Shown here: one piece after another, positions 1-64,000 of the stretch
How positions within the stretch are numbered: the stretch's first letter is position 1
Layout of the letters: each line of letters starts with the position of its first letter
Source: Aquipuribacter sp. SD81
Lineage (GTDB): Bacteria > Actinomycetota > Actinomycetes > Actinomycetales > JBBAYJ01
Length of the DNA: 64,000 nt
Reading direction: 5' to 3'
NCBI RefSeq assembly: GCF_037153975.1
Contig: NZ_JBBAYJ010000011.1
Coordinates: 1 to 64,000, forward strand
The notes under the pieces: model-generated
Database searches by the model: none
The model's input: only the letters and a program-made list of their open reading frames with translations
Told to the model about the DNA's origin: nothing
Translations under genes and position numbers: made by a program

Positions 1-813
1 GGCCCCCGCACCCGGCAGCGCCACGAGGCGGCCGGGGTCGGGCGCGCCCGCGGCGCCGGCGGCCTCGACGAGGACCGCGGCCCACGCCGTCATCGCGGCG
101 TCCGCCGACGGCAGGGACGCCGCGGGCACGCCGAGGTCGCGGCCGCTCGCCTGCACGGGGCCGTGACGCCCCACGAGGGGGCTGTCGCGGTCCGTCGCGA
201 GGACGAGCTCGACGCCGGTGAGGCGCTCGCGCAGCAGGGCCAGGTGGGCCACCTCGCCCGGGGTCCGCTGGGCCGCGGCGGCGAGGCCGGGAGGCGCCGG
301 GTCGGCGTGGCCCGTCCCGTCGAGCAGCGTCTCGGCGAGCCCGGTGAGCAGGCCCGCGCCGCCGTCGAGGACGCCCGCGCGCCCCGCGCCGACGACGACC
401 CGCTCGGCGCCGGTCCCGACGGCTTCGCCCACGAGCCGGCCCGCGCCCCGGCTGGTGCGTCGCAGGACGCCCGCGGCGTCACCCGCCGGCGCGTCGACGA
501 CGAGGTGCTCGCCGAGGGCGTGCGAGAGGTCGACGTACGCGCTCGCGCGCCCGCTCGGGTCGTCGGCCGCGGCCACGAGCAGGACGGCGGCCGGCACGGG
601 CGCGCCGTCGGGTCCGGGCACAGTCACCTGCACCAGGGACCCGGGCAGCGCCGCCCGGACGGCCTCGACGACGCCGGCCCCGCCGTCGGACATCGGCACG
701 AGCGTCACCGTGTCGTCGGGCGCGTGGCGGCGCCAGCCGTCCGCCATCGCGGCGGCGGCCTCGGGGGCGCTGAGGGTGCCGCGGAAGCTGTCGGGGGCCA
801 TCACCACGTGCAC
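1..813 (-). CDS. Glycerate kinase, C-terminal part off the window
   Basis: Phosphorylates glycerate with ATP, linking glycerate and glyoxylate use to glycolysis; cytosolic. The first 271 residues are visible. The start VHVVMAPDSFRGTLSA matches the family opening (xVVIAPDSFKGSLSA), and MSDGGAGVVEAV follows the usual (P)xxDGGxGT pattern. A GTG start at 813 is chosen because it puts this opening at residue 1. The family is usually about 370-380 residues, so roughly 100 C-terminal residues lie outside the window. The gene is divergent from nadA, with only 27 bases between the two starts, so the promoters must overlap or lie inside the neighbouring genes. Identification is by sequence motifs. Confidence 0.88.
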   Translation of the reverse strand, partial: MHVVMAPDSFRGTLSAPEAAAAMADGWRRHAPDDTVTLVPMSDGGAGVVEAVRAALPGSLVQVTVPGPDGAPVPAAVLLVAAADDPSGRASAYVDLSHALGEHLVVDAPAGDAAGVLRRTSRGAGRLVGEAVGTGAERVVVGAGRAGVLDGGAGLLTGLAETLLDGTGHADPAPPGLAAAAQRTPGEVAHLALLRERLTGVELVLATDRDSPLVGRHGPVQASGRDLGVPAASLPSADAAMTAWAAVLVEAAGAAGAPDPGRLVALPGAGA

Positions 814-817
814 GCCC

Positions 818-831
818 TGCAGTGTGCTGCA
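818..831. promoter_or_regulatory. Dyad between glycerate kinase and nadA
   Basis: TGCAG-TGTG-CTGCA is a perfect 5-4-5 inverted repeat filling most of the 27-base gap between two divergent start codons. It is placed to act as an operator for either gene, but no regulator is identifiable here. Its short length means chance occurrence is possible. Confidence 0.3.
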
Positions 832-840
832 CTGGTGCGC

Positions 841-2106
841 GTGACCAGCACGCCCACCGGCACCGCGCTGCCGACGACGCTGCCGACACCCGGGGTGCGG
901 CGTGCGGACGGCCCGACCGCCCCCGGCTCGCTGCTGCTCCTCGGCCGGGGCCGCGACCTCGCGAGCGAGCGGGGCGTGGAGTGCCCGGGCGACCTGCCGG
1001 CCCCGTCCGACCCCGACCTGGTCGCGCGGGCGCAGCGGGCCCGCGCCGCCCTGGGCGACCGCGCGTTCGTGCTCGGGCACCACTACCAGCGCGACGAGGT
1101 CATCGCCTTCGCCGACGTCACCGGCGACTCCTTCAAGCTGGCCCGCGACGCCGCCGCGCGCCCGGAGGCGGAGTACGTCGTCTTCTGCGGCGTCCACTTC
1201 ATGGCCGAGAGCGCCGACCTGCTCACCGCGCCGGGCCAGGCCGTGGTCCTGCCGGACCTCGCGGCGGGCTGCTCCATGGCCGACATGGCGGCGATCGGCC
1301 AGGTCGAGGACGCGTGGCGCGTGCTCGCCGACGCCGGCGTCGCCGACCGCACGGTCCCCGTCAGCTACATGAACTCCTCCGCGGCGATCAAGGCGTTCAC
1401 GGGGCGCAACGGCGGCACCGTGTGCACGTCGAGCAACGCCGAGCAGGCGCTCCGCTGGGCGTTCGAGCAGACCGGCGCGGTCGAGTCCGAGGGCCCGGCC
1501 GCCGGCAAGGTGTTGTTCCTCCCCGATCAGCACCTCGGCCGCAACACCGCGGTCCTCGCGCTCGGGCTGTCGCTGGACGACTGCGTCGTCTACGACCCCT
1601 GGAAGCCCGGCGGCGGGCTCACGACCGAGCAGCTCGAGCGGGCCCGGATGATCCTGTGGCGCGGGCACTGCTCGGTGCACGGCCGCTTCAGCGCCGAGGC
1701 GGTCGACGCGTACCGGGAGCGCATCCCCGGCGTCAACGTGCTCGTGCACCCGGAGTGCCGGCACGAGGTCGTCACCCGCGCCGACGTCGTCGGCTCGACC
1801 GAGCTCATCATCCGCACCCTCGAGCGGGCCGAGCCCGGCTCGTCGTGGGTGGTCGGCACCGAGCTCAACCTCGTCAAGCGGCTCGCGGCGCAGCACCCGG
1901 ACAAGCAGGTCCACTTCCTCGACCGCGACGTCTGCTACTGCTCGACGATGAACCGCATCGACCTGCCGCACCTCGTGTGGGCGCTGGAGTCCCTCGCCGA
2001 CGGCCGGGTCGTCAACCGGGTCGTCGTCGACGACGAGACCGCGCACTGGGCCCGGGTCGGCCTCGACCGCATGCTCGCGCTGCCGGGACCGACCGCGAAG
2101 GACTGA
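841..2106 (+). CDS. nadA: Quinolinate synthase NadA
   Basis: Condenses iminoaspartate with dihydroxyacetone phosphate to quinolinate in de novo NAD synthesis; a cytosolic [4Fe-4S] enzyme. The 421-residue protein shows LGHHYQRDEV, VVFCGVHFMAES, PDLAAGCSMADM, GTVCTSSNAEQ, FLPDQHLGRN, VHPECRHEV and CYCSTMNRI, which contain the conserved cysteines of the family. The reading frame stays open far upstream, so the start is uncertain. GTG 841 is chosen because the upstream part is the shadow of the glycerate kinase gene; GTG 835 is an alternative. No nadB or nadC is next to it, so the rest of the pathway lies elsewhere. Confidence 0.95.
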   Translation: MTSTPTGTALPTTLPTPGVRRADGPTAPGSLLLLGRGRDLASERGVECPGDLPAPSDPDLVARAQRARAALGDRAFVLGHHYQRDEVIAFADVTGDSFKLARDAAARPEAEYVVFCGVHFMAESADLLTAPGQAVVLPDLAAGCSMADMAAIGQVEDAWRVLADAGVADRTVPVSYMNSSAAIKAFTGRNGGTVCTSSNAEQALRWAFEQTGAVESEGPAAGKVLFLPDQHLGRNTAVLALGLSLDDCVVYDPWKPGGGLTTEQLERARMILWRGHCSVHGRFSAEAVDAYRERIPGVNVLVHPECRHEVVTRADVVGSTELIIRTLERAEPGSSWVVGTELNLVKRLAAQHPDKQVHFLDRDVCYCSTMNRIDLPHLVWALESLADGRVVNRVVVDDETAHWARVGLDRMLALPGPTAKD

Positions 2107-2130
2107 CCCCGGTCACGCGCACCCGCCGTC

Positions 2131-2322
2131 ATGATCCTTGCGGGTACGGCACGCTCACCCCGCCGTGCGCGCGTCTCACGTCATGATCCATGCCGCGGCG
2201 ACACGCGGGGCGCCCGTGCGCGCGCCTGACGTCATGATCCTTGCCGTGGCGACACGCCGGGCGGCCGTGCGCGCGCCTCACGTCATGATCCATGCCGCGG
2301 CGACACGCGGGGCACCCCAGTC
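2131..2322. repeat. 51-52 bp tandem repeat, nearly four copies
   Basis: The core ATGATCC recurs at 2131, 2183, 2234 and 2285, a period of 52, 51 and 51 bases. The unit carries CGTCATGATCCATGCCGCGG, then a GCGACACGCGGGGC block and CCGTGCGCGCGCCT; the first copy is the most degraded. Copies two and four are almost identical, while copy three differs at a few positions. It fills the convergent gap between the ends of nadA and the M20 peptidase gene. Because 51 is divisible by three, a repetitive reading frame passes through it, but nothing suggests it is translated. Confidence 0.9.
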
Positions 2323-2324
2323 CG

Positions 2325-3773
2325 TCAGCGCGGCGTCAGCGCCTCCAGCAGCAGCGCCTCGGCGACGCACGCCCGCGCGAACTCGCCGAGGTGCAGCGAC
2401 TCGTCGATGCCGTGCGCACGCGAGTCCGGGTCCTCGACGCCCGTGACGAGCACGGTCGCGCCGGGCAGGACCCGGTCGAGGTCGGCGATGAACGGGATCG
2501 ACCCGCCGACCCCGATGTCCACCGCGTCCCGTCCCCACGCCGTCGCGAGCGCCCACCGGGCCGCCGCGAAGGACGGCGAGGAGGTATCGGCGGCGAACCC
2601 GTGGCCCTGCTCCTCGGTGTCCACGAGCACCTCGGCCCCGCCCGCCGGCTGGGCGAGCAGGTGCGCGCGCAGCGCGTCGAAGGCCGCGGCCGGGTCCGCG
2701 CCGGGGGGCACGCGGACCGAGACCCGGGCGCGCGCGACCGGCTGCACGGTGTTCGACGCGGTCGCGACCGACGGCAGGTCGAGGCCGATGACCGTGACGG
2801 CCGGCCCCGCCCACACGCGGGCGGCGACGTCGCCGGGCCCGCCGGCGAGGTCGACGCCGTCGAGCACCCCCGCCTCGGCGCGGAACCGGTCCTCGGGGTA
2901 GGCCTGCTGCGCCGCGACCGCCTCGGCCGCGTGCGGCGGCAGGTCGCCGAGGCCGGGCACGGAGACCGAGCCGTCCGGACCGTGGAGCGAGGCGAGCAGC
3001 CGGACGAGCGTGACGGTCGGGTCCGGGACGGCGCCCCCGAACATGCCGGAGTGCAGCGCGTGGTCGAGCGTGCGCACCTCGACGCGGGCCTGCACGAGGC
3101 CGCGCAGCGTCGTGGTGAGGGCGGGCACGCCCACGGCGGCGTTGGTCGAGTCGGCCACCACGAGCACGTCGGCGCGCAGCAGCTCGGCGTGCTCGGCGAG
3201 GAAGGCGGAGAACGACGGCGAGCCGACCTCCTCCTCCCCCTCGACGAACACCGTGACCCCGACCCCGCCGTCGGGGCCGTGCGCGTCGAGGTGGGCCCGC
3301 ACCGCGGCGAGGTGCGCGCAGACGCCCGCCTTGTCGTCGGCGGCGCCGCGCCCGTACAGGCGCTCGCCCCGCCGGGTCGGCTCGAACGCCGGGGACGTCC
3401 ACTGCGACGCGTCTCCGGGCGGCTGCACGTCGTGGTGGGCGTACAGCAGGACGGTCGGCGCGCCGGGCGGCGCGGGCCGGCGCGCCACCAGCGCGGGGGC
3501 CCCGGGCGTGCCGTCCGGGCGGGGTGCGCTCAGCCGACGGACGTCCGGCAGGCCCGCCTCGCGCAGCAGCCGCTCGACGGCGTCGGCGGAGCGCTCGACG
3601 TGCGCCTGGTCGAAGGCGGCCGCCGACACCGACGGGATCCGCACGAGCGACTCCAGCGCGGCGACCGTCTGCTCCAGGCCCGCCTCGACCGTCTCGCGGG
3701 TGCGGCGGACCGCGTCGTCGTCGGGGACGGTCCAGGTCGCGCTCGGGCCGGGCTGCGAGGAGGTGTCGGGCAC
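2325..3773 (-). CDS. M20 family dipeptidase / metallopeptidase
   Basis: A zinc-dependent peptidase of the ArgE/DapE/CPG2-like M20 family, probably a cytosolic dipeptidase. The 482-residue protein shows the metal-site order of the family: LLYAHHDVQP, YGRGAADDKAG, FVEGEEEVGSP, VVADS and a C-terminal GVGGSIPFIADL region. The dimerisation/lid segment contains HSGMFGGAVPDP. GTG 3773 is chosen because the next gene starts divergently at 3829 and a -10-like TACGGT ends 8 bases before it. The substrate cannot be told from sequence. Confidence 0.9.
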   Translation of the reverse strand: MPDTSSQPGPSATWTVPDDDAVRRTRETVEAGLEQTVAALESLVRIPSVSAAAFDQAHVERSADAVERLLREAGLPDVRRLSAPRPDGTPGAPALVARRPAPPGAPTVLLYAHHDVQPPGDASQWTSPAFEPTRRGERLYGRGAADDKAGVCAHLAAVRAHLDAHGPDGGVGVTVFVEGEEEVGSPSFSAFLAEHAELLRADVLVVADSTNAAVGVPALTTTLRGLVQARVEVRTLDHALHSGMFGGAVPDPTVTLVRLLASLHGPDGSVSVPGLGDLPPHAAEAVAAQQAYPEDRFRAEAGVLDGVDLAGGPGDVAARVWAGPAVTVIGLDLPSVATASNTVQPVARARVSVRVPPGADPAAAFDALRAHLLAQPAGGAEVLVDTEEQGHGFAADTSSPSFAAARWALATAWGRDAVDIGVGGSIPFIADLDRVLPGATVLVTGVEDPDSRAHGIDESLHLGEFARACVAEALLLEALTPR

Positions 3774-3781
3774 GGGTCCCG

Positions 3782-3787
3782 ACCGTA
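3782..3787 (-). promoter_or_regulatory. -10 box TACGGT for the M20 peptidase gene
   Basis: TACGGT on the minus strand ends 8 bases before GTG 3773, suggesting a leaderless or nearly leaderless transcript. Confidence 0.5.
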
Positions 3788-3815
3788 GCGCCACCGGGCG
3801 GGGCTCCCGGCGGGA

Positions 3816-3821
3816 TACCCT
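3816..3821 (+). promoter_or_regulatory. -10 box TACCCT for the DUF3043 gene
   Basis: TACCCT is followed by 7 bases and ATG 3829, the spacing expected of leaderless actinobacterial transcripts. Confidence 0.6.
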
Positions 3822-3828
3822 CGGCACC

Positions 3829-4410
3829 ATGTTCGGCCGCGCCAGGACCCCCACCGAGGACACCCCGACCCCCGTCGCGGACCGGCCCGGCGCCAAGAAC
3901 CGTCCGACCCCCAAACGCTCCGTCGCCGAGGCGGCCAACCGCCGACCGCTCGTGCCCGACGACCGCAAGGTCGCGCGGACGCGCGAGCGCGACCAGCGGC
4001 GGGCGGACCAGGCGAGGACGCTCGAGTCGTACCAGACCGAGGACCAGCGGTACCTGCCCGCGCGCGACCGCGGGCCCGTGCGGCGCTACGTGCGCGACCT
4101 CGTCGACCGCCGGCGCAACGTCGGGCAGTACTTCCTGCCCGTCGCGTTCCTCGTGCTGTTCCTCACCCTCGTGCCGGACCCGACGTTCCGGGTCGTCTCC
4201 GCCGTCACCATGTACGTGGTGCTCGGCGTGCTCGTGCTCGACTGCCTGCTCCTGGCGCGGACGGTCAAGACGGCCGTGGCCGAGCGGTTCGGCGAGGAGG
4301 CCGCCCAGGAGCGGGGGCTGCGCATGTACGCCGTCATGCGCGCGACCCAGATGCGGCGCATGCGCCGGCCGGTGGCCAAGGTCGGCCACGGGCAGCCGCC
4401 GCGCCCCTGA
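3829..4410 (+). CDS. DUF3043 family membrane protein
   Basis: A 193-residue protein of the actinobacterial DUF3043 family; function unknown. The N-terminal about 95 residues are charged and rich in Arg, Pro and Asp (NRPTPKRSVAEAANRRPL, then DRKVARTRERDQRRADQAR), typical of the cytosolic tail. Two membrane segments follow, around residues 104-121 (YFLPVAFLVLFLTLVP) and 125-147 (VVSAVTMYVVLGVLVLDCLL). The C-terminus is again basic, with AVMRATQMRRMRRP. A -10 box directly upstream fixes ATG 3829. Confidence 0.9.
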   Translation: MFGRARTPTEDTPTPVADRPGAKNRPTPKRSVAEAANRRPLVPDDRKVARTRERDQRRADQARTLESYQTEDQRYLPARDRGPVRRYVRDLVDRRRNVGQYFLPVAFLVLFLTLVPDPTFRVVSAVTMYVVLGVLVLDCLLLARTVKTAVAERFGEEAAQERGLRMYAVMRATQMRRMRRPVAKVGHGQPPRP

Positions 4411-4499
4411 CCGGTCCCCGACCGGCCCCTCATCGGCTCGCCGGCCCCGGTCCCCGCCCCGGTTCGCGGGACCGCAGACGCGTCGTGTGTGATCGACGC

Positions 4500-5516
4500 A
4501 TGGACTACCGACACCTCGGCCGCAGCGGCCTCGTCATCAGCGAGATCATCTACGGCAACTGGCTCACGCACGGCTCCCAGGTCGAGAACGACGCCGCGAC
4601 CGCGTGCGTCCGCGCCGCCCTGGCCGCCGGCATCACCACCTTCGACACCGCCGACGTCTACGCCAACACGGCGGCGGAGAGCGTCCTCGGCGACGCGCTG
4701 CAGGGCGAGCGCCGCGAGAGCCTCGAGATCTTCACGAAGGTCTACTGGCCGACCGGCCCCAAGGGCCACAACGACACCGGCCTCGGCCGCAAGCACGTCA
4801 TGGAGTCGATCGACGGCTCGCTGCGACGGCTGCGCACCGACTACGTCGACCTGTACCAGGCGCACCGCTTCGACGTGACGACGCCGCTGGAGGAGACGAT
4901 GAGCGCCTTCGCCGACGTCGTGCACTCCGGCAAGGCCCACTACATCGGCGTGAGCGAGTGGACCGCCGAGCAGATCCGGGCCGGCGCCGAGCTCGCCCGC
5001 GAGCTGCGCATCCCGTTCGTCTCCAGCCAGCCGCAGTACTCGATGCTGTGGCGGGTCATCGAGGACGAGGTCGTGCCGACCTCGCGCGAGCTCGGGCTCG
5101 GCCAGATCGTGTGGTCGCCCATCGCCCAGGGCGTGCTCACCGGCAAGTACGTGCCCGGCCAGCCGCTGCCCGAGGGCTCGCGCGCCACGGACGAGAAGGG
5201 CGGCGCGAACATGATCAAGCGGTTCATGCGCGACGAGGTCCTCGAGCGCGTGCAGCAGCTGCAGCCGGTCGCCGACGAGGTCGGGCTGTCCATGGCCCAG
5301 CTCGCCGTGGCGTGGGTGCTGCAGAACGACAACGTGTCCGGCGCCATCATCGGCGCGTCCCGCCCCGAGCAGGTCACGGAGAACGTGAAGGCCGCCGGCG
5401 TGCGGCTGCCGGCCGAGGTCATGGCGCGCATCGACGAGGTCCTCGGCGACGTCGTCGAGCGCGACCCCGCCCGCACCAAGGAGGGCATGCCGCGGGGGCG
5501 CAGCGTCGCCTCCTGA
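4500..5516 (+). CDS. Aldo/keto reductase
   Basis: An NADPH-dependent oxidoreductase of the AKR superfamily, closest in style to the Kv-beta/YajO-type group. The 338-residue TIM-barrel protein has the catalytic tetrad Asp49 and Tyr54 (FDTADVYANT), Lys80 (IFTKVY) and His122 (LYQAHRFD), plus the C-terminal cofactor motif GAIIGASRPEQV. ATG 4500 is chosen because MDYRHLGRSGLVISEI is the family opening. No clear ribosome site is visible, so the message may be leaderless. It seems to be a single-gene unit; the substrate is unknown. Confidence 0.93.
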   Translation: MDYRHLGRSGLVISEIIYGNWLTHGSQVENDAATACVRAALAAGITTFDTADVYANTAAESVLGDALQGERRESLEIFTKVYWPTGPKGHNDTGLGRKHVMESIDGSLRRLRTDYVDLYQAHRFDVTTPLEETMSAFADVVHSGKAHYIGVSEWTAEQIRAGAELARELRIPFVSSQPQYSMLWRVIEDEVVPTSRELGLGQIVWSPIAQGVLTGKYVPGQPLPEGSRATDEKGGANMIKRFMRDEVLERVQQLQPVADEVGLSMAQLAVAWVLQNDNVSGAIIGASRPEQVTENVKAAGVRLPAEVMARIDEVLGDVVERDPARTKEGMPRGRSVAS

Positions 5517-5547
5517 CGGGTCCGACCCGGGGGACGTGGCGCGGGGC

Positions 5548-5784
5548 TCAGCCCTCGGCGGGGTGCAGGCTCATCGGCCCGTACACCACGTCGTCGCCGT
5601 GCAGCAGCGAGACGGCGTCGACGCCGGCGTCGAGGAGCTCGCGCCACGTCTCCCCCACCCAGGCCTCGGCCTCGGCCTGCGACGGGAACACCGCGCGCGG
5701 CAGGGAGGCGTCCTCGAGCACGGCGCCGCCCGTCGCCTCGTACCGCCACGACCAGGGACCCGGCTGAGCCGTCCGCTCCGTCAT
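5548..5784 (-). CDS. Small conserved actinobacterial protein
   Basis: A 78-residue soluble protein opening MTERTAQPGPWSWRYEA and containing FPSQAEAEAWVGETWRELLDAGVDAVSLL. I recall similar short proteins in many actinomycetes; no function is known to me. It has no signal peptide or metal motif. A TAGGGT -10 box 6 bases before ATG 5784 makes both start and gene credible. It lies downstream of a strong hairpin that separates it from the lipoprotein gene on the same strand. Confidence 0.75.
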   Translation of the reverse strand: MTERTAQPGPWSWRYEATGGAVLEDASLPRAVFPSQAEAEAWVGETWRELLDAGVDAVSLLHGDDVVYGPMSLHPAEG

Positions 5785-5790
5785 GCACCA

Positions 5791-5796
5791 ACCCTA
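5791..5796 (-). promoter_or_regulatory. -10 box TAGGGT for the 78-residue protein gene
   Basis: TAGGGT on the minus strand, then 6 bases, then ATG 5784: a leaderless-type promoter. Confidence 0.65.
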
Positions 5797-5839
5797 GGCA
5801 GAGCGTGACGGTCCGCCTCCCGACGCGCCCGGACAGCAG

Positions 5840-5873
5840 AGGACCGGGCGGGGCCTGCGCCCCGCCCGGTCCT
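5840..5873 (-). terminator. Strong hairpin terminator after the lipoprotein gene
   Basis: A perfect 15-bp stem (5840-5854 with 5859-5873) closes a 4-base loop CTGC. It lies 37 bases past the lipoprotein stop codon and before the next same-strand promoter. There is no long U tract, as is common in high-GC actinobacteria. Confidence 0.75.
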
Positions 5874-5909
5874 CGGGCTCTCGTCCCCGGGCGCTGCCCG
5901 GGGGGAGGA

Positions 5910-6095
5910 TCAGCCGTCCGTCGGCTCCATGGTGGCCATCGGGTCCTCGGTCATCATGCCCGGGTCCATGGTGTCCTCGACCGCCGGGTCGTCGACCGCG
6001 GGGTCCTCGGTGGTGGCCCCGTCGTCGGCGCAGCCGGCGAGAAGGGTGGCGCTGGCGAGCGCGGCGATGGCCACGCCGGAGATGGTCCTGCGCAT
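5910..6095 (-). CDS. Small acidic lipoprotein
   Basis: A 61-residue predicted lipoprotein. MRR is followed by the hydrophobic stretch TISGVAIAALASATLLAG and the lipobox LLAG-C. The mature part is only about 40 residues, very acidic and Thr/Met/Pro-rich, with repeated short units such as TEDPAVDDPAVEDT and TEDPMATMEPT. ATG 6095 is chosen because GGGAGG sits just upstream and the lipobox is then correctly placed. No domain is recognised. Such acidic tails could bind cations or simply be surface-exposed; this is inference only. Confidence 0.8.
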   Translation of the reverse strand: MRRTISGVAIAALASATLLAGCADDGATTEDPAVDDPAVEDTMDPGMMTEDPMATMEPTDG

Positions 6096-6121
6096 GTTTC
6101 CTCCCGAAATGTGCGCGGGTT

Positions 6122-6139
6122 CCCCGGGCACGCCCGGGG
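6122..6139 (-). promoter_or_regulatory. Hairpin in the lipoprotein gene leader
   Basis: CCCCGGG-CACG-CCCGGGG forms a 7-bp stem with a 4-base loop about 27 bases upstream of the lipoprotein start codon. It could affect translation or attenuate transcription. The 6096-6339 gap otherwise holds a TAACGT -10 candidate (minus, 6162-6167) and no recognisable riboswitch. Confidence 0.35.
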
Positions 6140-6339
6140 TGCCGTCGGCGACGGCGGTGTGACGTTAGGGGCCTACCCACCCCTGCGCACGTCCACACCT
6201 CGTGACGAACCCGACATGTCAGGTGCTGGACGTCGGCCGCGACCCCGCGGGGGTCACGACGTCGCAGGTCAGCGGCCGTCGACAGCCCCCGCAGGCCCTG
6301 TGTCGGCACCGCGGCGACGCGCCGGGCACACTCTCGGAC

Positions 6340-7503
6340 GTGACGAGCGCCACTCCCGCGGAGCCCCCGGACGACCTCGTCGAGGCGACGGGCCCCGACC
6401 TGCACGGCCTCGCCACGGGCGTGCGGCCTCCGTCCCGGGCGGCCGAGCAGCGCGCGCGGGCGCGCCTGGACACCCTGCTCCTGCCGCCCGACGGCCTCGG
6501 CTCGCTGCAGCGCCTGGCGCTGTGGTGGGCGGCCGTCAGGGACGACGAGACGGCGCCTCCCCCCGCCTCGGTCGAGGCGGTCGTGCTGGCGGCCGACCAC
6601 GGCGTCGCCGTCCGGGGCGTGTCCGCGCTGCCGCTCGGGCACACGGCCGTCTCGGCGCGCGCCCTGCGCGACGGCCGGGCGGCGACCAGCGCCGTGGCCG
6701 GCCGTTGGGGCGTACCGGTGCGGCTCGTGGCGGTCGACGTGGCCGGTCCGCACGGACCGGAGGCCCGCCCGCTCGACAGCGGCGACGTCATGGACACCGG
6801 GCTGCTGTCGCGCTCGGTGGCCCTGGGCAGCGAGGTCGCGGACGAGCTCGTGGCCGCCGGCCGCGACCTCGTGGTGCTCGGCGACCTCGGCGTGGGGTCC
6901 ACGACGACGGCCGCCGCCGCGGTCGGGGCCGTGCTCCGACGTCCCGTGCTCGACGTGGTCGGGCGCGGCAGCGGCGTCGACGACACCGCGTGGATGCGCA
7001 AGGCGGCCGCGGTGCGCGAGGGGCTGCGCCGTGCGCGGGCGCGCAGCCGCGACGTGACCACCGTGCTGCGGACGGTCGGCTCCCCCGACCTCGCCGCGGC
7101 GGTGGCGCTGCTGCTGCGCTGCAGCGCGGCCGGGCTGCCGGTCGTCCTCGACGGCCCGCTCGTGGTCGCCGCGGCCGTCCTCGCCAACCGCGTCTCGCCC
7201 ACCGCCCGGCAGTGGTGGCTCGTCGCGGAGCGCACCGACGAGCCGTGCGTGCACCGCGCGCTGGAGACCTTCGCGATGACGCCCGTCCTCGACCTCGGGG
7301 TCCGCGCCGGCAGCGGGCTGGCCGGCCTGCTCGCCGTGCAGGCACTGGGCGCGGCGGTCGCCGTGCAGCACGGGACCGTCACGAGCGCCGAGGCCTGGCC
7401 CGCCGTCGAGACGCCCGAGGAGCCGGACGGGTACCCGGACCGGCAGCCGGATAGTCAGCCGGACGACGACGCGGACGGGCCCGAGGGGTCCACGACGGCC
7501 TAG
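6340..7503 (+). CDS. Divergent CobT-like phosphoribosyltransferase paralogue
   Basis: Belongs to the CobT family, which transfers phosphoribose from nicotinate mononucleotide to dimethylbenzimidazole for cobalamin assembly. The 387-residue protein keeps VVLAADHGVAVRGVSALP, GDLGVGSTTTAAAA, the lysine in WMRKAAAVREG and VLDLGVRAGSG. Against the second CobT in this window (18862-19935), the conserved catalytic Glu of LGEGSG is replaced by Ser325 (RAGSG). The last about 35 residues are an acidic Pro/Asp/Gln tail. GTG 6340 gives a family-like N-terminus. It may be inactive, have another substrate, or act as a partner of the canonical enzyme. No cobalamin genes adjoin it. Confidence 0.85.
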   Translation: MTSATPAEPPDDLVEATGPDLHGLATGVRPPSRAAEQRARARLDTLLLPPDGLGSLQRLALWWAAVRDDETAPPPASVEAVVLAADHGVAVRGVSALPLGHTAVSARALRDGRAATSAVAGRWGVPVRLVAVDVAGPHGPEARPLDSGDVMDTGLLSRSVALGSEVADELVAAGRDLVVLGDLGVGSTTTAAAAVGAVLRRPVLDVVGRGSGVDDTAWMRKAAAVREGLRRARARSRDVTTVLRTVGSPDLAAAVALLLRCSAAGLPVVLDGPLVVAAAVLANRVSPTARQWWLVAERTDEPCVHRALETFAMTPVLDLGVRAGSGLAGLLAVQALGAAVAVQHGTVTSAEAWPAVETPEEPDGYPDRQPDSQPDDDADGPEGSTTA

Positions 7504-7545
7504 CCGCGACTCGGAGCGGCGGCCGCAGGCGACCGCACGGTCGCC

Positions 7546-8715
7546 TCAGTCGCGCACGTGCGAGGGCACGAAGGGCGGGCGCTGCACCCGGCACACGAGC
7601 ACGCGCCCGCGCACGTCGACGGCGACCTCGTCGCCCTCGCCGACGCCCGCGCCGGTGTCGAGGAGCGCGAGCGCGATGCCGGTCCTGGCGGTCGGCGAGT
7701 ACGTCCCCGACGTCGTCGTCCCCACCCGCTCCCCCAGCGAGGGCGCGCCGCCGTCGCCGCTCGCGAGCCGGTGCACGGCCATGCCGGCCCGCGGCACACC
7801 GCGACCGGTCGCGAGCAGGCCGGTGGCGCGGCGGCGCGGACCCGCCGCCTTCTCCGCGGCGACCGCCTCGCGCCCGGTGAAGCGCTCCTTGCGCCAGCCG
7901 ACGGCGAAGCCGAGGCCGGCCTGCACGGGGGTGACGTCCGGGCCGATGTCGTTGCCGTGCAGCGGGTAGCCCATCTCGGTGCGCAGCGTGTCCCGCGCCG
8001 CGAGCCCCGCGGGCAGCCCGCCCTCGGCGGCCACCGCCTCGCGCAGCCGCGCCCACAGCGCGGGTGCCCCCTCGGCCGGCACGAGCACCTCGTACCCGCG
8101 CTCGCCGGTGTACCCCGTGCGGCACACGACCGTGCGGTGGGCGCCGTCGACCGACGACCCCTCACCGGACGCCTCGTCGACCACGGTGAACGACATGTAG
8201 TCGTGGCCGTGCGGCAGCCCCGCCGCGGCGAGCACCGCGTCGGCGCGCGGGCCCTGCACCGCGAGCACGGCGACCTCCCGGTGCACGTCGACGACCTCGA
8301 CGCCGGCGGGGGCGCCGTCGCGCAGCCGGCGCACCACCTCGGCGGCGTTGGCGGCGTTCGGCACGAGGACGAGGTCGTCGTCGGCGACGCGGTAGGCGAT
8401 GAGGTCGTCGACGATGCCGCCGTCCTCGGCCAGGCACAGGGTGTACTGCGCCTGACCGGACCCCACCCGGTCCAGGGAGTTGCTCAGGACGGTGTCGACG
8501 TGGGCGACGGCCCCGGCGCCGCGCACGAGGACCGTGCCGAGGTGGGAGACGTCGAAGAGCCCGACCCGCTCGCGCACGGCGGCGTGCTCGGCGAGGGTGC
8601 CGGCGCCGTACTCCACGGGCATCGACCAGCCGCCGAACTCGGCCCGACGGGCGCCCGCCTCCTCGTGCAGCGCGTCCAGCGGCGAGCGGAGCAGGGCAGA
8701 AGAGGTGTCGGCCAC
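7546..8715 (-). CDS. gcvT: Glycine cleavage system T protein (aminomethyltransferase)
   Basis: Transfers the methylene group from the aminomethyl-lipoyl H protein to tetrahydrofolate, releasing ammonia. The 389-residue protein shows [67 protein letters not shown] and the C-terminal [14 protein letters not shown]-like region (seen as [13 protein letters not shown]). The start GTG 8715 is fixed by a TACGGT box 6 bases upstream. No gcvH or gcvP is adjacent. With no leader, no glycine riboswitch is possible for this transcript. Confidence 0.94.
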
Positions 8716-8721
8716 CCGAGC

Positions 8722-8727
8722 ACCGTA
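8722..8727 (-). promoter_or_regulatory. -10 box TACGGT for gcvT
   Basis: TACGGT on the minus strand, 6 bases, then GTG 8715: leaderless-type promoter. Confidence 0.65.
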
Positions 8728-8842
8728 GTCTCGGCGCGCAGCCGGGCCCGTGCCGTCGCCCGCACCCGCTGGTGCCGCGTCGTGACGGGTCGTCGAGGAC
8801 CACCCGGACGTCCCGCGCAGCGCGCGGGAGGAGAGGACGCTC

Positions 8843-10456
8843 GTGAGCCCCACCGCCACCCCGTCGGCCCAGCAGGGCACCACCAGGGACGCGCTCCCCG
8901 CCGTCACCGCGAGCACGAGGAAGCTGTCCGGCGTCACCGCCGACGCGGCCGTCGTCGGCATGGTGCAGGGACCCGACGGCGCCACCGTGGCGGTCGAGGA
9001 CCTGCCCGAGGACAGCGTCCACGCCCTCGAGGCCGCCGCGGCCGCGCTCGACTTCACGGGCAAGGCGTCCACCACGCTGCGCCTGCCCGGCGTCGAGGGC
9101 CTCGAGGTCGACCAGGTCGTCCTCGTCGGCCTCGGCCGTCCGGACGGCGACGACGTGACCCCGGACACCCTGCGGCGGGCCGCGGGTGCCGCGCTGCGCG
9201 CGGTGAGCCGCGCGAGCACCGTCCTCGTCGTCCTCCCGACCGAGGAGGCGGAGCACGCGCGGGCCGTCACCGAGGGCGCGCTGCTGGGGGCCTACCGCTT
9301 CACCGCCTACAAGTCGGGCCTCGCGTCCGGCGCGACGACGGCCTCGCGGGACAAGGACGCGAAGGGCAAGGACGCCAAGGGCGCCGACGGCCGGGACGGC
9401 GTCACGGAGCTGCTCGTGCACGTCGGCGCGCGCCGCGACAAGGACGTGCGCGCCGCGGTGGAGCGCGGGCAGGTCGTCGCCGCGGCGGTCGCGCTCGCGC
9501 GCGACCTCGTCAACACGCCGCCGCTGGACCTGCACCCGGCCACGTTCGCCGACCGCGCCGAGCAGGCGGTGCGCTCGCTGCCGGTCAAGGTCCAGGTGCT
9601 CGACGAGAAGCAGCTCGCGCGCAAGGGCTACGGCGGGATCCTCGCCGTCGGGCAGGGCTCCTCGCGCCCGCCGCGGCTCGTCACCCTGTCGTACTCGCCG
9701 TCACGCGCGAAGGGCCACGTCGCCCTCGTCGGCAAGGGCATCACCTTCGACACCGGCGGCATCTCGCTCAAGCCGCCGGCGTCCATGCCCGGCATGAAGG
9801 CCGACATGAGCGGCGCCGCCGCCGTGCTGTCCACGGTCGTCGCCGCCGCGCGCCTCGGCCTGCCGGTCGCCGTGACGGGCTACCTCGCGCTCGCCGAGAA
9901 CATGCCCGGCGGCGCCGCGCAGCGCCCGAGCGACGTCATCACGATGTACGGCGGGCGGACCGTGGAGGTCCTCAACACCGACGCGGAGGGCCGGCTCGTC
10001 ATGGCCGACGCCATCGTGACGGCGCTCGAGCAGTCCCCGGACGCCGTCATCGACGTCGCCACCCTCACCGGCGCCCAGGTCGTCGCCCTCGGCAGCCGCG
10101 TGTCGGGCGTCATGGCCAACGACGACGCCCTGCGCAGCGAGGTCGTCGCCAACGCCGACGTCGCGGGCGAGGAGATGTGGCCCATGCCGCTGCCGGCGCA
10201 CCTGCGCGCGACCATGGACTCCACGGTCGCCGACATCGCCAACATCTCCAGCAAGCGCGACGCGGGCATGCTGACGGCCGGCGTCTTCCTGCAGGAGTTC
10301 GTGCCGACCGGCGGCGAGCAGCACGTGCCGTGGGCGCACGTCGACATCGCGGGGCCGGCGTTCAACGAGGGCGGGCCGTTCGACCACGTCCACAAGGGCG
10401 GCACGGGCGCGGCGGTCGCCACGCTCGTGCGCCTGCTGGAGAACCGTTCGGTCTGA
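8843..10456 (+). CDS. pepA: Leucyl aminopeptidase (M17)
   Basis: A cytosolic dimetal aminopeptidase that removes N-terminal residues from peptides. The 537-residue protein has an N-terminal regulatory domain and a C-terminal M17 catalytic domain. Metal and active-site motifs are visible: [11 protein letters not shown] with Lys298 and Asp303, and NTDAEGR with Asp380, Glu382 and Arg384. A Lys/Asp-rich insertion ([16 protein letters not shown], near residue 172-188) lies between the domains. GTG 8843 is preceded by GGGAGGAGAGG, a strong ribosome site. It is followed after 68 bases by lpd on the same strand. Confidence 0.95.
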
Positions 10457-10524
10457 GGTGGTTGGATTGCCGACGACCGCCAGGAGCACAGCCGCCCCGC
10501 GGGGCGGGGAACCGGGAGAACGCA

Positions 10525-11916
10525 GTGGCTGAGGGCACGGGCCAGTCCGGCGAGTACGACGTCGTCATCCTCGGCGGGGGCAGCGGGGGCTACGCCTGCG
10601 CGCTGCGGGCCGCCGAGCTCGGCATGAACGTCGCGCTCGTCGAGAAGGACAAGCTCGGGGGCACCTGCCTGCACCGCGGCTGCATCCCGACGAAGGCGCT
10701 GCTGCACGCGGCCGAGGTCGCCGACAGCACGCGCGACTCCGAGCACTACGGCGTCAAGGCGACGCTCGAGGGCGTCGACGTGCCCGCGGTCACCAAGTAC
10801 CGCGAGGGCGTGGTCGGCCGGCTGTACAAGGGCCTGCAGGGCCTCGTGAAGAGCCGGAAGATCACCTACGTGGAGGGCACGGGCCGCCTGGCCGACGCCC
10901 GCACGGTCGAGGTCGACGGCCAGCGGCTGACCGGGCGCCACGTGGTCCTCGCCACCGGCTCGTACGCGCGCACCCTGCCCGGGCTGGAGGTCGGCGGGCG
11001 CATCGTCACCAGCGACGGCGCGCTGGCCCTCGACCACGTCCCGGACAAGGTCGTCGTCCTCGGCGGCGGGGTCATCGGCGTCGAGTTCGCCAGCGTGTGG
11101 CGCTCCTTCGGCTCGGAGGTGATGATCGTCGAGGCCCTGCCGCGGCTCGTCGCGGCCGAGGACGAGGCCGTCTCCAAGGCGTTCGAGCGGGCGTACCGCA
11201 AGCGCGGGATCGCCTTCAAGACGGGCGTCAAGTTCACCGGCGCGACCCAGGACGACGACGGCGTCACCGTCTCGCTGGAGAACGGCGAGGAGCTGCGTGC
11301 CGACCTGCTGCTCGTCGCCGTCGGGCGCGGGCCGGTCACCGAGGGCCTCGGCTACGAGGAGGCCGGGATCACCGTCGACCGCGGCTTCGTGCCCACCGAC
11401 GAGCGCCTGCGCACCGGGGTGGAGAACGTGTGGGCGGTGGGCGACATCGTCCCCGGCCTGCAGCTCGCGCACCGCGGCTTCGCCCACGGCATCTTCGTGG
11501 CCGAGGAGATCGCCGGGCTCAACCCGGCGCCCGTCGTCGACGTCAACGTCCCCCGCGTCACGTACTCCGAGCCCGAGGTCGCCAGCGTCGGCCTCACCGA
11601 GAAGCAGGCGAAGGAGAAGCTGGGCGAGGACCGGGTCGCCACCTACGAGTACAACCTCGGCGGCAACGGCAAGAGCCAGATCCTCGGCACCACGGGCTTC
11701 GTCAAGCTCGTCCGCGAGGTCGACGGGCCGGTCGTCGGCGTCCACGCCGTCGGCACGCGCATGGGCGAGCAGATCGGCGAGGGCCAGCTCATCGTCAACT
11801 GGGAGGCGTACCCCGAGGACGTCGCCTCCCTCGTCCACGCGCACCCGACCCAGAACGAGGCCATGGGCGAGGCGCACCTGGCGCTCGCCGGCAAGCCGTT
11901 GCACTCGCACTCCTGA
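10525..11916 (+). CDS. lpd: Dihydrolipoyl dehydrogenase (E3)
   Basis: Reoxidises dihydrolipoyl groups of 2-oxo-acid dehydrogenases and the glycine cleavage system, passing electrons to NAD+. The 463-residue flavoprotein has the FAD motif [17 protein letters not shown], the redox disulphide [13 protein letters not shown] (Cys48, Cys53), the NAD motif [16 protein letters not shown] and the catalytic His440/Glu445 in HPTQNEA. GTG 10525 is chosen because GGGAG sits just upstream and the FAD motif falls near residue 15. The gene lies 76 bases before the E2 gene and is probably cotranscribed with it. Confidence 0.96.
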
Positions 11917-11992
11917 CGCACGCACCACGCGCACCAGCACCGCCCGCACCCGCACCACACACCCGTCACAGCCACACGGAGGACGACCAGTC

Positions 11993-14023
11993 ATGGCGAA
12001 CCCGGTCAACATGCCGCCCCTCGGCGAGAGCGTCACCGAGGGGACGGTCACGCGATGGCTCAAGCAGGTGGGCGACCGGGTCGAGCAGGACGAGCCGCTG
12101 GTCGAGATCGCGACCGACAAGGTCGACACCGAGATCCCCTCCCCCGTCGCGGGCGTGCTGCTGGAGATCTCGGTGCCCGAGGACGAGACGGCCGAGGTCG
12201 GCGCGCAGATCGCCGTCATCGGCGAGGAGTCCGAGGCCGGTGACGGCGGTGGTGACGGCGGGTCCGACGAGCCGCAGCAGTCCTCCGCGGACGAGGGCGG
12301 GCAGGACGACGCGGACGAGGGCGCCGGCGACGGCGGCCCCGGTGACGAGTCCGCCGGCCAGGACTCGGCCGACGAGCCGGCCGAGACGCCCAGCCAGGAC
12401 GCCGACGCGCCCGCCGAGAAGCCGCACGCTGACACGAAGCAGTCCGACGGCGGCACGGAGATCGTCATGCCGGCGCTCGGCGAGAGCGTGACCGAGGGCA
12501 CCATCACCCGCTGGCTCAAGTCCGAGGGCGACACGGTCGAGGTCGACGAGCCGATCGTCGAGGTCTCGACCGACAAGGTCGACACCGAGGTCCCGTCGCC
12601 GGTCGGCGGCACGGTGCTCCGCATCCTCGTGCAGGAGGACGAGACCGCCGAGGTCGGCGCCCCGCTCGTGGTGGTGGGTGACGCCTCGCAGGCCTCCGGC
12701 GGCTCCGACGGCGGGTCCGACGACGCGTCCGGCTCGTCCGACGGCGGGCAGGAGCCCACGCCGCCGGCCGACGCCGAGGACGCCGCGGCCGGGTCCGAGC
12801 CGACCGAGATGGCGGCCCCGACCGACACCTCAGGCACGGACGACCCGAGCCCCGAGCAGACCCCCGGCACCCCCGAGGCGAAGGAGCAGGCCGAGGACGC
12901 GGCCGGCGAGGGCGACCGCGGGCCCAGCGCGGAGGAGTCCGAGGCGGCGCAGTACACCTCCGCCGACCCGCAGGTGCCCTCGGGCGGTCAGGGCGACGGG
13001 CAGGGCGACGGGCAGGGCGGCGGGCAGGGCATGTCCGCCGTCGGCGACCAGAGCGGCTACATCACGCCGATCGTGCGCAAGCTCGCCGCCGACCGCGGCG
13101 TCGACCTCAGCAGCGTGACCGGCAGCGGCGTGGGTGGGCGTATCCGCCGTCAGGACGTGCTCGCCGCGGCCGAGGCCGCCGAGAAGGCCGCCCAGGCACC
13201 CGCCCCCGCGCAGGAGGCCCCCGCGGCCGCCGCGTCGCAGGCGCCCGCCCAGCAGGAGGCGACGCAGGGCGGCGCGGCCGCGAAGCAGCCGGCCGCGGTG
13301 TCCGCCAAGCGCGGCACGCGGGAGAAGATGAGCCGGCTGCGCAAGGTCATCGCGCAGCGCATGGTCGAGTCGCTGCAGGTGTCGGCCCAGCTCACGACCG
13401 TGGTCGAGGTCGACGTCACGCGGGTGGCCGCGCTCCGCGCCCGCGCCAAGGACGCCTTCGCCGAGCGGGAGGGCGTCAAGCTGTCGTTCCTGCCCTTCTT
13501 CGCGCTCGCGACCGTCGAGGCGCTCAAGCAGTACCCGGTGGTCAACGCGAGCATCGAGGGCGAGGAGGTCGTCTACCACGGCGCCGAGCACCTCGGCGTC
13601 GCGGTCGACACCGAGCGCGGCCTGCTCGTGCCCGTCATCAAGGACGCCGGCGACCTCAACATCGCCGGCATCGCGCGCAAGATCGCCGACCTCGCGGCCC
13701 GCACGCGCGACAACAAGGTGAGCCCCGACGAGCTCGGGGGCGGCACGTTCACGCTGACCAACACCGGCAGCCGCGGCGCGCTGTTCGACACGCCGATCCT
13801 CAACCAGCCGCAGGTGGGCATCCTCGGCACGGGCGCGGTCGTCAAGCGGCCGATGGTCGTCAAGGACGCCGACGGCAACGACTCGATCGCGATCCGGTCG
13901 ATGGCGTACCTCGCGCTGTCCTACGACCACCGGATCGTCGACGGCGCCGACGCGGCGCGCTTCCTCACCGCGGTGAAGGAGCGCCTCGAGGCGGGCGCGT
14001 TCGAGTCCGACCTCGGGCTCTGA
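11993..14023 (+). CDS. sucB: Dihydrolipoamide acyltransferase (E2) with two lipoyl domains
   Basis: The core acyltransferase of a 2-oxo-acid dehydrogenase complex (2-oxoglutarate and/or pyruvate type). The 676-residue protein has two lipoyl domains with lipoyl lysines Lys43 and Lys195 (both in TDKVDTE), long acidic Ala/Pro/Gly linkers, a peripheral-subunit-binding domain ([19 protein letters not shown] to [12 protein letters not shown]) and a C-terminal catalytic domain ending [15 protein letters not shown] (His646, Asp650). The linker contains a tandem GQGDGQGD stretch. ATG 11993 follows GGAGG. lipB and lipA downstream would load its lysines and lpd upstream recycles it. Actinobacterial annotations often call this sucB, although two lipoyl domains are also typical of pyruvate E2. 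Confidence 0.93.
12986..13030 (+). repeat. 12-bp coding repeat in the E2 linker
   Basis: GGCGACGGGCAG-like units run about three and a half times within the E2 linker, encoding [15 protein letters not shown]. It is a flexible hinge between the acidic linker and the subunit-binding domain and a likely site of length variation. Confidence 0.6.
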
Positions 14024-14053
14024 CGGACCGGACGGCGAGAGGGAGGTGACCGG

Positions 14054-14944
14054 GTGAAGGTCGCTGTCACGGGTGCCTCCGGTCTCATCGGCTCGGCGCT
14101 GGTCCCGGCGCTGCGGACGTCGGGCCACGAGGTCGTCCGGCTCGTCCGGCGCGCGGCGCGGGCCGCCGACGAGGTGTCGTGGGACCCGGAGGCCGGCACG
14201 GTCGACCTCGCGGGCCTCGCCGGCACCGACGCGGTCGTCCACCTGGCCGGCGCCGGGGTCGGCGACAAGCGGTGGACCGCGGCGTACAAGGAGACGATCC
14301 TCCGCTCGCGCGTGGACGGGACCCGCACCGTCGTGCGCGCGGTGACGCAGCTCGACCCCGCCCCCCGGGTGCTCCTGTCCGGGTCGGCCGTCGGGTACTA
14401 CGGCGACCGCGGCGAGGAGGTGCTTCTCGAGGGCGCGGCCCGTGGCGACGGCTTCCTCGCCGACGTCGTCGAGGCGTGGGAGGCGGAGACCGCCCCGGCG
14501 GCCGCCGCGGGCATCCGCACGGTGTGCCTGCGCACCGGGCTCGTGATGGCACCGGGCGGCGGTGCGTTCGGGCGGCTGCTGCCCATCCTCAAGGCCGGTG
14601 TCGGGGGCCCGATCGGCGACGGCCGGATGTGGTGGCCGTGGATCACGCTCGTCGACGAGGTGAGGGCGATCGAGTTCCTGCTCGACGCCGACGTGTCCGG
14701 GCCCGTCAACCTCGGCTCCCCGGAGCCGGCCCGCAACGTCGACGTGACGAAGGCCGTCGCGCGCGCCCTCGGCCGCCCGGCGGTCGTGCCCGTCCCGGGT
14801 GTCGCCCTCAAGGTCGTGCTCGGCGAGTTCGCCGACGACGTGACGTCGAGCCAGCGGATGGTGCCGCGGGTCCTCCTCGACGCCGGCTTCGACTTCGTGC
14901 ACGCCGACCTCGACCACGCCGCCCGCTGGCTCGCGGAGCAGTAG
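14054..14944 (+). CDS. TIGR01777-type NAD(P)-binding epimerase-like protein
   Basis: An atypical short-chain dehydrogenase of the YfcH/SDR39U1 type; the physiological substrate is unknown. The 296-residue protein opens with the Rossmann motif KVAVTGASGLIGSALVPALR, then VVHLAGAGVGDKRWT, LLSGSAVGYYGDRGEE and CLRTGLVMAPGGGAFGRLLP, all characteristic of the family. The C-terminal part (SSQRMVPRVLLDAGFDF) fits the DUF1731-like tail. GTG 14054 follows GGGAGGTG. It is 30 bases after the E2 gene and could share its transcript. Confidence 0.92.
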   Translation: MKVAVTGASGLIGSALVPALRTSGHEVVRLVRRAARAADEVSWDPEAGTVDLAGLAGTDAVVHLAGAGVGDKRWTAAYKETILRSRVDGTRTVVRAVTQLDPAPRVLLSGSAVGYYGDRGEEVLLEGAARGDGFLADVVEAWEAETAPAAAAGIRTVCLRTGLVMAPGGGAFGRLLPILKAGVGGPIGDGRMWWPWITLVDEVRAIEFLLDADVSGPVNLGSPEPARNVDVTKAVARALGRPAVVPVPGVALKVVLGEFADDVTSSQRMVPRVLLDAGFDFVHADLDHAARWLAEQ

Positions 14945-14962
14945 CGGCACCAGCGACGGGCC

Positions 14963-16531
14963 TCATTCGCCGCCGTCCGGTCCCGCCCCGGTGGGAGCCG
15001 GGGCGGTCCGCACGTCGGCGAGCAGCCACCGGCCGCCGTCCTCGACGAGCCGCACCCGCACCCGCTCCGGGACGGCCGCGCCACCGCCCCACCGCGTGAG
15101 CAGGCCGACGTCCGCGACGTCGTCGGCCACCGGCACGACCGACGTCACCTCGAAGCGCACGTCGAGCGGCCCGCGACCGGTGAGCCGCTCGTCCGCGCCC
15201 GCGAAGGCCGTGCCGGGCACGTGCACGCGCGCGGCGGCGGCCGCGTCACCCCGGCGCAGCGCGGCCTCCCGTGCCCCGACGAGCCGGGTGACCCGCGCGT
15301 GCAGCGGCTCGGTGGCGGTGGGCCCGACCGGGCCGTCGGGTGACCGGGGCGCCGGGACGGCAGGCACCGGGGAGGGCGCGGCAGGGCCCGGGGGCGTCGC
15401 GACGAGGGCCGTGGGCGTCGTGGCGGGGGCCGGGTGCGGTGCGGCAGGCGCCGGGAGCGGGGCGGCGCGGGGCGCGTCACCGCCGACCGGCGGGAGCACC
15501 CCGGCGAGGCCCGCCGCGCACGCCGCGAGCGCCACGAGGGCGGCGGCGGTGAGAGCCGCCACCCGCCACCCCGTCCCGCGGCGCCGGCCACCCCCGCCCG
15601 GGGACCAGCCGTCGACGCGGGACGTGAGCGCCTCCTCCGCGGGGACCCCTCGGGCCGCGGCGGGGACGAGCCGGACGGGCCGGGCGGGTGCCGCGGCGCG
15701 GGCGCGACGGGCGACGTCGGCGGGCGCCGGCCGCCGCGCCGGGTCGGGGTCGAGCATCGCGAGGACGAGGTCGACGAGGCCGTCCGGGCACTCCGGTGCC
15801 AGCAGGCGCAGCGGCAGCCGGTCCCCCGCCACCGGCGGCGCCGCGCCCGTGAGCGCGAGCCACGCGACCGCCCCGAGGCCGTGGACGTCCGCCGGGCCGC
15901 TCGGCGGCCCGCCGGCCAGCACCTCCGGGGCTGCGTAGCCGGGGGTGCCCGGCACCGCCCCGCGCCGTCGGCCGCGCCGGGCGGCGGAGGCCGCGCCGAG
16001 GTCGGCGAGCACGGGCCGGCCGAGGTCGACGAAGAGGACGTTGCCGCCGCTCACGTCGCCGTGCACGACGTCCCGGCGGTGCAGGCCGGCGAGAGTGTCG
16101 GCGAGCGGGAGCAGCACCGTCACGACCTCCCCGGCCTCGAGCGGGCCGCGGGCCCGCACCTGGGACGCGAGCGAGCCGCCCACGGCGAGCTCGGTGACCA
16201 CGGCGGGCGGGTCGGTGCCGACGCGGCGCAGCGCGAGCAGGTGGGGCAGGTCCACCTCCTGCAGCACCCGCGCCTCCGCGGGCCAGCGTCCGGACGAGGC
16301 GGTGGCGTCGCGCAGCAGCTTGACCGCGACGCGCTCGCCCGTCGCCTCGTCGGTGCCCGCCCACACCGAGCCGCTCGACCCCGAGCCGAGCCACGACGTC
16401 AGCCGCACGCCGGCGACGACCGAGCCGAGGGCGCCGCCGTCCCCCGCCTCGTCCTCGTCCCCGCGCGCGCCCGCGTCGCCCGCCGCGTGCCGGTGCGCGA
16501 CCGGCCGTCCGCCCACCTGGTCCCCGTCCAC
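14963..16531 (-). CDS. Membrane Ser/Thr protein kinase with altered catalytic motifs
   Basis: A Pkn-like kinase with an N-terminal kinase domain (about residues 36-280), a membrane segment (about 324-346) and an extracytoplasmic part of about 175 residues. Visible motifs: LGSGSSGSVW, VAVKLL with Lys71, VVHGDVSGGNVLF with Asp159 and Asn164, and LADLGAAS with Asp177. HRD is changed to HGD and DFG to DLG. The key acids, Lys and Asn are kept, so activity is possible. The outside region is Pro/Ala-rich, then a small NTF2-like module seems likely (REAALRRGDAAAAARVH). GTG 16531 is the most upstream plausible start. Confidence 0.85.
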   Translation of the reverse strand: MDGDQVGGRPVAHRHAAGDAGARGDEDEAGDGGALGSVVAGVRLTSWLGSGSSGSVWAGTDEATGERVAVKLLRDATASSGRWPAEARVLQEVDLPHLLALRRVGTDPPAVVTELAVGGSLASQVRARGPLEAGEVVTVLLPLADTLAGLHRRDVVHGDVSGGNVLFVDLGRPVLADLGAASAARRGRRRGAVPGTPGYAAPEVLAGGPPSGPADVHGLGAVAWLALTGAAPPVAGDRLPLRLLAPECPDGLVDLVLAMLDPDPARRPAPADVARRARAAAPARPVRLVPAAARGVPAEEALTSRVDGWSPGGGGRRRGTGWRVAALTAAALVALAACAAGLAGVLPPVGGDAPRAAPLPAPAAPHPAPATTPTALVATPPGPAAPSPVPAVPAPRSPDGPVGPTATEPLHARVTRLVGAREAALRRGDAAAAARVHVPGTAFAGADERLTGRGPLDVRFEVTSVVPVADDVADVGLLTRWGGGAAVPERVRVRLVEDGGRWLLADVRTAPAPTGAGPDGGE

Positions 16532-16589
16532 CCCCCAAGCCCAGCACGGACGGCCGCTCCCCCGCGGGCGTCGTCCACAGGCCTGCGGC

Positions 16590-16595
16590 TACGGT
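16590..16595 (+). promoter_or_regulatory. -10 box TACGGT for the flavin oxidoreductase gene
   Basis: TACGGT, 7 bases, then GTG 16603: leaderless-type promoter; it argues against an upstream GTG at 16594. Confidence 0.6.
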
Positions 16596-16602
16596 GCTCG
16601 TC

Positions 16603-18048
16603 GTGCCCGCCGTGCCGTCCGAGCCCGACGCCGCCGTCGCGGCCGACGGCCCCCGCGCCGCCGGCCTGGCCGGGGCCTACGGTCCGGGCGCCGCCGTGCA
16701 GGACGCCCGCGCCGGCGGCCTCCCGGTGCAGGTGGACGTCGTCGTGGTCGGGGCGGGGCTCGCCGGTCTGGCGTGCGCGCGCGCCCTCATGGGCTCCGGC
16801 CTCGACGTGCACGTGCTCGAGGCCGCCCCCGTCGTGGGTGGCCGCGTCCGGACCGACGTGGTCGACGGCGTGCTCGTCGACCACGGCTTCCAGCTGCTCA
16901 ACCCGACGTACCCCGTGCTGCCGTGGTTCCTCCACGTCGACGACCTCGGGCTGCAGCCGCTCCCGGCCGGCGTCGCGACGGCGCGGCCCGGCCGGCCCAC
17001 CACCCTGCTCGCCGACCCGGTCCGCGAGCCGCGGGCCCTGCCGGGCATGCTCCGCTCGGGCCTGCTCGCCCCACGGGACGTGCTCGGTCTCGTGCGGCTC
17101 GTGGCGCGCGCGGTCCTGTCGCCGGTGAGGTCCCTCGCCTCGGCGCCGGACACCGGCTGGCACGCGGCCTTCGACGCCGCGGGCCTCACGGGACCGCTGC
17201 GGCGCGAGGCCGTCGAGCCCTTCCTCACCGGCACGCTCGCCGACGCGGAGGGCACGACGTCACGCCGGTACGTCGACCTGCTGCTGCGCTCGTTCGCGGC
17301 GTCCGCGCTGGGCCGCGCCCCCGGCCTGCCCCGCACCGGCATGCAGGCGCTGCCCGACACGGTCGCCGCCGCCCTGCCCGCGGGCACGGTCCGCACGGGC
17401 GTCCACGTGGACGCCGTCACCCCGACCGCCGACACGTGGCAGGTGCACGCGAGCGCCGACGGCGCCGAGCACGTCGTGCGCACCCGGTGCGTCGTGCTCG
17501 CGGGCCACGTGGCGGCGACCGCGTCGCTGCTGCAGCGCCCGGTGCCCGCCGAGCGCGCCCTCACGACCGTCTGGCACCTGACGCCGGAGCCGCTGCCGCT
17601 GGGCCGGCGGGGCCGCTACCTCCACGTGTCCGGGGACGGGTCGCACCGGCGCCGCCTCGGGGTCGTCAACACCGTCGCGCTGTCCCGCTCCGCCCCCACG
17701 TACCTCCCGCCCGGGCTGCGCGGGCGCTCGGACCTCGTGGCCACCACCGTCCTCGGGGTGCTCGGCGAGGACCGCCGCGCGGCCCTCGCGCACGTCCGGA
17801 CCGGCGCGGCCCGCGTGCTGGGGGTCGCCCCGGAGGCGCTCGGTCCGGACGTCGCGGTCCACGAGATCCCGCACGCCCTGCCCCGGGCGACGCCGCCCCT
17901 GCCGCTGCGCCGGCCCGTCGACCTGACCGACGGCCGCTTCGTCGTGGGCGACTCCCGTGACACGCCGTCGATCCAAGGTGCGCTCGTGTCCGGACGGCGG
18001 GGGGCCACGGCGGTGCTGCGCCACCTCGGCCTGCACCCTCCCGGCTGA
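16603..18048 (+). CDS. FAD-dependent oxidoreductase, amine oxidase / phytoene desaturase-like
   Basis: A 481-residue flavoprotein of the amine-oxidase/protoporphyrinogen-oxidase-like fold. After an Ala-rich N-terminal extension of about 45 residues comes the dinucleotide motif VVVVGAGLAGLACARAL, followed by VLEAAPVVGGRVRTD. The C-terminal FAD motif is GRFVVGDSRDTPSIQGALVSG. Substrate specificity is not evident, and there are no carotenoid genes beside it. The start is set by the -10 box. The peptidase S51-cobT-cobS unit follows on the same strand after 82 bases. Confidence 0.85.
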   Translation: MPAVPSEPDAAVAADGPRAAGLAGAYGPGAAVQDARAGGLPVQVDVVVVGAGLAGLACARALMGSGLDVHVLEAAPVVGGRVRTDVVDGVLVDHGFQLLNPTYPVLPWFLHVDDLGLQPLPAGVATARPGRPTTLLADPVREPRALPGMLRSGLLAPRDVLGLVRLVARAVLSPVRSLASAPDTGWHAAFDAAGLTGPLRREAVEPFLTGTLADAEGTTSRRYVDLLLRSFAASALGRAPGLPRTGMQALPDTVAAALPAGTVRTGVHVDAVTPTADTWQVHASADGAEHVVRTRCVVLAGHVAATASLLQRPVPAERALTTVWHLTPEPLPLGRRGRYLHVSGDGSHRRRLGVVNTVALSRSAPTYLPPGLRGRSDLVATTVLGVLGEDRRAALAHVRTGAARVLGVAPEALGPDVAVHEIPHALPRATPPLPLRRPVDLTDGRFVVGDSRDTPSIQGALVSGRRGATAVLRHLGLHPPG

Positions 18049-18130
18049 CGGCCCGCGCCGGAGGCCGTCCGCGACCACCACCATCGCCTCGAACGCCACC
18101 ACCACGACCACCACCACCCGGAGGACCGCC

Positions 18131-18865
18131 GTGCCCGCCGACGCCCCCACCATCGTCGCCACGTCCGGGGGCTGGGTCCCCGGCCACCGCTCGCGCGTCG
18201 CGTTCGGTCCCCTGCTGCACCACTGCGTGGAGCTCGCGGGCGTGACCGGGAGGGCCCCCCGCGTCACCGTCCTGCACACCGCCAACGGCGACCAGGCGCA
18301 CTGGCTCGCGTGGGCGGCCGAGGCCGGCCGCGCGGCCGGCGTCGACCTCACGAACCTCACGCTGTTCTCCATGCCCAACGTCGACGACGTGCCCGGCCAC
18401 CTGCACGCCGCCGACGTCGTGTGGGTCAACGGCGGGTCCGTCGTCAACCTGCTGGCGGTGTGGCGCGCCCACGGCCTCGACCGCACCTTCCGCGACGTGT
18501 GGCAGGCCGGGGTCGTGCTCGGCGGGGTGAGCGCGGGGTCGATCTGCTGGCACCGGGGCGGCACGACCGACTCCTTCGGTCCCGACCTCGACCCCGTCAC
18601 CGACTCCCTCGCCCTGCTGCCGTACGACAACGGCGTCCACTACGACTCCGAGGCCCGCCGCCGCCCGCTCGTGCACCGCCTCGTCGCCGACGGCACCCTC
18701 GGCCGCACGTACTGCACCGACGACGGCGCCGGCCTCGTGTACCGCGGCACCGACCTCGTGGAGGCGGTCGTGGAGCGCGACGGCGCGGGCGCCTACGTCG
18801 TCGAGCGCGGCGCGGACGGCACCGCGGTCGAGGAGCGGCTCGACGTGCGCCGGCTGCCGCGGTGA
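18131..18865 (+). CDS. Peptidase S51 (peptidase E-like) family protein
   Basis: A Ser hydrolase of the S51 family, related to aspartyl dipeptidase and cyanophycinase. The 244-residue protein shows VVWVNGGSVVNLL (the NGGNT-like element) and the nucleophile elbow LGGVSAGSICWH with Ser134; LLPYDNGVHYDSEARRRPL near residue 165-183 is also typical. GTG 18131 has GGAGG just upstream. Its stop overlaps the cobT start (GTGA), so the two are translationally coupled. A link to cobalamin metabolism is suggested only by this coupling. Confidence 0.85.
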   Translation: MPADAPTIVATSGGWVPGHRSRVAFGPLLHHCVELAGVTGRAPRVTVLHTANGDQAHWLAWAAEAGRAAGVDLTNLTLFSMPNVDDVPGHLHAADVVWVNGGSVVNLLAVWRAHGLDRTFRDVWQAGVVLGGVSAGSICWHRGGTTDSFGPDLDPVTDSLALLPYDNGVHYDSEARRRPLVHRLVADGTLGRTYCTDDGAGLVYRGTDLVEAVVERDGAGAYVVERGADGTAVEERLDVRRLPR

Positions 18866-19935
18866 GCCGGGCGACGACGCCGCCCGACACCCGCGCGGTC
18901 CCCGCCCCCGACGCCGCCGCCGCCGCGGCCGCCGCGGACCGCCTCGCCGCGCTCGCCACGCCCCCGGGCGCACTCGGTCGCCTCGGCGACCTCGCCGTGT
19001 GGTGGGCGGGGGTGCGGGGCCGGGCGACCCCGCCACCGCCGCGCCACGTGCACCTGCACGTGGTGGCGGGCGACCACGGCGTCGTCGCGCGCGGGGTGTC
19101 GGCCTTCCCGCCGACCGTGACGCCGCTCATGGTCCGTGCGTTCCTCGACGGCCGGGCGGCCGCCACCGTGCTCGCGCGCCGTCTCGGGGTGCACGTGCGC
19201 ACCCACGACCTCGCCGTCGACGTCGACTGGCCCGACGGCACCGACCCGGCGCTGACCGCGCACAAGGTGCGCCGCGGCTCGGGCAGCATCGACACCGACG
19301 ACGCCCTCACCCCGGCCGAGCTCGACGCCGCCCTCGCCGCCGGGGCCGACCTCGCCGACGACTCCGTCGACGCCGGCGCCGACCTGCTCGTGGTCGGCGA
19401 CATGGGCATCGGCAACACGACCCCGGCCGCGGCGCTCGTCGCGGCCCTGCTCGGGCAGGACCCTGCGGGCCTGACCGGTCGCGGCACCGGCGTCGGCGAC
19501 GACGCCCTCGCCCGCAAGCGCGAGGTGGTGACGACCGCGGTCGCACGCGCCCGCGACGCCCACGGCGAGGACCCGCGGGCCCTGCTCGGCGCGCTGGGTG
19601 GGGCCGACCTCGCCGCCATGGCCGGGATCTGCGCGCAGGCCGCGCGGCGGCGCACCCCCGTCCTGCTGGACGGCGTCGTCGTCACGGCGGCCGCGCTGGC
19701 GGCCGAGCGCGCGGCCCCGGGTACGGCGGCGTGGTTCGCCGCCGGGCACCGCTCGGCCGAGCCCGCGCACGCCCCTGCTCTCGACGCCCTGGGGCTGCAG
19801 CCCCTGCTCGACCTCGGCATGCGCCTCGGGGAGGGCAGCGGCGCCCTCGCGGCCCTGCCGCTGCTGGGGGCCGCCTCGGACCTGCTCGCCGAGACGGCGC
19901 TGCTCGCCGACCTGCTGCCGACCCCGGCGCAGTGA
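18862..19935 (+). CDS. cobT: Nicotinate-nucleotide--dimethylbenzimidazole phosphoribosyltransferase
   Basis: Makes alpha-ribazole phosphate for the lower ligand of cobalamin. The 357-residue protein has HVVAGDHGVVARGVSAFPP, VVGDMGIGNTTPAAAL, the lysine in LARKREVV and LLDLGMRLGEGSGALAAL with catalytic Glu324 intact. This is the canonical paralogue, in contrast to the one at 6340-7503. GTG 18862 overlaps the stop of the S51 gene by 4 bases, and cobS follows after 10 bases. The three genes form one operon for nucleotide-loop assembly. cobU/cobP is not in the window. Confidence 0.95.
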   Translation: MSRATTPPDTRAVPAPDAAAAAAAADRLAALATPPGALGRLGDLAVWWAGVRGRATPPPPRHVHLHVVAGDHGVVARGVSAFPPTVTPLMVRAFLDGRAAATVLARRLGVHVRTHDLAVDVDWPDGTDPALTAHKVRRGSGSIDTDDALTPAELDAALAAGADLADDSVDAGADLLVVGDMGIGNTTPAAALVAALLGQDPAGLTGRGTGVGDDALARKREVVTTAVARARDAHGEDPRALLGALGGADLAAMAGICAQAARRRTPVLLDGVVVTAAALAAERAAPGTAAWFAAGHRSAEPAHAPALDALGLQPLLDLGMRLGEGSGALAALPLLGAASDLLAETALLADLLPTPAQ

Positions 19936-19945
19936 CGGCGGCGGC

Positions 19946-20746
19946 GTGACGGCACCGGCCCGACGACCCCCGCGCGAGGTCCTCCTCGACGGCCTGCGGC
20001 TGTCGTTCGGCACCCTCACCGTGCTGCCCGTGCCCTCCCCGCGAACGGTCGACCGCGGCGCCGCCGCCGTCGCGATGCTCGCCTCGGTGCTTCCCGGAGC
20101 CGTCCTCGGTGCGGTCGCGGGCGGTACCGCCGTCGCCCTGGCCGGCGCCGGGGCGCCGCCGCTCGCCGCGGGCGCCGCCGCCGTGGCCGCGGGGGCGCTC
20201 GCCACGCGGGTGCTGCACCTGGACGGCCTCGCCGACACCGCCGACGGTCTCGCCGTGCACGGCCCCCCGGAGCGGGCGCTGGAGGTCATGCGACGCGGCG
20301 ACGTCGGGCCCGCCGGGGCGAGTGCGCTGCTGCTCGTCCTGCTCGCGCAGGCGGCCGCCGTCGCCGCCGTCGTCGGGTCGGACGGGCCGTGGCCGACGCG
20401 GCTCGGCACCCTCGTCCTCGCGTGGGCGGTGTCGCGGGCGGTCCTGCCGCTGCTCACCGCGCGCGGCACGAGGCCCGCACGGGCCGGCGGCCTGGGCGCG
20501 GGCGTCCTCGGCAGCGTCCCGCGGTCGCTGGCCGGGCTGCCCCTGCTGCTCCTCGCCGTCGCCGGGGCAGCCCTGGCCCGCGGCGGCGCGGTCACCGCGG
20601 TCGTAGCCGTCGCGGGCGGGGCGCTCGCGGCGGCGCTCGTCGCCCTCGTCGCGTACCGGCGACTCGGCGGGCTGTCCGGCGACGTGCTCGGGGCCGGCGT
20701 CGAGGTGTCGCTCGCCACCGCGCTCACCGTGCTCGCCGCCGGGTAG
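19946..20746 (+). CDS. cobS: Adenosylcobinamide-GDP ribazoletransferase
   Basis: A membrane enzyme joining adenosylcobinamide-GDP with alpha-ribazole (phosphate), the last step of cobalamin assembly. The 266-residue protein is very hydrophobic with about six membrane segments and carries the family signature LHLDGLADTADGLA near residue 91-104, with the metal-binding acids. ALEVMRRGDVGPAGA follows, as is usual. GTG 19946 starts 10 bases after cobT. The gene ends close to the convergent MMPL gene. Confidence 0.94.
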   Translation: MTAPARRPPREVLLDGLRLSFGTLTVLPVPSPRTVDRGAAAVAMLASVLPGAVLGAVAGGTAVALAGAGAPPLAAGAAAVAAGALATRVLHLDGLADTADGLAVHGPPERALEVMRRGDVGPAGASALLLVLLAQAAAVAAVVGSDGPWPTRLGTLVLAWAVSRAVLPLLTARGTRPARAGGLGAGVLGSVPRSLAGLPLLLLAVAGAALARGGAVTAVVAVAGGALAAALVALVAYRRLGGLSGDVLGAGVEVSLATALTVLAAG

Positions 20747-20754
20747 CGGTCCCC

Positions 20755-20785
20755 ACCGGCGGGCGCCCGGTCGGGCGGCGCCGGT
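20755..20785. terminator. Bipartite hairpin between cobS and the MMPL gene
   Basis: An outer stem ACCGGCG/CGCCGGT (20755-20761 with 20779-20785) encloses an inner stem CGCCC-GGTC-GGGCG (20764-20777). It lies between two converging genes and could end transcription from either side. Confidence 0.5.
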
Positions 20786-23322
20786 CAGGCGACGGGCTCG
20801 GCGGCCCGCTCCTCGACGTGGCGCCCGTGCCCGGCCGCCGCGAGCTCACCGGGCGCGTCGGCGCGGCTCATGCGGTGCGGCCACCAGATGCGCCGGCCGA
20901 TGTCGTAGCCGAGGGCCGGCACGAGCAGCGAGCGGACGACGAAGGTGTCGAGGAGCACGCCGAAGGCGACGATGAAGGCGATCTGCGCGAGGAACAGGAT
21001 CGGCAGGACCCCGAGCGCCGCGAAGGTGGCCGCCAGGACGATCCCGGCGGACGTGATGACCCCGCCCGTCACCGCGAGGCCCGACAGGATGCCCGGCCTC
21101 GTGCCGATCCGCTCCGACTCCTCCCGCACCCGCGTCATGAGGAAGATCGAGTAGTCGATGCCGAGGGCCACGAGGAACACGAAGCCGAACAGCGGCACCG
21201 CCGGGTCCGCACCCGGGTAGTCGAGCACGTAGTCGAACACGAGCGCCGAGGCACCGAGCGTCGCGGCGAAGGACAGGATGTTCGCCGCGAGGATGAGGGC
21301 GGGCGCGACGAGGCTGCGCAGCAGGAGCGCGAGCACGACGAAGATGACGGCGAGGACCACCGGGATGATCCGGTAGAGGTCGGCGGTCGACACGTCGAGC
21401 ACGTCGAGCTGCTGCGCGGTCTGCCCGCCGACGAGGGCGTCGACCGACACGGCGTCGAGATCGGCCCGCAGCCGCTCGACGGTGTCCTGGGCGGCGAGGG
21501 AGTCCGCGGGGTCGGCGAGCACGGCTTCGACCTGCACCAGGCCGTCGCTCACGAGCACCTCCCCCGGCTGCGTCGGGTCCGGGCCCGGTGCCCGCGTGAG
21601 GTCCGCCGAGGTCACGCCCGGCTCGGCGCGCACGACGTCGAGGACCGCGTCGGCGTCCACCTCGTCGGCCACCACGAGGGTCGGGGAGTCCGAGCCCGCC
21701 GGGAAGTGCTCGGCGAGCACCTCCTGGCCCTGCACCGACTCCACCTCGACGAGGAACACGTCGGACTGCGCGACGCCGTCGGCCTCCAGCAGCGGCAGGC
21801 ACGCCGCGAGCACACCGAGGACCGCGACCGTGCCCAGCCACACGGCGCGGGGGCGCCGGCCGACGAGAGTGGCGACGCGCGCCCACACCCCGCGGCCCTC
21901 CGCGCCGGTCTCGCCCAGGTGCGGCTCGGCGGGCCAGAACACCCACCGGCCCGCCCCGAGCGGCTCACCGGCGGCGGCGCGGCGGGCCCGGCGGCGGCGC
22001 AGCCGGAGCGCCACGAGGACGACGAGCGCCACCGCCAGCGCCGCCCCGACGACCGCGGCGACCGCGACGGCGCCCGAGGGCGCCCCGGCCAGGCCGGCCA
22101 GGGCGGCGGGCACGCCCGCGCCCGCCCCGACCGCGAGCAGCACGACGAGCGGCCCCGGCAGGAGCAGCGCCGCGGGCAGGAACGTGAGCGCCGACAGCAT
22201 CGCCATGACGATGCCGACGGACGCGACCGGGCCGAGGCCGCGGTTGCTGCCGAGGTCGGACAGCAGCAGGCACAGCAGGCCCAGCACGACCGTCGTGCCG
22301 GAGGCGAGGACCGGCTCGACGGCCCGGCGCCACGCGACGCGCATGGCGGTGTACCGGTCGTCGTGGCGACGCAGCTCCTCGCGGTAGCGCGCCACCAGCA
22401 GCAGCGCGTAGTCGGTCGCGGCCCCCACGACGAGGATGAAGAGGATGCCCTGCGACTGCCCGTTGAGGTCGACGAGCCCCTCCCGGGCCAGCAGGTAGAC
22501 GACGACGCTGGCGGCCGCCAGGGCGAACACCGAGGAGAAGATGACGAGGAACGGCAGCGAGGGGCTGCGGTAGACGAGCAGGAGGATCACGAGGACGGCG
22601 GCCAGCGCGACCCCGAGGAGGATGCCGTCGATCTCGCCGAAGGCGGCCGCGAAGTCCGCGAGGGTTCCCGCGGGGCCCGCGACGTAGGAGGCCAGCCCGT
22701 CGGGCAGGGCCTCGTCCGCCTCGCGGACGGACTCCACGACGACGGTGAGCGCGGTCTCGCCGTCGGCCAGGGGCTCCTCGATCGCCGACGCGTCCACCGG
22801 GAGCAGGAGGAGGACGGCCTCGCCGTCCTCGGACGGGACCACCGCCACCGGGCCCTGGCCGGGCGGCCCGGCCGTCGCGGCGAGGAAGTCGCCCACCACG
22901 AGGTCGGGGAGGTCGTCGTCCGTGGTGCCGACGACGACGGGCGCGTCCGGCACCTGCTCGGCGAAGGTCGCCACGGCCTCGAGGTCCTCGGGGGTGAGCG
23001 GGCCGTCCTCCCGCTCCACCACGACGAAGGCGGGGAACGTGTCGCTGTCGGTGAAGCCCTCGGCGAGCTCGGTGACCCGGGTCGACTCGACCCCGTCGGG
23101 CAGGAACGCGGCGCTGTCGTTCTCCTGCACCTCGGCGAGCCGGCCCTGGAACGGGCCGCCCACCGCGGCCACGGCCAGCCACACGACGAGGAGGACGGCG
23201 GGCACGAGCCAGCGGGCGCGGGACGTGCCGTCGCCCGAGGTGCCCCGACCGGGCCCCGCCGGGTCGGACGGGACCTCGTCGTCGGCAACCGGTGCGGCAC
23301 GGTGGGACGGCTCGTGGGACAC
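20785..23322 (-). CDS. MMPL family RND-type transporter
   Basis: An 845-residue inner-membrane proton-driven exporter of the MMPL (mycobacterial membrane protein large) family, moving lipids or hydrophobic compounds. It has two repeats, each with one membrane helix, an external domain (about residues 60-195 and 500-640) and five further helices. The proton-relay Asp-Tyr pairs are present in VVGAATDYALLL and VALGIDYSIFL. GTG 23322 follows AGGAGG. It is divergent from a MarR gene, which suggests local control by that regulator. Confidence 0.93.
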   Translation of the reverse strand: MSHEPSHRAAPVADDEVPSDPAGPGRGTSGDGTSRARWLVPAVLLVVWLAVAAVGGPFQGRLAEVQENDSAAFLPDGVESTRVTELAEGFTDSDTFPAFVVVEREDGPLTPEDLEAVATFAEQVPDAPVVVGTTDDDLPDLVVGDFLAATAGPPGQGPVAVVPSEDGEAVLLLLPVDASAIEEPLADGETALTVVVESVREADEALPDGLASYVAGPAGTLADFAAAFGEIDGILLGVALAAVLVILLLVYRSPSLPFLVIFSSVFALAAASVVVYLLAREGLVDLNGQSQGILFILVVGAATDYALLLVARYREELRRHDDRYTAMRVAWRRAVEPVLASGTTVVLGLLCLLLSDLGSNRGLGPVASVGIVMAMLSALTFLPAALLLPGPLVVLLAVGAGAGVPAALAGLAGAPSGAVAVAAVVGAALAVALVVLVALRLRRRRARRAAAGEPLGAGRWVFWPAEPHLGETGAEGRGVWARVATLVGRRPRAVWLGTVAVLGVLAACLPLLEADGVAQSDVFLVEVESVQGQEVLAEHFPAGSDSPTLVVADEVDADAVLDVVRAEPGVTSADLTRAPGPDPTQPGEVLVSDGLVQVEAVLADPADSLAAQDTVERLRADLDAVSVDALVGGQTAQQLDVLDVSTADLYRIIPVVLAVIFVVLALLLRSLVAPALILAANILSFAATLGASALVFDYVLDYPGADPAVPLFGFVFLVALGIDYSIFLMTRVREESERIGTRPGILSGLAVTGGVITSAGIVLAATFAALGVLPILFLAQIAFIVAFGVLLDTFVVRSLLVPALGYDIGRRIWWPHRMSRADAPGELAAAGHGRHVEERAAEPVA

Positions 23323-23341
23323 GGGCTCCTCCTGGCGGTAC

Positions 23342-23353
23342 TTCGTGTGCGAA
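23342..23353. promoter_or_regulatory. Dyad TTCGTGTGCGAA upstream of the MMPL gene
   Basis: An inverted repeat (TTCG-TGTG-CGAA) in the transporter's 5' leader, between its -10 box and ribosome site. It is a candidate site for the divergently encoded MarR protein. Confidence 0.4.
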
Positions 23354-23366
23354 TGGTCAGCAGGCG

Positions 23367-23373
23367 TACGATA
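23367..23373. promoter_or_regulatory. Overlapping divergent -10 boxes
   Basis: TACGAT (plus, 23367-23372) and TATCGT (minus, 23368-23373) overlap in an AT-rich patch that stands out from the surroundings. The minus box would serve the MMPL gene with a leader of about 40 bases; the plus box would start 6 bases before a short ORF at 23379. Confidence 0.5.
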
Positions 23374-23378
23374 TAGGG

Positions 23379-23432
23379 ATGAGCCGTGGAGGGCACTCCG
23401 GACCGGTCGGCCGTACGGTCTGCCCGTGGTGA
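23379..23432 (+). CDS. Candidate 17-codon upstream ORF before the MarR gene
   Basis: ATG at 23379 follows a TACGAT box by 6 bases and encodes [17 protein letters not shown]. Its TGA (23430-23432) overlaps the start region of the MarR gene, which reads GTGGTGA at 23426. The arrangement would allow translational coupling or a leaderless uORF-controlled transcript. It could also be chance, because the MarR gene has its own -10 box. Confidence 0.35.
   Translation: MSRGGHSGPVGRTVCPW
23414..23419 (+). promoter_or_regulatory. -10 box TACGGT for the MarR gene
   Basis: TACGGT, 6 bases, then GTG 23426: leaderless-type promoter lying inside the candidate upstream ORF. Confidence 0.55.
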
Positions 23433-23917
23433 GCGCTCCCAGCACCCCGGCAGGCGACCGGGGCCCCGACGTCGTGCGCGACCCGGCCGGCGACGACGTG
23501 ACCGCGTGGCCGACGGGCAGGCTGCTGTCGACGGCCGCCCGGGTGGTCGAGCACCGGTGGAACGAGGGTCTCGCCGCCTTCGGCCTCACGCACGCGGGCT
23601 TCGGCGTGCTCGCGCACCTCATGGCCGGTCCCATGTCGCAGCACGAGGTGGCAGGCCTCACGCGCGTGGAGGACCAGACCATGTCGCGGACGCTCGACCG
23701 CCTCGAGCGCGAGGGGCACGTGGAGCGCGTCCAGGACGTCCGTGACCGACGGCGCCGCCTGGTGTCGCTCACCCCGAGCGGCAGGGAGACGTTCGTGTCG
23801 GTCGCGGGCTCGGGCCTGGACCTGCGCCTGGTCGACGAGGAGGTCGCCCGCCACTGCGACCTCGACGCCTTCCGCGCCGCGCTCGTCGCGCTCGTGTCGG
23901 TGCTCGAGCGCCCCTGA
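23426..23917 (+). CDS. MarR family transcriptional regulator
   Basis: A 163-residue winged-helix regulator, probably dimeric and ligand-responsive. After about 25 residues come the dimerisation helix ([18 protein letters not shown]), the recognition region ([30 protein letters not shown]) and the wing ([21 protein letters not shown]), a textbook MarR layout. It is divergent from the MMPL exporter and most likely represses it. GTG 23426 is chosen for its -10 box; GTG 23429 is the next codon. Confidence 0.9.
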
Positions 23918-23948
23918 CCCCCGGTCCGCCGGGTCCGCCGGGTCCGCC

Positions 23949-23972
23949 GCACCGTCGCGTCCCGCACGGTGC
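23949..23972 (+). terminator. Hairpin after the MarR gene
   Basis: GCACCGT/ACGGTGC form a 7-bp stem with a 10-base loop, preceded by three copies of GGTCCGCCG (23923-23949). It lies just before lipB. Confidence 0.4.
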
Positions 23973-23984
23973 GACCATGGGACG

Positions 23985-24689
23985 GTGAGCGCGAGCACCC
24001 TCGGCACGCCTGCGAGCACCGGTCACGTCGTCGTGGACCGCCTGACCGGCCACGTGCCGTACCTCGACGGCTGGCAGCGGCAGCGCGAGGAGCACGAGCG
24101 CGTGGTCGCCGGCGGGCCGGGGCGGCTGCTGCTGCTCGAGCACGAGGCCGTCTACACCGCGGGGAAGCGGACGAGCCCGCACGAGCGCCCGAGCGACGGC
24201 ACGCCCGTCGTCGACGTCGACCGCGGCGGCAAGATCACGTGGCACGGCCCGGGCCAGCTGGTCGGCTACCCGCTCGTGCGGCTGCCCGAGCCCGTCGACG
24301 TCGTCGCCTACGTCCGTCGGCTCGAGGGCGCCCTCATCGCCGTCTGCGACGCGCTCGGGCTCGCGACCGAGCGGGTCGACGGCCGCTCGGGGGTGTGGGT
24401 CCGCGGCGACGGCGGCCTCGGGGCCGGCGGCCGGGACCGCAAGGTCGCGGCGATCGGCATCCGGGTCGCGCGCGGGGTGACGATGCACGGCTTCGCCCTC
24501 AACTGCGACTGCGACCTGTCGTGGGCGGCGCCGATCGTGCCGTGCGGCATCCCCGACGCGGGCGTCACGTCGCTGTCCGCCGAGCTCGGCCGGCCGGTGA
24601 CGGTCCAGGACGTCCTGCCGCTCGTCGAGCGCGAGGTGCTGGCCGTGCTCCCCCACGCGCCCGCCGGGGCCGTCGCGCCTCAGCCGTAG
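23985..24689 (+). CDS. lipB: Octanoyl-[acyl-carrier-protein]:protein N-octanoyltransferase
   Basis: Moves octanoate from acyl carrier protein to the lipoyl lysine of E2 and GcvH proteins. The 234-residue protein shows [51 protein letters not shown] with catalytic Lys153, and [14 protein letters not shown] with catalytic Cys187. GTG 23985 fits the family length. The stop overlaps the stop of the converging nucleoside hydrolase gene by about 10 bases. lipA lies 2 kb downstream on the same strand. Confidence 0.95.
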
Positions 24690-25684
24690 CGGGCCAGCAG
24701 CACGTCGACCACGTGCCCGGCGAGAGCGGCCGCGTCCACCCGCTCGACGACGTCGACGTCGTAGAAGCCCTCCCCCGGCGGCCCGCCGTGGGCGCGGCGG
24801 TCGACGACCGTGGCGCCGCGCGCCGGTCCGTCGCCCACGTGGACCGCCACCGGCCGCCGCACGGACGTGGCCAGGTCGGGTCGCGCGAGCGCGGCCACGG
24901 CCCCGGCGTCGCCGAGCGTGCCCTCGGCGAGGCCCTGCTTCGCGGCGCTCGCGCGCAGCAGCCGCGCCGCGAGCCGGCACGCGCGGCCCCCGGCCGACTC
25001 CAGCCGGCGGACGTCGGCCTCGGCCACCCGCACCTCCTCGAACACCTCCAGGCCGTACATGACGACCCGGGCGCCGCTGCGCACGACCGTGTCGGCGGCG
25101 GCCGGGTCGTGGTGGACGTTGAACTCCGCGGCCGGGGTGATGTTGCCGCCCGTGCCGCCGCCACCCATGAAGTGGATGCGGTCCAGCGCCGCGACGGCCT
25201 CGGGGTGACGGCAGACGAGCTCCGCGACCGTCGTCTGCGGCCCCAGCGGCACGAGGACGAGGGGCGGGCCGCCGGTCGTGGCGAGGCGCGCGACGGCCTC
25301 GACGGCGTGCTCCGCCGAGACGGCGGGTCGCTCGAGGCCCTCGAGGTCGGCGGCGGCGGGCCGCAGCCCCATCAGCCCGTCCGCACCGTGCCAGCGCTCC
25401 CCCACCTCCACCGCCGGGCCGCTCGTCGGGTGGGGCTCACCGGCGTGGACGGGGACGCCGGTCGCACCCGCGACCGCGAGGACGGCGGTGGTGTTGGCGA
25501 GCACGTCGGGCAGGTCGGTGTTCCCGCCGACGCACGTGACCGCCCGCAGGTCCAGGCGCGGCTCGGCGACGGCGTACAGCAGGGCGAGGGCGTCGTCGAC
25601 GCCGGTGTCGACGTCGAGCACGACGGGCAGCACCGACCGCGCCGTGGCTGCGGAGGCTGCGGAGGGTGCGGCCGTCGCGCTCAC
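24680..25684 (-). CDS. Nucleoside hydrolase (IUNH family)
   Basis: Cleaves the N-glycosidic bond of ribonucleosides for purine or pyrimidine salvage. The 334-residue protein carries the Ca2+-site signature [16 protein letters not shown] near its N-terminus and [19 protein letters not shown] with [22 protein letters not shown] replaces the common GPLTNLA loop. GTG 25684 overlaps the stop of the upstream F420-type gene (GTGA), so the two are coupled. Base preference is not evident. Confidence 0.92.
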
Positions 25685-26610
25685 CGGACGTGCGGCAGGA
25701 CGGCCTCGGCGACCTCGCGGACGTGGTCGAGGTCGTGCACGTCGAGGAACTGCACGTACACCCGCTCGCAGCCGATCCCGGCCCACCGCCGGAGCGTCGC
25801 GACCGCCTCGTCCGGCGCGCCGGCGACGCCGCCCGCGCGCAGCCCGTCCGGGTCCTTGCCGATGGCGGCGGCCCGTCGACGCACCGTCTCCTCGTCGGAG
25901 CCGACGCACACCGTCAGGGCCGCCGAGAACGTCATGGTCGCCGGGTCGCGGTCGACGGCCTCGCACGCGGCGCGCACCCGGTCGAACTGGGCCCGCGCGT
26001 CCTCGAGCGACGCGAACGGCAGGTTGAACTCGTCGGCGTAGCGGGCCGCGAGGCGCGGCGTCCGCGCCTTGCCGCCGCCACCGATGATCACGGGCAGCCG
26101 CTCCTGCGCCGGCTTGGGCAGGGCCGGGCTGTCGACGAGGCGGTAGTGCTCGCCCTCGTAGGAGAACGTCGCCCCGACGGGCGTGCGGAACAGGCCTGTC
26201 ACGACCGCGAGCTGCTCCTCGTAGCGGTCGAAGCGCTCCCCGAGCGGCGGGAAGTCGAGGCCGTACGCCTCGTGCTCGCGCGCGAACCAGCCCGAGCCGA
26301 GCCCGAGCTCGACCCGGCCGCCGGACATCCGGTCGACCTGCGCGACGGAGATCGCGAGCGGCCCGGGGTGGCGGAAGGTCGCCGCCGTCACGAGAGTGCC
26401 GAGGCGGATGGTGCTCGTCTCGCGCGCGAGCCCGGCGAGCGTCACCCACGCGTCGGTGGGCCCGGGCAGGCCGTCGCCGTCGCCCATCGCGAGGTAGTGG
26501 TCGGAGCGGAAGAACGCGCCGTAGCCGCACTCCTCCGCGGTCCGGGCGACGGCGAGGAGGTCGTCGTAGGAGGCCCCCTGCTGGGGCTCGGTGAACACGC
26601 GCAGCTCCAT
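25681..26610 (-). CDS. LLM-class F420-dependent oxidoreductase
   Basis: A 309-residue luciferase-like monooxygenase-fold enzyme that probably uses coenzyme F420. The barrel shows MELRVFTEPQ at the N-terminus, then CGYGAFFRSDHYLAMGDG, IRLGTLVTAATFRHPGPLA and GGRVELGLGSGWFAREHEAYG, all typical of the F420 subgroup. ATG 26610 is set by a TAGGGT box 7 bases upstream. It is translationally coupled to the nucleoside hydrolase gene, hinting at a shared nucleoside-like substrate, which is inference only. Confidence 0.9.
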   Translation of the reverse strand: MELRVFTEPQQGASYDDLLAVARTAEECGYGAFFRSDHYLAMGDGDGLPGPTDAWVTLAGLARETSTIRLGTLVTAATFRHPGPLAISVAQVDRMSGGRVELGLGSGWFAREHEAYGLDFPPLGERFDRYEEQLAVVTGLFRTPVGATFSYEGEHYRLVDSPALPKPAQERLPVIIGGGGKARTPRLAARYADEFNLPFASLEDARAQFDRVRAACEAVDRDPATMTFSAALTVCVGSDEETVRRRAAAIGKDPDGLRAGGVAGAPDEAVATLRRWAGIGCERVYVQFLDVHDLDHVREVAEAVLPHVR

Positions 26611-26617
26611 GGCAGGG

Positions 26618-26623
26618 ACCCTA
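26618..26623 (-). promoter_or_regulatory. -10 box TAGGGT for the F420-type enzyme gene
   Basis: TAGGGT on the minus strand, 7 bases, then ATG 26610: leaderless-type promoter. Confidence 0.65.
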
Positions 26624-26654
26624 GGCCCGGCCGGGCGCACGCCCACCGCGGGCG

Positions 26655-26660
26655 TACCGT
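26655..26660 (+). promoter_or_regulatory. -10 box TACCGT for lipA
   Basis: TACCGT, 6 bases, then GTG 26667: leaderless-type promoter, 31 bases from the opposite -10 box of the F420-type gene. Confidence 0.65.
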
Positions 26661-26666
26661 TGTGGC

Positions 26667-27608
26667 GTGACAGTCGCTCCCGAAGGTCGCCGCATGCTGC
26701 GGGTCGAGGCGCGCAACGCCTCCGTCCCCATCGAGAAGAAGCCGTCGTGGATCAAGACCCGCGTGCGGACCGGGCCCGAGTACACGGCCCTGCAGAAGCT
26801 CGTGAAGGACGAGGGCCTGCACACCGTGTGCCAGGAGGCGGGCTGCCCCAACATCTTCGAGTGCTGGGAGGACCGCGAGGCGACGTTCCTCATCGGCGGC
26901 GGGCAGTGCACGCGGCGCTGCGACTTCTGCCAGATCGACACCGGCCGGCCCGAGCCGCTGGACCGCGACGAGCCGCGGCGCGTGGCCGAGAGCGTGCAGC
27001 GGATGGGCCTGCGCTACGCCACCGTCACCGGCGTCGCCCGTGACGACCAGCCCGACGGCGGCGCCTGGCTGTACGCGGAGACCATCCGGCAGATCCACGC
27101 CCTCAACGCCGACACCGGCGTGGAGATCCTCGTCCCGGACTTCAACGGGGTGCCCGAGCTGCTGCAGCAGGTCTTCGACGCCGCCCCCGAGGTGTTCGCC
27201 CACAACGTCGAGACGGTCCCGCGGATCTTCAAGCAGATCCGCCCGGCCTTCCGGTACGAGCGGTCCCTCGACGTCCTCACCCAGGGCCGCGACGCCGGGC
27301 TGGTGACGAAGTCGAACCTCATCCTCGGCATGGGCGAGACCCGCGAGGAGGTGTCGCAGGCGCTCGTCGACCTCCACGAGGCCGGCACCGACCTCATCAC
27401 CATCACCCAGTACCTGCGCCCGACGCCGCGGCACCACCCCGTCGAGCGCTGGGTGAAGCCGGAGGAGTTCGTCGAGCTCGAGGCCGAGGCGCGCGAGGTC
27501 GGCTTCCTCGGCGTCATGTCCGGGCCGCTCGTGCGGTCCAGCTACCGCGCCGGGCGCCTGTACCGCGAGGCGGTCGCGGCGAAGGCGGAGCGCGCCGAGG
27601 TCGCCTGA
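26667..27608 (+). CDS. lipA: Lipoyl synthase
   Basis: A radical SAM enzyme inserting two sulphurs into octanoyl groups. The 313-residue protein has both iron-sulphur sites: the auxiliary cluster cysteines 55, 60 and 66 ([13 protein letters not shown]) and the SAM cluster cysteines 81, 85 and 88 (CTRRCDFC). The C-terminal RSSYRAG holds the conserved Ser that ligates the auxiliary cluster. It works after LipB on the E2 (sucB) and glycine cleavage H proteins. GTG 26667 is supported by the -10 box. Confidence 0.97.
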
Positions 27609-27688
27609 CCCGACCGTCGGCTCCCGACCCCGGGAACGGCTGACCACCGGGTGCTTGCGCGGACCCCGACCCCGGTGTTTACATGTGC

Positions 27689-27696
27689 GAACGTTC
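27689..27696. promoter_or_regulatory. Palindrome GAACGTTC upstream of the secreted vWA gene
   Basis: An 8-bp palindrome in an unusually AT-rich patch (27677-27710, from TGTTTACATG to CGCAAACG) upstream of the vWA start at 27722. It lies between the lipA end and the vWA gene and is a candidate promoter/operator region. Confidence 0.35.
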
Positions 27697-27721
27697 ACGT
27701 CCGCAAACGCCAGGGGGACCC

Positions 27722-29698
27722 ATGCACCGCTCCGTGCTCGCACCTGCCGCGCTCGCTGCGCTGTCGCTGCTCGTCGGGTCCGTCCCGGCCGCCTCGGCGG
27801 TCGGCGCCCCGAGCTCGTCGGAGGCGCCGGAGGTCGTCGTCGTGCTCGACAGCTCCGGCTCGATGGCCGAGGCCGACGCCGGCGGCGGCCAGACCCGGAT
27901 GGACGCCGCGAAGCAGGCCGTCACCGAGCTCGCGCGGAGCACGCCGGAGGGCACCCGGCTCGGGCTGCGCACCTACGGCGACGGCGTCGACTCCGAGGCG
28001 CCCGGCTCCTGCGAGGACACGACGCTCCGCGTACCGGTGGGCCCGGTGGACGCCGACGCCGTCGCCGCCGAGGTCGCCGACCTCGCCCCGCGCGGTGACA
28101 CGCCGATCGGCACGGCCCTGCTCGCCGCGGCGGAGGACTTCACCGGGGACGCCGCGCAGACCGTCGTGCTCGTCTCCGACGGCGAGCCCACGTGCGACCC
28201 CGACCCCTGCCCCGTCGCCGCGGACCTCGCCGCGCGTGGCATCGACCTGCGCATCGACGTCGTCGGGTTCCGCGTCGACGCCGAGGCGCGGGAGGTCCTG
28301 CAGTGCGTCGCCGACGCCGGGGGCGGCACCTACGTCGACGCCGCCGATGCCGCCGAGCTGAGCGCCGCGCTCGACACCAGCGCCCTGCGAGGGTTCCGGG
28401 TCTACCGCCCGGAGGGCACGCCGGTCGAGGGAGCGCTGGAGGCGACCGGGGCCCCGCTCGTCGAGGAGGGCCAGTACCTCGACGAGATCCGGTCCGACGA
28501 GCCCCGGTACTACACGGTGGAGGTCCCGCGCGGCTGGACGGTACGAGCCGGGGCGACCATCACCCGGGGTGACGACCCGCAGCGGCGCGGGGTGCGAGGC
28601 ATGCTCGTCACCTCCGTCCTCGCACCCGGGGAGGAGCCGCAGTGCGCCTCCAGCATCGACTTCCCCGACAACGCCCGGGGCTCGGCGCCCCTGAGCGGGG
28701 GTGTCCTGTCCGGCCCCGACGCGCTGCGCGTCCAGGCGCCTGAGACGTGCCTCGCCGGCGGTCCCCTCCTGGTGCGGGTCGAGTGGACGGGTACCGACCA
28801 GCCTGTCGCGCTGCCGATGGAGCTCGTCATCAGCCTCGAACCCCCCGTGCGCGGTAGCGAGGGCCTCGGCGAGGCGGGCGACCGGACGACCGTGTTCCCC
28901 GAGCCACCGGCGGTGCCGGACCCGGTCGCGGTGGACGGCGGTCCGAGCTTCAACGACGCGACCGAGCTCCGGCCCGGGGCGTGGTCGGACTCGATGCGCC
29001 GGGGGGAGACCGTGTACTACCGGGTGCGGGTCGGCTGGGGGCAGCAGCTCGCGCTGCGCGTCGACTTCCCGAGGCAACCGCCGGACTCCGCGCTGCGGGA
29101 CTCGCTCCGCGCGGGCACCTACGCCAACGTCCTCGTCTTCGACGAGAACCGCCTGCCGGCGTTCCCCGAGGGAACCAGGAGCAAGCGGTACACGGAGTTC
29201 CGCGACGGCGAGGCCCAGGACATGTACATCACGACGCACGCCGTGACGTGGGCCAACCGTCGCGAGCTCGACCTCTACGCCGTGCGCAACGTCAGCCGGG
29301 CCGGTGACTACCTCGTCATGCTGTCCCTCGACGGCGACTCGTCGTCCGTCGAGGACGAGGGGCTGGCGATCCCGTTCACGCTCGGCGTCGACCTCCTGGG
29401 GGAGGCCGAGCAGGGCCCGCAGTACGTGACCGACGGAGCCGCCGTGCCCGCCTCGGACCCGGCCGCCCCCTCGCCGGCGGCGTCCGAGGAGGCCGCGACC
29501 GCACCGTCGACCGGGGCGAGCCCGGAGGCCGTCGCCACCGCCGACGACGTGGCGCCGGCGTCCGGCCGTGCGCTCCCCGCGGTCGTCGTGGTGCTCGTCG
29601 GGCTCGCCGTCCTCCTCGTCGCCGTGCTGGCAGCGCTGGTGCTGTGGGGCCTGCGCAGGCGCGCGGGCCCGGACGGGCCCGCCGACCCAGGGCCCTGA
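27722..29698 (+). CDS. Secreted, membrane-anchored vWA domain protein
   Basis: A 658-residue exported protein. A signal peptide (MHRSVLAPAALAALSLL, cleavage near ASA-VG) is followed by a vWA domain with an intact metal site, VVLDSSGSM (Asp43, Ser45, Ser47), RGDTPIGTAL and VSDGEPTC. A long region of beta-rich, non-catalytic sequence follows (about residues 225-590). The C-terminus has an Ala/Pro/Ser-rich stalk and a membrane helix (AVVVVLVGLAVLLVAVLAAL) with an Arg-rich stop. The domain probably faces outward and binds a protein partner. It converges on the HTH-kinase pair, whose stop is 5 bases away. Confidence 0.88.
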   Translation: MHRSVLAPAALAALSLLVGSVPAASAVGAPSSSEAPEVVVVLDSSGSMAEADAGGGQTRMDAAKQAVTELARSTPEGTRLGLRTYGDGVDSEAPGSCEDTTLRVPVGPVDADAVAAEVADLAPRGDTPIGTALLAAAEDFTGDAAQTVVLVSDGEPTCDPDPCPVAADLAARGIDLRIDVVGFRVDAEAREVLQCVADAGGGTYVDAADAAELSAALDTSALRGFRVYRPEGTPVEGALEATGAPLVEEGQYLDEIRSDEPRYYTVEVPRGWTVRAGATITRGDDPQRRGVRGMLVTSVLAPGEEPQCASSIDFPDNARGSAPLSGGVLSGPDALRVQAPETCLAGGPLLVRVEWTGTDQPVALPMELVISLEPPVRGSEGLGEAGDRTTVFPEPPAVPDPVAVDGGPSFNDATELRPGAWSDSMRRGETVYYRVRVGWGQQLALRVDFPRQPPDSALRDSLRAGTYANVLVFDENRLPAFPEGTRSKRYTEFRDGEAQDMYITTHAVTWANRRELDLYAVRNVSRAGDYLVMLSLDGDSSSVEDEGLAIPFTLGVDLLGEAEQGPQYVTDGAAVPASDPAAPSPAASEEAATAPSTGASPEAVATADDVAPASGRALPAVVVVLVGLAVLLVAVLAALVLWGLRRRAGPDGPADPGP

Positions 29699-29702
29699 GG
29701 GG

Positions 29703-30743
29703 TCAGCCCGCGAGGAGCACGCCGAGGGCGCTGAGCACGAGCAGCAGGAGACCGGCCGTCGCGCCGAGCACCGGCCGGTACCAGCGGGGAAGCCCGCGCC
29801 CGCTGTGCCCTGGGGCGCTCGACGGACCCGCCGTCGTCCGCGCGGGCGAGCGACCGGCCGTGGGCCCGTCCGCCTCCCAGCCGTCCGGCAGCGGCGGCAG
29901 GTGACGGAGGACGGCGACGGTCCCGTCCCCACCGGGCCGGACCCCGCCGTCCGTGGCCACGGCGGGGAGGGCCGAGCGTGCCGTGGCCGCGTCCGGCGGC
30001 CGGCGCTGCGGCGCCTCCTCGAGCAGGCCGCGGACGAGCTGCAGCAGCGGCCACGGCGCGGCGGCACCGTCGAGCGCGGCACGCAGGGAGGCGGCGGACG
30101 CGTCCGGCGGCGGGCGCTGCCCCGTCAGGAGCTCCACCGCCACCGCGCCGACGGTGTACAGGTCGGCCGCGGGCGCGGGGTCGGCCCCGGCGAGCACCTC
30201 CGGCGCGACGTAGCCGCGGGTGCCGACGACCTCGGCGGCCGTCGTGAGCCGGGGCAGGTCGGAGCGGACGGCGACGCCGAAGTCGGACAGGAGCAGGTGC
30301 GGCGGCCCGTCGCCGGTCGCCCGCAGCAGCAGGTTGCCGGGCGTGACGTCGCGGTGGACGACCCCGGCCGCGTGCACCGCCTGGAGCGCCTGGAGCAGCT
30401 GGTCGAGCAGGGTGACGACCAGGGGCGCGGGCAGGGCGCCGTAGTCGCCGACGAGGTCGGCGACCGACCCGCCGTCGACGAGGTCCATCGTGAAGAGCAC
30501 CTGGTCGTCGTCCGCCGCCCAGCCGGTCGGCGTCAGCACGTGAGGGTGCCGAACGCGGGTGCCCTGCTCCGCGACGAAGCGGAGCAGCGCGTCGGCCCGC
30601 TGCAGCCGCAGCACCTTGGCCGCTGCGTAGCGGTGCTCGCGCTCGTCCCACACCCGCCACACCGCGCCCATGCCGCCGGAGCCGAGCAGGTCGACGACCC
30701 GGAACCGGCCGGCGAGCAGCCGCGGGCCGTTCGTGGCCGTCAC
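29703..30743 (-). CDS. Ser/Thr protein kinase with a C-terminal membrane anchor
   Basis: A 346-residue kinase of the PknB-like family. All core motifs are intact: LLGSGGMGAVW, Lys43, VVHRDVTPGNLLL (Asp132, Asn137), LLSDFGVAV (Asp154) and GTRGYVAPEV. After the kinase domain (to about residue 275) comes a Pro/Gly linker and a terminal helix (GATAGLLLLVLSALGVLLAG), so there is no extracellular sensor. GTG 30743 overlaps the stop of the HTH gene (GTGA), so the two proteins are made together. Possible substrates include that HTH protein. Confidence 0.93.
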   Translation of the reverse strand: MTATNGPRLLAGRFRVVDLLGSGGMGAVWRVWDEREHRYAAAKVLRLQRADALLRFVAEQGTRVRHPHVLTPTGWAADDDQVLFTMDLVDGGSVADLVGDYGALPAPLVVTLLDQLLQALQAVHAAGVVHRDVTPGNLLLRATGDGPPHLLLSDFGVAVRSDLPRLTTAAEVVGTRGYVAPEVLAGADPAPAADLYTVGAVAVELLTGQRPPPDASAASLRAALDGAAAPWPLLQLVRGLLEEAPQRRPPDAATARSALPAVATDGGVRPGGDGTVAVLRHLPPLPDGWEADGPTAGRSPARTTAGPSSAPGHSGRGLPRWYRPVLGATAGLLLLVLSALGVLLAG

Positions 30744-31192
30744 GCGCGCGCGGCGGCGCGCAGGAGGTCGGCGAGGTCCGGCGCGTCCGGCTGGGCCGCG
30801 TCGGCCAGCCGCTGCAGCACCGGGCCGGGCGCGAGCTGCGCGAGCCGGCGGGCCAGCGGCGCGTCGTCCGTGCCGGCCTGCGTGAAGGCCGTCGTCTCGG
30901 AGCGGACGGTCTCCGCCTGCTGCAGCGCCGCGGCCGCGTCGAGGTCACCCGCCGCCACCCGCTCCCCCAGCACCATGAGCTGCTGCAGCCGGTTCGCGGC
31001 AGCGGGGTTCGCGATCTTCGCCCGTTGCGCGTTGCGCAGCTGCGACACCATGGCGGGCGACAGGCCCAGCAGCCGCGCGAGCGCCGCCTGCGAGACCTCC
31101 AGCCGCGTGCACAGCCCCTCGAACACCTCAGCCAGTGGTGCGCCGTACCAGTCGCGCTGCTGCTGCAGCACGCGCTCCCGCCCGGCGTCCAC
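30740..31192 (-). CDS. Helix-turn-helix protein coupled to a Ser/Thr kinase
   Basis: A 150-residue protein with a lambda-repressor/XRE-like HTH at about residues 30-58 (RLEVSQAALARLLGLSPAMVSQLRNAQ). The C-terminal half is Ala/Leu/Asp-rich helices without a known domain. GTG 31192 is chosen because TACGAT lies 6 bases upstream. Its stop overlaps the kinase start. The pair is divergent from DUF4191, and both promoters fit within 40 bases, so it might control its own gene or that neighbour. Confidence 0.85.
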   Translation of the reverse strand: MDAGRERVLQQQRDWYGAPLAEVFEGLCTRLEVSQAALARLLGLSPAMVSQLRNAQRAKIANPAAANRLQQLMVLGERVAAGDLDAAAALQQAETVRSETTAFTQAGTDDAPLARRLAQLAPGPVLQRLADAAQPDAPDLADLLRAAARA

Positions 31193-31198
31193 GCCGTC

Positions 31199-31204
31199 AT
31201 CGTA
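31199..31204 (-). promoter_or_regulatory. -10 box TACGAT for the HTH-kinase operon
   Basis: TACGAT on the minus strand, 6 bases, then GTG 31192: leaderless-type promoter. Confidence 0.65.
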
Positions 31205-31219
31205 GGCGGGTCGCGCCCG

Positions 31220-31225
31220 TATCCT
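31220..31225 (+). promoter_or_regulatory. -10 box TATCCT for the DUF4191 gene
   Basis: TATCCT, 7 bases, then ATG 31233: leaderless-type promoter. Confidence 0.65.
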
Positions 31226-31232
31226 GGCGGGC

Positions 31233-31952
31233 ATGGCCCGCACGGACAGCACCGCCGCCGACCCCGCCAAGCAGGGCCGGCTCAAGCAGTTCCTCGCCGT
31301 CTACCGCCTGACGGTCCAGTACGACAAGGCGGCACCGCTGTGGGTCTTCGGCTCGGTCGCGCTCGTGCTGCTCGTCGGCATCGGCATCACGCTGCTCGTG
31401 TGGAACGGCAGCGTCCTCACGCTCGTGCTCGGCATCGTCACGTCGCTGCTGACCGCCCTCGTCGTCGGGCTCTTCGTGCTGACCCGCCGGGCCGACAAGG
31501 CGCTGTTCGCGCAGGTGGAGGGCCGGCAGGGCGGCACCGCGATCGTCATGCAGCAGCTGCGCCGCGGCTGGACCACCTCGCAGGAGCCCGTCGCCGCCGA
31601 TCCGCGCACCGGTGACCTCGTGTTCCGGGCCGTCGGCCGCCCGGGCATCGTGCTGCTCGTCGAGGGCCCGCTGCCGCGCACGCTGCGCCTGGCCGAGGCC
31701 GAGCGCAAGCGCCACGCGCGCGTCGCCTCCGGCGTGCCCGTCCACGTCCTGCACGTCGGCACCGGCGAGGACCAGACGCCGCTGCGCAAGGTGTCGCGGC
31801 GGCTCCTGCGCCTGCCGCGCACCCTGACCGGCGCGGAGGTCAGCGCCGTCGTCAAGCGCATGCAGGCCCTCGGCGGACTCAAGGCGCCGGTGCCCAAGGG
31901 CATCGACCCCTACCGTGCGCGCGCCGACCGCCGGGCGATGCGCGGCCGCTGA
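31233..31952 (+). CDS. DUF4191 family membrane protein
   Basis: A 239-residue actinobacterial protein of unknown function. The N-terminal part (RLKQFLAVYRLTVQYDK) leads into two adjacent membrane segments, about residues 37-57 and 61-83. The remaining 155 residues are cytosolic, with AQVEGRQGGTAIVMQQLRRGW and a basic C-terminus. The family is typically found between lipA and glnA in actinobacteria, as here. The start is set by a -10 box. Confidence 0.93.
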   Translation: MARTDSTAADPAKQGRLKQFLAVYRLTVQYDKAAPLWVFGSVALVLLVGIGITLLVWNGSVLTLVLGIVTSLLTALVVGLFVLTRRADKALFAQVEGRQGGTAIVMQQLRRGWTTSQEPVAADPRTGDLVFRAVGRPGIVLLVEGPLPRTLRLAEAERKRHARVASGVPVHVLHVGTGEDQTPLRKVSRRLLRLPRTLTGAEVSAVVKRMQALGGLKAPVPKGIDPYRARADRRAMRGR

Positions 31953-31976
31953 GCCCGCGCTCCTCCTACCGCGCCC

Positions 31977-32118
31977 CGGTCGGGGGACGTCCCGCACGCC
32001 GTCGGCGACACGACCGTGCGCGTGGTCCCACGACGCGGCGGGGTCTGCCGGCCGGGGGACGTCGGGCACGCGTCTTGGCCGGGCCCCGGTGCGCGCCGTC
32101 CCACGACGCGGGGCGGGG
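31977..32118. repeat. Two imperfect 70-bp direct repeats
   Basis: Copy one (31977-32043) and copy two (32049-32118) share the blocks CGGGGGACGTC, GCACGC, GTGCGCG and GTCCCACGACGCGG in the same order with a period near 72 bases. They fill the convergent gap between DUF4191 and the RDD gene. No reading frame or structure of known type was recognised. Confidence 0.7.
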
Positions 32119-32126
32119 ACCCGTCC

Positions 32127-32528
32127 TCAGCGGCGGAGGACGACCGTCCCGGCGGCGCGGTCGTGGAGGCCGCGTGAGTCGGCGTCGAGGACCACGGCCG
32201 GGATGACGAGGACGAGCAGCGCGGTCCGGATGAGCGCGGCGACCGGCCCCGCCGGTCCGGCGCCGACGCGGGCGACGGTGAGCCCGGCCACGGCGTGACC
32301 GATCGAGAAGCCGATCGTGCCGACGAGCACCACCTGCACGACCGCGAACACGAGCAGCGGCCCGAAGGAGCCGAGCCCGTCGAGGAACGTCGTGGCGACG
32401 AGGACCGCGAGCAGCCAGTCGACGAGCAGGCCGACGGCGCGGCGGCCGATCGAGGCGACGGAGCCCGGACCGCTCGGCGGGAGTCCCAGGCGCTGTCCCG
32501 ACCAGCCCTCCGGGGCGCCCTCCGTCAC
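32127..32528 (-). CDS. RDD family membrane protein
   Basis: A 133-residue protein with an RDD domain. It has GRRAVGLLVDWLLAVLVATTF, whose Arg and Asp give the domain its name, then FSIGHAVAGLTVARV and a final RGLHDRAAGTVVLR motif. Three membrane segments are visible. The function of such proteins is mostly unknown; some are ion antiporters. GTG 32528 is set by a TAGGCT box 6 bases upstream. Confidence 0.93.
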   Translation of the reverse strand: MTEGAPEGWSGQRLGLPPSGPGSVASIGRRAVGLLVDWLLAVLVATTFLDGLGSFGPLLVFAVVQVVLVGTIGFSIGHAVAGLTVARVGAGPAGPVAALIRTALLVLVIPAVVLDADSRGLHDRAAGTVVLRR

Positions 32529-32534
32529 GTCCCC

Positions 32535-32540
32535 AGCCTA
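32535..32540 (-). promoter_or_regulatory. -10 box TAGGCT for the RDD gene
   Basis: TAGGCT on the minus strand, 6 bases, then GTG 32528: leaderless-type promoter. Confidence 0.65.
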
Positions 32541-32597
32541 CGAGCGCCGACCGGTCGGTCGTGGATCGCCCGGCTGTCGGGCACCCGGCCCCGCCGC

Positions 32598-32603
32598 TAG
32601 CGT
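32598..32603 (+). promoter_or_regulatory. -10 box TAGCGT for the beta-glucosidase gene
   Basis: TAGCGT about 26 bases before ATG 32630, leaving room for a short leader that includes the AGGAGG ribosome site. Confidence 0.5.
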
Positions 32604-32629
32604 CGCCGCAGCCGACGAGGAGGTCCACG

Positions 32630-34900
32630 ATGGTCAGCAGCGAGCGGGCCGACGACGAGGCGGTGCGGGCCCGGGCGCTCGACCTGCTCGCGCGGCTGAG
32701 CCCGGCCGAGAAGGCAGGCCAGCTCACGCAGTACTTCTACTTCGGCGGCCTGTCCGACGCCGACGCCGGTGACGGCCCGCCACCGTCGCAGCAGGCCGCC
32801 GCGGTGGAGGCGGCGCTCGCGCGCGGGGAGGTCGGCTCGCTGCTGTTCGTCACCGACCCGGCCGAGACCAACCGGCTGCAGCGCCTCGCGGTGCAGGGCA
32901 ACCGGCACGGCATCCCCGTGCTCTTCGGCTACGACGTCATCCACGGGCTGCGGACCGTCTTCCCCGTGCCCGTGGCGATGGCCGCGAGCTGGGACCCGGC
33001 CGCGGTCGAGGCCGGGCAGGCCGTCGCGGCGCGGGAGGCGCGTGCCGTCGGCATCCAGTGGACCTTCGCGCCGATGGTCGACATCGCCCGCGACCCGCGC
33101 TGGGGGCGCATCGTCGAGGGGGCCGGTGAGGACCCGCACCTCGGCGCCGCGATGGCGGCGGCGCAGGTGCGCGGCTTCCAGGGCGACGGCACCGACCTCG
33201 GCGCCGACAGCGGACGGGTCCTCGCGACGGCGAAGCACTTCGCCGCCTACGGCGCCGCTCTCGGCGGGCGCGACTACGAGGAGGCCGACGTCTCCGACGC
33301 CGCGCTGTGGAACGTCTACCTGCCGCCGTTCGAGGCCGCGGTCGCCGCGGGCGCGGGCAGCGTCATGACGGCGTACATGCCGCTGAACGGCATCCCCGCG
33401 ACCGCCAACCGCTGGCTGCTGCGCGACGTGCTGCGCGGGGCCTGGGACTTCGACGGGTTCGTCGTGAGCGACGCGAACGCGGTGAAGAACCTGCAGACGC
33501 ACGGCGTCGCGCTCGACCCCGCCGAGGCCGCCGCTCTCGCGCTCGGCGCGGGGTGCGACATGGAGATGGCGATGGCGGACGCCGCCTACGGCACGCTCGA
33601 GGAGTCGGTCGCGGCCGGCCGGGTCGACCTCGCCGACCTCGACGCCGCCGTCCTGCGCGTGCTCGAGGCGAAGGTCCGGCTCGGGCTGCTCGACAACCCC
33701 TACGTCGACGAGACGCGGGCCGCGGAGGTGCTCGCCGACCCCGCCCACCGCGCGGCCGCCCGCACCGCCGCGCAACGGTCCTTCGTGCTGCTGCGCAACG
33801 AGGGCGACCTGCTGCCGCTGCGCGCCGAGGACCTGCGGCGCGTGGCGGTGCTCGGGCCGCTCGCCGACTCCGCCCGCGACACCCTCGGCCCCTGGTGCTT
33901 CGACCACGACCTCGCCGAGACCGTCACGGTGCACGCCGGGCTCCGCGAGGCGCTGCGGGAGGCCGGCGTCGCGGTCGAGCACGCGCCCGGCGTCCGCCCG
34001 TACCTGCGGCCGACCCCCTCGATCTTCGACGCGCACGGCGGCAACCAGCCGACCGTCCCCGAGGACTTCGACGACGACGCCGAGCTCGAGCGGGCCGTCG
34101 ACCTGGCCCGCGACGCCGGCGTCGCCGTCGTGGTCGTCGGCGAGTGGCAGAACCTCGTCGGCGAGCAGGCGTCCCGGTCGTCCCTCGACCTGCCCGGCCG
34201 CCAGCTCGAGCTGCTGCAGGCCGTCGTCGCGACCGGCACCCCGGTCGTGCTGCTCGTCATGAGCGGCCGGCCGGTCGACCTCCGCTGGGCGGTCGAGCAC
34301 GTGCCGGCCATCGTGCAGGTCTGGTACCCCGGCAGCCAGGGCGGGGCCGCGGTCGCCGACCTGCTGCTGGGTGCGGTGCCACCCGGCGGCAGGTTGCCGT
34401 TCTCCTGGCCCCGGACGGTCGGGCACGCGCCCGTCATCGCCGGCCACCAGCCGTCCTTCGAGCCCGAGAACCAGGACGCGCGCTACTGGGACTCCCCCAG
34501 CACCCCGCTGTTCCCCTTCGGGCACGGCCTCGGCTACGCACCGGTGGAGTACGGCAGCCTCGCCGTCGGGCCCGCCGAGACGGCCGTGGGCGGGACCGTC
34601 ACGGTGCAGGCGGTCGTGCGCAGCACCGGCTCGCGCACGACCGACGAGGTCGTGCAGGTGTACCTGCGTCAGCGGCACGGCTCGGCCTCGCTGCCGGTGC
34701 GCCGGCTCGTCGCCTTCGAGCGGGTGACGCTCGCCCCGGGCGAGGAGCGCAGGCTCGACTTCGAGGTCGGCCCCCGGCACCGGCGGCACTGGAACGCGGC
34801 CGTGCGGGACTGGGTGGAGGACGCGACGTCGTTCGACGTGCTGGTCGGCGGCAGCTCCGTGACGGCGCTCGAGGGGACGTTCCGGACGACCGCGACCTGA
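32630..34900 (+). CDS. Family 3 glycoside hydrolase, BglX-like beta-glucosidase
   Basis: Hydrolyses beta-glucosides by a retaining mechanism. The 756-residue protein has the GH3 barrel (about residues 20-340) with [39 protein letters not shown] and the nucleophile Asp281 in [16 protein letters not shown]3 C-terminal sandwich domain ([12 protein letters not shown]) and a fibronectin-III-like domain ([14 protein letters not shown]) follow. No signal peptide is seen, so it is probably cytosolic and acts on imported disaccharides. ATG 32630 follows AGGAGG. No sugar transporter is adjacent. Confidence 0.94.
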
Positions 34901-34921
34901 GCGCCCACGCCGCGTCGTCGC

Positions 34922-34990
34922 GTCACGCACTCGTCACGAGAGGCCCCCGCTCGTCACGTGCCCGAAACACATGGGACACGGGTGCGTCAC
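34922..34990. promoter_or_regulatory. GlnR-type operator upstream of glnA
   Basis: Four half-sites GTCAC, GAAAC, GACAC and GTCAC start at 34953, 34964, 34975 and 34986, exactly 11 bases apart with 6-base spacers. This matches the actinobacterial GlnR box pattern (GTnAC-n6-GAAAC repeats). A further pair of GTCAC, also 11 bases apart, lies at 34922 and 34933. The array sits just upstream of a -10 candidate and supports nitrogen control of glnA. Confidence 0.8.
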
Positions 34991-35000
34991 GCCGCCTGTC

Positions 35001-35006
35001 TAGCGT
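35001..35006 (+). promoter_or_regulatory. -10 box TAGCGT for glnA
   Basis: TAGCGT directly after the last GlnR half-site; it implies a leader of about 80 bases before ATG 35092. TAGCCT near 35028 is an alternative. Confidence 0.5.
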
Positions 35007-35091
35007 GCCGGACGACGCGGTGGTCCGTAGCCTGCCACGCGGCCGGCGACCGTCCGCCACCTGCCCGAGCCCCTCAGCGACAGGAGACCTG

Positions 35092-36516
35092 ATGTTCAGC
35101 TCGTCCGACGAGGTCCTGAAGTACATCGCGGAGGAGGGTGTCGAGTTCGTCGACGTCCGCTTCTGCGACCTGCCCGGCATCATGCAGCACTTCACGCTGC
35201 CGGCCGCCGCCTTCGACGCCTCGGCCTTCGAGGACGGCCAGATGTTCGACGGGTCGTCGATCCGCGGCTTCCAGGCGATCCACGAGTCCGACATGAAGCT
35301 CATCCCGGACCCGGCGACGGCCTACGTCGACCCCTACCGCGCGGCGAAGACGCTCGTCATCACGCACTCGATCGTCGACCCCTTCACCGGCGAGCCCTAC
35401 AGCCGCGACCCGCGCCAGGTCGCGACCCGGGCCGAGGCGTACCTCAAGGGGACGGGCATCGCCGACACCGCGTTCTTCGGCCCCGAGGCCGAGTTCTACG
35501 TCTTCGACGACGTGCGCTTCGAGACGAAGCAGAACACCGGCTACTACGAGATCGACTCCGAGGAGGCCCAGTGGAACACGGGCCGCTCCGAGGAGGGCGG
35601 CAACCGCGGCTACAAGACGCGGTACAAGTCGGGCTACTTCCCGGTCTCCCCCACCGACCACCAGGCCGACCTGCGCGACGACATGGTCCGCACCCTGGGC
35701 CAGGTCGGCCTCGAGGTCGAGCGCGCCCACCACGAGGTCGGCGCCGCGGGCCAGGCGGAGATCAACTACAGGTTCAACACGCTGCTGCACGCCGCCGACG
35801 ACGTCATGAAGTTCAAGTACGTCATCAAGAACACGGCGTGGAAGCACGGCAAGACCGCGACGTTCATGCCGAAGCCCGTGTTCGGCGACAACGGCTCGGG
35901 CATGCACTGCCACCAGTCGCTGTGGAAGGACGGCGAGCCGCTGTTCTTCGACGAGGCCGGCTACGGCGGGCTGTCGGACACCGCCCGCTGGTACATCGGC
36001 GGCATCCTCGCCCACGCGCCCGCGCTGCTCGCCTTCACCAACCCGACGGTCAACAGCTACCACCGTCTCGTGCCGGGCTTCGAGGCGCCGGTCAACCTCG
36101 TGTACTCCGCGCGCAACCGTTCCGCGGCGATCCGCGTGCCGATCACGGGCTCCTCGCCGAAGGCCAAGCGCATCGAGTTCCGCGCGCCGGACCCCTCGAG
36201 CAACCCGTACCTCGCGTTCGCAGCCATGCTCATGGCGGGCATCGACGGCATCAAGAACCGCATCGAGCCGCCCGCGCCGGTCGACAAGGACCTCTACGAG
36301 CTCCCCCCCGAGGAGCACGCCGACATCGCGCAGGTGCCGACCACGCTGCCCGAGGTGCTGAAGGCGCTGCAGGAGGACCACGAGTTCCTCACCGAGGGCG
36401 ACGTGTTCACCCCCGACCTCATCGAGACGTGGGTCGACTGGAAGACGCAGAACGAGGTCCTGCCGATCCAGTCCCGCCCGCACCCGCACGAGTTCGAGCT
36501 GTACTACGACATCTGA
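35092..36516 (+). CDS. glnA: Glutamine synthetase, type I
   Basis: Makes glutamine from glutamate, ammonia and ATP; a dodecameric cytosolic enzyme. The 474-residue protein has [62 protein letters not shown] and Tyr402 in [10 protein letters not shown], the adenylylation-site context of GSI-beta enzymes. So it is probably controlled by GlnE adenylylation as well as by GlnR at the operator upstream. ATG 35092 follows CAGGAG. A strong terminator follows the gene. Confidence 0.97.
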
Positions 36517-36535
36517 CGGTCCGACGGTCCCGCGC

Positions 36536-36570
36536 GAGCCGGGCGCTGCCTCCACGGCGGCGCCCGGCTC
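36536..36570. terminator. Bidirectional terminator after glnA
   Basis: GAGCCGGGCGC pairs perfectly with GCGCCCGGCTC, and the stem extends through a T-G wobble and GCC/GGC to a 5-base loop TCCAC, giving about 15 pairs. It lies midway between the ends of glnA and the convergent DUF6326-like gene. Confidence 0.8.
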
Positions 36571-36587
36571 TCGCCGTCCGAGCGGGG

Positions 36588-37061
36588 TCAGGCGGGGACG
36601 CCCGCCCTCGACGCGGCGGCGGTCGCGGGAGCCCCGGTGCGCGGCCACGCCCACGCGTACCGCAGCACGAGCACGAGGAGGACGGCCTCGAGCGCGAAGC
36701 CGAGCCCGTAGAACCACACCCACGTCTCGCCCACCACGTTGAAGGCCGCGAACGGCAGCTGCAGGGCCGCGACGACGAGGTTCACCACCCGGCCGGCGCG
36801 GGCGGGCAGGGTGACCGACAGCACGACCATGAGGATCGGCAGCGCCATGAGGGCGAGCGCCGTCGTCGCCCACGTCTGGGTGATGGCGAGCTCCCAGACC
36901 CTGCCGTCGAGGATGTCCTCGACCGTGCCGGGCCGGTAGAAGGCGAGGATGTCGACGTAGACATAGAGGAGCATGACGCCGGTCCAGAGGGCGGCGAGGA
37001 CCGCTCGGACGGGGACGCGCTGGTCGTCGAGGGCGCGGACGTCGGTCTGTCGTGTGCTCAT
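36588..37061 (-). CDS. Four-helix membrane protein, DUF6326-like
   Basis: A 157-residue integral membrane protein resembling the DUF6326 family; function unknown. Four membrane segments are visible. The first is AVLAALWTGVMLLYVYVDIL and a central one is TTALALMALPILMVVLSVTLP. Next comes VVNLVVAALQLPFAAFNVVG, and last GLGFALEAVLLVLVLRYAWAWP. ATG 37061 is chosen as MSTRQTDVRALDDQRVP leads directly into helix one. It is divergent from a two-component system, which may control it. Confidence 0.75.
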   Translation of the reverse strand: MSTRQTDVRALDDQRVPVRAVLAALWTGVMLLYVYVDILAFYRPGTVEDILDGRVWELAITQTWATTALALMALPILMVVLSVTLPARAGRVVNLVVAALQLPFAAFNVVGETWVWFYGLGFALEAVLLVLVLRYAWAWPRTGAPATAAASRAGVPA

Positions 37062-37069
37062 GCGGGGCT

Positions 37070-37197
37070 CCCGGGTCGTGGTGGAGGTCGTACGGTCCAC
37101 GGTGGACGGGCGCGGTCACCGGGGCATCGGTCCGGAGGTCGGTCCTCGCTCCGCCCGGGGCACGACCCGGGTCTCGTACTTTCGGCGGGTACGCCGA
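37070..37197. promoter_or_regulatory. Group of dyads between the DUF6326-like gene and the two-component system
   Basis: Three inverted repeats lie in the 163-base divergent gap. CCCGGGTCGTG (37070-37080) is mirrored by CACGACCCGGG (37161-37171). GTCCAC-G-GTGGAC covers 37095-37107, and TCGGCG-GGTA-CGCCGA covers 37182-37197, next to the kinase promoter. They are candidate binding sites for the neighbouring LuxR-type response regulator. Confidence 0.45.
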
Positions 37198-37211
37198 CGG
37201 GTGCCGGTCCC

Positions 37212-37217
37212 TAGGCT
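37212..37217 (+). promoter_or_regulatory. -10 box TAGGCT for the two-component operon
   Basis: TAGGCT, 7 bases, then GTG 37225: leaderless-type promoter. Confidence 0.65.
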
Positions 37218-37224
37218 CGCCGTC

Positions 37225-38364
37225 GTGGTCGACGTCCGGCGCGCGGTGCGGCAGACGCCGCGGCCTGCCGGTGCCGCGCCCGTCGGCCCGCTCGACCGTC
37301 TGCTGGCCGGCGGGTACGCGGTCGCGGTCCTCACCGAGGCCCTCCTCCGCCCGGACGTCGAGTGGCGGGTCCTCGTGACGACCGTCGCGCTCGCGGTCGC
37401 CCCCGCCCTGCTCGTGCGACGGACCCGCCCGCTGCTGGCCGCCTCTGTCGGGTGGGGCGCCACGGCGCTGCTGTCGCTCCTGCAGCTCGCGGCCGGCACC
37501 GGCGACCTCGGGCTGTGGTCCATGACGGCGGTCCTCCTCCTGCTCTTCTCGCTCGTGCGGTGGGGCTCCGGCCGGGAGACGGTTCTCGGGACGGCCGTCG
37601 TCGCCGGCGCGACCGCGCTCGGCATGTACGCCTCGGCGACGGGACCGACCGAGGTGGTGGGCGGCACCGTCCTGCTGCTGCTCGTCGCCGCCCTCGCGGT
37701 CGTGTTCCGCTACCGCGCCGAGGTGTGGGAGCGGCGCCGGCGCGAGGTCCGCGACGAGGAGCGGCTGCTGCTGGCCCGCGACCTGCACGACACCGTCGCG
37801 CACCACGTGTCCGCCATCGCCGTGCAGGCGCAGGCCGGCGGGGTGATCGCCGCCCAGCAGCCGGCGCGGGCGGCGGCGGTCCTCGCCGCGATCGAGGCGG
37901 AGGCCTCGCAGACGCTGGCGGAGATGCGCTCCATGGTGCGGGTGCTCCGCGACGAGGACGTCGCCGCGTACGCACCCGGGCCGGGCGTGCCCGACCTGCA
38001 GCGGCTCGCCCGCGCTGACGGCCTGCCTGCCGTCGAGGTGACGCTGGACGGACCGTTCACCGGCCTCCCCGGGCCCGTCGGGGCCACGCTGTACCGGCTC
38101 GCGCAGGAGTCCCTCACCAACGCCCGGCGGCACGCCCGCGACGCGACCCGTGTCCGCATCGACGTGCGCCGGGCGGGCGGCACCGTGCGGCTGCGCGTCC
38201 ACGACGACGGTCGCGGCGACGCCACGCGGGCGCCCGCGCCCGGCTACGGGCTGCGGGGCATGGCCGAGCGTGCCCGGCTGCTCGGCGGCTCGCTCCACGC
38301 CGGGCCCTGTCCCGAGGGCGGCTGGGCGGTCGAGGCGGTCCTACCGGTGGACCAGCGACCGTGA
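37225..38364 (+). CDS. Membrane sensor histidine kinase (HisKA_3, NarL/DesK type)
   Basis: A 379-residue sensor with about five membrane segments in residues 24-162 and almost no external loop, suggesting it senses a membrane-linked signal. The dimerisation/phosphoacceptor box is LLLARDLHDTVAHHVSAI with His188. The ATPase domain has the N box LYRLAQESLTNARRHA, VHDDGRG and YGLRGMAERARLLGG. The start is fixed by the -10 box. It overlaps the response regulator gene by 4 bases. Confidence 0.93.
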   Translation: MVDVRRAVRQTPRPAGAAPVGPLDRLLAGGYAVAVLTEALLRPDVEWRVLVTTVALAVAPALLVRRTRPLLAASVGWGATALLSLLQLAAGTGDLGLWSMTAVLLLLFSLVRWGSGRETVLGTAVVAGATALGMYASATGPTEVVGGTVLLLLVAALAVVFRYRAEVWERRRREVRDEERLLLARDLHDTVAHHVSAIAVQAQAGGVIAAQQPARAAAVLAAIEAEASQTLAEMRSMVRVLRDEDVAAYAPGPGVPDLQRLARADGLPAVEVTLDGPFTGLPGPVGATLYRLAQESLTNARRHARDATRVRIDVRRAGGTVRLRVHDDGRGDATRAPAPGYGLRGMAERARLLGGSLHAGPCPEGGWAVEAVLPVDQRP

Positions 38365-39020
38365 CGGTGCGCGTCGTCGTCGCCGACGACCAGGACCTCG
38401 TGCGCACGGGGCTCACGATGATCCTCGACGCCCAGCCCGACCTCGAGGTCGTGGGGCAGGCGGCGGACGGGCACGCGGCGCTCGAGCTCGCGGCCCGGCT
38501 GAGACCCGACGTGCTCCTGGTCGACATCCGCATGCCCGGGCTGGACGGCGTCGAGGTGACGCGACGGCTGGCGGGACCGGCCGTCGCCGAGCCGATGGCC
38601 GTGGTCGTCATCACGACCTTCGACCTCGACGCGTACGTGCTCGGGGCGCTGCGCGCCGGGGCGCGCGGCTTCCTGCTGAAGGACGCCGGGCCGGACCTGC
38701 TCGTGCAGGCGGTCCACGCGGCCGCGGCGGGCGACGCGCTCATCGCTCCGAACGTCACCCGCCGCCTGCTCGCGACCTTCGCCCGGCAGGCACGGGCGGC
38801 ACCGGTGCAGCCCGTCGACCCGCTGACCGAGCGCGAGGAGGAGGTGCTCGCGCTGGTGGCGCGGGGCCGCACCAACGCCGAGATCGCCGCGGAGCTGTTC
38901 GTCGGGCTCAGCACCGTCAAGACCCACGTGGCCTCGCTCATGACCAAGCTCGGCGCGCGCAACCGCGTCGAGGTCGCGCTGTGGGCGTACGAGGCGAGGT
39001 CGGTCGGTCCGGACGGCTGA
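38361..39020 (+). CDS. LuxR/NarL-family response regulator
   Basis: A 219-residue regulator paired with the upstream kinase through a GTGA overlap. The receiver domain has the acidic pair Asp9/Asp10 (VVVADDQDLV), phosphoacceptor Asp55 (LLVDIRMPGLDG), the Thr of VVITTFD and the Lys of FLLKDAGPD. The C-terminal HTH is LTEREEEVLALVARGRTNAEIA with GLSTVKTHVASLMTKL. Likely targets are its own operon or the divergent DUF6326-like gene, which is inference. Confidence 0.95.
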   Translation: MTVRVVVADDQDLVRTGLTMILDAQPDLEVVGQAADGHAALELAARLRPDVLLVDIRMPGLDGVEVTRRLAGPAVAEPMAVVVITTFDLDAYVLGALRAGARGFLLKDAGPDLLVQAVHAAAAGDALIAPNVTRRLLATFARQARAAPVQPVDPLTEREEEVLALVARGRTNAEIAAELFVGLSTVKTHVASLMTKLGARNRVEVALWAYEARSVGPDG

Positions 39021-39040
39021 GGTGCCGTCCGGCCGGCACC
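39021..39040. terminator. Hairpin after the response regulator gene
   Basis: GGTGCCG/CGGCACC form a 7-bp stem with a 6-base loop starting right after the stop codon, between converging genes. Confidence 0.5.
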
Positions 39041-39059
39041 GGACCGTGCCGCGCGACGG

Positions 39060-39752
39060 TCAGCCGTCCCCGGGCCGCTCGACCCCGAGGAACCGGCGCA
39101 GCACCGCCGCTCCCTCCGTTCGTACCTCGGTCTCGGGTCGGCGGAACGTCTCCGGCGTCACCGACACCCGCTGCTCCTCGACGCCCACGTCGCCGTCGCG
39201 GGTGTGCTGCACGATGCGGCGGCGACCGTCCTCGACGTACCCCACCTTGCGGCTCACGGCGGCCGAGGCCGCGTTCCCGACGACGTAGCCGGACTCGCAA
39301 CGCCCGGCGTCGAGCTCGTCGAAGGCGAACCCCACCACGAGCCGACGCATGAGGGTGCCGGTCCCCAGGCCGTGGTGCGCCCGCCCGAGCCACGAGCCGG
39401 TGAGGACGGTTCGCGTGAGGGGGAAGCCGACGGCGTGGAGGTCCTGCATGCCGACGACCTGGCCGTCGCGCCGCACGACGAGGGCGAGCCGCCACTCGTG
39501 GGGCGCGATGGTCGCGCGCTGCGTCCACCACCACGCGAGCGAGGTCGAAGGGAAGCCGTCGGGCTCACCCGGCGCGAAAGGTGCCTCGTGCCACGCCGAC
39601 AGGAACGGCATCGGCAGTCCTGGCGCCTGGATGCCGCCTCGTACGACCTCTACGAGCTCGGGCAGGTCGTCGTCGCGCAGCACCCGCAGCTCCACCGGGC
39701 CGCAAGCGATGCGCAACGCGTACGGCGGGAACACCTCCTCGAGCGTGAGCAC
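39060..39752 (-). CDS. GNAT family N-acetyltransferase
   Basis: A 230-residue acyl-CoA transferase of the RimJ/RimL-like type. It shows GPVELRVLRDDDLPELVEV at the N-terminus, WRLALVVRRDGQVVGMQDL in the central strands, and the acetyl-CoA loop SWLGRAHHGLGTGTLMRRLV, then ASAAVSRKVGYVEDGRRR. The protein opens MLTLEEVFPP from GTG 39752. The acceptor is unknown. It is divergent from the VOC unit at 39823. Confidence 0.9.
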   Translation of the reverse strand: MLTLEEVFPPYALRIACGPVELRVLRDDDLPELVEVVRGGIQAPGLPMPFLSAWHEAPFAPGEPDGFPSTSLAWWWTQRATIAPHEWRLALVVRRDGQVVGMQDLHAVGFPLTRTVLTGSWLGRAHHGLGTGTLMRRLVVGFAFDELDAGRCESGYVVGNAASAAVSRKVGYVEDGRRRIVQHTRDGDVGVEEQRVSVTPETFRRPETEVRTEGAAVLRRFLGVERPGDG

Positions 39753-39809
39753 GCCTCATCCTGCCCGCCGCCGTGCGCCTGTGCCGGCGTTGCCGTCGGC
39801 CACGAGGAC

Positions 39810-39815
39810 TACGGT
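39810..39815 (+). promoter_or_regulatory. -10 box TACGGT for the four-gene VOC unit
   Basis: TACGGT, 7 bases, then ATG 39823: leaderless-type promoter that probably serves all four genes to 42577. Confidence 0.65.
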
Positions 39816-39822
39816 GCCGGGC

Positions 39823-40995
39823 ATGGCGCCACCCTCCACGCCCTGGCGGACGCTCGACGGCGTCCCGACCGCGTGGTTCGGGGCGCCGTCGCTCGTGGCC
39901 GGCGCCGCGGCCGCGGCCGCGGTGACGGGCAGCCGGCCCGAGGCCGTGGTCGACGTCCGGGCCACCGGCGTCCGGGTGCGCCTGCCCGACGGCCCGGACG
40001 ACGGCTCGGTGTCGGACGCCGTCCGGGGCGCCGGCCTCGAGCCGGACCCGTCGGTCCTGCAGCAGGTGCGGGTGGTGTGGGAGACCGCCGACACCGGCGC
40101 CCTGGTGGCGTTCTGGTCCGGCGTCCTCGGGTACGACGTGGCCGCCGACGTGCTCCGCGACCCGCTGCGTCGCGACCCCGACCTGCTCCTGCGGCCCGCG
40201 ACGGAGCACCGCCCGCTGCGGGGACGGTTGCATCTCGACGTCGTGCGTCCCACCGCCGTCGTCGAGCGGGTGCGGCCTGGTTCGCCGGCCGGACCGTACG
40301 CCGTCCGCCACGCCGACCCCGACGGCAACGAGGTCGACCTCGTGGCGGGTGACCCGCTCGGCGACGACCCGGCCACCGCTGACTGGTGCACGGTCTTCAG
40401 CGCGATCGCCTGCTACCGCGTCAGGTCGACCGCCCAGCAGCAGGACCTGGCCGGGAACGTCGCCCGGCTCGCGCACGAGGCTGGCTTCCCGCTGCAGGTC
40501 GACCTGCGGCCGGGCCTCGTCGTGCTCGACAGCGGCAAGGACCGGTGGGAGGCGGACGCGCACGGGCTGCCGCTCGACTTCGTCGACCTCGCAGCGGGCC
40601 TGCAGACGACCGCCCGCGGATCCGGCGCGGCGGTCGAGCCGGACCTGCCGCGCTTCGCCCAGCTGTTCCTCGACGCCGTCGACGTCGTCGCCGTCCGTGC
40701 CTTCTGGCAGGCGGCGCTCCGCTACGAGCCGGACCGTCGGGAGGGCGTCACCGACCTGCACGACCCGCGAGGGCTCGGCCCGACGCTCGTCCTGCAGGAC
40801 ATGGACCCGGCGGAGACGGACCGGCGGAGGCAGCGCGACCGCGGCCACGTCGAGCTCCTCGTCCCGGCCGAGGCGGCCGAGGCCCGCGTGCGCGCCGCGC
40901 TGGAGTCAGGCGGACGGCTGCTGGCTCAGGGCGACGGGCGACGGCTCGTCGCCGACCCGGAGGGCAACGAGCTCGCGGTCGTCGAGGAGCCCTGA
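39823..40995 (+). CDS. Duplicated PCD-like plus VOC (glyoxalase) domain protein
   Basis: A 390-residue protein that looks like an internal duplication. Each half has an about 75-residue module resembling pterin-4a-carbinolamine dehydratase, then a VOC/glyoxalase module. In half one these are GVPTAWFGAPSLVAGAAAAA, then VSDAVRGAGLEPDPSVLQQ and VAFWSGVLGYDVAADV; in half two, CYRVRSTAQQQDLAGNVARL, then VDLAAGLQTTARGSGAAVEP and RAFWQAALRYEPDRREGV. The VOC ends HADPDGNEVDLV and VADPEGNELAVV are typical. The dehydratase histidine motif is not seen, so these modules are probably non-catalytic. The ligand is unknown. Confidence 0.8.
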   Translation: MAPPSTPWRTLDGVPTAWFGAPSLVAGAAAAAAVTGSRPEAVVDVRATGVRVRLPDGPDDGSVSDAVRGAGLEPDPSVLQQVRVVWETADTGALVAFWSGVLGYDVAADVLRDPLRRDPDLLLRPATEHRPLRGRLHLDVVRPTAVVERVRPGSPAGPYAVRHADPDGNEVDLVAGDPLGDDPATADWCTVFSAIACYRVRSTAQQQDLAGNVARLAHEAGFPLQVDLRPGLVVLDSGKDRWEADAHGLPLDFVDLAAGLQTTARGSGAAVEPDLPRFAQLFLDAVDVVAVRAFWQAALRYEPDRREGVTDLHDPRGLGPTLVLQDMDPAETDRRRQRDRGHVELLVPAEAAEARVRAALESGGRLLAQGDGRRLVADPEGNELAVVEEP

Positions 40996-40996
40996 G

Positions 40997-41209
40997 GTGT
41001 TCGTCCTCTTCGGCGTCGGCGACTCGCGTGACGAGCTGGGCCCGGGCGCCACGCGCACCTGCCCGCGCTGCCACAACACGACGACGTGGACCCGGGTCCG
41101 GACGTCGCGTCGCCTGACGGTCTTCTTCGTGCCGGTGCTCCGCTGGAGGCGCCGCGAGCTCGAGGTCTGCGGCATCTGCGGGACCGCGACGGAGGTGGGG
41201 CCGGCGTGA
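40997..41209 (+). CDS. Small zinc-ribbon protein
   Basis: A 70-residue protein with a four-cysteine zinc ribbon, TCPRCHN (Cys22, Cys25) and VCGICG (Cys58, Cys61), separated by a basic, hydrophobic strand RRLTVFFVPVLRWRRRELE. The short N-terminus is VFVLFGVGDSRDE. GTG 40997 starts 1 base after the VOC stop, so it is translated with that gene. Similar small zinc-ribbon proteins occur in many bacteria; the role is unknown. Confidence 0.85.
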   Translation: MFVLFGVGDSRDELGPGATRTCPRCHNTTTWTRVRTSRRLTVFFVPVLRWRRRELEVCGICGTATEVGPA

Positions 41210-41222
41210 CGGCGAGGCGAGC

Positions 41223-42143
41223 GTGAGGCCCGAGCGCCTCCTCGCCGCGTGCGAGAGCGCCCTCCTCCGCCCGGAGCACGCGCACGTCGTCGCCCTCGGG
41301 GTGAGCGACGGCACGCGGCGCCTGGTGGCCGGCCCCGACCCGGACGCCACGGGCGACGTCTTCTCCGTCACCAAGTCGGTGACCGCGACCGCGGTGCGCG
41401 CCGCGCTCGCCGACGGCGTCCTCGCCTCGCTCGACGACCCGCTCACCGTCCTCGACCGCGCGCCGGGCGTCACCGTGCACCGGCTGCTGTGCATGCGGCA
41501 GGCGTGGCGCGAGGACCCCGACATGGACGCCCTCGCCGGCACGGCCGCGGACCCGCTGCCCGCGATCGGGGCGGCCCTGGCGTCCGGAACCGCGGCGGAC
41601 GGCAGGCCGCGCTACGTCAACGCCGCGGCCCACCTGCTCGTGCGCGAGCTCGACGCGCGCACCGGGTCGGCTGCTGGCTACCTCTCACGGCGCGTCCTGG
41701 CACCGGCCGGCGTCGGCGAGCACGAGTGGGAGCGGGACGCGACCGGTGCCCCCTGGGGCCACGCCCACCTGCACCTCGGGATCGCCGACCTGCTGCTCCT
41801 CGGCGAGACGTGGGCAGCAGCACGGCCGGACCTGCACCCGGGCACCTGCGCGCTCGGGCCGCCGGTCGCACCGGAGCACCTCGCCTACGGCGGCGGGTTC
41901 TGGCACGGGGAGGACGTCCTGCTCGCCGCCGGATGGGGCGGGCAGTGCGTGCTCGTGCACCTGCCGACGGGCACGGTGCTCGCGGCGCTCACCCGCACCG
42001 GCTGGACGCGCGAGTCCGGCACCGACACGCTGCCGAGCGGCTGGGCGAGCGGACGGCGGCTGTTCGAGGAGCACGCCCTCCCGCTGCTGCGCGGGAGCCC
42101 GGCGGGCCACCGGCCCGCCGACGACGAAAGGGGCACGAGGTGA
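41223..42143 (+). CDS. Beta-lactamase-related serine hydrolase
   Basis: A 306-residue serine hydrolase of the beta-lactamase/DD-peptidase fold (class C or esterase-like). It has the nucleophile motif Ser48-V-T-Lys51 (FSVTKSVTATA) and Tyr131-V-Asn133 (RYVNAAAHLLV). The late motif may be WGGQCVLVHLP, in place of KTG or HTG. There is no signal peptide, so it is probably a cytosolic esterase or peptidase rather than a secreted lactamase. GTG 41223 lies 13 bases after the zinc-ribbon gene, and the next gene overlaps by 4 bases. Confidence 0.85.
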   Translation: MRPERLLAACESALLRPEHAHVVALGVSDGTRRLVAGPDPDATGDVFSVTKSVTATAVRAALADGVLASLDDPLTVLDRAPGVTVHRLLCMRQAWREDPDMDALAGTAADPLPAIGAALASGTAADGRPRYVNAAAHLLVRELDARTGSAAGYLSRRVLAPAGVGEHEWERDATGAPWGHAHLHLGIADLLLLGETWAAARPDLHPGTCALGPPVAPEHLAYGGGFWHGEDVLLAAGWGGQCVLVHLPTGTVLAALTRTGWTRESGTDTLPSGWASGRRLFEEHALPLLRGSPAGHRPADDERGTR

Positions 42144-42577
42144 CGGAGCAGGACGGCGAGCACCTGCTGCGTACCTACCTCGCCGCCGGCGACGCGAGGG
42201 ACTGGGGCGCTCTCGACGACGTGCTCGCCGACGACGTCGTCACCCGCTCCCCCGGCGGCAGCGTGCTCCACGGGCGAGCGGCGGCGGTCGAGGCGTGGCG
42301 GGCCGGGCACGCCGGCCTGAGCCGGCTGCGGCACGACGTCCTCACCGTCGTCGCGGCCGGGGACCACGTCGCCGCCCGGGTCCTCGTGACCGGCCACCAC
42401 ACCGGCCGCTTCCTCGGCGTGGAGCCGACCGGCGCCCGGGTCGCGGTCGACCAGGCCGTTTTCGCCCGGATCGCGCTCGGCCGCGTCGCCGAGGTGTGGG
42501 AGGTCGTCGACACCGGCAGCGGCCTGCAGCAGCTGGGGGTGCTCGGCGCGCGCCCGCTCGCGCCCGGCCGGGACTGA
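42140..42577 (+). CDS. SnoaL/NTF2-like fold protein
   Basis: A 145-residue small alpha+beta cone-fold protein. Typical elements: LLRTYLAAGDARDWGALDDVLADDVV, GRAAAVEAWRAGHAGL, HVAARVLVTGHHTGRF and IALGRVAEVWEVVDTGSGLQQLG. Such proteins are isomerases, cyclases or ligand-binding proteins. GTG 42140 overlaps the upstream stop, so it is the last gene of the four-gene unit. No catalytic assignment is made. Confidence 0.88.
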   Translation: MTEQDGEHLLRTYLAAGDARDWGALDDVLADDVVTRSPGGSVLHGRAAAVEAWRAGHAGLSRLRHDVLTVVAAGDHVAARVLVTGHHTGRFLGVEPTGARVAVDQAVFARIALGRVAEVWEVVDTGSGLQQLGVLGARPLAPGRD

Positions 42578-42607
42578 GACGGTCGGAGCCGCCCCGCGCC
42601 GGTCGCC

Positions 42608-43564
42608 TCAGTGCGCCGGCTGCGCCTTGCGCCCGCCGCGGGCCCGCTTGATGCCCGTCACCACCGCGACGACCACCGCGCCCGCGACGGCTCCGAGCAG
42701 AGCAGAGCCGAGCGTGTTGGTCAGCCACGCGAGCACGCCGCCGACCGCGCCGGTCGCCTCGCGCACGGCCTCCTCCGCCGCGTGGACGAGGTCGTACGGC
42801 CCGGTGAGGCCGAGCTCGTCGAGTCCGACGAGCAGGATGTGCCCGCCCACCCACAGCATCGCGACGATGCCGACGGTCGCCAGGAACGCGAGCACGCGGG
42901 GCATGAGTGCGACGAGGCCGCGACCCACCCGCTGTGCCGCGGCGCTGTCGCGCTCGGCGAGCCGCAGGCCGATGTCGTCCATCTTCACGATGAGCGCCAC
43001 CACGCCGTACACGAGCGCGGTGATGCCGACCGCGACGACGAGGAGGATGACGGCGCGGGACAGCAGCGGCTCGTCGGTCACCTCGTCGAGGGCGATCACC
43101 ATGATCTCCGCGCTGAGGATGAAGTCGGTGCGGACGGCGCCCTTGACGACCGTCGCCTCGTGCTCGGGTCCGGCGGCCGCGGCGGGCGTCGCGGGCGCGT
43201 GCTCGTGGTGGGCGATCTTCTCCCAGATCTTCTCCGCGCCCTCGTACGAGAGGTAGAGCCCGCCGAGCATGAGGATGGGGGTGAGGAGCCAGGGCAGGAA
43301 CTGGCTGAGCAGCAGCGCCACCGGCAGGATGACGAGCACCTTGTTGATGAGGGACCCGCGGGCGATCCTGCCGATGATCGGCAGCTCGCGCTGGGCGGCG
43401 AGGCCCTGCACGTAGCGCGGGGTGACGGCGGTGTCGTCGACCACGACGCCCGCGGCCTTGGCGCTCGCGCGCCCGGCGGCGGCACCCACGTCGTCGACCG
43501 ACGCCGCGGCCAGCTTGGCCAGGGCGGCCACGTCGTCGAGCAGCGCCACCAGTCCACCCGGCAC
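42608..43564 (-). CDS. DUF808 (YedI-like) membrane protein
   Basis: A 318-residue inner-membrane protein of the DUF808/YedI family; function unknown. Family signatures: GGLVALLDDVAALAKLAAAS at the N-terminus, KAAGVVVDDTAVTPRYV, LPIIGRIARGSLINKVLVILP and GGLYLSYEGAEKIWEKI, then VKGAVRTDFILSAEIMVIAL. About seven membrane segments are visible. GTG 43564 follows GGGAGG. A -10 candidate TAGGCT lies upstream near 43600. Confidence 0.92.
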   Translation of the reverse strand: MPGGLVALLDDVAALAKLAAASVDDVGAAAGRASAKAAGVVVDDTAVTPRYVQGLAAQRELPIIGRIARGSLINKVLVILPVALLLSQFLPWLLTPILMLGGLYLSYEGAEKIWEKIAHHEHAPATPAAAAGPEHEATVVKGAVRTDFILSAEIMVIALDEVTDEPLLSRAVILLVVAVGITALVYGVVALIVKMDDIGLRLAERDSAAAQRVGRGLVALMPRVLAFLATVGIVAMLWVGGHILLVGLDELGLTGPYDLVHAAEEAVREATGAVGGVLAWLTNTLGSALLGAVAGAVVVAVVTGIKRARGGRKAQPAH

Positions 43565-43612
43565 GGCGGTACCTCCCGGTCGTCGGTCTCGTGCGCGAGG
43601 AGCCTAGACGCA

Positions 43613-43647
43613 CGCGCCCCCGTCACCGCACGGGTGACGGGGGCGCG
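43613..43647 (-). terminator. Strong hairpin between the 53-residue gene and DUF808
   Basis: A perfect 15-bp stem (43613-43627 with 43633-43647) with a 5-base loop GCACG. It lies 17 bases past the stop of the small gene and before the DUF808 promoter on the same strand. Confidence 0.75.
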
Positions 43648-43663
43648 TTGGCCGGAAGGCGGG

Positions 43664-43825
43664 TCAGAGGCCCTTGCGTCGCAGCAGCCCGCTCAGCAGG
43701 CCACCGCCGCGCGCCGAGCCGGTGGTGGTGGCGGGGCGACGACGCGTGCGCCGCGTGCCTCCGCTCGAGGCGGCGGGGCCGGCGGCCCGTCGTGCCGTGC
43801 CGAGAACCTGTCCGATGATGCCCAT
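43664..43825 (-). CDS. Small basic protein of unknown function
   Basis: A 53-residue Arg/Gly/Thr-rich protein, MGIIGQVLGTARRAAG at the start and GLLSGLLRRKGL at the end. No domain is recognised; the two amphipathic ends around a flexible basic middle (TRRTRRRPATTTG) could bind nucleic acid or membrane. GAGGAG lies 7 bases before ATG 43825 and a strong terminator follows, which together support a real gene. Its compositional simplicity is the main doubt. Confidence 0.6.
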   Translation of the reverse strand: MGIIGQVLGTARRAAGPAASSGGTRRTRRRPATTTGSARGGGLLSGLLRRKGL

Positions 43826-43885
43826 GTGCGCTCCTCGTGTCGGGGTCGTGGGACGGACGTACCCGCCTGCGGGGGCGTCCACACC

Positions 43886-44272
43886 TCATCCCCCCACGAC
43901 GTCGAGGACACCGAGCGCGACGACCACGGCACCGAAGCCGAGCGCAGCGAGCGACTGCGCCACGCGTCGCGGCGCGGGCAGCCGGACCTCTCCCGTCGAG
44001 GGGTCGCGTACGAGCGACACCTCGTCGCCGGTCCGGTACGCCTCCGGACGGTGCCCGTCCGGGGTCAGCACCCGGCGCTCGCCGGTCGCCGGGTCGCGGT
44101 ACTCGACGGTCACGGCGTGGAGCCGTCGACCGTCGCTGGACAGGCTCGACCTCTTCTCCTGCACCGAGACGACCGTGCCGCGCAGCGTCTCCCCGCCCCT
44201 CGGCAGCGCGGTCGTCCGGGCGAAGTGGACGCCCGCGGCCACCACGAGAAGGCCGCAGACCACGAGCACCAC
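43886..44272 (-). CDS. DUF3592 domain membrane protein
   Basis: A 128-residue protein with two membrane helices (residues 2-16, VLVVCGLLVVAAGVHF, and about 104-124) around an extracytoplasmic beta-rich domain typical of DUF3592: LRGTVVSVQEKR, HAVTVEYRDPATGERRV and YRTGDEVSLVRDPSTGEVRL. GTG 44272 follows GGAGGGAG at a 7-base spacing. Function unknown. Confidence 0.85.
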   Translation of the reverse strand: MVLVVCGLLVVAAGVHFARTTALPRGGETLRGTVVSVQEKRSSLSSDGRRLHAVTVEYRDPATGERRVLTPDGHRPEAYRTGDEVSLVRDPSTGEVRLPAPRRVAQSLAALGFGAVVVALGVLDVVGG

Positions 44273-44345
44273 GGGACCACTCCCTCCGTGCGGGGACCGT
44301 CCGCGCGCTTCCGTCGTCGGTCCAGGTCCTGCGAGCCGGCGTGGG

Positions 44346-44987
44346 TCAGGTGAGCGACGGCGGGCCGTTCCGGGCCCGCTTGAGCTCGGAGAAGGCGCTG
44401 GTGCCGGCCAGCAGGCGCAGCCCGTCGAAGAGGTCGAGACCCTCCTGGCCGCGGGCGACCGGCGTCATGACGGGACCGAAGAACGCGCGGCCGTCGACCG
44501 AGACGACGGGCGAGCCGACGCTGTCGCCGACCGCGTCCTGACCGGCCTGGTGCGACTCGCGGACCGCGGCGTCCAGCGACTCGTCGTCCTGTGCGTCCGC
44601 GAGCCCGACGTCCAGGCCCGCCGCCGCGACCGACTCGGTGAGGACGTCCGTCGTCAGGCCGCGCCCGCCGTCGTGGGCCCGGGTCCCGAGCTCGGTGTAC
44701 AGCCGTCCGACGGCCCCGGCGCCCTCGCGCCGCCCGGCGGCTGCGAGCACCCGAAGCGCCCGTCCCGCCTGCCCCATGGCCTCGCGGTACTGCTCGGGCA
44801 CGTCCTGCCCCTCGTTGAGGATGCCCAGCGACATGACGTGCCAGCCGACGTCGAACCCGCGCGCCTCCGCCACGTCGACCAGCCAGCGCGAGGTCAACCA
44901 CGTCCAGGGGCAGGACGGGTCGAACCACATCTCGACGCGCTCCGGTCCGTCGGTCGTGGTGGGCGCGTCGGTGCTCGGCGTCGACAT
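44346..44987 (-). CDS. DsbA-fold, Rv2466c-like mycothiol-linked protein with CPWT motif
   Basis: A 213-residue thioredoxin-fold protein of the mycothiol-dependent Rv2466c family. Shared features are WFDPSCPWTWLTSRWL, GWHVMSLGILNEGQ, QYREAMGQAGRALRV, ESHQAGQDAVGDSVGSPVVS and AFFGPVMTPV, ending FSELKRARNGPP. Rv2466c has CPWC; here Cys26 is kept but the second cysteine is Thr29. It would thus act through a single thiol and mycothiol. ATG 44987 is set by a TAGCGT box 6 bases upstream. Confidence 0.9.
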   Translation of the reverse strand: MSTPSTDAPTTTDGPERVEMWFDPSCPWTWLTSRWLVDVAEARGFDVGWHVMSLGILNEGQDVPEQYREAMGQAGRALRVLAAAGRREGAGAVGRLYTELGTRAHDGGRGLTTDVLTESVAAAGLDVGLADAQDDESLDAAVRESHQAGQDAVGDSVGSPVVSVDGRAFFGPVMTPVARGQEGLDLFDGLRLLAGTSAFSELKRARNGPPSLT

Positions 44988-44993
44988 GCCTCG

Positions 44994-44999
44994 ACGCTA
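44994..44999 (-). promoter_or_regulatory. -10 box TAGCGT for the Rv2466c-like gene
   Basis: TAGCGT on the minus strand, 6 bases, then ATG 44987: leaderless-type promoter. Confidence 0.65.
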
Positions 45000-45046
45000 C
45001 GCGCGGCGAGCGGGACCGGCACGATCGGGAAGCCGTCCCCCCCGGC

Positions 45047-45382
45047 TCAGGGGTTGTACAACAGCGCCAGCGTCGTCAGCGCACCGAGCACCCCGAGGAC
45101 ACCCGTGAGGCGGTCGACGCGCGCGGGACGGTGCCGCGCCGCCGCGACCGCGGCCCCGGCGAGCAGGAACGCGGGCACGAGCCACCAGCCCAGCACGCCG
45201 TGCTCCTCCCACGGCCAGTGGGACACGTTGCCGGTTCGCACCACCTGCGGGGTGAGGCCGACGACGGAGACGAGCGGCCCGACGACGGCGAGCAGCAGCG
45301 CGAGGATGGTCAGGGACCGCCGGCGGGAGCCGCCGGCGGGGGCCCGGTCGCGGGCCGCCGGGACCCCCGCCGCACGCACCAC
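45047..45382 (-). CDS. Small three-helix membrane protein
   Basis: A 111-residue membrane protein of unknown function. After a basic N-terminus (RDRAPAGGSRRR) there are three hydrophobic segments: LTILALLLAVVGPLVSVVGL, VLGWWLVPAFLLAGAAVAAA and [18 protein letters not shown]. The loop TGNVSHWPWEEHG is aromatic-rich. No family is recognised. GTG 45382 is the upstream start and its second codon is also GTG; the exact start is uncertain. Confidence 0.6.
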   Translation of the reverse strand: MVRAAGVPAARDRAPAGGSRRRSLTILALLLAVVGPLVSVVGLTPQVVRTGNVSHWPWEEHGVLGWWLVPAFLLAGAAVAAARHRPARVDRLTGVLGVLGALTTLALLYNP

Positions 45383-45450
45383 GGCCGCAGTCTCACCGCT
45401 CCCCCCGCTCCCGCACCATGGACCCAGGTCCCTCCCGTCGGCCCGGAATA

Positions 45451-45466
45451 GATTGACGCGTCAATC
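45451..45466. promoter_or_regulatory. Perfect 16-bp palindrome upstream of the nitroreductase gene
   Basis: GATTGACGCGTCAATC is a perfect 16-bp palindrome, 12 bases before GTG 45479 and overlapping a TAGATT -10 candidate (45449-45454). The TTGACnnGTCAA form resembles operators of MarR-family repressors. No such gene adjoins. Confidence 0.75.
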
Positions 45467-45478
45467 GTTCGGACGGGC

Positions 45479-46084
45479 GTGACGACCGCACGTGACGCCC
45501 GGACCGCCGTCCCCCTGCACCCGCTGCTGGCCAGCCGCTGGAGCACCCGCGCCTTCGACCCCGCCGCGGAGCTGACCGCGGGCCAGGTGACCGCGCTGCT
45601 GGAGGCCGCCCGGTGGTCGCCGAGCGCGTCGAACACGCAGCCGTGGCGCTTCGCGGTGGCCCTGCGCGGCACGCCCGGTCACGACGCGCTGCTCGGGACC
45701 CTGGCGCCGGGGAACCGCGCCTGGGCGGACACGGCGTCGGCGCTCGTCCTCGTCGCGGCCGTGACGACGGGCCCGGACGGCGCGGAGCGGCCGTGGGCCG
45801 TCTACGACGCGGGCCAGGCCGTCGCGCACCTCACCGTGCAGGCCGAGCACGAGGGCCTGGCGGTGCACCAGCTGGGCGGCTTCGACCGCGACGCTGCGGC
45901 GCGGCTCCTCCCGGCGGAGGCCGGCACCCCGCTCGTCGTGCTGGCCGTGGGTCGCCACGACGCCGCGCTGCAGCTCGCGGAGCCGTTCGCCTCGCGCGAG
46001 ACCGCTCCCCGGACGCGGCTCCCGCTGGAGGAGATCGAGGTCCCCCTCACGACCGGGTCCGCGGCAGCGCACCGCGCCGCCTGA
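45479..46084 (+). CDS. Nitroreductase family protein
   Basis: A 201-residue FMN-dependent NAD(P)H oxidoreductase of the nitroreductase fold. It shows LLASRWSTRAFDP with the conserved Arg/Ser FMN contacts, LLEAARWSPSASNTQPWRF, AVYDAGQAVAHLTVQAEHEGL and GTPLVVLAVGR. Likely roles are reduction of nitro, quinone or unsaturated electrophiles. GTG 45479 sits just after the palindromic operator, so expression is probably repressed until an inducer is present. Confidence 0.9.
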   Translation: MTTARDARTAVPLHPLLASRWSTRAFDPAAELTAGQVTALLEAARWSPSASNTQPWRFAVALRGTPGHDALLGTLAPGNRAWADTASALVLVAAVTTGPDGAERPWAVYDAGQAVAHLTVQAEHEGLAVHQLGGFDRDAAARLLPAEAGTPLVVLAVGRHDAALQLAEPFASRETAPRTRLPLEEIEVPLTTGSAAAHRAA

Positions 46085-46105
46085 GGCACGGGTGGTGCGC
46101 CCGCC

Positions 46106-47584
46106 TCAAGTGCCGCAGTACGTGACGTAGTCGCCGGTGCCGTCGGGTGCGGGTGCCGCGTACCGCTCCCGGCCCGGCTGCTCCTCGAACGGTCGGCGCA
46201 CCACCTCGAGCAGGGTCCGCACCGGGGCCAGGTCCCCCGCGGTGGCCGCCTCGAGCGCCTCCTCCACGAGGTGGTTGCGCGGGACGTACACCGGGTTGAC
46301 GGCGTCGGCCCGCGCCGCCTCCGGTCCCAGCGCGCGCCAACGAGCCAGCCAGTCCCCCGTCGCCGGAGTCGCCGGCAGGAAGCCGCGGACCGGGCCGTCG
46401 TCCCCCCGCGCGGCGGCCCCGAGGGCGCGGAAGGCGCCGGTCAGGTCGCCGCGCCGCTCGTGCAGCAGGCCGAGGAAGCTCTCCCCCAGCTCCGCCGCCT
46501 GCGCCGGCTCGACGTCCGCGCCGAGCCCGAGCTTCGCTCGCACGCCCTCGGCCCACGCCGCGCGGTAGCGGTCGGCGAACACCTCGACGAGCTCCGTCAC
46601 CTCGGCGACGGCCTGGTCCACGGCGGTCGCGTCCTCCGGGTCGCGGGCGATGAGCGGCAGCAGCGTCTCCGCGAGACGGGCGAGGTCCCACTGGGCGACC
46701 GCGGGCTGGTTGCCGTAGGCGTACCGGCCGCCGGTGTCGATGGAGCTGTAGACGGTCGCCGGGTCGTAGGCGTCGAGGAAGGCGCACGGGCCGTAGTCGA
46801 TCGTCTCGCCCGACACCGTCATGTTGTCGGTGTTCATGACGCCGTGGACGAAGCCGACGAGCATCCACCGGGCGACGAGCGCGGCCTGGGCGGACACGAC
46901 GGCGTCGAGCAGCGCGAGCGCCGGCCGCTCCGCCGCGGCGGCCGCCGGGTGGTGCCGGTCGACCGCGTGGTCGACGAGACGGCGCAGCAGGTCGAGGTCG
47001 CCCGTCGCGCGGGCGTACTGGAACGAGCCGACCCGCAGGTGGCTGCTCGCGACGCGGGCGAGCACGGCCCCGGGCAGCACGCGCTCGCGGCGCACCGTCC
47101 CGCCGGTCGCGACGACAGCGAGCGAGCGGGCGGTGGGGATGCCGAGGGCGTGCACCGCGGTGCTCACCACGTGCTCGCGCAGCATGGGCCCGACCGCGGC
47201 CAGACCGTCGCCGCCACGGGCGAACGGCGTGCGGCCGGACCCCTTGAGGTGCAGGTCGCGCGGGCGGCCGGAGCGGTCGGTCAGCTCGCCGAGGAGCAGC
47301 GCCCGGCCGTCGCCGAGGCGGGGCGACCAGCCACCGAACTGGTGGCCCGAGTACGCCTGCGCGACCGGCTGGCTCCCCTCGGGCACGACCGTCCCGGTGA
47401 GCAGGCCGAGGCCCGCTCCGCTCCGCAGCCACGCGGGGTCCAGGCCCACCTCCTGCGCCAGGTCGTCGTCGAGGGCGAGCAGCCGCGGCGCCGGCGGGGT
47501 GACGGCCCGCCACGGCACGGCCAGCTCCGGCAGCTCGCGCGCGAAACGGCTGCCGAGGGGCACGTCGAGGGTCGGGGCGCTCAC
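46106..47584 (-). CDS. selO: Protein adenylyltransferase SelO (YdiU family)
   Basis: A pseudokinase-fold enzyme that transfers AMP to protein Ser, Thr or Tyr, linked to oxidative stress. The 492-residue protein shows [63 protein letters not shown] and [19 protein letters not shown], all hallmark SelO motifs. Near the end, [18 protein letters not shown] and the terminal YCGT hold the conserved C-terminal Cys (Sec in some homologues). GTG 47584 is chosen from a TATTGC box 7 bases upstream. It is divergent from the DUF4132 operon. Confidence 0.95.
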
Positions 47585-47724
47585 ACCTGCGGCAATACCC
47601 CGCGTCGCCGTCCCATTCCGTCCCGCCCCCCCACCGCCCGCCGGTCGGGTCGGAGTACACGGAACCGGTTGTGGCGGTGGGCCCGGTCGCACCACGCTGC
47701 CCACGTGCGTCGAGGGGAGCGGTC

Positions 47725-50700
47725 ATGAGCTGGCTGTCGAAGGTGCTGCCGGGTCGCGGGCCCACCGCGCACCCAGGTGCCGTGGCGCTCGCCGCGGTCC
47801 TGCGGGAGGGCCTGGGCCAGCTGTCCCGACCGGACGAGCTCGCCGCGTGGGTCGTGACGGGCCACCCTCACGACGGGCTCACGACGGCGACCTCCGACCC
47901 GGCGTGGCCGGACTCGCTCGTACCGACCCTCGTCAGCACGGGGCAGACCTGGGTGAGCCCGGTGCCGGGCGTGCAGCGGCACGCGCTCGCCGACCTGCCG
48001 CCCGACGTCCTCGACCGGCTGCTCGACCTCGTCGAGACGGCCGCGGCCGCCGTCCCGTGGGCGGCCGGGCCGGGGCGGAGGGCCGGCCTGCCCGCGTGGA
48101 CGGACGCGCTCGTGCCCGGCACGACGGTCCTCACCCGCGCGCTCCTGGTGGACGCCGGGAGCCTCGAGGACCTCGAGGTGCGGCGCGGGCTCGCCGCCGG
48201 CGCGACGCTGCGGGCGTACGCGCTCCCCGCGACCGTGCCGTCCTGGCAGCAGTCGCAGCACCGCGCGCTGCTCGGCCTCCCCGGTCTCGCCGGAGCCCTG
48301 GCGCGGCACGTCGAGGCGGTGAGGCCGGCGCTGGGTGCCGGCGACCCGCCCACGCGGCTGAGGCTGCTCGACCTCCTCGGCCTCGCCGACGACCGGACCC
48401 TCGCGACACTGGCCCCGGAGCTCGCGGCGGAGGCGACGAGCGGCAACGCCAGGGTGCGGACGGCCGCGCGGGCGCTGCTCGTGCGCGCGGCGGCGTGCGG
48501 ACCGGAGCAGGTCGCGGCACTCGACGCCCTCGCCACGGACGGGACCCCGGCGGTGCGCGCCCACGCGTTCCTCCTGCTGCACGAGCTCGGGGACGACGAG
48601 GCGCGCCGCGGCGTGCGCGAGCGGGCCCTGGCCGACCGCGCCGCAGGCGTCCGCGAGCTCGTGGAGCGCTGGGACGCCGCCGCGGCGGATGCGGTCGAGC
48701 GCGGGTCCGAGGGACCGGGGACCGGCGGGAGCGTCGACCCGGCGGCCCTCGGCTGGTCCCCGCCCGTCCGCCAGGATCGTGGGGCGGAGTGGGCGGTGCC
48801 CCTCACCGCGGACGTCGAGCGCTGGGTCGACGACGTCCTCAGCAGGCTCGCCCAGCTCGACCAGCAGTACTCCGGCCGACGGACGCCGACCGTCGCCCCC
48901 GGGGACGCGCGTCGGCGGCGCGCACAGCTGCGGGCACACCTCGCGAGCACCGACGTGCGCAGCGGTGGTGCGCCCGCCACCGGTACCGACCCGTCGTGGC
49001 CGGTCGTCCACGCGGTCTCCCGCGCCACGCCGTCCGGGGTCCCGCTGGTCGCGGTCCTCAAGGCGCTCGACGTGCTCGGCGCGCTGCCGGCCGACGCCCG
49101 CGCCGCGGTGGCCGGCTCGTGGTCCGGCCCGGCGCGCGCCGTCGGGACCGCGGTGCAGCGCCTGCACGGCGCGGAGGGGCCGACGCTGCTGGAGGTCGCG
49201 GACGCGCTGGCCGTCATGGGGGTCGGCGCCGAGGTCGCCGGCCGCGCCTACGCCCTGAGGTGGCAGGGTCTCGGCGACGGCTGGCCCGAGGAGCACCTGC
49301 GCGGCTTCTTCGCCTGCTACGGCTCGACCGCCCTCGACCTGCTGGACGAGGACCGCGTGAGCTACGAGGTCGACCGGGCGCGCCTGCTCCGCGGGCTCGG
49401 CCTCGTCGAGCACCACCCGCGCGCCGTCCTCGAGCGGCTCGTCGCCCTCGCCGTCGGCACGCGCACGAGCGACCACGAGGCGGCGCAGGACGCGCTCGGG
49501 CGCGGTGCGACCGCTCGGGACCAGGCGGTCGCGGCGCTGCGTGAGCGCCGTGCCGGCGCCCGCCAGGCGGCCGCCCGCTGGTGCGCCCGCCTCGGTGACC
49601 CGAGCGCCGTCGACGCCCTGGAGGCGGCGTTCCGGACCGAGCGGGACGACCAGGTGCGCAGCGCACTGCTCGACGCGCTCGAACGGCTCGGCCGTCCCGC
49701 CCACCTCTACCTCGACCCGGCCTCGCTCGCCGCCGACGCGGACAAGGGGCTCCGCAAGGGGGTGCCGGCGTCGCTGGCGTGGGTGTGGTGGGACGGCCTG
49801 CCGCCGCTGCGCTGGGCCGCGGACGGCACCGAGCTGCCGCTGCCGGTCGTGCAGTGGCTCTGCCTGCAGGCGGTCAAGGCCCGCTCGCCCGAGCCCGGCG
49901 CGGTGCTGCGCCGCTACGGCGCGCTGCTCGAGGAGCGCTCCCGCGGCGCCTTCGCCGTCTCCCTGCTCCAGCAGTGGGTCGCGGAGGACACCCGCCCCGT
50001 CGACCCCGCCGACGCCGAGCAGGCCGCGCGGGCCGAGGCGGCCGGGCTGCACCGCGGCCTGCAGCAGTACCCCGGCTACTACCCGAACCACCCGATGCAC
50101 GGGCGCAGCCTCGAGGAGGTCACCGCGTGGCTGCTCCCCGGGCACCTGCGCCGCCCGCGCGGGTCGGCGACCTCGAGCAAGGGCGTGCTCGCGGTCGTCG
50201 GGGCCACGGGCGACGAGCGGGTCGTGCCGGTCGTGCGCGCCTACCTCGCGGAGTGGTACGGCACCCGCGCCGCGCAGTGCAAGGCGCTGCTCGGCGTCCT
50301 CGCGTGGGTGCCCGCCCCGGCCGCCACCCAGCAGCTGCTGCAGGTGGCCGACCGCTTCCGCACCAAGGGGGTGCAGCAGGAGGCGGTGAGGCTCGCGCAG
50401 CAGGTCGCCGACGTCCGCGGCTGGACGACCGAGGAGCTCGCCGACCGCACCGTCCCGACGGCCGGCTTCGACGCGCGCGGCGAGCAGGTCCTGTCCTACG
50501 GCGAGCGCGCCTTCACCGCCGTCCTCGACGCCGACCTGACCGTGCGGCTCCGCACGGACGACGGCCGGACCGTCAAGGCCCTCCCGGCGCCCCGCAGCAG
50601 CGACGACGCCGAGGCCGCGGCCGCCAGCAAGCAGGCGCTCGCGGCCGCCCGCAAGGAGGTCAAGGGCGTCCTGCAGGCGCAGCGATCACGGCTGCAGCAG

Positions 50701-51438
50701 GCGCTGGTCAGCCAGCGCACGTGGGACGCCGACCTGTGGGCCGAGCACGTCGTCGCCCACCCCCTCGTCGGCCGGCTCGCCCAGGGCCTCGTGTGGGTGC
50801 TCGAACCACCGGGACCGGGGACGGCGGGGGACGGTGCACCGGCAGGGGCGGGGCCGCTCGTCGTCCGCCCCCTGCCGGACGGCAGCCTGACCGACGTCGA
50901 CGACGAGGACGTCGAGGTGCCCGCCGGGTGGCGGGTGCGCCTCGCCCACGACGCCGTCGAGGGCCCGGAGGTCGCGGCACGCTGGCTCGAGCACCTCGCG
51001 GACTACGAGGTGACGCCGCCCTTCCCGCAGCTGGGCCGGCCCGTGCACCGCCCCGAGGACTCCGACACCGACGCCGTCACCGACGTCCGCGGCACGCTCG
51101 TCGCCTCGTCGTTCCGGCTCCGCGGTCGGGCCACCGCAGCGGGCTGGGCGCGCGGTGAGGTGGGCGACGGCGCGACGTGGACGGAGTACGTGCGCACCCT
51201 GCCGGGCTGGCGCGCCGAGCTGGAGCACTCCGGCCTGGTCGTGCCCGAGGAGGACCACCCCGTCGCGCTGCTCGCGCTCCGCTTCCGCGCCGTGGCGCCC
51301 GACGGGACGGTGGCGCCCACCGCCACCCCGCTCGGGAGCGTGCCCGCCGTCGTCTACTCCGAGTGCCTCACCGACGTGCGCGGCTTCGCGTCGCTCGGCG
51401 CCCACGACCCCGAGTGGCAGAAGGCGGCGGCGTGGTGA
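47725..51438 (+). CDS. DUF4132 / HEAT-like repeat protein (YehI-like)
   Basis: A 1237-residue cytosolic protein. Much of it consists of Ala/Leu-rich HEAT-like helical pairs, for example RARLLRGLGLVEHHPRAVLE and RQAAARWCARLGDPSAVDAL. The C-terminal about 300 residues carry the DUF4132 domain with GYYPNHPMHGRSLEEV nearby and DVRGTLVASSFRLRGRA. It is the first gene of five coupled genes; the family member in E. coli is YehI. Its size and repeats suggest a scaffold or substrate-binding part. ATG 47725 follows GAGGGGAG. GTGGTGA at its end overlaps the next start. Confidence 0.88.
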   Translation: MSWLSKVLPGRGPTAHPGAVALAAVLREGLGQLSRPDELAAWVVTGHPHDGLTTATSDPAWPDSLVPTLVSTGQTWVSPVPGVQRHALADLPPDVLDRLLDLVETAAAAVPWAAGPGRRAGLPAWTDALVPGTTVLTRALLVDAGSLEDLEVRRGLAAGATLRAYALPATVPSWQQSQHRALLGLPGLAGALARHVEAVRPALGAGDPPTRLRLLDLLGLADDRTLATLAPELAAEATSGNARVRTAARALLVRAAACGPEQVAALDALATDGTPAVRAHAFLLLHELGDDEARRGVRERALADRAAGVRELVERWDAAAADAVERGSEGPGTGGSVDPAALGWSPPVRQDRGAEWAVPLTADVERWVDDVLSRLAQLDQQYSGRRTPTVAPGDARRRRAQLRAHLASTDVRSGGAPATGTDPSWPVVHAVSRATPSGVPLVAVLKALDVLGALPADARAAVAGSWSGPARAVGTAVQRLHGAEGPTLLEVADALAVMGVGAEVAGRAYALRWQGLGDGWPEEHLRGFFACYGSTALDLLDEDRVSYEVDRARLLRGLGLVEHHPRAVLERLVALAVGTRTSDHEAAQDALGRGATARDQAVAALRERRAGARQAAARWCARLGDPSAVDALEAAFRTERDDQVRSALLDALERLGRPAHLYLDPASLAADADKGLRKGVPASLAWVWWDGLPPLRWAADGTELPLPVVQWLCLQAVKARSPEPGAVLRRYGALLEERSRGAFAVSLLQQWVAEDTRPVDPADAEQAARAEAAGLHRGLQQYPGYYPNHPMHGRSLEEVTAWLLPGHLRRPRGSATSSKGVLAVVGATGDERVVPVVRAYLAEWYGTRAAQCKALLGVLAWVPAPAATQQLLQVADRFRTKGVQQEAVRLAQQVADVRGWTTEELADRTVPTAGFDARGEQVLSYGERAFTAVLDADLTVRLRTDDGRTVKALPAPRSSDDAEAAAASKQALAAARKEVKGVLQAQRSRLQQALVSQRTWDADLWAEHVVAHPLVGRLAQGLVWVLEPPGPGTAGDGAPAGAGPLVVRPLPDGSLTDVDDEDVEVPAGWRVRLAHDAVEGPEVAARWLEHLADYEVTPPFPQLGRPVHRPEDSDTDAVTDVRGTLVASSFRLRGRATAAGWARGEVGDGATWTEYVRTLPGWRAELEHSGLVVPEEDHPVALLALRFRAVAPDGTVAPTATPLGSVPAVVYSECLTDVRGFASLGAHDPEWQKAAAW

Positions 51439-52568
51439 CGGGCGGGGTGACAGGCGGAGCGGGGGACGGGAGCGACCCTGCGCTCGGCGTGCTCCGCGCG
51501 CCGGCGGAGGTCGTGCACGCCGAGGAGCTCGCGCGCCTCGCCGCGGCCGACACGGGTCCGCGTCCGCCCGGCTGGCGGCTGTCACCGCGCGCGGTGCGCG
51601 CGTTCGTCGTCGGCGACGAGCGGCTCGGGGTGCGCCGGAAGTTCTGGGGCGACGACCCTCTCGTCGACCGCTGCGTCGTCACGCTCATGAGCCAGCGCGG
51701 GCTGCTGCTCGTGGGCGAGCCCGGCACCGCCAAGTCCATGCTGTCGGAGCTGCTCGCTGCGGCGGTGTCCGGTCGCTCGGGTGTCGTCGTGCAGGGCAGC
51801 GCCGGCACGAGCGAGGAGAAGATCACCTACTCGTGGAACTACGCGCTCCTGCTCGCCGAGGGGCCGAGCGAGCGCTCGCTCGTGCCCGGCCCGGTGTACG
51901 AGGCGATGCGCGACGGGGTGCTGTGCCGCTTCGAGGAGATCACCCGGGTGCAGCCGGAGGTGCAGGACACCCTCATCGGACTGCTGAGCGACAAGGCCCT
52001 GCACGTGCCCGAGCTGGCCGGCGGTGACGCGGTCCTCTACGCCCGGCCCGGCTTCAACGTGCTCGCGACCGCGAACCTGCGCGACCGCGGCGTCCACGAG
52101 ATGTCGAGCGCGCTCAAGCGACGCCTCGGCTTCGAGACGGTCCGGCCCGTACGGGACCGCGCCCTGGCCCGGCGCCTCGTCACCGAGCAGACCGACGCGC
52201 TGCTCGCCCGCGCCGAGGTGGACGTCCGGCTGCGGCCCGAGGTCGTCGACCTGCTCGTCACCGCCTTCCACGACCTGCGCGAGGGCATGACGGAGGACGG
52301 CACCGTCGTCGAGCGGCCGACCGCGGTCCTGTCCAGCGCCGAGGCGGTCGCCGTCGGGTACGCCGCGTGCCTGGACGCGTACTACCTCGGCGACGGCGAG
52401 GTCGACGGCGGGCACGTCGCCCGCCAGCTCGTGGGGACCGTCCTGAAGGACAACCCGGACGACGGCACCCGGCTGCGCCACTACCTCGACACGGTGGTGG
52501 CGGCCAGGGCGCGCCGGCAGCCGGTGTGGCGCCCCGCCCTCGACGCGCGTCGTGACCTCGACCGCTGA
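51435..52568 (+). CDS. MoxR-type AAA+ ATPase (YehL-like)
   Basis: A 377-residue ATPase of the MoxR group, usually partnered with vWA proteins in chaperone-like remodelling. Walker A is GEPGTAKS with Lys100, in LLLVGEPGTAKSMLSELL. The Walker B acidic pair is Glu167-Glu168 (CRFEEITRVQPEVQDTL) instead of Asp-Glu. Sensor 1 is NVLATANLRDRG and the arginine finger region is SSALKRRLGFE. GTG 51435 overlaps the DUF4132 stop (GTGA); GTG 51432 is possible. It overlaps the DUF5682 gene by 17 bases. Confidence 0.94.
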   Translation: MTGGVTGGAGDGSDPALGVLRAPAEVVHAEELARLAAADTGPRPPGWRLSPRAVRAFVVGDERLGVRRKFWGDDPLVDRCVVTLMSQRGLLLVGEPGTAKSMLSELLAAAVSGRSGVVVQGSAGTSEEKITYSWNYALLLAEGPSERSLVPGPVYEAMRDGVLCRFEEITRVQPEVQDTLIGLLSDKALHVPELAGGDAVLYARPGFNVLATANLRDRGVHEMSSALKRRLGFETVRPVRDRALARRLVTEQTDALLARAEVDVRLRPEVVDLLVTAFHDLREGMTEDGTVVERPTAVLSSAEAVAVGYAACLDAYYLGDGEVDGGHVARQLVGTVLKDNPDDGTRLRHYLDTVVAARARRQPVWRPALDARRDLDR

Positions 52569-55038
52569 GGTCCGCCGCACGGCGGCGGACATGCTCGGTG
52601 AGGACCTCGTCGTCGTCCCGGTGCGGCACCACAGCCCGGGGTGCGCCCTGCAGGTGGGCCGCGCGGTGGAGCGGCTGCGACCGAGGGCGGTCCTCGTCGA
52701 GGGGCCGCGGTCCTTCACGGGCCTCGTCCCGCTGCTCACCGACCCCGCCACGGTGCCTCCCGTGGCGGTGTACGCGTGGGCGGCCGCCCCCGACGGCGTG
52801 ACCCGGCACGGCGCCTACCACCCGTTCTGCGAGCACAGCCCCGAGCTCGTCGCCGTGCGGGCGGGTGCGGCGCTGGGCAGCGACGTCCGCTTCGTCGACC
52901 TCGACCCGACCGAGCAGTGGCTCCTCGACCGAGCGGGCCGCGGTGAGGCACCCGCGCCCGTCGACGAGCGCGCGGGGCGGCACGGCACCGGCCCGCGCGC
53001 GTCGGAGGGGCGGACCGGACCGCTGCAGGACGAGCGGCACCTGCGTCACAGCCGCTCGCTGTCGGCGCTGGCCGCCCGGCTCGGCTGCCGCGACCACGAG
53101 GAGCTGTGGGAGCACCTCTTCGAGGTCGACGCCCCGCACCTCGACCTCCGCCAGCACGTCGAGCGGGTCGTCGCCTACTGCCTGCTCGCGCGCACCGACA
53201 GCGACGGCGCCGCGCTGGAGCGCGATGGCACGCTCGCGCGGGAGGCGGAGATGGCGTGGCACGTCGCGCAGGCGCTCGACCGACCCGGCGACGGCCCCGT
53301 CCTCGCGGTGGTCGGCGGCTTCCACGGCGTCGTGCTGCCCGGGCTCGTGGCCGCCGTCCGCGGCGGCGCGCTCGCGCGACCGGCCGTGACCGTGCCCGCG
53401 GACGTCGTGGGCGGGCACGCCCTCGTCCGCTACTCCAGCGACCGCCTCGACCGCCTCCAGGGGTACGCCGCCGGCATGACGTCGCCGGCCTGGCACCGCC
53501 GCGTGTGGCGTGCGGTGCAGGAGGGGGCCGACGCGGGCGCCGCGCGGCGCGCGGTCGCCCTCGACGTCCTCCAGGACGTCGCCGACCTCGCGCAGCGGCA
53601 GTCCCGTCGCACCGTGCCGCTGCCGCTCGTGCAGGCGGGCTACGAGCAGGCGCTCGGCCTCGCGGCGCTGCGGGGGCGCGCCGGACCGGTCCGCGAGGAC
53701 GTCGTCGACGCGTGCGGCAGCGCCTTCGTCTCTGGCGACGTCGACACCGACGGCGCCGGCGTGCTCGCCGCCCTGCGCTCGGTGCTCGTCGGCGACGACC
53801 TGGGCCGGGTGCCACCCGGGGCGGGCAGGCCGCCGCTGCTCGCCGACACCGAGGCGCGGGCCCGCGCGCTGCGCCTGCACGTCGACGACGTCGAGCGCCG
53901 GCGCGCGGACCTCGACGTGTACCGCCGCCCCGACCACCGCCGGACGAGCCGCTTCCTGCACGCGCTGGGCTTCCTCGGCGTCCCGTTCGCCGTCCGCCAG
54001 GCGGGCCCCGACTTCGTGCACGACGTCGACCTGCACCGCGTGCGCGAGCGGTGGGAGTACGCGTGGGGCGCGGCGACGGAGGCCGCGCTGGTCGAGCGGT
54101 CCGCATACGGCTCGACGCTCGCCGACGCCGTCCGGGCCCGCTTCGAGGAGCACGTCACGGAGACCGTCGCCGAACAGGCACCCGACGCGCTGCGCGGGGC
54201 CCGGACGCTCGTGCACGCGTGCGTGCTCGGCCTGCACGACGCGGTGCCCGACGTGCGCGCGCACGTGACCGCCGCGCTCGCGGCCGACCCGTCGTTCGCG
54301 TCGGTGGCCCGGGCCACCGCCACCCTCGCGGTGCTGCTGCGGGCCCGGGAGCCGCTGGAGGCCGACCGCGTGCCCGACCTGCAAGCGCTCGTGCGGGCCG
54401 CCGGCTCGCGCGCCCTCTACCTCGCGCGCGGTCTGGCCGCCGAGGAGCCCGCGGACACCGCGGCCGAGGAGGAGACCGCCGACGGGCTGGTGCGGCTGCG
54501 GGGCCTGCTGCTGGAGCCCGAGGCGGCGACGGCCCTCGACGAGGACGTGCTGTGGCAGGTCGTGGCCGCGGCGGCGGACGCCGTGGCGCAGCCGCTGCTG
54601 GCCGGTGCCGCGACAGGTCTCCTGCACGCCGCGGGGCGCCTGGCCCCGGGGGCCCTGGGGGCGCGGCTGGCCGGGCGCCTCGCCGGGGCCGGCGACCCCG
54701 CCGCCGCGGCGTCGTACCTGGTGGGCGTCCTCCGCACCGCGCGTGAGGCGGCCTGGCAGGACGACGACGTGGTCCGGGCCGTCGACGACCGGCTCGCCGA
54801 GTGGGACGACGTCACGTTCGTCGCGGCGCTGCCCCGGCTGCGGCTCGCCTTCACCGGGCTTACGCCGCGCGAGACCGACCGCGTCGCCGAGGCGGTCGCG
54901 GCCCGGCACGGTCGCGCCCGCCTGGACGTGTCGGTCGTCCGCGAGGTCACCGCCGAGGAGGCGGCCGGCGCGGCCGCGCTGAGCGCCGACGTCGTCGCCG
55001 CCCTCGACGCGCACGGCCTCGCGGGGTGGACGCGGTGA
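52552..55038 (+). CDS. DUF5682 family protein (YehM-like)
   Basis: An 828-residue protein of unknown function, third in the operon. The N-terminal region has VVVPVRHHSPGCALQVGRAV (Arg25, His26, His27), RPRAVLVEGPRSF (Glu50) and VVGGFHGVVLPGL (His258). By pattern these resemble the TraB/ChaN/EreA-like fold, where such His and Glu residues form an active site; this is inference. The rest is mostly helical, with an Asp/Glu-rich middle. GTG 52552 is the upstream start; it overlaps the ATPase gene by 17 bases. The next gene overlaps by GTGA. Confidence 0.85.
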   Translation: MTSTAEVRRTAADMLGEDLVVVPVRHHSPGCALQVGRAVERLRPRAVLVEGPRSFTGLVPLLTDPATVPPVAVYAWAAAPDGVTRHGAYHPFCEHSPELVAVRAGAALGSDVRFVDLDPTEQWLLDRAGRGEAPAPVDERAGRHGTGPRASEGRTGPLQDERHLRHSRSLSALAARLGCRDHEELWEHLFEVDAPHLDLRQHVERVVAYCLLARTDSDGAALERDGTLAREAEMAWHVAQALDRPGDGPVLAVVGGFHGVVLPGLVAAVRGGALARPAVTVPADVVGGHALVRYSSDRLDRLQGYAAGMTSPAWHRRVWRAVQEGADAGAARRAVALDVLQDVADLAQRQSRRTVPLPLVQAGYEQALGLAALRGRAGPVREDVVDACGSAFVSGDVDTDGAGVLAALRSVLVGDDLGRVPPGAGRPPLLADTEARARALRLHVDDVERRRADLDVYRRPDHRRTSRFLHALGFLGVPFAVRQAGPDFVHDVDLHRVRERWEYAWGAATEAALVERSAYGSTLADAVRARFEEHVTETVAEQAPDALRGARTLVHACVLGLHDAVPDVRAHVTAALAADPSFASVARATATLAVLLRAREPLEADRVPDLQALVRAAGSRALYLARGLAAEEPADTAAEEETADGLVRLRGLLLEPEAATALDEDVLWQVVAAAADAVAQPLLAGAATGLLHAAGRLAPGALGARLAGRLAGAGDPAAAASYLVGVLRTAREAAWQDDDVVRAVDDRLAEWDDVTFVAALPRLRLAFTGLTPRETDRVAEAVAARHGRARLDVSVVREVTAEEAAGAAALSADVVAALDAHGLAGWTR

Positions 55039-56234
55039 GCGACGCCGGACCCGCCCGGGTCGGTGCCCGGGGGCCGGCGGAGGCCGACGCCGAGGTCGAG
55101 CGGACGCTGCAGCGCTGGCGGCTCGTCCTCGGCCCGTACGCGGACCAGCGGCTGCCGCGCCTCGCGGCCGCGTCGACGGCGGAGCGCCTCGACGCGGCCC
55201 TGCACGCGCTGTACGGCCGCGAGCTGCACGGCCGCGGTGCACGCGGTGAGGGCGGCGCCGAGGAGGACGGGCCGCGCACCGGGTCGCTCGGCGGCTCCGC
55301 CCCCACGGTGGTGGCGTGGCTGGACGAGGTGCGCCAGCTCTTCCCGCAGCGCACCGCCGAGGTCGTCGAGGCCGACGCCCTGCAGCGCTACGGGCTCACC
55401 GAGCTCGTCACCGACCCGACCACCCTGGAGCGCCTCGAGCCGAGCCAGGAGCTGCTCGAGACGCTGCTCGCGCTGCGCGGGCACCTGTCGCCGGACGTCC
55501 TGCACCTCGTGCGCCGGGTCGTCGAGCACGTGGTGGAGGAGGTCCGACAGCGGCTGCAGAGCGAGGTGCGGCGCGCCCTCACGGGTCGCGCGAGCCGGAC
55601 GAGCCACACGGTGCTGCCGAGCGCCGCGACCTTCGACGTGCACGGCACGATCCGCGCGAACCTGCACCGCTGGGACGCGGAGAACCGGCGCCTGCCCGTC
55701 GAGCGGCCGCTGTTCTTCGCCCGGAACGCCCGGCGCCTGCCGTGGGACGTCGTGCTGTGCGTCGACCAGTCCGGTTCCATGGCCTCCTCGGTCATCCACA
55801 GCGCCGTCATGGCGGGCATCCTCGCCGGGCTGCCGTCGCTGCGGGTGCGCCTCGTCGTCTTCGACACCGCCGTCGTCGACCTGTCCGACCGGGTGGAGGA
55901 CCCGGTCGAGGTCCTCCTGTCGGTGCAGCTGGGCGGCGGCACCGACATCGCCGCCGCGGTCACGTACTGCGAGGGGCTGGTGGAGAACCCGACCCGGACG
56001 GTGCTGGTCCTCGTGACGGACTTCTGCGAGGGCGGCCCCGTCGGCCGGCTCGAGGCCGCCGTCGCCCGGCTCGCGGAGGCGCGGGTCACGATGATCGGCC
56101 TGGCGGCCCTGGACGGTCGGGCGGAGCCCGCGCACGACCGCACCGTCGCGGGTCGCCTCGCCGCCCGTGGCATGCGCATCGCGGCGCTGACGCCGGACGC
56201 CCTCGCCCGCTGGCTCGCGGAGGTCGTGTCGTGA
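55035..56234 (+). CDS. vWA domain protein of the MoxR system (YehP-like)
   Basis: A 399-residue cytosolic vWA protein, no signal peptide. The N-terminal half is helical (VERTLQRWRLVLGPYADQRL; TVVAWLDEVRQLFPQRTAEV). The C-terminal vWA domain has a full metal-ion site: VLCVDQSGSM (Asp244, Ser246, Ser248), GGGTDIAAAV (Thr303) and VLVTDFCEGG (Asp329). It likely binds the MoxR ATPase and presents a substrate through its metal ion. GTG 55035 and the next gene's start both lie in GTGA overlaps, indicating fixed stoichiometry. Confidence 0.92.
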   Translation: MSDAGPARVGARGPAEADAEVERTLQRWRLVLGPYADQRLPRLAAASTAERLDAALHALYGRELHGRGARGEGGAEEDGPRTGSLGGSAPTVVAWLDEVRQLFPQRTAEVVEADALQRYGLTELVTDPTTLERLEPSQELLETLLALRGHLSPDVLHLVRRVVEHVVEEVRQRLQSEVRRALTGRASRTSHTVLPSAATFDVHGTIRANLHRWDAENRRLPVERPLFFARNARRLPWDVVLCVDQSGSMASSVIHSAVMAGILAGLPSLRVRLVVFDTAVVDLSDRVEDPVEVLLSVQLGGGTDIAAAVTYCEGLVENPTRTVLVLVTDFCEGGPVGRLEAAVARLAEARVTMIGLAALDGRAEPAHDRTVAGRLAARGMRIAALTPDALARWLAEVVS

Positions 56235-58375
56235 GCGGGACCAGGGCCGCGGCCACCCTGGCCCGGCTCGACGACGAGGCGCTGGAGGTCCTCGCCAGCG
56301 CCGGTCTGCTGCGCCGTGCCCGCAAGGACCTGGCTCGCTCGCAGCCGCAGGTGCTGGAGGACGGCTCCGTGCTGCGGGCGGAGGTCGACGGGCACGAGGT
56401 CGTCGTGGGTGTCGCCGGGCCCGCCGCGGCCACGTGCTCGTGCCCCGCCGCGGGCACGTGCCAGCACGTGCTCGTCCTCGCGCTGCACGCCCGCACGGTG
56501 ACCGCCGGCGAGTCGTCGGCGCGGCCCGGCGCCCCCTCGTCGGGCGGGACCGGCCGCGCCCCTACCGCCGCTCCCGACCCGCTCGGTCACCTGGCGGCGG
56601 TGCCGGTCGAGGACCTCCTCGCCCACGCAGGGCGCCCCGGCTACCGGTGGGCCCACGACGCCGTCGTCGACCTCGACCTCGCCGCGGACGTCCGGGTCCG
56701 TTCCGACCCCGACGGGTCGGTGACCGTGTCGCTGCTGCGGCCCCGGGCGACGCTGCGGTGGCTCGGCGGGCCCTGGCAGGAGGCCGTCGTCTCCCCCGCC
56801 GGGGGGCAGGCGGCCCGGTCGCGCGTCGCGGCGCTGCTCGCGGTACGGCGGGCCACCGGCGCCGACGTGCCGCCGCCGCCCGCCCCGGTCGCGCACCGCG
56901 GCGGCCCCGAGGACGACGCGGCCGGCCGGGGCGAGGTGGAGGCGCGCGAGCGGGCCCGGAGCGCAGCCGGCGACCTCCTGCTCGACTGCGTGGCGCTCGG
57001 TCTCGCCCACGTGGACGACGACGTCCGCGAACGGGCCGAGACCCTCGCCGTCTGGACGCAGACGGCCGGGTACCACCGGTTGTCCCGGGTGCTGCGGGCC
57101 GTCGCGGACCAGGTGGGCTCCCAGCTGCGGCGGCACGCCGCCGCGGACAGCGCTCGGCTGCTCGACACCCTCGCGACCGGTCACGCCCTCGTCGCGGCGC
57201 TGGTGGTCGCCGAGCAGGCGGCGCGTGACGGCGGGCCGGACGTGCCCGTCACGCTCACCGGCCGCGCCCGGGGGCGTTTCGTCGAGGTCGACCGGCTCGA
57301 CGTCCTCGGCGTCGGCGGCGTCCCGTGGCGCTCCGCCACCGGCTTCGTCGGCCTCACCACCTACTGGTGGTCGCCGGCCCGACGGCAGGTGCTCTCGTGC
57401 ACCGACGCCCGCCCGGAGACGTTGCGCGGCTTCGACCCGCGCGAGCGCTGGACCCAGCCCGGACCGTGGACCGGTCTCGTCTCCCCCGCCGCGGGCGCCG
57501 GCCGGCTGCTGCGCCTCACCGGGGCGCGCCTGTCCGACGACGGCCGGCTGTCCGCGGTCGAGTCGACCGTCGCGGCCGCCCTGCCGGCCCCGGCCGACCT
57601 GGCCGCCCTCGCCCTCGAGCCCTGCGAGCGGTGGGCCGACCTCCGCGCTGGGTCACCCCGCGCGACCCTGCTCGCGGACCCCGCCGCCGAGCAGCAGGTC
57701 GTGCTGGTGCGGCCCGCCGACGCCGGCGCGCCGGCGTTCGACCCGGCCCGCCAGGTGCTCGTGTGGCCGCTGGCCGACGCCGACGGCGACGTGCTCGGCG
57801 CCGAGGTGGCGTGGGGACCGTACGGGGCGGCGGCGGTCCGTCACCTCGAGGCGGTCGGTGCCTCCCTGGCGACCGGGACCCTCGTGTGGGCCCGGGTGCG
57901 CAGCCGCGCCGGGACCGCGGTCCTCGAGCCGGTCTCCACGTGGCCCGGGCCGGGCGGCGACGTCGAGTCCGTGCACCTGCCCACCTCCGGCTCGCCGAGC
58001 CGACCGTCGGGACGGTCTGGCCCGTCGGGTGACGCTCCGGGCCCGACGCCACGCGCTCGCGGGGCCGACGGGGCCGACGGGGCCGAGCCCGACGGGGCCG
58101 AGCCCGACGCCCCGGCCGTGCCCGCGGCCCTCGCCGCGCTGCGCGGGTGGAGCGTCGCGACGGCCGAGCGCGGCACCTCCCCCGCCGCGACCGCGCGGGC
58201 GTGGCAGGAGGTGGCACGGCTGCGCCGCCGCGCCGCGGACGCCGGCTGGACGGCGCTGCCCGACCCGACGCGCACCCCGGTGGGCGACGCGAGGGCAGCC
58301 GCCGCGGCCGTCCTGCGGACGCACGCGGTGCTGCTGCAGCACGAGCGGCTGCTCGGGCGCGCCGCGGGACTCTGA
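56231..58375 (+). CDS. SWIM zinc-finger protein (YehQ-like)
   Basis: A 714-residue protein and the last gene of the five. A SWIM zinc finger lies near the N-terminus, CSCPAAGTCQH with Cys69, Cys71, Cys77 and His79 (CxCxnCxH). The middle holds mixed helix and strand regions with GFVGLTTYWWSPARRQVLSC. A low-complexity Gly/Ala/Asp/Pro linker (RGADGADGAEPDGAEPDA) precedes the final helical part. SWIM domains bind DNA or protein. GTG 56231 overlaps the vWA stop. A convergent gene begins 15 bases downstream, so the operon ends here. Confidence 0.92.
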   Translation: MSGTRAAATLARLDDEALEVLASAGLLRRARKDLARSQPQVLEDGSVLRAEVDGHEVVVGVAGPAAATCSCPAAGTCQHVLVLALHARTVTAGESSARPGAPSSGGTGRAPTAAPDPLGHLAAVPVEDLLAHAGRPGYRWAHDAVVDLDLAADVRVRSDPDGSVTVSLLRPRATLRWLGGPWQEAVVSPAGGQAARSRVAALLAVRRATGADVPPPPAPVAHRGGPEDDAAGRGEVEARERARSAAGDLLLDCVALGLAHVDDDVRERAETLAVWTQTAGYHRLSRVLRAVADQVGSQLRRHAAADSARLLDTLATGHALVAALVVAEQAARDGGPDVPVTLTGRARGRFVEVDRLDVLGVGGVPWRSATGFVGLTTYWWSPARRQVLSCTDARPETLRGFDPRERWTQPGPWTGLVSPAAGAGRLLRLTGARLSDDGRLSAVESTVAAALPAPADLAALALEPCERWADLRAGSPRATLLADPAAEQQVVLVRPADAGAPAFDPARQVLVWPLADADGDVLGAEVAWGPYGAAAVRHLEAVGASLATGTLVWARVRSRAGTAVLEPVSTWPGPGGDVESVHLPTSGSPSRPSGRSGPSGDAPGPTPRARGADGADGAEPDGAEPDAPAVPAALAALRGWSVATAERGTSPAATARAWQEVARLRRRAADAGWTALPDPTRTPVGDARAAAAAVLRTHAVLLQHERLLGRAAGL

Positions 58376-58389
58376 CGCCGTCGACCCGC

Positions 58390-59154
58390 TCAGGACAGGT
58401 CGAGCGGGACGCGCTCCCCCGTGACCAGCCGCACCACGCCGACGTCGTGACGGTCCGTCCCGCCGCTCGCGTCGCTCCCGTCGCGGCCCGGGCGTCGCGT
58501 CACCCACCACACCGCCCCGCGTCCCACGACCGTCGCCGTGCCGTCGACCACGGTGACGGCGGTGTCCTCGTCCACGGCCAGCACCCGGTCGAGGTGCCCC
58601 GCGGTGACCGCCGCGACCGCCCGGCCGAGCGTCCCCCAGGCCCCCGCGTGCACGTCGATCCCGAACGGGACGAGCCCGAGGCCGTCGACGACCGACACGT
58701 GGTCGAGGTCCTCCGACGCGTCCTCCGGGCAGACCGGCACCCCGCCCTCCCGCCAGCCGCCGACGAGGGCGCGGTCGGCGGCGACGGCGGCACCGGCGGA
58801 GAAGCCCGCGTACGGCCGGTCGTGGTCCGCGAGCCAGTCGCGGACGCCCGCAGCGGCGGGCGCCAGCGCGGCGGCGTAGGCGGGCGTGAGGCCACCGCAC
58901 ACCAGCAGCGCGTCGGCGTCGGCGAGCGCGGCGACGTCGAGCCGGCCGCCCTCGGGCACGAGCACGGGCACCGGCTCGCAGGCGCCGGTGGCGCGCAGGA
59001 CCGTCTCCCAGCGGGCGAACTGCGCGGGGCCGTCCCCTTCGTCGAGCACGACGCACGCGACGGTCGGCCGCCGGCCCCCCGCCTCGAGGAACGGGCCCCA
59101 GACCGCGTCGCGTGCGTCGTCGCGCCACCCGCCGCCGATCAGCTGCACGAGCAC
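58390..59154 (-). CDS. Peptidase S51-like / cyanophycinase-fold protein
   Basis: A 254-residue protein of the S51 fold. It starts VLVQLIGGGW, has DALLVCGGLTPAY (the GGN/Q-like element) and the nucleophile elbow YAGFSAGAAVAA with Ser119. LGLVPFGIDVHAG follows, in place of the usual DQHF/HF region. It is the second S51-type protein in this window. GTG 59154 is chosen because it gives the family-like opening and follows GGAGAGGGG. It converges on the SWIM gene. Substrate unknown; no cyanophycin synthetase is nearby. Confidence 0.82.
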   Translation of the reverse strand: MLVQLIGGGWRDDARDAVWGPFLEAGGRRPTVACVVLDEGDGPAQFARWETVLRATGACEPVPVLVPEGGRLDVAALADADALLVCGGLTPAYAAALAPAAAGVRDWLADHDRPYAGFSAGAAVAADRALVGGWREGGVPVCPEDASEDLDHVSVVDGLGLVPFGIDVHAGAWGTLGRAVAAVTAGHLDRVLAVDEDTAVTVVDGTATVVGRGAVWWVTRRPGRDGSDASGGTDRHDVGVVRLVTGERVPLDLS

Positions 59155-59200
59155 GCGGCACGCCCCTCTCCGGCCCGCGCGACCGGCGGGCGCCCGCCGC

Positions 59201-59206
59201 ACGCTA
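59201..59206 (-). promoter_or_regulatory. -10 box TAGCGT for the second S51 gene
   Basis: TAGCGT on the minus strand, 46 bases before GTG 59154, giving a short leader with a ribosome site. Confidence 0.5.
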
Positions 59207-59233
59207 CAGCGGGCGGGTGTCCGAGGTGCCGCC

Positions 59234-59239
59234 TACCGT
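59234..59239 (+). promoter_or_regulatory. -10 box TACCGT for the DUF3072 gene
   Basis: TACCGT, 7 bases, then ATG 59247: leaderless-type promoter. Confidence 0.65.
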
Positions 59240-59246
59240 CTGCTGC

Positions 59247-59471
59247 ATGACCGACGCACCCACCGACAACGGCAACGACGGAACCCCGAGCGGGGCCGAG
59301 AAGCCCGTCGAGGACTGGGCGACCGGCGACGAGCCGGCCACCGGGCCCCAGCTGTCCTACCTGCACACGCTGGCCCGCGAGGCCGGCCGCGACGTGCCCG
59401 ACGACATCACCAAGGGACAGGCGTCGCAGATGATCGACGAGCTGCAGCAGCAGACCGGCCGAGGGGCGTAG
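59247..59471 (+). CDS. DUF3072 domain protein
   Basis: A 74-residue soluble protein. The N-terminal 30 residues are acidic and disordered; the DUF3072 part is WATGDEPATGPQLSYLHTLA and ITKGQASQMIDELQQQTGRG. Function unknown; the motif resembles short SAP-like or helical-hairpin folds found in many actinobacteria. The start is fixed by the -10 box. It is followed after 8 bases by the DUF2630 gene. Confidence 0.9.
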   Translation: MTDAPTDNGNDGTPSGAEKPVEDWATGDEPATGPQLSYLHTLAREAGRDVPDDITKGQASQMIDELQQQTGRGA

Positions 59472-59479
59472 GAGGCACC

Positions 59480-59725
59480 GTGCGGGACGAGGAGATCCTC
59501 GCCGAGATCCACCGCATCGTCGACGACGAGCACCGCACCCGCGAGGCCGCGCAGCGCGACGAGCTCACCCCGGAGCAGGAGCGGCAGGAGGTGCAGCGCC
59601 TCGAGGTCGCCCTCGACCGGTGCTGGGACCTGCTGCGACAGCGCCGCGCCCTGCGCTCGGCCGGTGAGGACCCCGACCGGGCCGAGACGCGCTCGGAGCA
59701 GGTCGTGGAGCACTACCGGCAGTGA
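59480..59725 (+). CDS. DUF2630 family protein
   Basis: An 81-residue helical protein, RDEEILAEIHRIVDDEHRTR, then LTPEQERQEVQRLEVALDRC and WDLLRQRRALRSAGEDP. This is the complete DUF2630 family, predicted to be two long helices forming a hairpin or coiled coil. GTG 59480 follows GGAGG. Its stop overlaps the rhodanese start by 4 bases, so three genes (DUF3072, DUF2630, rhodanese) form one unit. Confidence 0.93.
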   Translation: MRDEEILAEIHRIVDDEHRTREAAQRDELTPEQERQEVQRLEVALDRCWDLLRQRRALRSAGEDPDRAETRSEQVVEHYRQ

Positions 59726-60591
59726 CCCCCAGCGCGCACGGCGGCGGAGCCGGTGACCCGTCGGGGTCCCGGCTCCCGCCCGTCGTCGGGCCCGGCGACC
59801 TGGCCGGCGTCGAGCCGCCGCCCGTCCTCGTCGACGTGCGCTGGTACCTGGACGGGCGCTCCGGCGCCGACGCCCACGCAGCGGGCCACCTGCCGGGAGC
59901 CGTGTTCCTCGACCTCGACCGCTGGCTCGCCGCGCCCGCCGGCGGCGGCGGCCGGCACCCGCTGCCGGACCCCGGGACCTTCACCGAGGGCCTCGCCGCG
60001 GCCGGGATCGGCGACGACGACCACGTCGTCGCCTACGACGACGCCGGCGGGGCGGTGGCCGCCCGGCTCGTCTGGCTGCTGCGGGTCACCGGCCGCTCGG
60101 CGGCGCTGCTGGACGGCGGGCTGCGTTCGTGGACCGGACCGCTGCAGTCGGGGTCCGTCGAACGGGCCCGCACGGCACCGCAGGTGAGGCCGTGGCCGCC
60201 GGCGGCCGTCGCCGACGCCGCGGCCGCCGCCGGCAGCGGCACCGTGCTGCTCGACGCCCGGGCATCCGAGCGGTACCGCGGTGACGTCGAGCCCGTGGAC
60301 CCGCGCGCCGGTCACGTCCCCGGCGCCCGGAACCTGCCCGCGACGGACCTGCTCGACGACGACGGTCGGCTGCTGCCGGTCGAGCGACTCGCCGCCGCGT
60401 TCACGGGTGTCGGCGCCGGCGCCGACGCCGACGTCGTCGCCTCGTGCGGGTCCGGGGTCACCGCGTGCCTGCTCCTCGTGGCCCGTGAGCACGCCGGGCT
60501 GCCGCCGGGCAGGCTGTGGCCGGGCTCGTTCTCCGAGTGGTCCCGCGACCCGGCCAACCAGGTCGTCACCGGTCCCTCGCCCAGCGCCTGA
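59722..60591 (+). CDS. Two-domain rhodanese-type sulfurtransferase
   Basis: A 289-residue thiosulfate or 3-mercaptopyruvate sulfurtransferase with two rhodanese modules. Module one (about residues 20-135) has LVDVRWYLDGRSG, AGHLPGAVFLDLDRWLA and YDDAGGAVAARLVWLL, without a catalytic Cys. Module two (about 165-285) has DARASERYRGDVEPVDPRAGHVPGA and the catalytic loop VASCGSGVTACLL with Cys242. GTG 59722 overlaps the DUF2630 stop. The CGSGVTA loop is typical of the SseA group. Confidence 0.93.
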   Translation: MTPSAHGGGAGDPSGSRLPPVVGPGDLAGVEPPPVLVDVRWYLDGRSGADAHAAGHLPGAVFLDLDRWLAAPAGGGGRHPLPDPGTFTEGLAAAGIGDDDHVVAYDDAGGAVAARLVWLLRVTGRSAALLDGGLRSWTGPLQSGSVERARTAPQVRPWPPAAVADAAAAAGSGTVLLDARASERYRGDVEPVDPRAGHVPGARNLPATDLLDDDGRLLPVERLAAAFTGVGAGADADVVASCGSGVTACLLLVAREHAGLPPGRLWPGSFSEWSRDPANQVVTGPSPSA

Positions 60592-60656
60592 CACCGTTGG
60601 GAGGCCCCGTCCGTGGCTCGGCCCGGCGCCGTTCCGCGCTGCGGCCGACCGTGCCG

Positions 60657-61196
60657 TCAGGTGCCCGGCGAGTCCGGGCCCGTGGTGACGTCGGCGACCC
60701 GGGCGTCGACCGCCTCGAGCAGCTCGTCGGCGTCGACGACGACCGCGACCCCGTGGGCGCCCGCACCGATCGAGACCTCACCGGCCCCGGTGAGCGAGGC
60801 GTCCGCGACGACCGGCCACGCCCGCAGCGACCCCAGCGGCGTGATGGTGCCGCGCTCGTAGCCGGTCGCGTCCCGCGCGGCGGCGGCGTCCGGCATCGAC
60901 AGCCGGTTGACGCCGAGCAGGCCGCGCAGGTCCGGCCACGAGATCTCCCGGTCGCCGGGCACCAGCACGAGCAGGAAGTCGTCGTCGCCCCGCCGGACGA
61001 CCAGCGTCTTGACCACCGCCGCAGGCGTCACGCCGCGCGCCTCGGCGGCCTCGGCGAGGGAGCGGACCGGGCCGTGGCGGACGACGCGGTAGCGCAGCCC
61101 GAGCGCGGCCGCCGCCGCCAGGGCCCTCCGCTCGCCGTCACCCGGTCCGTCCGGCTGGTCCGCGGGCTCCGTCGTACCCGTCACCCGGTCCGTCAC
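60657..61196 (-). CDS. YbaK/EbsC-family aminoacyl-tRNA deacylase
   Basis: A 179-residue protein of the YbaK/ProX editing fold that hydrolyses mischarged aminoacyl-tRNA. Motifs: RHGPVRSLAEAAEARGVTPA, AVVKTLVVRRGDDDFLLVLV with the conserved Lys, LGVNRLSMPDAAAARDATGY and GTITPLGSL. About 35 N-terminal residues are a charged extension. GTG 61196 is chosen from a TACGCT box 8 bases upstream; GTG 61184 is possible. It converges with the rhodanese gene. Confidence 0.9.
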   Translation of the reverse strand: MTDRVTGTTEPADQPDGPGDGERRALAAAAALGLRYRVVRHGPVRSLAEAAEARGVTPAAVVKTLVVRRGDDDFLLVLVPGDREISWPDLRGLLGVNRLSMPDAAAARDATGYERGTITPLGSLRAWPVVADASLTGAGEVSIGAGAHGVAVVVDADELLEAVDARVADVTTGPDSPGT

Positions 61197-61204
61197 GGGG
61201 CCCG

Positions 61205-61210
61205 AGCGTA
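61205..61210 (-). promoter_or_regulatory. -10 box TACGCT for the YbaK gene
   Basis: TACGCT on the minus strand, 8 bases before GTG 61196; a near-leaderless promoter. Confidence 0.5.
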
Positions 61211-61272
61211 GGGAACCCCGCCGGTCCCGCGCACGCGGACCGGGGTCGAGCCTCGGCCGCAGCGACGTCCGT

Positions 61273-61308
61273 GTTCCCGTCCGCGTCCCTGTCCGCGTCT
61301 CTGTCCGT
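61273..61308. repeat. 12-bp tandem repeat, three copies
   Basis: GTTCCCGTCCGC, GTCCCTGTCCGC and GTCTCTGTCCGT follow one another without gaps between two divergent promoters. Small and possibly incidental. Confidence 0.6.
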
Positions 61309-61322
61309 GAGGCCGCCGGGGA

Positions 61323-61328
61323 TAGGTT
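61323..61328 (+). promoter_or_regulatory. -10 box TAGGTT for the MOSC gene
   Basis: TAGGTT, 6 bases, then GTG 61335: leaderless-type promoter. Confidence 0.65.
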
Positions 61329-61334
61329 CGCACT

Positions 61335-62069
61335 GTGACTGTTACTGCGACCGGTGACGTGGTGGGGACGGTCGCCGCGTTGTGGCGCTACCCGGTGAAG
61401 TCGACGTCGGCGGGCGAGCACGTGACCCGCGTCCACGTCTCGGCCCGCGGCCTCGACGGCGACCGGCTGTGGGCGGTCCGCGACGGCGACGGCGACGGCC
61501 GGCTCGGCAGCGGCAAGACGACACGACGCTTCCGCCGCACCGAGGGCCTGCTCGCCCTCGTGAGCAGCTACGACGGCGACGTGCCGGTGCTGCGGTTCCC
61601 GGACGGTCGCCGGCTCCGCGGCGACGACCCTGCCGTGCACGCGGCGCTGTCGGCGTACGCGGGGCGCGACGTGCGGCTCGCGGTGGAGGACGACGTGCCG
61701 CACGCCGACGAGGGTCCGGTGCACCTGGTCACCACCTCGACGCTCCGGCACCTCGACGCGGCGCACGGCGCCCCGGTCGACGCCCGCCACCTGCGGCCGA
61801 ACCTGCTCCTCGACACCCCGGGCAGCGGCCTCGTCGAGCCGGGCTGGGTGGGGCGCCGCCTCGCGGTCGGCGTCGACCTCGTCGTGCAGGTGCGCGAGCC
61901 CATGCCCCGGTGCGTCATGGTGACGAGCGCCCAGGACCGTCTGGACGCCGACCCGGACCTGCTGCGCACCGTCACCGACGTGGCCGACGGCGAGGCCGGC
62001 GTCGTGCTCGACGTCGTGACCCCCGGTGAGGTCGCGGTCGGCGACGAGGTGCGCCTCGCCGACGGCTGA
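61335..62069 (+). CDS. MOSC domain protein with MOSC N-terminal beta-barrel
   Basis: A 244-residue protein with an N-terminal beta-barrel (GTVAALWRYPVKSTSAGEHV, GLDGDRLWAVRDGDGDGRL) and a C-terminal MOSC domain (HLRPNLLLDTPGSG to GDEVRL). The conserved MOSC cysteine is Cys193 in EPMPRCVMVT. Such proteins bind molybdenum cofactor and reduce N-hydroxylated or similar compounds (YcbX/mARC-like). No electron-donor domain is fused, but a flavodoxin gene is next on the opposite strand. GTG 61335 is supported by the -10 box. Confidence 0.92.
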   Translation: MTVTATGDVVGTVAALWRYPVKSTSAGEHVTRVHVSARGLDGDRLWAVRDGDGDGRLGSGKTTRRFRRTEGLLALVSSYDGDVPVLRFPDGRRLRGDDPAVHAALSAYAGRDVRLAVEDDVPHADEGPVHLVTTSTLRHLDAAHGAPVDARHLRPNLLLDTPGSGLVEPGWVGRRLAVGVDLVVQVREPMPRCVMVTSAQDRLDADPDLLRTVTDVADGEAGVVLDVVTPGEVAVGDEVRLADG

Positions 62070-62151
62070 GCCCCCCCGACCCGCGCCCGTCAGGAGCGGT
62101 TCGCGTCCGGGACCCACGGACCCGAGCGCCGCTCGAGCCGGCCAGCGGGCC

Positions 62152-62682
62152 TCAGCGCTGCACGGGGACCGTCGCGGCCAGGGAGCGCCCCCACTCCCGG
62201 GCCCGGCCCAGCTCGCCGTCGGACAGCGGGCCCACCGTGCCCTCGACCGCGAAGGAGTGCGGGTGAGCGACGACCGAGCCGCCGAGCCGGCGCAGCCGCC
62301 TCGACGCCGCGTGCGAGGCGTGCCCCGGCAGGTCCGGGTGGCGGACGTGCGTGTCGAACGCGGCCACACGCGTGCCCGTGCGCAGCTCCCCGCTCCCGAG
62401 CCACTCGCGGATCCCCGGGCCGGTGGAGACGACGGGTCCCTGGCGCGCGGCGTCCGCGCGCGTGCCGGCCAAGCTCATGCCAAACGCGTGGGTCGGCCCG
62501 CCCACCACGAGCAGCTCGGTGTCCACCGCGTCCAGCGGCGGGGCGTGCCCCACCTCGACGACGAGGACGCCCTCCTCGGGTGGGCCGTCGGCGAGACCGC
62601 CCTCACGCAGGCCCTCGGCGACCGCCTCCGCCACGTGCTCCGTGCACCCGAACATCGACTCGTAGACCACCATGGCGCGCAC
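62152..62682 (-). CDS. Flavodoxin domain protein
   Basis: A 176-residue FMN-binding protein. The phosphate loop is MVVYESMFGCTEHVAEAV, where most relatives have FGNT. LLVVGGPTHAFGMSLAGTRAD is the second FMN loop. It is longer than short electron-transfer flavodoxins by a C-terminal segment (HPHSFAVEGTVGPLSDGEL). GTG 62682 is chosen because GGAGG lies upstream and VRAMVVYES matches the family opening; ATG 62673 is the alternative. It could donate electrons to the nearby MOSC protein. Confidence 0.88.
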   Translation of the reverse strand: MRAMVVYESMFGCTEHVAEAVAEGLREGGLADGPPEEGVLVVEVGHAPPLDAVDTELLVVGGPTHAFGMSLAGTRADAARQGPVVSTGPGIREWLGSGELRTGTRVAAFDTHVRHPDLPGHASHAASRRLRRLGGSVVAHPHSFAVEGTVGPLSDGELGRAREWGRSLAATVPVQR

Positions 62683-62783
62683 CGAGCCCACCTCCGCGAC
62701 GAGAACGGCCGGCACGGTCGCCCCGTCCGGTCCGATAGCCCATGGTCGTTCCGGCGGCGGCTGAGGTACCGGGACCTTCGTCC

Positions 62784-63101
62784 TCACGGGCCTGCCCGGC
62801 GCTCGAGCTGCTCGGCCGGCACCCACGCCTCCACGAGCGTCGGCTCCCCCTGGTCGTCGACGACGTACGCCACCCGGCCCTCCCACCCGACCGAGCGGCG
62901 CCACTCCACGAGCAGGCCGGGTGCGCGGGCGCCGCTCGGGTCGACGACCCAGCAGTGCCGGACAGGGCGCACCTCCTGCGCGGCCCGCGGCGCCTCGACC
63001 CGTTCCGCAGCCACGTGGGGTGGCGCCGGGGCGTCGGCGCCCGTCCGGCTGGCCAGCGACCGGGACGGCCGCGGGCCGCGTCGGTCGAGGCCTCCGGACA
63101 T
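62784..63101 (-). CDS. Conserved small actinobacterial protein of unknown function
   Basis: A 105-residue protein. The N-terminal about 45 residues are Arg/Ala/Pro-rich and likely disordered; the conserved-looking part is PVRHCWVVDPSGARAPGLLV, EWRRSVGWEGRVAYVVDDQG and LVEAWVPAEQLERR. I recall similar proteins in many actinomycetes without assigned function. ATG 63101 has a CATCCT -10-like box 6 bases upstream, so the transcript may be leaderless. The 31-bp repeat array lies directly upstream. Confidence 0.75.
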   Translation of the reverse strand: MSGGLDRRGPRPSRSLASRTGADAPAPPHVAAERVEAPRAAQEVRPVRHCWVVDPSGARAPGLLVEWRRSVGWEGRVAYVVDDQGEPTLVEAWVPAEQLERRAGP

Positions 63102-63139
63102 GCCGCCAGGATGGCACAGGCGTCGTACACGTGTTCGAC

Positions 63140-63357
63140 CGAGACAAGAACGCAGACACACGTGGCGTCCGTCGACAGGAACGCAGACGTACGCGCCGCA
63201 CGTCGACACGAACGCAGACACACGCGCCGTACGTCGACAGGAACGCAGACGTACGCGCCGCACGTCGACACGAACGCAGACGCACGCGCCGTCCGTCGAC
63301 AGGAACGCAGACACACGCGCCGCACGTCCACACGAACGCAGACGTACGCGCGGTGCG
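63140..63357. repeat. 31-bp tandem repeat, seven copies with alternating types
   Basis: AACGCAG starts at 63149, 63180, 63211, 63242, 63273, 63304 and 63335, an exact 31-base period with no spacers. Copies 2, 4 and 6 read AGGAACGCAGAC, while copies 3, 5 and 7 read ACGAACGCAGAC, so the true unit is probably 62 bases. Most copies include GTCGAC. The array fills the gap between YjbQ and the next minus-strand gene. Confidence 0.95.
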
Positions 63358-63360
63358 ACG

Positions 63361-63768
63361 TCAACCGGCCAGGAAGCTGAGGCGCACCCGACGGTCGGGG
63401 TTGTCGGCGTTGGTGTCGACGAGCACGACGCTCTGCCACGTGCCGAGCTGCGGCCGGCCGCCCAGGACCGGGACCGACAGCGACGGCGCGACGAAGGCGG
63501 GGAGCACGTGGTCGCGGCCGTGGCCGGGTGAGCCGTGGCGGTGCACCCAGCCGTCGTCGCGGGGCAGCAGGAGCTCCAGCGCCCGCTCGAGGTCCGGCTC
63601 GCTGCCCGCGCCGGTCTCGATCACCGCGACGCCTGCCGTCGCGTGCGGCACGAAGACGTGGACCAGCCCGTCCGACTCGTCCCCGGCCCGGCAGAACCGG
63701 ACGACCTCGTCGGTCAGGTCGGTGACGACGCGCGACCCCGTCCGTACCTGCAGCAGCTCAGACCTCAC
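63361..63768 (-). CDS. YjbQ/UPF0047 family protein
   Basis: A 135-residue protein of the secondary thiamine-phosphate synthase/YjbQ family, a widely conserved fold of uncertain main role. Motifs: HVFVPHATAGVAVIETG, DLERALELLLPRDDGWVH, GHGRDHVLPAFVAPSLSVPV and GTWQSVVLVDTN, with the family His and Glu residues. GTG 63768 is set by a TAGCGT box 7 bases upstream. The stop lies 4 bases from the repeat array. Confidence 0.94.
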   Translation of the reverse strand: MRSELLQVRTGSRVVTDLTDEVVRFCRAGDESDGLVHVFVPHATAGVAVIETGAGSEPDLERALELLLPRDDGWVHRHGSPGHGRDHVLPAFVAPSLSVPVLGGRPQLGTWQSVVLVDTNADNPDRRVRLSFLAG

Positions 63769-63775
63769 TGTCGCG

Positions 63776-63781
63776 ACGCTA
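63776..63781 (-). promoter_or_regulatory. -10 box TAGCGT for the yjbQ-like gene
   Basis: TAGCGT on the minus strand, 7 bases, then GTG 63768: leaderless-type promoter. Confidence 0.65.
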
Positions 63782-63925
63782 CCGAGACGTCACCCGACGG
63801 TCATCCGCTCGTCACCGAGGGGCGGCCGTTGTGTCCGGCACGTCGCCTACGCTTCCGCGCGGACCGGACGAACCCGGACCGAACCGTCACTCCCCCCATC
63901 TCCGACACCTCACGAGGGGACGCGC

Positions 63926-64000
63926 ATGCGTCGCACAGCACTCCCGACGGCCCTGGCCGTCGCCCTGGCCGTCGGCACCGTCGCCACGGCCGCGACCACC
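63926..64000 (+). CDS. N-terminus of a secreted protein, cut by the window edge
   Basis: Only 25 residues are visible, MRRTALPTALAVALAVGTVA and then TAATT. This is a typical Sec signal peptide: two Arg, a hydrophobic Ala/Leu/Val core and a likely cleavage near ATA-A. GAGGGG lies upstream of ATG 63926, and a TACGCT -10 candidate lies near 63849. The mature protein and its function are outside the window. Confidence 0.7.
   Translation, partial: MRRTALPTALAVALAVGTVATAATT

Follow-up and report, generated by a model that had tools for sequence, protein, structure and literature searches.

Five open reading frames, each closed by a single stop codon, lie on the plus strand at positions 47725-58375 of the window (the whole 64,000-nucleotide stretch that was analysed). 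Consecutive frames overlap by 4, 17, 4 and 4 bases, which confirms the arrangement given in the preliminary description, i.e., five same-strand genes joined three times by 4 bases and once by 17. Gene 1 starts with ATG and genes 2-5 all start with GTG; the third-position G + C content across the five frames is 0.95-0.97. The following genes and upstream region were annotated:

47585..47724, no strand: selO-gene 1 intergenic region, presumed divergent promoter (selO on the minus strand, start chosen at 47584)
47725..51438, plus strand: gene 1, DUF4132 protein, 1237 aa, with a helical/HEAT part, the DUF4132 domain and a small C-terminal domain (open frame, Pfam, blastp)
51435..52568, plus strand: gene 2, MoxR AAA+ ATPase of the YehL type, 377 aa (Pfam, blastp)
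52552..55038, plus strand: gene 3, DUF5682 protein, 828 aa (Pfam, blastp)
55035..56234, plus strand: gene 4, CoxE-type vWA protein, 399 aa (Pfam, blastp)
56231..58375, plus strand: gene 5, SWIM-finger protein, 714 aa (Pfam below cut-off, blastp, motif)

In the Pfam search, the families named earlier for genes 1-4 were recovered above cut-off, with matches to DUF4132 (E 7.9e-36), AAA_5 (E 4.1e-34), DUF5682 (E 2.8e-96) and VWA_CoxE (E 1.1e-46). The order stated earlier for the E. coli yeh genes was verified in K-12, where all five families are encoded on a single strand and follow one another as in the window (yehI-yehK-yehL-yehM-yehP-yehQ). One-way blastp of the window proteins supports orthology of each with its Yeh counterpart: the MoxR protein shares 48% identity with YehL over 355 residues (E 1.8e-112), the vWA protein 46% with YehP (E 1.2e-107), the DUF5682 protein 28% with YehM (E 2.7e-50) and the DUF4132 protein 24% with YehI (E 6.9e-27), while the SWIM protein matches YehQ with 33% identity over the N-terminal 92 residues including the finger (E 8.6e-6). 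In contrast to the window, E. coli carries yehK between yehI and yehL with a longer gap before yehL, and a WGR-DUF4132 gene upstream, which is split into yehF and the pseudogene yehH in K-12 and forms a single frame in strain F17EC0245. YehQ contains two SWIM motifs, gene 5 only one.

The neighbourhood was surveyed in the best 80 of 567 MoxR relatives, a sample that is thus biased to near kin. Among the 69 well-covered relatives, all five families are present in 68; the window order (DUF4132, MoxR, DUF5682, vWA, SWIM) is kept in 58 and rearranged in 10. The recurring five-family neighbourhood and, together with the blastp results, the label 'Yeh-like' are borne out. Because of the rearranged loci, the gene overlaps are a weak argument for the fixed-ratio complex deduced from them earlier. 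The operon was found in eight or nine bacterial phyla, and the distances of the five proteins correlate across 63 operons with rho 0.67-0.83 (raw distances, shared descent included). Taken together, the family matches, the correspondence to yehI-L-M-P-Q and the recurrence identify the window operon as a new copy of the known, unsolved Yeh operon. The YehL subfamily of MoxR ATPases is named in the accessible part of PMC3893208; literature searches found no functional study of this subfamily, nor of the Yeh operon, despite its presence in the K-12 chromosome.

The motor-related motifs of genes 2 and 4 are located as follows:

51714..51737, plus strand: Walker A motif GEPGTAKS, K100 in 102 of 102 aligned rows
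51927..51941, plus strand: Walker B-like motif RFEEI, E167 and E168 in 102 of 102 aligned rows
55764..55778, plus strand: MIDAS motif DxSxS (D244, S246, S248), completed by T303 (55941-55943) and D329 (56019-56021)

The sensor 1 asparagine (N214) and the arginine finger (R229, R230) of gene 2 are likewise found in all 102 aligned rows. The full metal site ascribed to the vWA protein is indeed complete, and its five positions are conserved in 93, 93, 93, 92 and 93 of 93 aligned vWA rows, which include E. coli twice. According to the available portions of published work, MoxR-vWA pairs capture and remodel targets, and because of this work and the intact ATPase and MIDAS motifs, the earlier reading of an ATP-driven remodelling machine gains support. 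A rival explanation is a pure assembly chaperone, in which the pair would mature a client complex or insert a cofactor in the manner of NorQ/NorD, CoxD/CoxE or RavA/ViaA; DUF5682 would then be a catalytically idle binding fold, and the client or scaffold would be formed by the DUF4132 and SWIM proteins. An AAA+ ring with a MIDAS-bearing vWA partner is also the core of NorQ/NorD and other MoxR-vWA chaperones, most of the studied pairs are chaperones in the available portions of published work, and the window vWA protein is of the CoxE type (Pfam). The Yeh system differs by three extra conserved proteins. Against a chaperone, no recurring metalloenzyme appears near the operon: 119 neighbour proteins from 32 of the 80 loci gave 161 Pfam families, and the 25 most frequent of these include none. 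This explanation is considered rather unlikely, and the DUF5682 protein bears on it as well.

For the DUF5682 protein, the following features were derived:

52552..53370, plus strand: predicted TraB/TIKI/ChaN-like N-terminal domain, residues 1-273 (AlphaFold2 model, VIA-align, profile comparison)
52630..52632, plus strand: His27, invariant, pairs with the His of TraB GTxH
52699..52701, plus strand: Glu50, invariant, pairs with the conserved TraB Glu
53239..53244, plus strand: Arg230-Glu231, invariant (alignment, profile comparison)
53314..53325, plus strand: Gly255-x-x-His258, corresponding to the second TraB-type GxxH

The AlphaFold2 model (mean pLDDT 92.5) was compared with known structures by VIA-align, whose top rows, all within residues 1-273, comprise Tetrahymena 'TraB family protein' chains (Z 11.2, 200 residues at rmsd 4.7) as well as ChaN 2g5g (Z 8.6, 166 residues at rmsd 4.7); Z values of 8 to 11 are moderate for a model of 828 residues. 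2G5G is placed in the TIKI superfamily in the accessible part of PMC6254334. With Foldseek, no PDB entry reached E 0.001 (TraB chains at E 0.54 and 0.58), and no PDB chain was matched by the DUF5682 sequence profile. The profile of the N-terminal domain aligned to 32 TraB/GumN proteins with a score of 32.0 (E 0.001) at a probability of only 21.5; 20 column shuffles reached at most 18.5 and the reversed profile 12.8. The first motif scored 22.4 (E 0.00046) against the profile of one TraB protein, with 50 shuffles at 14.4 or less. Its comparison with GumN N-termini was unsuccessful, as the score of 9.0 lay below the best shuffle (15.1).

The profile alignment pairs the DUF5682 His, Glu, Arg and His with TraB residues, and the conserved His and Glu and the second GxxH of the TraB/TIKI/ChaN-like superfamily are all found in the N-terminal domain. 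Unlike TraB/TIKI/ChaN/EreA-like members, the protein has VRHH (V24-R25-H26-H27, without Gly) in place of GxxH/GTxH, a long helical C-terminal part and a different operon context. Based on the model and the profiles, the N-terminal domain looks TraB/TIKI/ChaN-like. His27, Glu50, Arg230, Glu231 and His258 are present in 98 of 98 aligned DUF5682 rows (97 distinct proteins), and this invariance of active-site-like residues speaks against an idle fold in a chaperone, whereas the haem binding of ChaN (2g5g title), a fold relative, would fit one. The available part of the literature also describes a TIKI-superfamily member that lacks the catalytic residues and is inactive. In two of the scanned proteins, DUF5682 and vWA are fused in one open frame.

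The remaining two proteins carry these features:

49507..49683, plus strand: HEAT_2-like repeats of gene 1, residues 595-653 (Pfam E 4.6e-06, slightly below cut-off)
50563..51147, plus strand: DUF4132 Pfam domain, residues 947-1141
51067..51402, plus strand: gene 1 C-terminal domain with predicted YugN-like fold, residues about 1115-1226 (AlphaFold2 model, VIA-align)
56435..56467, plus strand: SWIM finger CSCPAAGTCQH of gene 5, residues 69-79 (CxC-CxH motif)

The HEAT signal of gene 1 is weak; HEAT_2 is found at E <=0.01 in 29 of 33 aligned proteins. The C-terminal domain was modelled with a mean pLDDT of 89 and aligned to 2r5x by VIA-align (Z 9.2, rmsd 2.7, 100 residues); the Foldseek search of the PDB returned nothing significant for it at a threshold of E 0.001. 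The SWIM assignment of gene 5 stands as regards the finger, which occurs in 72 of 74 Yeh-type rows including the window (76 aligned), but the match to Pfam SWIM PF04434 (E 0.015, 15.3 bits) stays below the cut-off of 19.6.

In a second flavour of the locus, DUF5691 replaces DUF4132. The SWIM-DUF5691-MoxR-DUF5682-vWA loci of Rhizobium sp. K102, Deinococcus taeanensis and other relatives keep the MoxR, DUF5682, vWA and SWIM genes adjacent as in the window, whereas the SWIM gene comes first or lies on the opposite strand. A relationship between DUF5691 and DUF4132 was not detected (hhalign probability 2.4). This flavour, the DUF5682-vWA fusions and the TraB-like domain were absent from the preliminary description.

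The preferred reading, to which we assign a probability of about 0.4, is that the five genes encode one Yeh-type machine, in which a MoxR-vWA motor controls a TraB-fold hydrolase. The MoxR ring would be coupled to the vWA adaptor, whose metal site would grip a target peptide, as proposed for NorQ/NorD. Motor strokes would then act on the target or hand it to the DUF5682 protein, whose N-terminal domain probably hydrolyses a peptide or ester bond, while the HEAT/DUF4132 and SWIM proteins may serve as scaffold and recognition parts. MoxR-vWA systems with the vWA domain fused to peptidases are described in the accessible part of PMC12839542. A further-reaching version is speculative and judged improbable: a new kind of ATP-driven hydrolase, in which the motor captures the target by the metal site and feeds it to the TraB/TIKI-fold site, DUF4132 and DUF5691 being exchangeable large partners and the SWIM finger picking the target. 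If true, the Yeh machine would be a further energy-dependent protease or esterase beside Lon, Clp and FtsH, and its catalytic fold would be an unrelated one. New here is the TraB-like catalytic hypothesis for DUF5682, which, with its named residues and the natural vWA fusion, turns a long-open question into a testable one in an ordinary laboratory strain.

With regard to the cellular role, a stress or conflict function had been suggested. An SOS-induced machine that handles proteins on damaged DNA via WGR-DUF4132 and SWIM would fit either mechanism; in WGR-bearing versions such as the E. coli copy that combines WGR and DUF4132, the DUF4132/SWIM parts may direct the machine to damaged DNA or its proteins. 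LexA-like boxes were searched by pattern matching. In K-12, the box CTGGATAAAATTACAG starts 25 bases upstream of yehF; in two Proteus and one Pectobacterium, CTGTTTATCYATACAT lies 30-32 bases ahead of the first gene. In the window, no such box was found before the first gene, including the selO-gene 1 region; the best match deviates at 2 of 12 positions, a level reached by 0 of 30 shuffles, and lies inside gene 1. One-mismatch hits occur in 6 of 25 gamma- and betaproteobacterial loci, but shuffles of the same stretches reach such a hit in 3-20% of cases. In a second survey, 3 of 11 gamma loci have one, whereas those of Providencia, Gilliamella, two Pseudomonas and a third Proteus lack it. Furthermore, a Pfam scan found no WGR domain in the window DUF4132 protein, and the K-12 derivative DGF-298 is alive without the yeh cluster. 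In Deinococcus, mitomycin C raises the level of the DUF4132 protein DRA0166 in an IrrE-dependent manner, and MolR is cited as a member of the LexA regulon, both in the accessible part of PMC8533742. The stress half of the suggestion is thus backed by some enterobacterial boxes and the Deinococcus induction but not by the window itself, and a DNA-damage role is possible, though doubtful. Molybdate regulation, which goes back to the old name MolR, has only name and annotation in its favour and is highly improbable: moeA and moeB are unchanged on DdrO depletion in the same part of PMC8533742, and Pfam assigns none of the five proteins to a molybdate-binding family.

The conflict half would make the operon an anti-phage or conflict system akin to the ternary systems built on MoxR and vWA (VMAP, iSTAND, beta-propeller), which in the available parts of PMC7159879 and PMC12839542 share the MoxR-vWA core with extra partners, some with peptidase-fused vWA domains. 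The distribution within the order is patchy (DUF5682 in 16 and DUF4132 in 9 of 119 genomes; 6 genomes have both, and in 4 the two lie no more than about 2 kb apart), and mixing across phyla is indicated, as a single clade of 15 Actinomycetota rows plus the window was rejected (p-AU 1.8e-31). In addition, one plasmid copy adjoins type I restriction genes and insertion sequences, and gene 2 matches bpMoxR weakly (2.1e-05, under cut-off). However, no VMAP, iSTAND or propeller partner was found in the five proteins by a Pfam scan at E 0.1, whose families may not cover all of them, nor any effector family, and the words YehL, SWIM and DUF5682 do not occur in the main text of PMC7159879. PADLOC at E 0.1 gave a sole hit for the five proteins, RT_UG23 (0.0057), which falls on the HEAT part of gene 1, and at 1e-10 seven families for the 119 neighbour proteins, with raw member counts of 4, 3, 2, 1, 1, 1 and 1. 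With no convincing PADLOC match, no visible defence neighbourhood, no relative among 50,697 phage records and none confirmed among 13 IMG/VR pattern hits, a conflict role appears quite unlikely. Also against such a role, the flanking genes metG, yehR and yehS are the same in two E. coli records, of which one is labelled a 393-kb plasmid.

The operon encodes a DUF4132/HEAT protein, a YehL-type MoxR ATPase, a DUF5682 protein, a CoxE-type vWA protein and a SWIM-finger protein. The translated frames comprise 1237, 377, 828, 399 and 714 residues, each with a single terminal stop, and neighbouring genes share 4, 17, 4 and 4 bases in turn. The G + C content at third positions is 0.95-0.97 in the five genes, compared with 76.7% G + C in the window. 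Both flanking genes belong to families other than the operon's five:

46106-47584, minus strand: selO, SelO protein adenylyltransferase gene (PF02696, E 6.7e-96), upstream of the operon
47725-58375, plus strand: five-gene Yeh-type operon
58390-59202, minus strand: Peptidase_S51-like gene (E 0.00015, under the cut-off), ending 14 bases past the operon

Since selO is directed away from the operon, the intervening 140 bases are probably a divergent promoter. At 59112-62069, genes for DUF3072, rhodanese and then MOSC-domain proteins were observed; the closeness of these sulfur/molybdenum-type functions to a 'MolR'-type operon is probably due to chance.

The family assignments of the preliminary description were upheld by Pfam for four of the five proteins, which lie well above the cut-off; the SWIM match of gene 5 stays under it (E 0.015), though the finger residues are intact. 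No over-cut-off match to NCBIfam was found for the five proteins. In motif alignments in which E. coli YehM, YehL and YehP were each entered twice, the MoxR residues K100, E167, E168, N214, R229 and R230 are kept in 102 of 102 rows, the vWA MIDAS positions in 93, 93, 93, 92 and 93 of 93 rows, and the cysteines and histidine of the SWIM finger in 72 of 74 Yeh-type rows. The proposed likeness to the yeh genes was supported by blastp against E. coli K-12 MG1655, whose counterparts agree in order and strand: DUF4132 matches YehI (24% over 394 residues), MoxR YehL (48% over 355), DUF5682 YehM (28% over 805), vWA YehP (46% over 380) and SWIM YehQ (33% over 92). PMC3893208 names a YehL subfamily among the MoxR proteins.

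For the recurrence of the neighbourhood, genome contigs were scanned with a four-protein YehL-type alignment, resulting in at least 589 pattern matches and at least 567 confirmed relatives. The best 80 of these, a set skewed to near kin of the window MoxR, were used as loci, and families were called by profiles built in this analysis. Order was counted in the 69 loci whose sequence extends 5.0 kb or more upstream and 5.6 kb or more downstream of the MoxR match, the other 11 being too short. All five families are present in 68 of these 69 loci (best 80 of at least 567 relatives) in several phyla, so that the expected recurring neighbourhood was found; the exception, L071, holds MoxR-DUF5682 only. 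The window's order occurs in 58 loci, four of them with an additional piece, whereas DUF4132 is last in five, last and on the opposite strand in one, and vWA-SWIM come first in four. Tandem additional DUF4132 genes are found in many loci. The loci span Actinomycetota, Pseudomonadota, Verrucomicrobiota, Cyanobacteriota, Melainabacteria, Planctomycetota and Spirochaetota. Further loci with DUF4132 downstream were found in Hyalangium and Lachnospiraceae (L127, L132), which we take to be Myxococcota and Bacillota.

In an alignment of 98 DUF5682 rows (97 distinct proteins of several flavours), His26, His27, Pro29, Glu50, Asp116, Trp186, Glu191, Arg214, Arg230, Glu231, Met234, Gly255 and His258 are invariant. 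From this pattern a TraB-like N-terminal domain was guessed and then tested. For the whole AlphaFold2 model (mean pLDDT 92.5), Foldseek against PDB revealed nothing at E 0.001 or better, with TraB chains at 0.54 and 0.58. When the Foldseek top 1000 were realigned with VIA-align, three Tetrahymena complex IV entries came first (Z 10.9-11.2, residues 1-273); the matched chains, two distinct sequences, are titled 'TraB family protein'. ChaN (2g5g), counted in the TIKI superfamily (PMC6254334), followed at Z 8.6, and helical-repeat proteins at 8.0 and below.

The N-terminal domain was furthermore compared by hhalign with 32 TraB/GumN proteins taken from the genomes of the relatives' loci. The score of 32.0 (E 0.001, probability 21.5) exceeds those of 20 column shuffles (at most 18.5) and of the reversed profile (12.8), and Arg230...Met234 and GxxH258 are paired with TraB counterparts. 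Against a single TraB protein the domain scored 30.7 (E 0.0019, a value without shuffle controls) and the first motif 22.4 (E 0.00046; 50 shuffles at most 14.4); in the alignment of the first motif, the histidine of GTAH stands opposite His27 and a conserved Glu opposite Glu50. Against GumN N-termini the first motif failed, reaching 9.0 with shuffles up to 15.1. We consider the DUF5682 N-terminal domain likely to be related in fold to TraB, with a probability of roughly 0.8; that it is enzymatically active is, in our judgement, somewhat more probable than that it is not.

The large partner varies between loci. The order SWIM-DUF5691-MoxR-DUF5682-vWA was found on plasmids of Deinococcus taeanensis, where DUF5691 was confirmed (3.3e-14), and Rhizobium sp. 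K102. In 18 stretches without a Yeh-type DUF4132, a SWIM protein of this kind lies nearby in 10 and a DUF5691-like match in five. DUF5682 and VWA_CoxE share a single open frame in loci L037 (1645 aa) and L044 (1243 aa), and a Sinorhizobium plasmid typed as conjugative carries MoxR-DUF5682-DUF4132-vWA-SWIM. Because of this flavour, the fusions and the Sinorhizobium order, MoxR, DUF5682 and vWA look like a core with an exchangeable large partner. The comparison by hhalign did not show DUF5691 to be related to DUF4132; the match (probability 2.4, E 0.02) is confined to HEAT-like helices. Two or three DUF5682 places per genome occur in some large genomes of the same class (L037, L044, L051), in part with DUF5682 and vWA as a single frame.

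In NorQ/NorD, a vWA finger is inserted into the AAA+ pore, and the adaptor and its client are twisted by ATP-driven strokes (PMC13036017); MoxR-vWA defence systems whose vWA component is joined to peptidases are described in PMC12839542. By analogy with both, the Yeh MoxR-vWA motor may gate or feed the TraB-fold domain of DUF5682, and the DUF4132 and SWIM parts would choose the target; complex, chemistry and target are inferred. Operon and families are both present in existing annotation, and the window holds one more copy. In the literature searched, with most subscription journals outside it, there is no functional study of the operon, no paper with the word DUF5682 and none combining two of YehL, SWIM zinc finger, TraB family, DUF5682 and DUF5691. 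What merits specialists' attention is the TraB reading of DUF5682, together with the DUF5682-vWA fusion and the existence of two flavours.

Residues 560-1237 of the DUF4132 protein were modelled with AlphaFold2 (mean pLDDT 89) as helical repeats that lead into a mixed domain. Foldseek against PDB gave nothing at E 0.001 or better, a result compatible with an unlisted family. About 110 residues near the protein end resemble YugN (VIA-align, Z 9.2, rmsd 2.7 over 100 residues), a match that gives the protein no function. HEAT_2 is present in 29 of 33 aligned DUF4132 proteins and WGR in none, the window protein having been scanned whole and most rows beginning at the profile match, so that a WGR farther upstream would escape. 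One E. coli copy combines WGR and DUF4132 in one protein. In K-12 (L001, 4475-8270) the upstream WGR-DUF4132 gene is split into yehF and the pseudogene yehH; it is a single frame in strain F17EC0245.

The distribution is patchy. DUF5682 of any type turned up in 21 genomes of a sample of 296 from the phylum; a sample of 119 from the order gave 16 such genomes (15 above the cut-off) and nine with DUF4132. In the sample from the order, both occur together in six, at most about 2 kb apart in four (G000, G313, G394, G399). Of two other genomes of the genus in this sample, one holds neither and the other DUF5682 without DUF4132. A tree of MoxR, DUF5682 and vWA (quick method, SH-aLRT) was calculated for the 63 operons, including the window, with all five long matches, a requirement by which the Myxococcota and Bacillota loci are absent; all seven other phyla are represented. 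The window sits in a starred group of nine (three Actinomycetota, five Pseudomonadota). A second Actinomycetota group, with 11 members, lies apart from it, and one clade of 15 Actinomycetota rows and the window was rejected (p-AU 1.8e-31, quick tree). The mixed-phylum grouping could result from transfer or old duplication. By distances in the same set, each of the five proteins has its four closest operons within loci L053-L060, and the five genes therefore seem to travel together.

A link to DNA damage was considered for the regulation. DRA0166, a DUF4132 protein, is up with mitomycin C in the wild type, not in an irrE mutant (PMC8533742). In K-12, a LexA-like box with one mismatch, read directly, starts 25 bases before yehF. 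A near-identical box pair (CTGTTTATCYATACAT) precedes the first gene by 30-32 bases in two Proteus and one Pectobacterium; no good box was found in Providencia, Gilliamella, two Pseudomonas loci and a third Proteus. The results for these genera come from 11 gamma loci scanned before their open-frame starts, a repeat of part of the wider scan described next; for L081 and L098, where no start was found, the profile start was used. A scan of 66 loci including the window (18 loci of other phyla lay outside it) with LexA-, alpha-LexA-, actinobacterial SOS- and PafBC-like patterns, the last a rough one, gave no group-wide signal; the stretches were set by profile matches, several lying inside coding sequence and that of K-12 before yehL. 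One-mismatch matches precede six of 25 gamma and beta loci, with shuffles matching in 3-20% of cases. By these patterns, no LexA-like site lies upstream of the window operon. An SOS-like match with two mismatches in the window, equalled by 0 of 30 shuffles, is situated inside gene 1. E. coli DGF-298 is without the yeh cluster, which is thus dispensable in that strain.

PADLOC gave a single weak match for the five proteins, in the HEAT stretch of gene 1. Among 119 of 302 neighbouring proteins (open-frame heuristic, 32 loci between L053 and L085), PADLOC and Pfam revealed no obvious defence enrichment, judged without a control set, and no sign of a defence island was seen; the 25 most frequent of 161 neighbour families are those of ordinary transport, metabolism and regulation. 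A mobile or viral origin was likewise considered: phage records held no relative, 13 pattern matches in viral contigs yielded 0 confirmed relatives, and several of the 25 plasmid records with relatives are chromosome-sized. On an Iodobacter fluviatilis plasmid (L144, 1070-20334), the Yeh operon is complete, includes an additional DUF4132 gene of shorter length, and is surrounded by type I restriction genes and transposases of IS3, IS200/IS605 and IS630; for its SWIM gene, the annotation shows a shorter gene and, downstream and overlapping with it, a hypothetical one.
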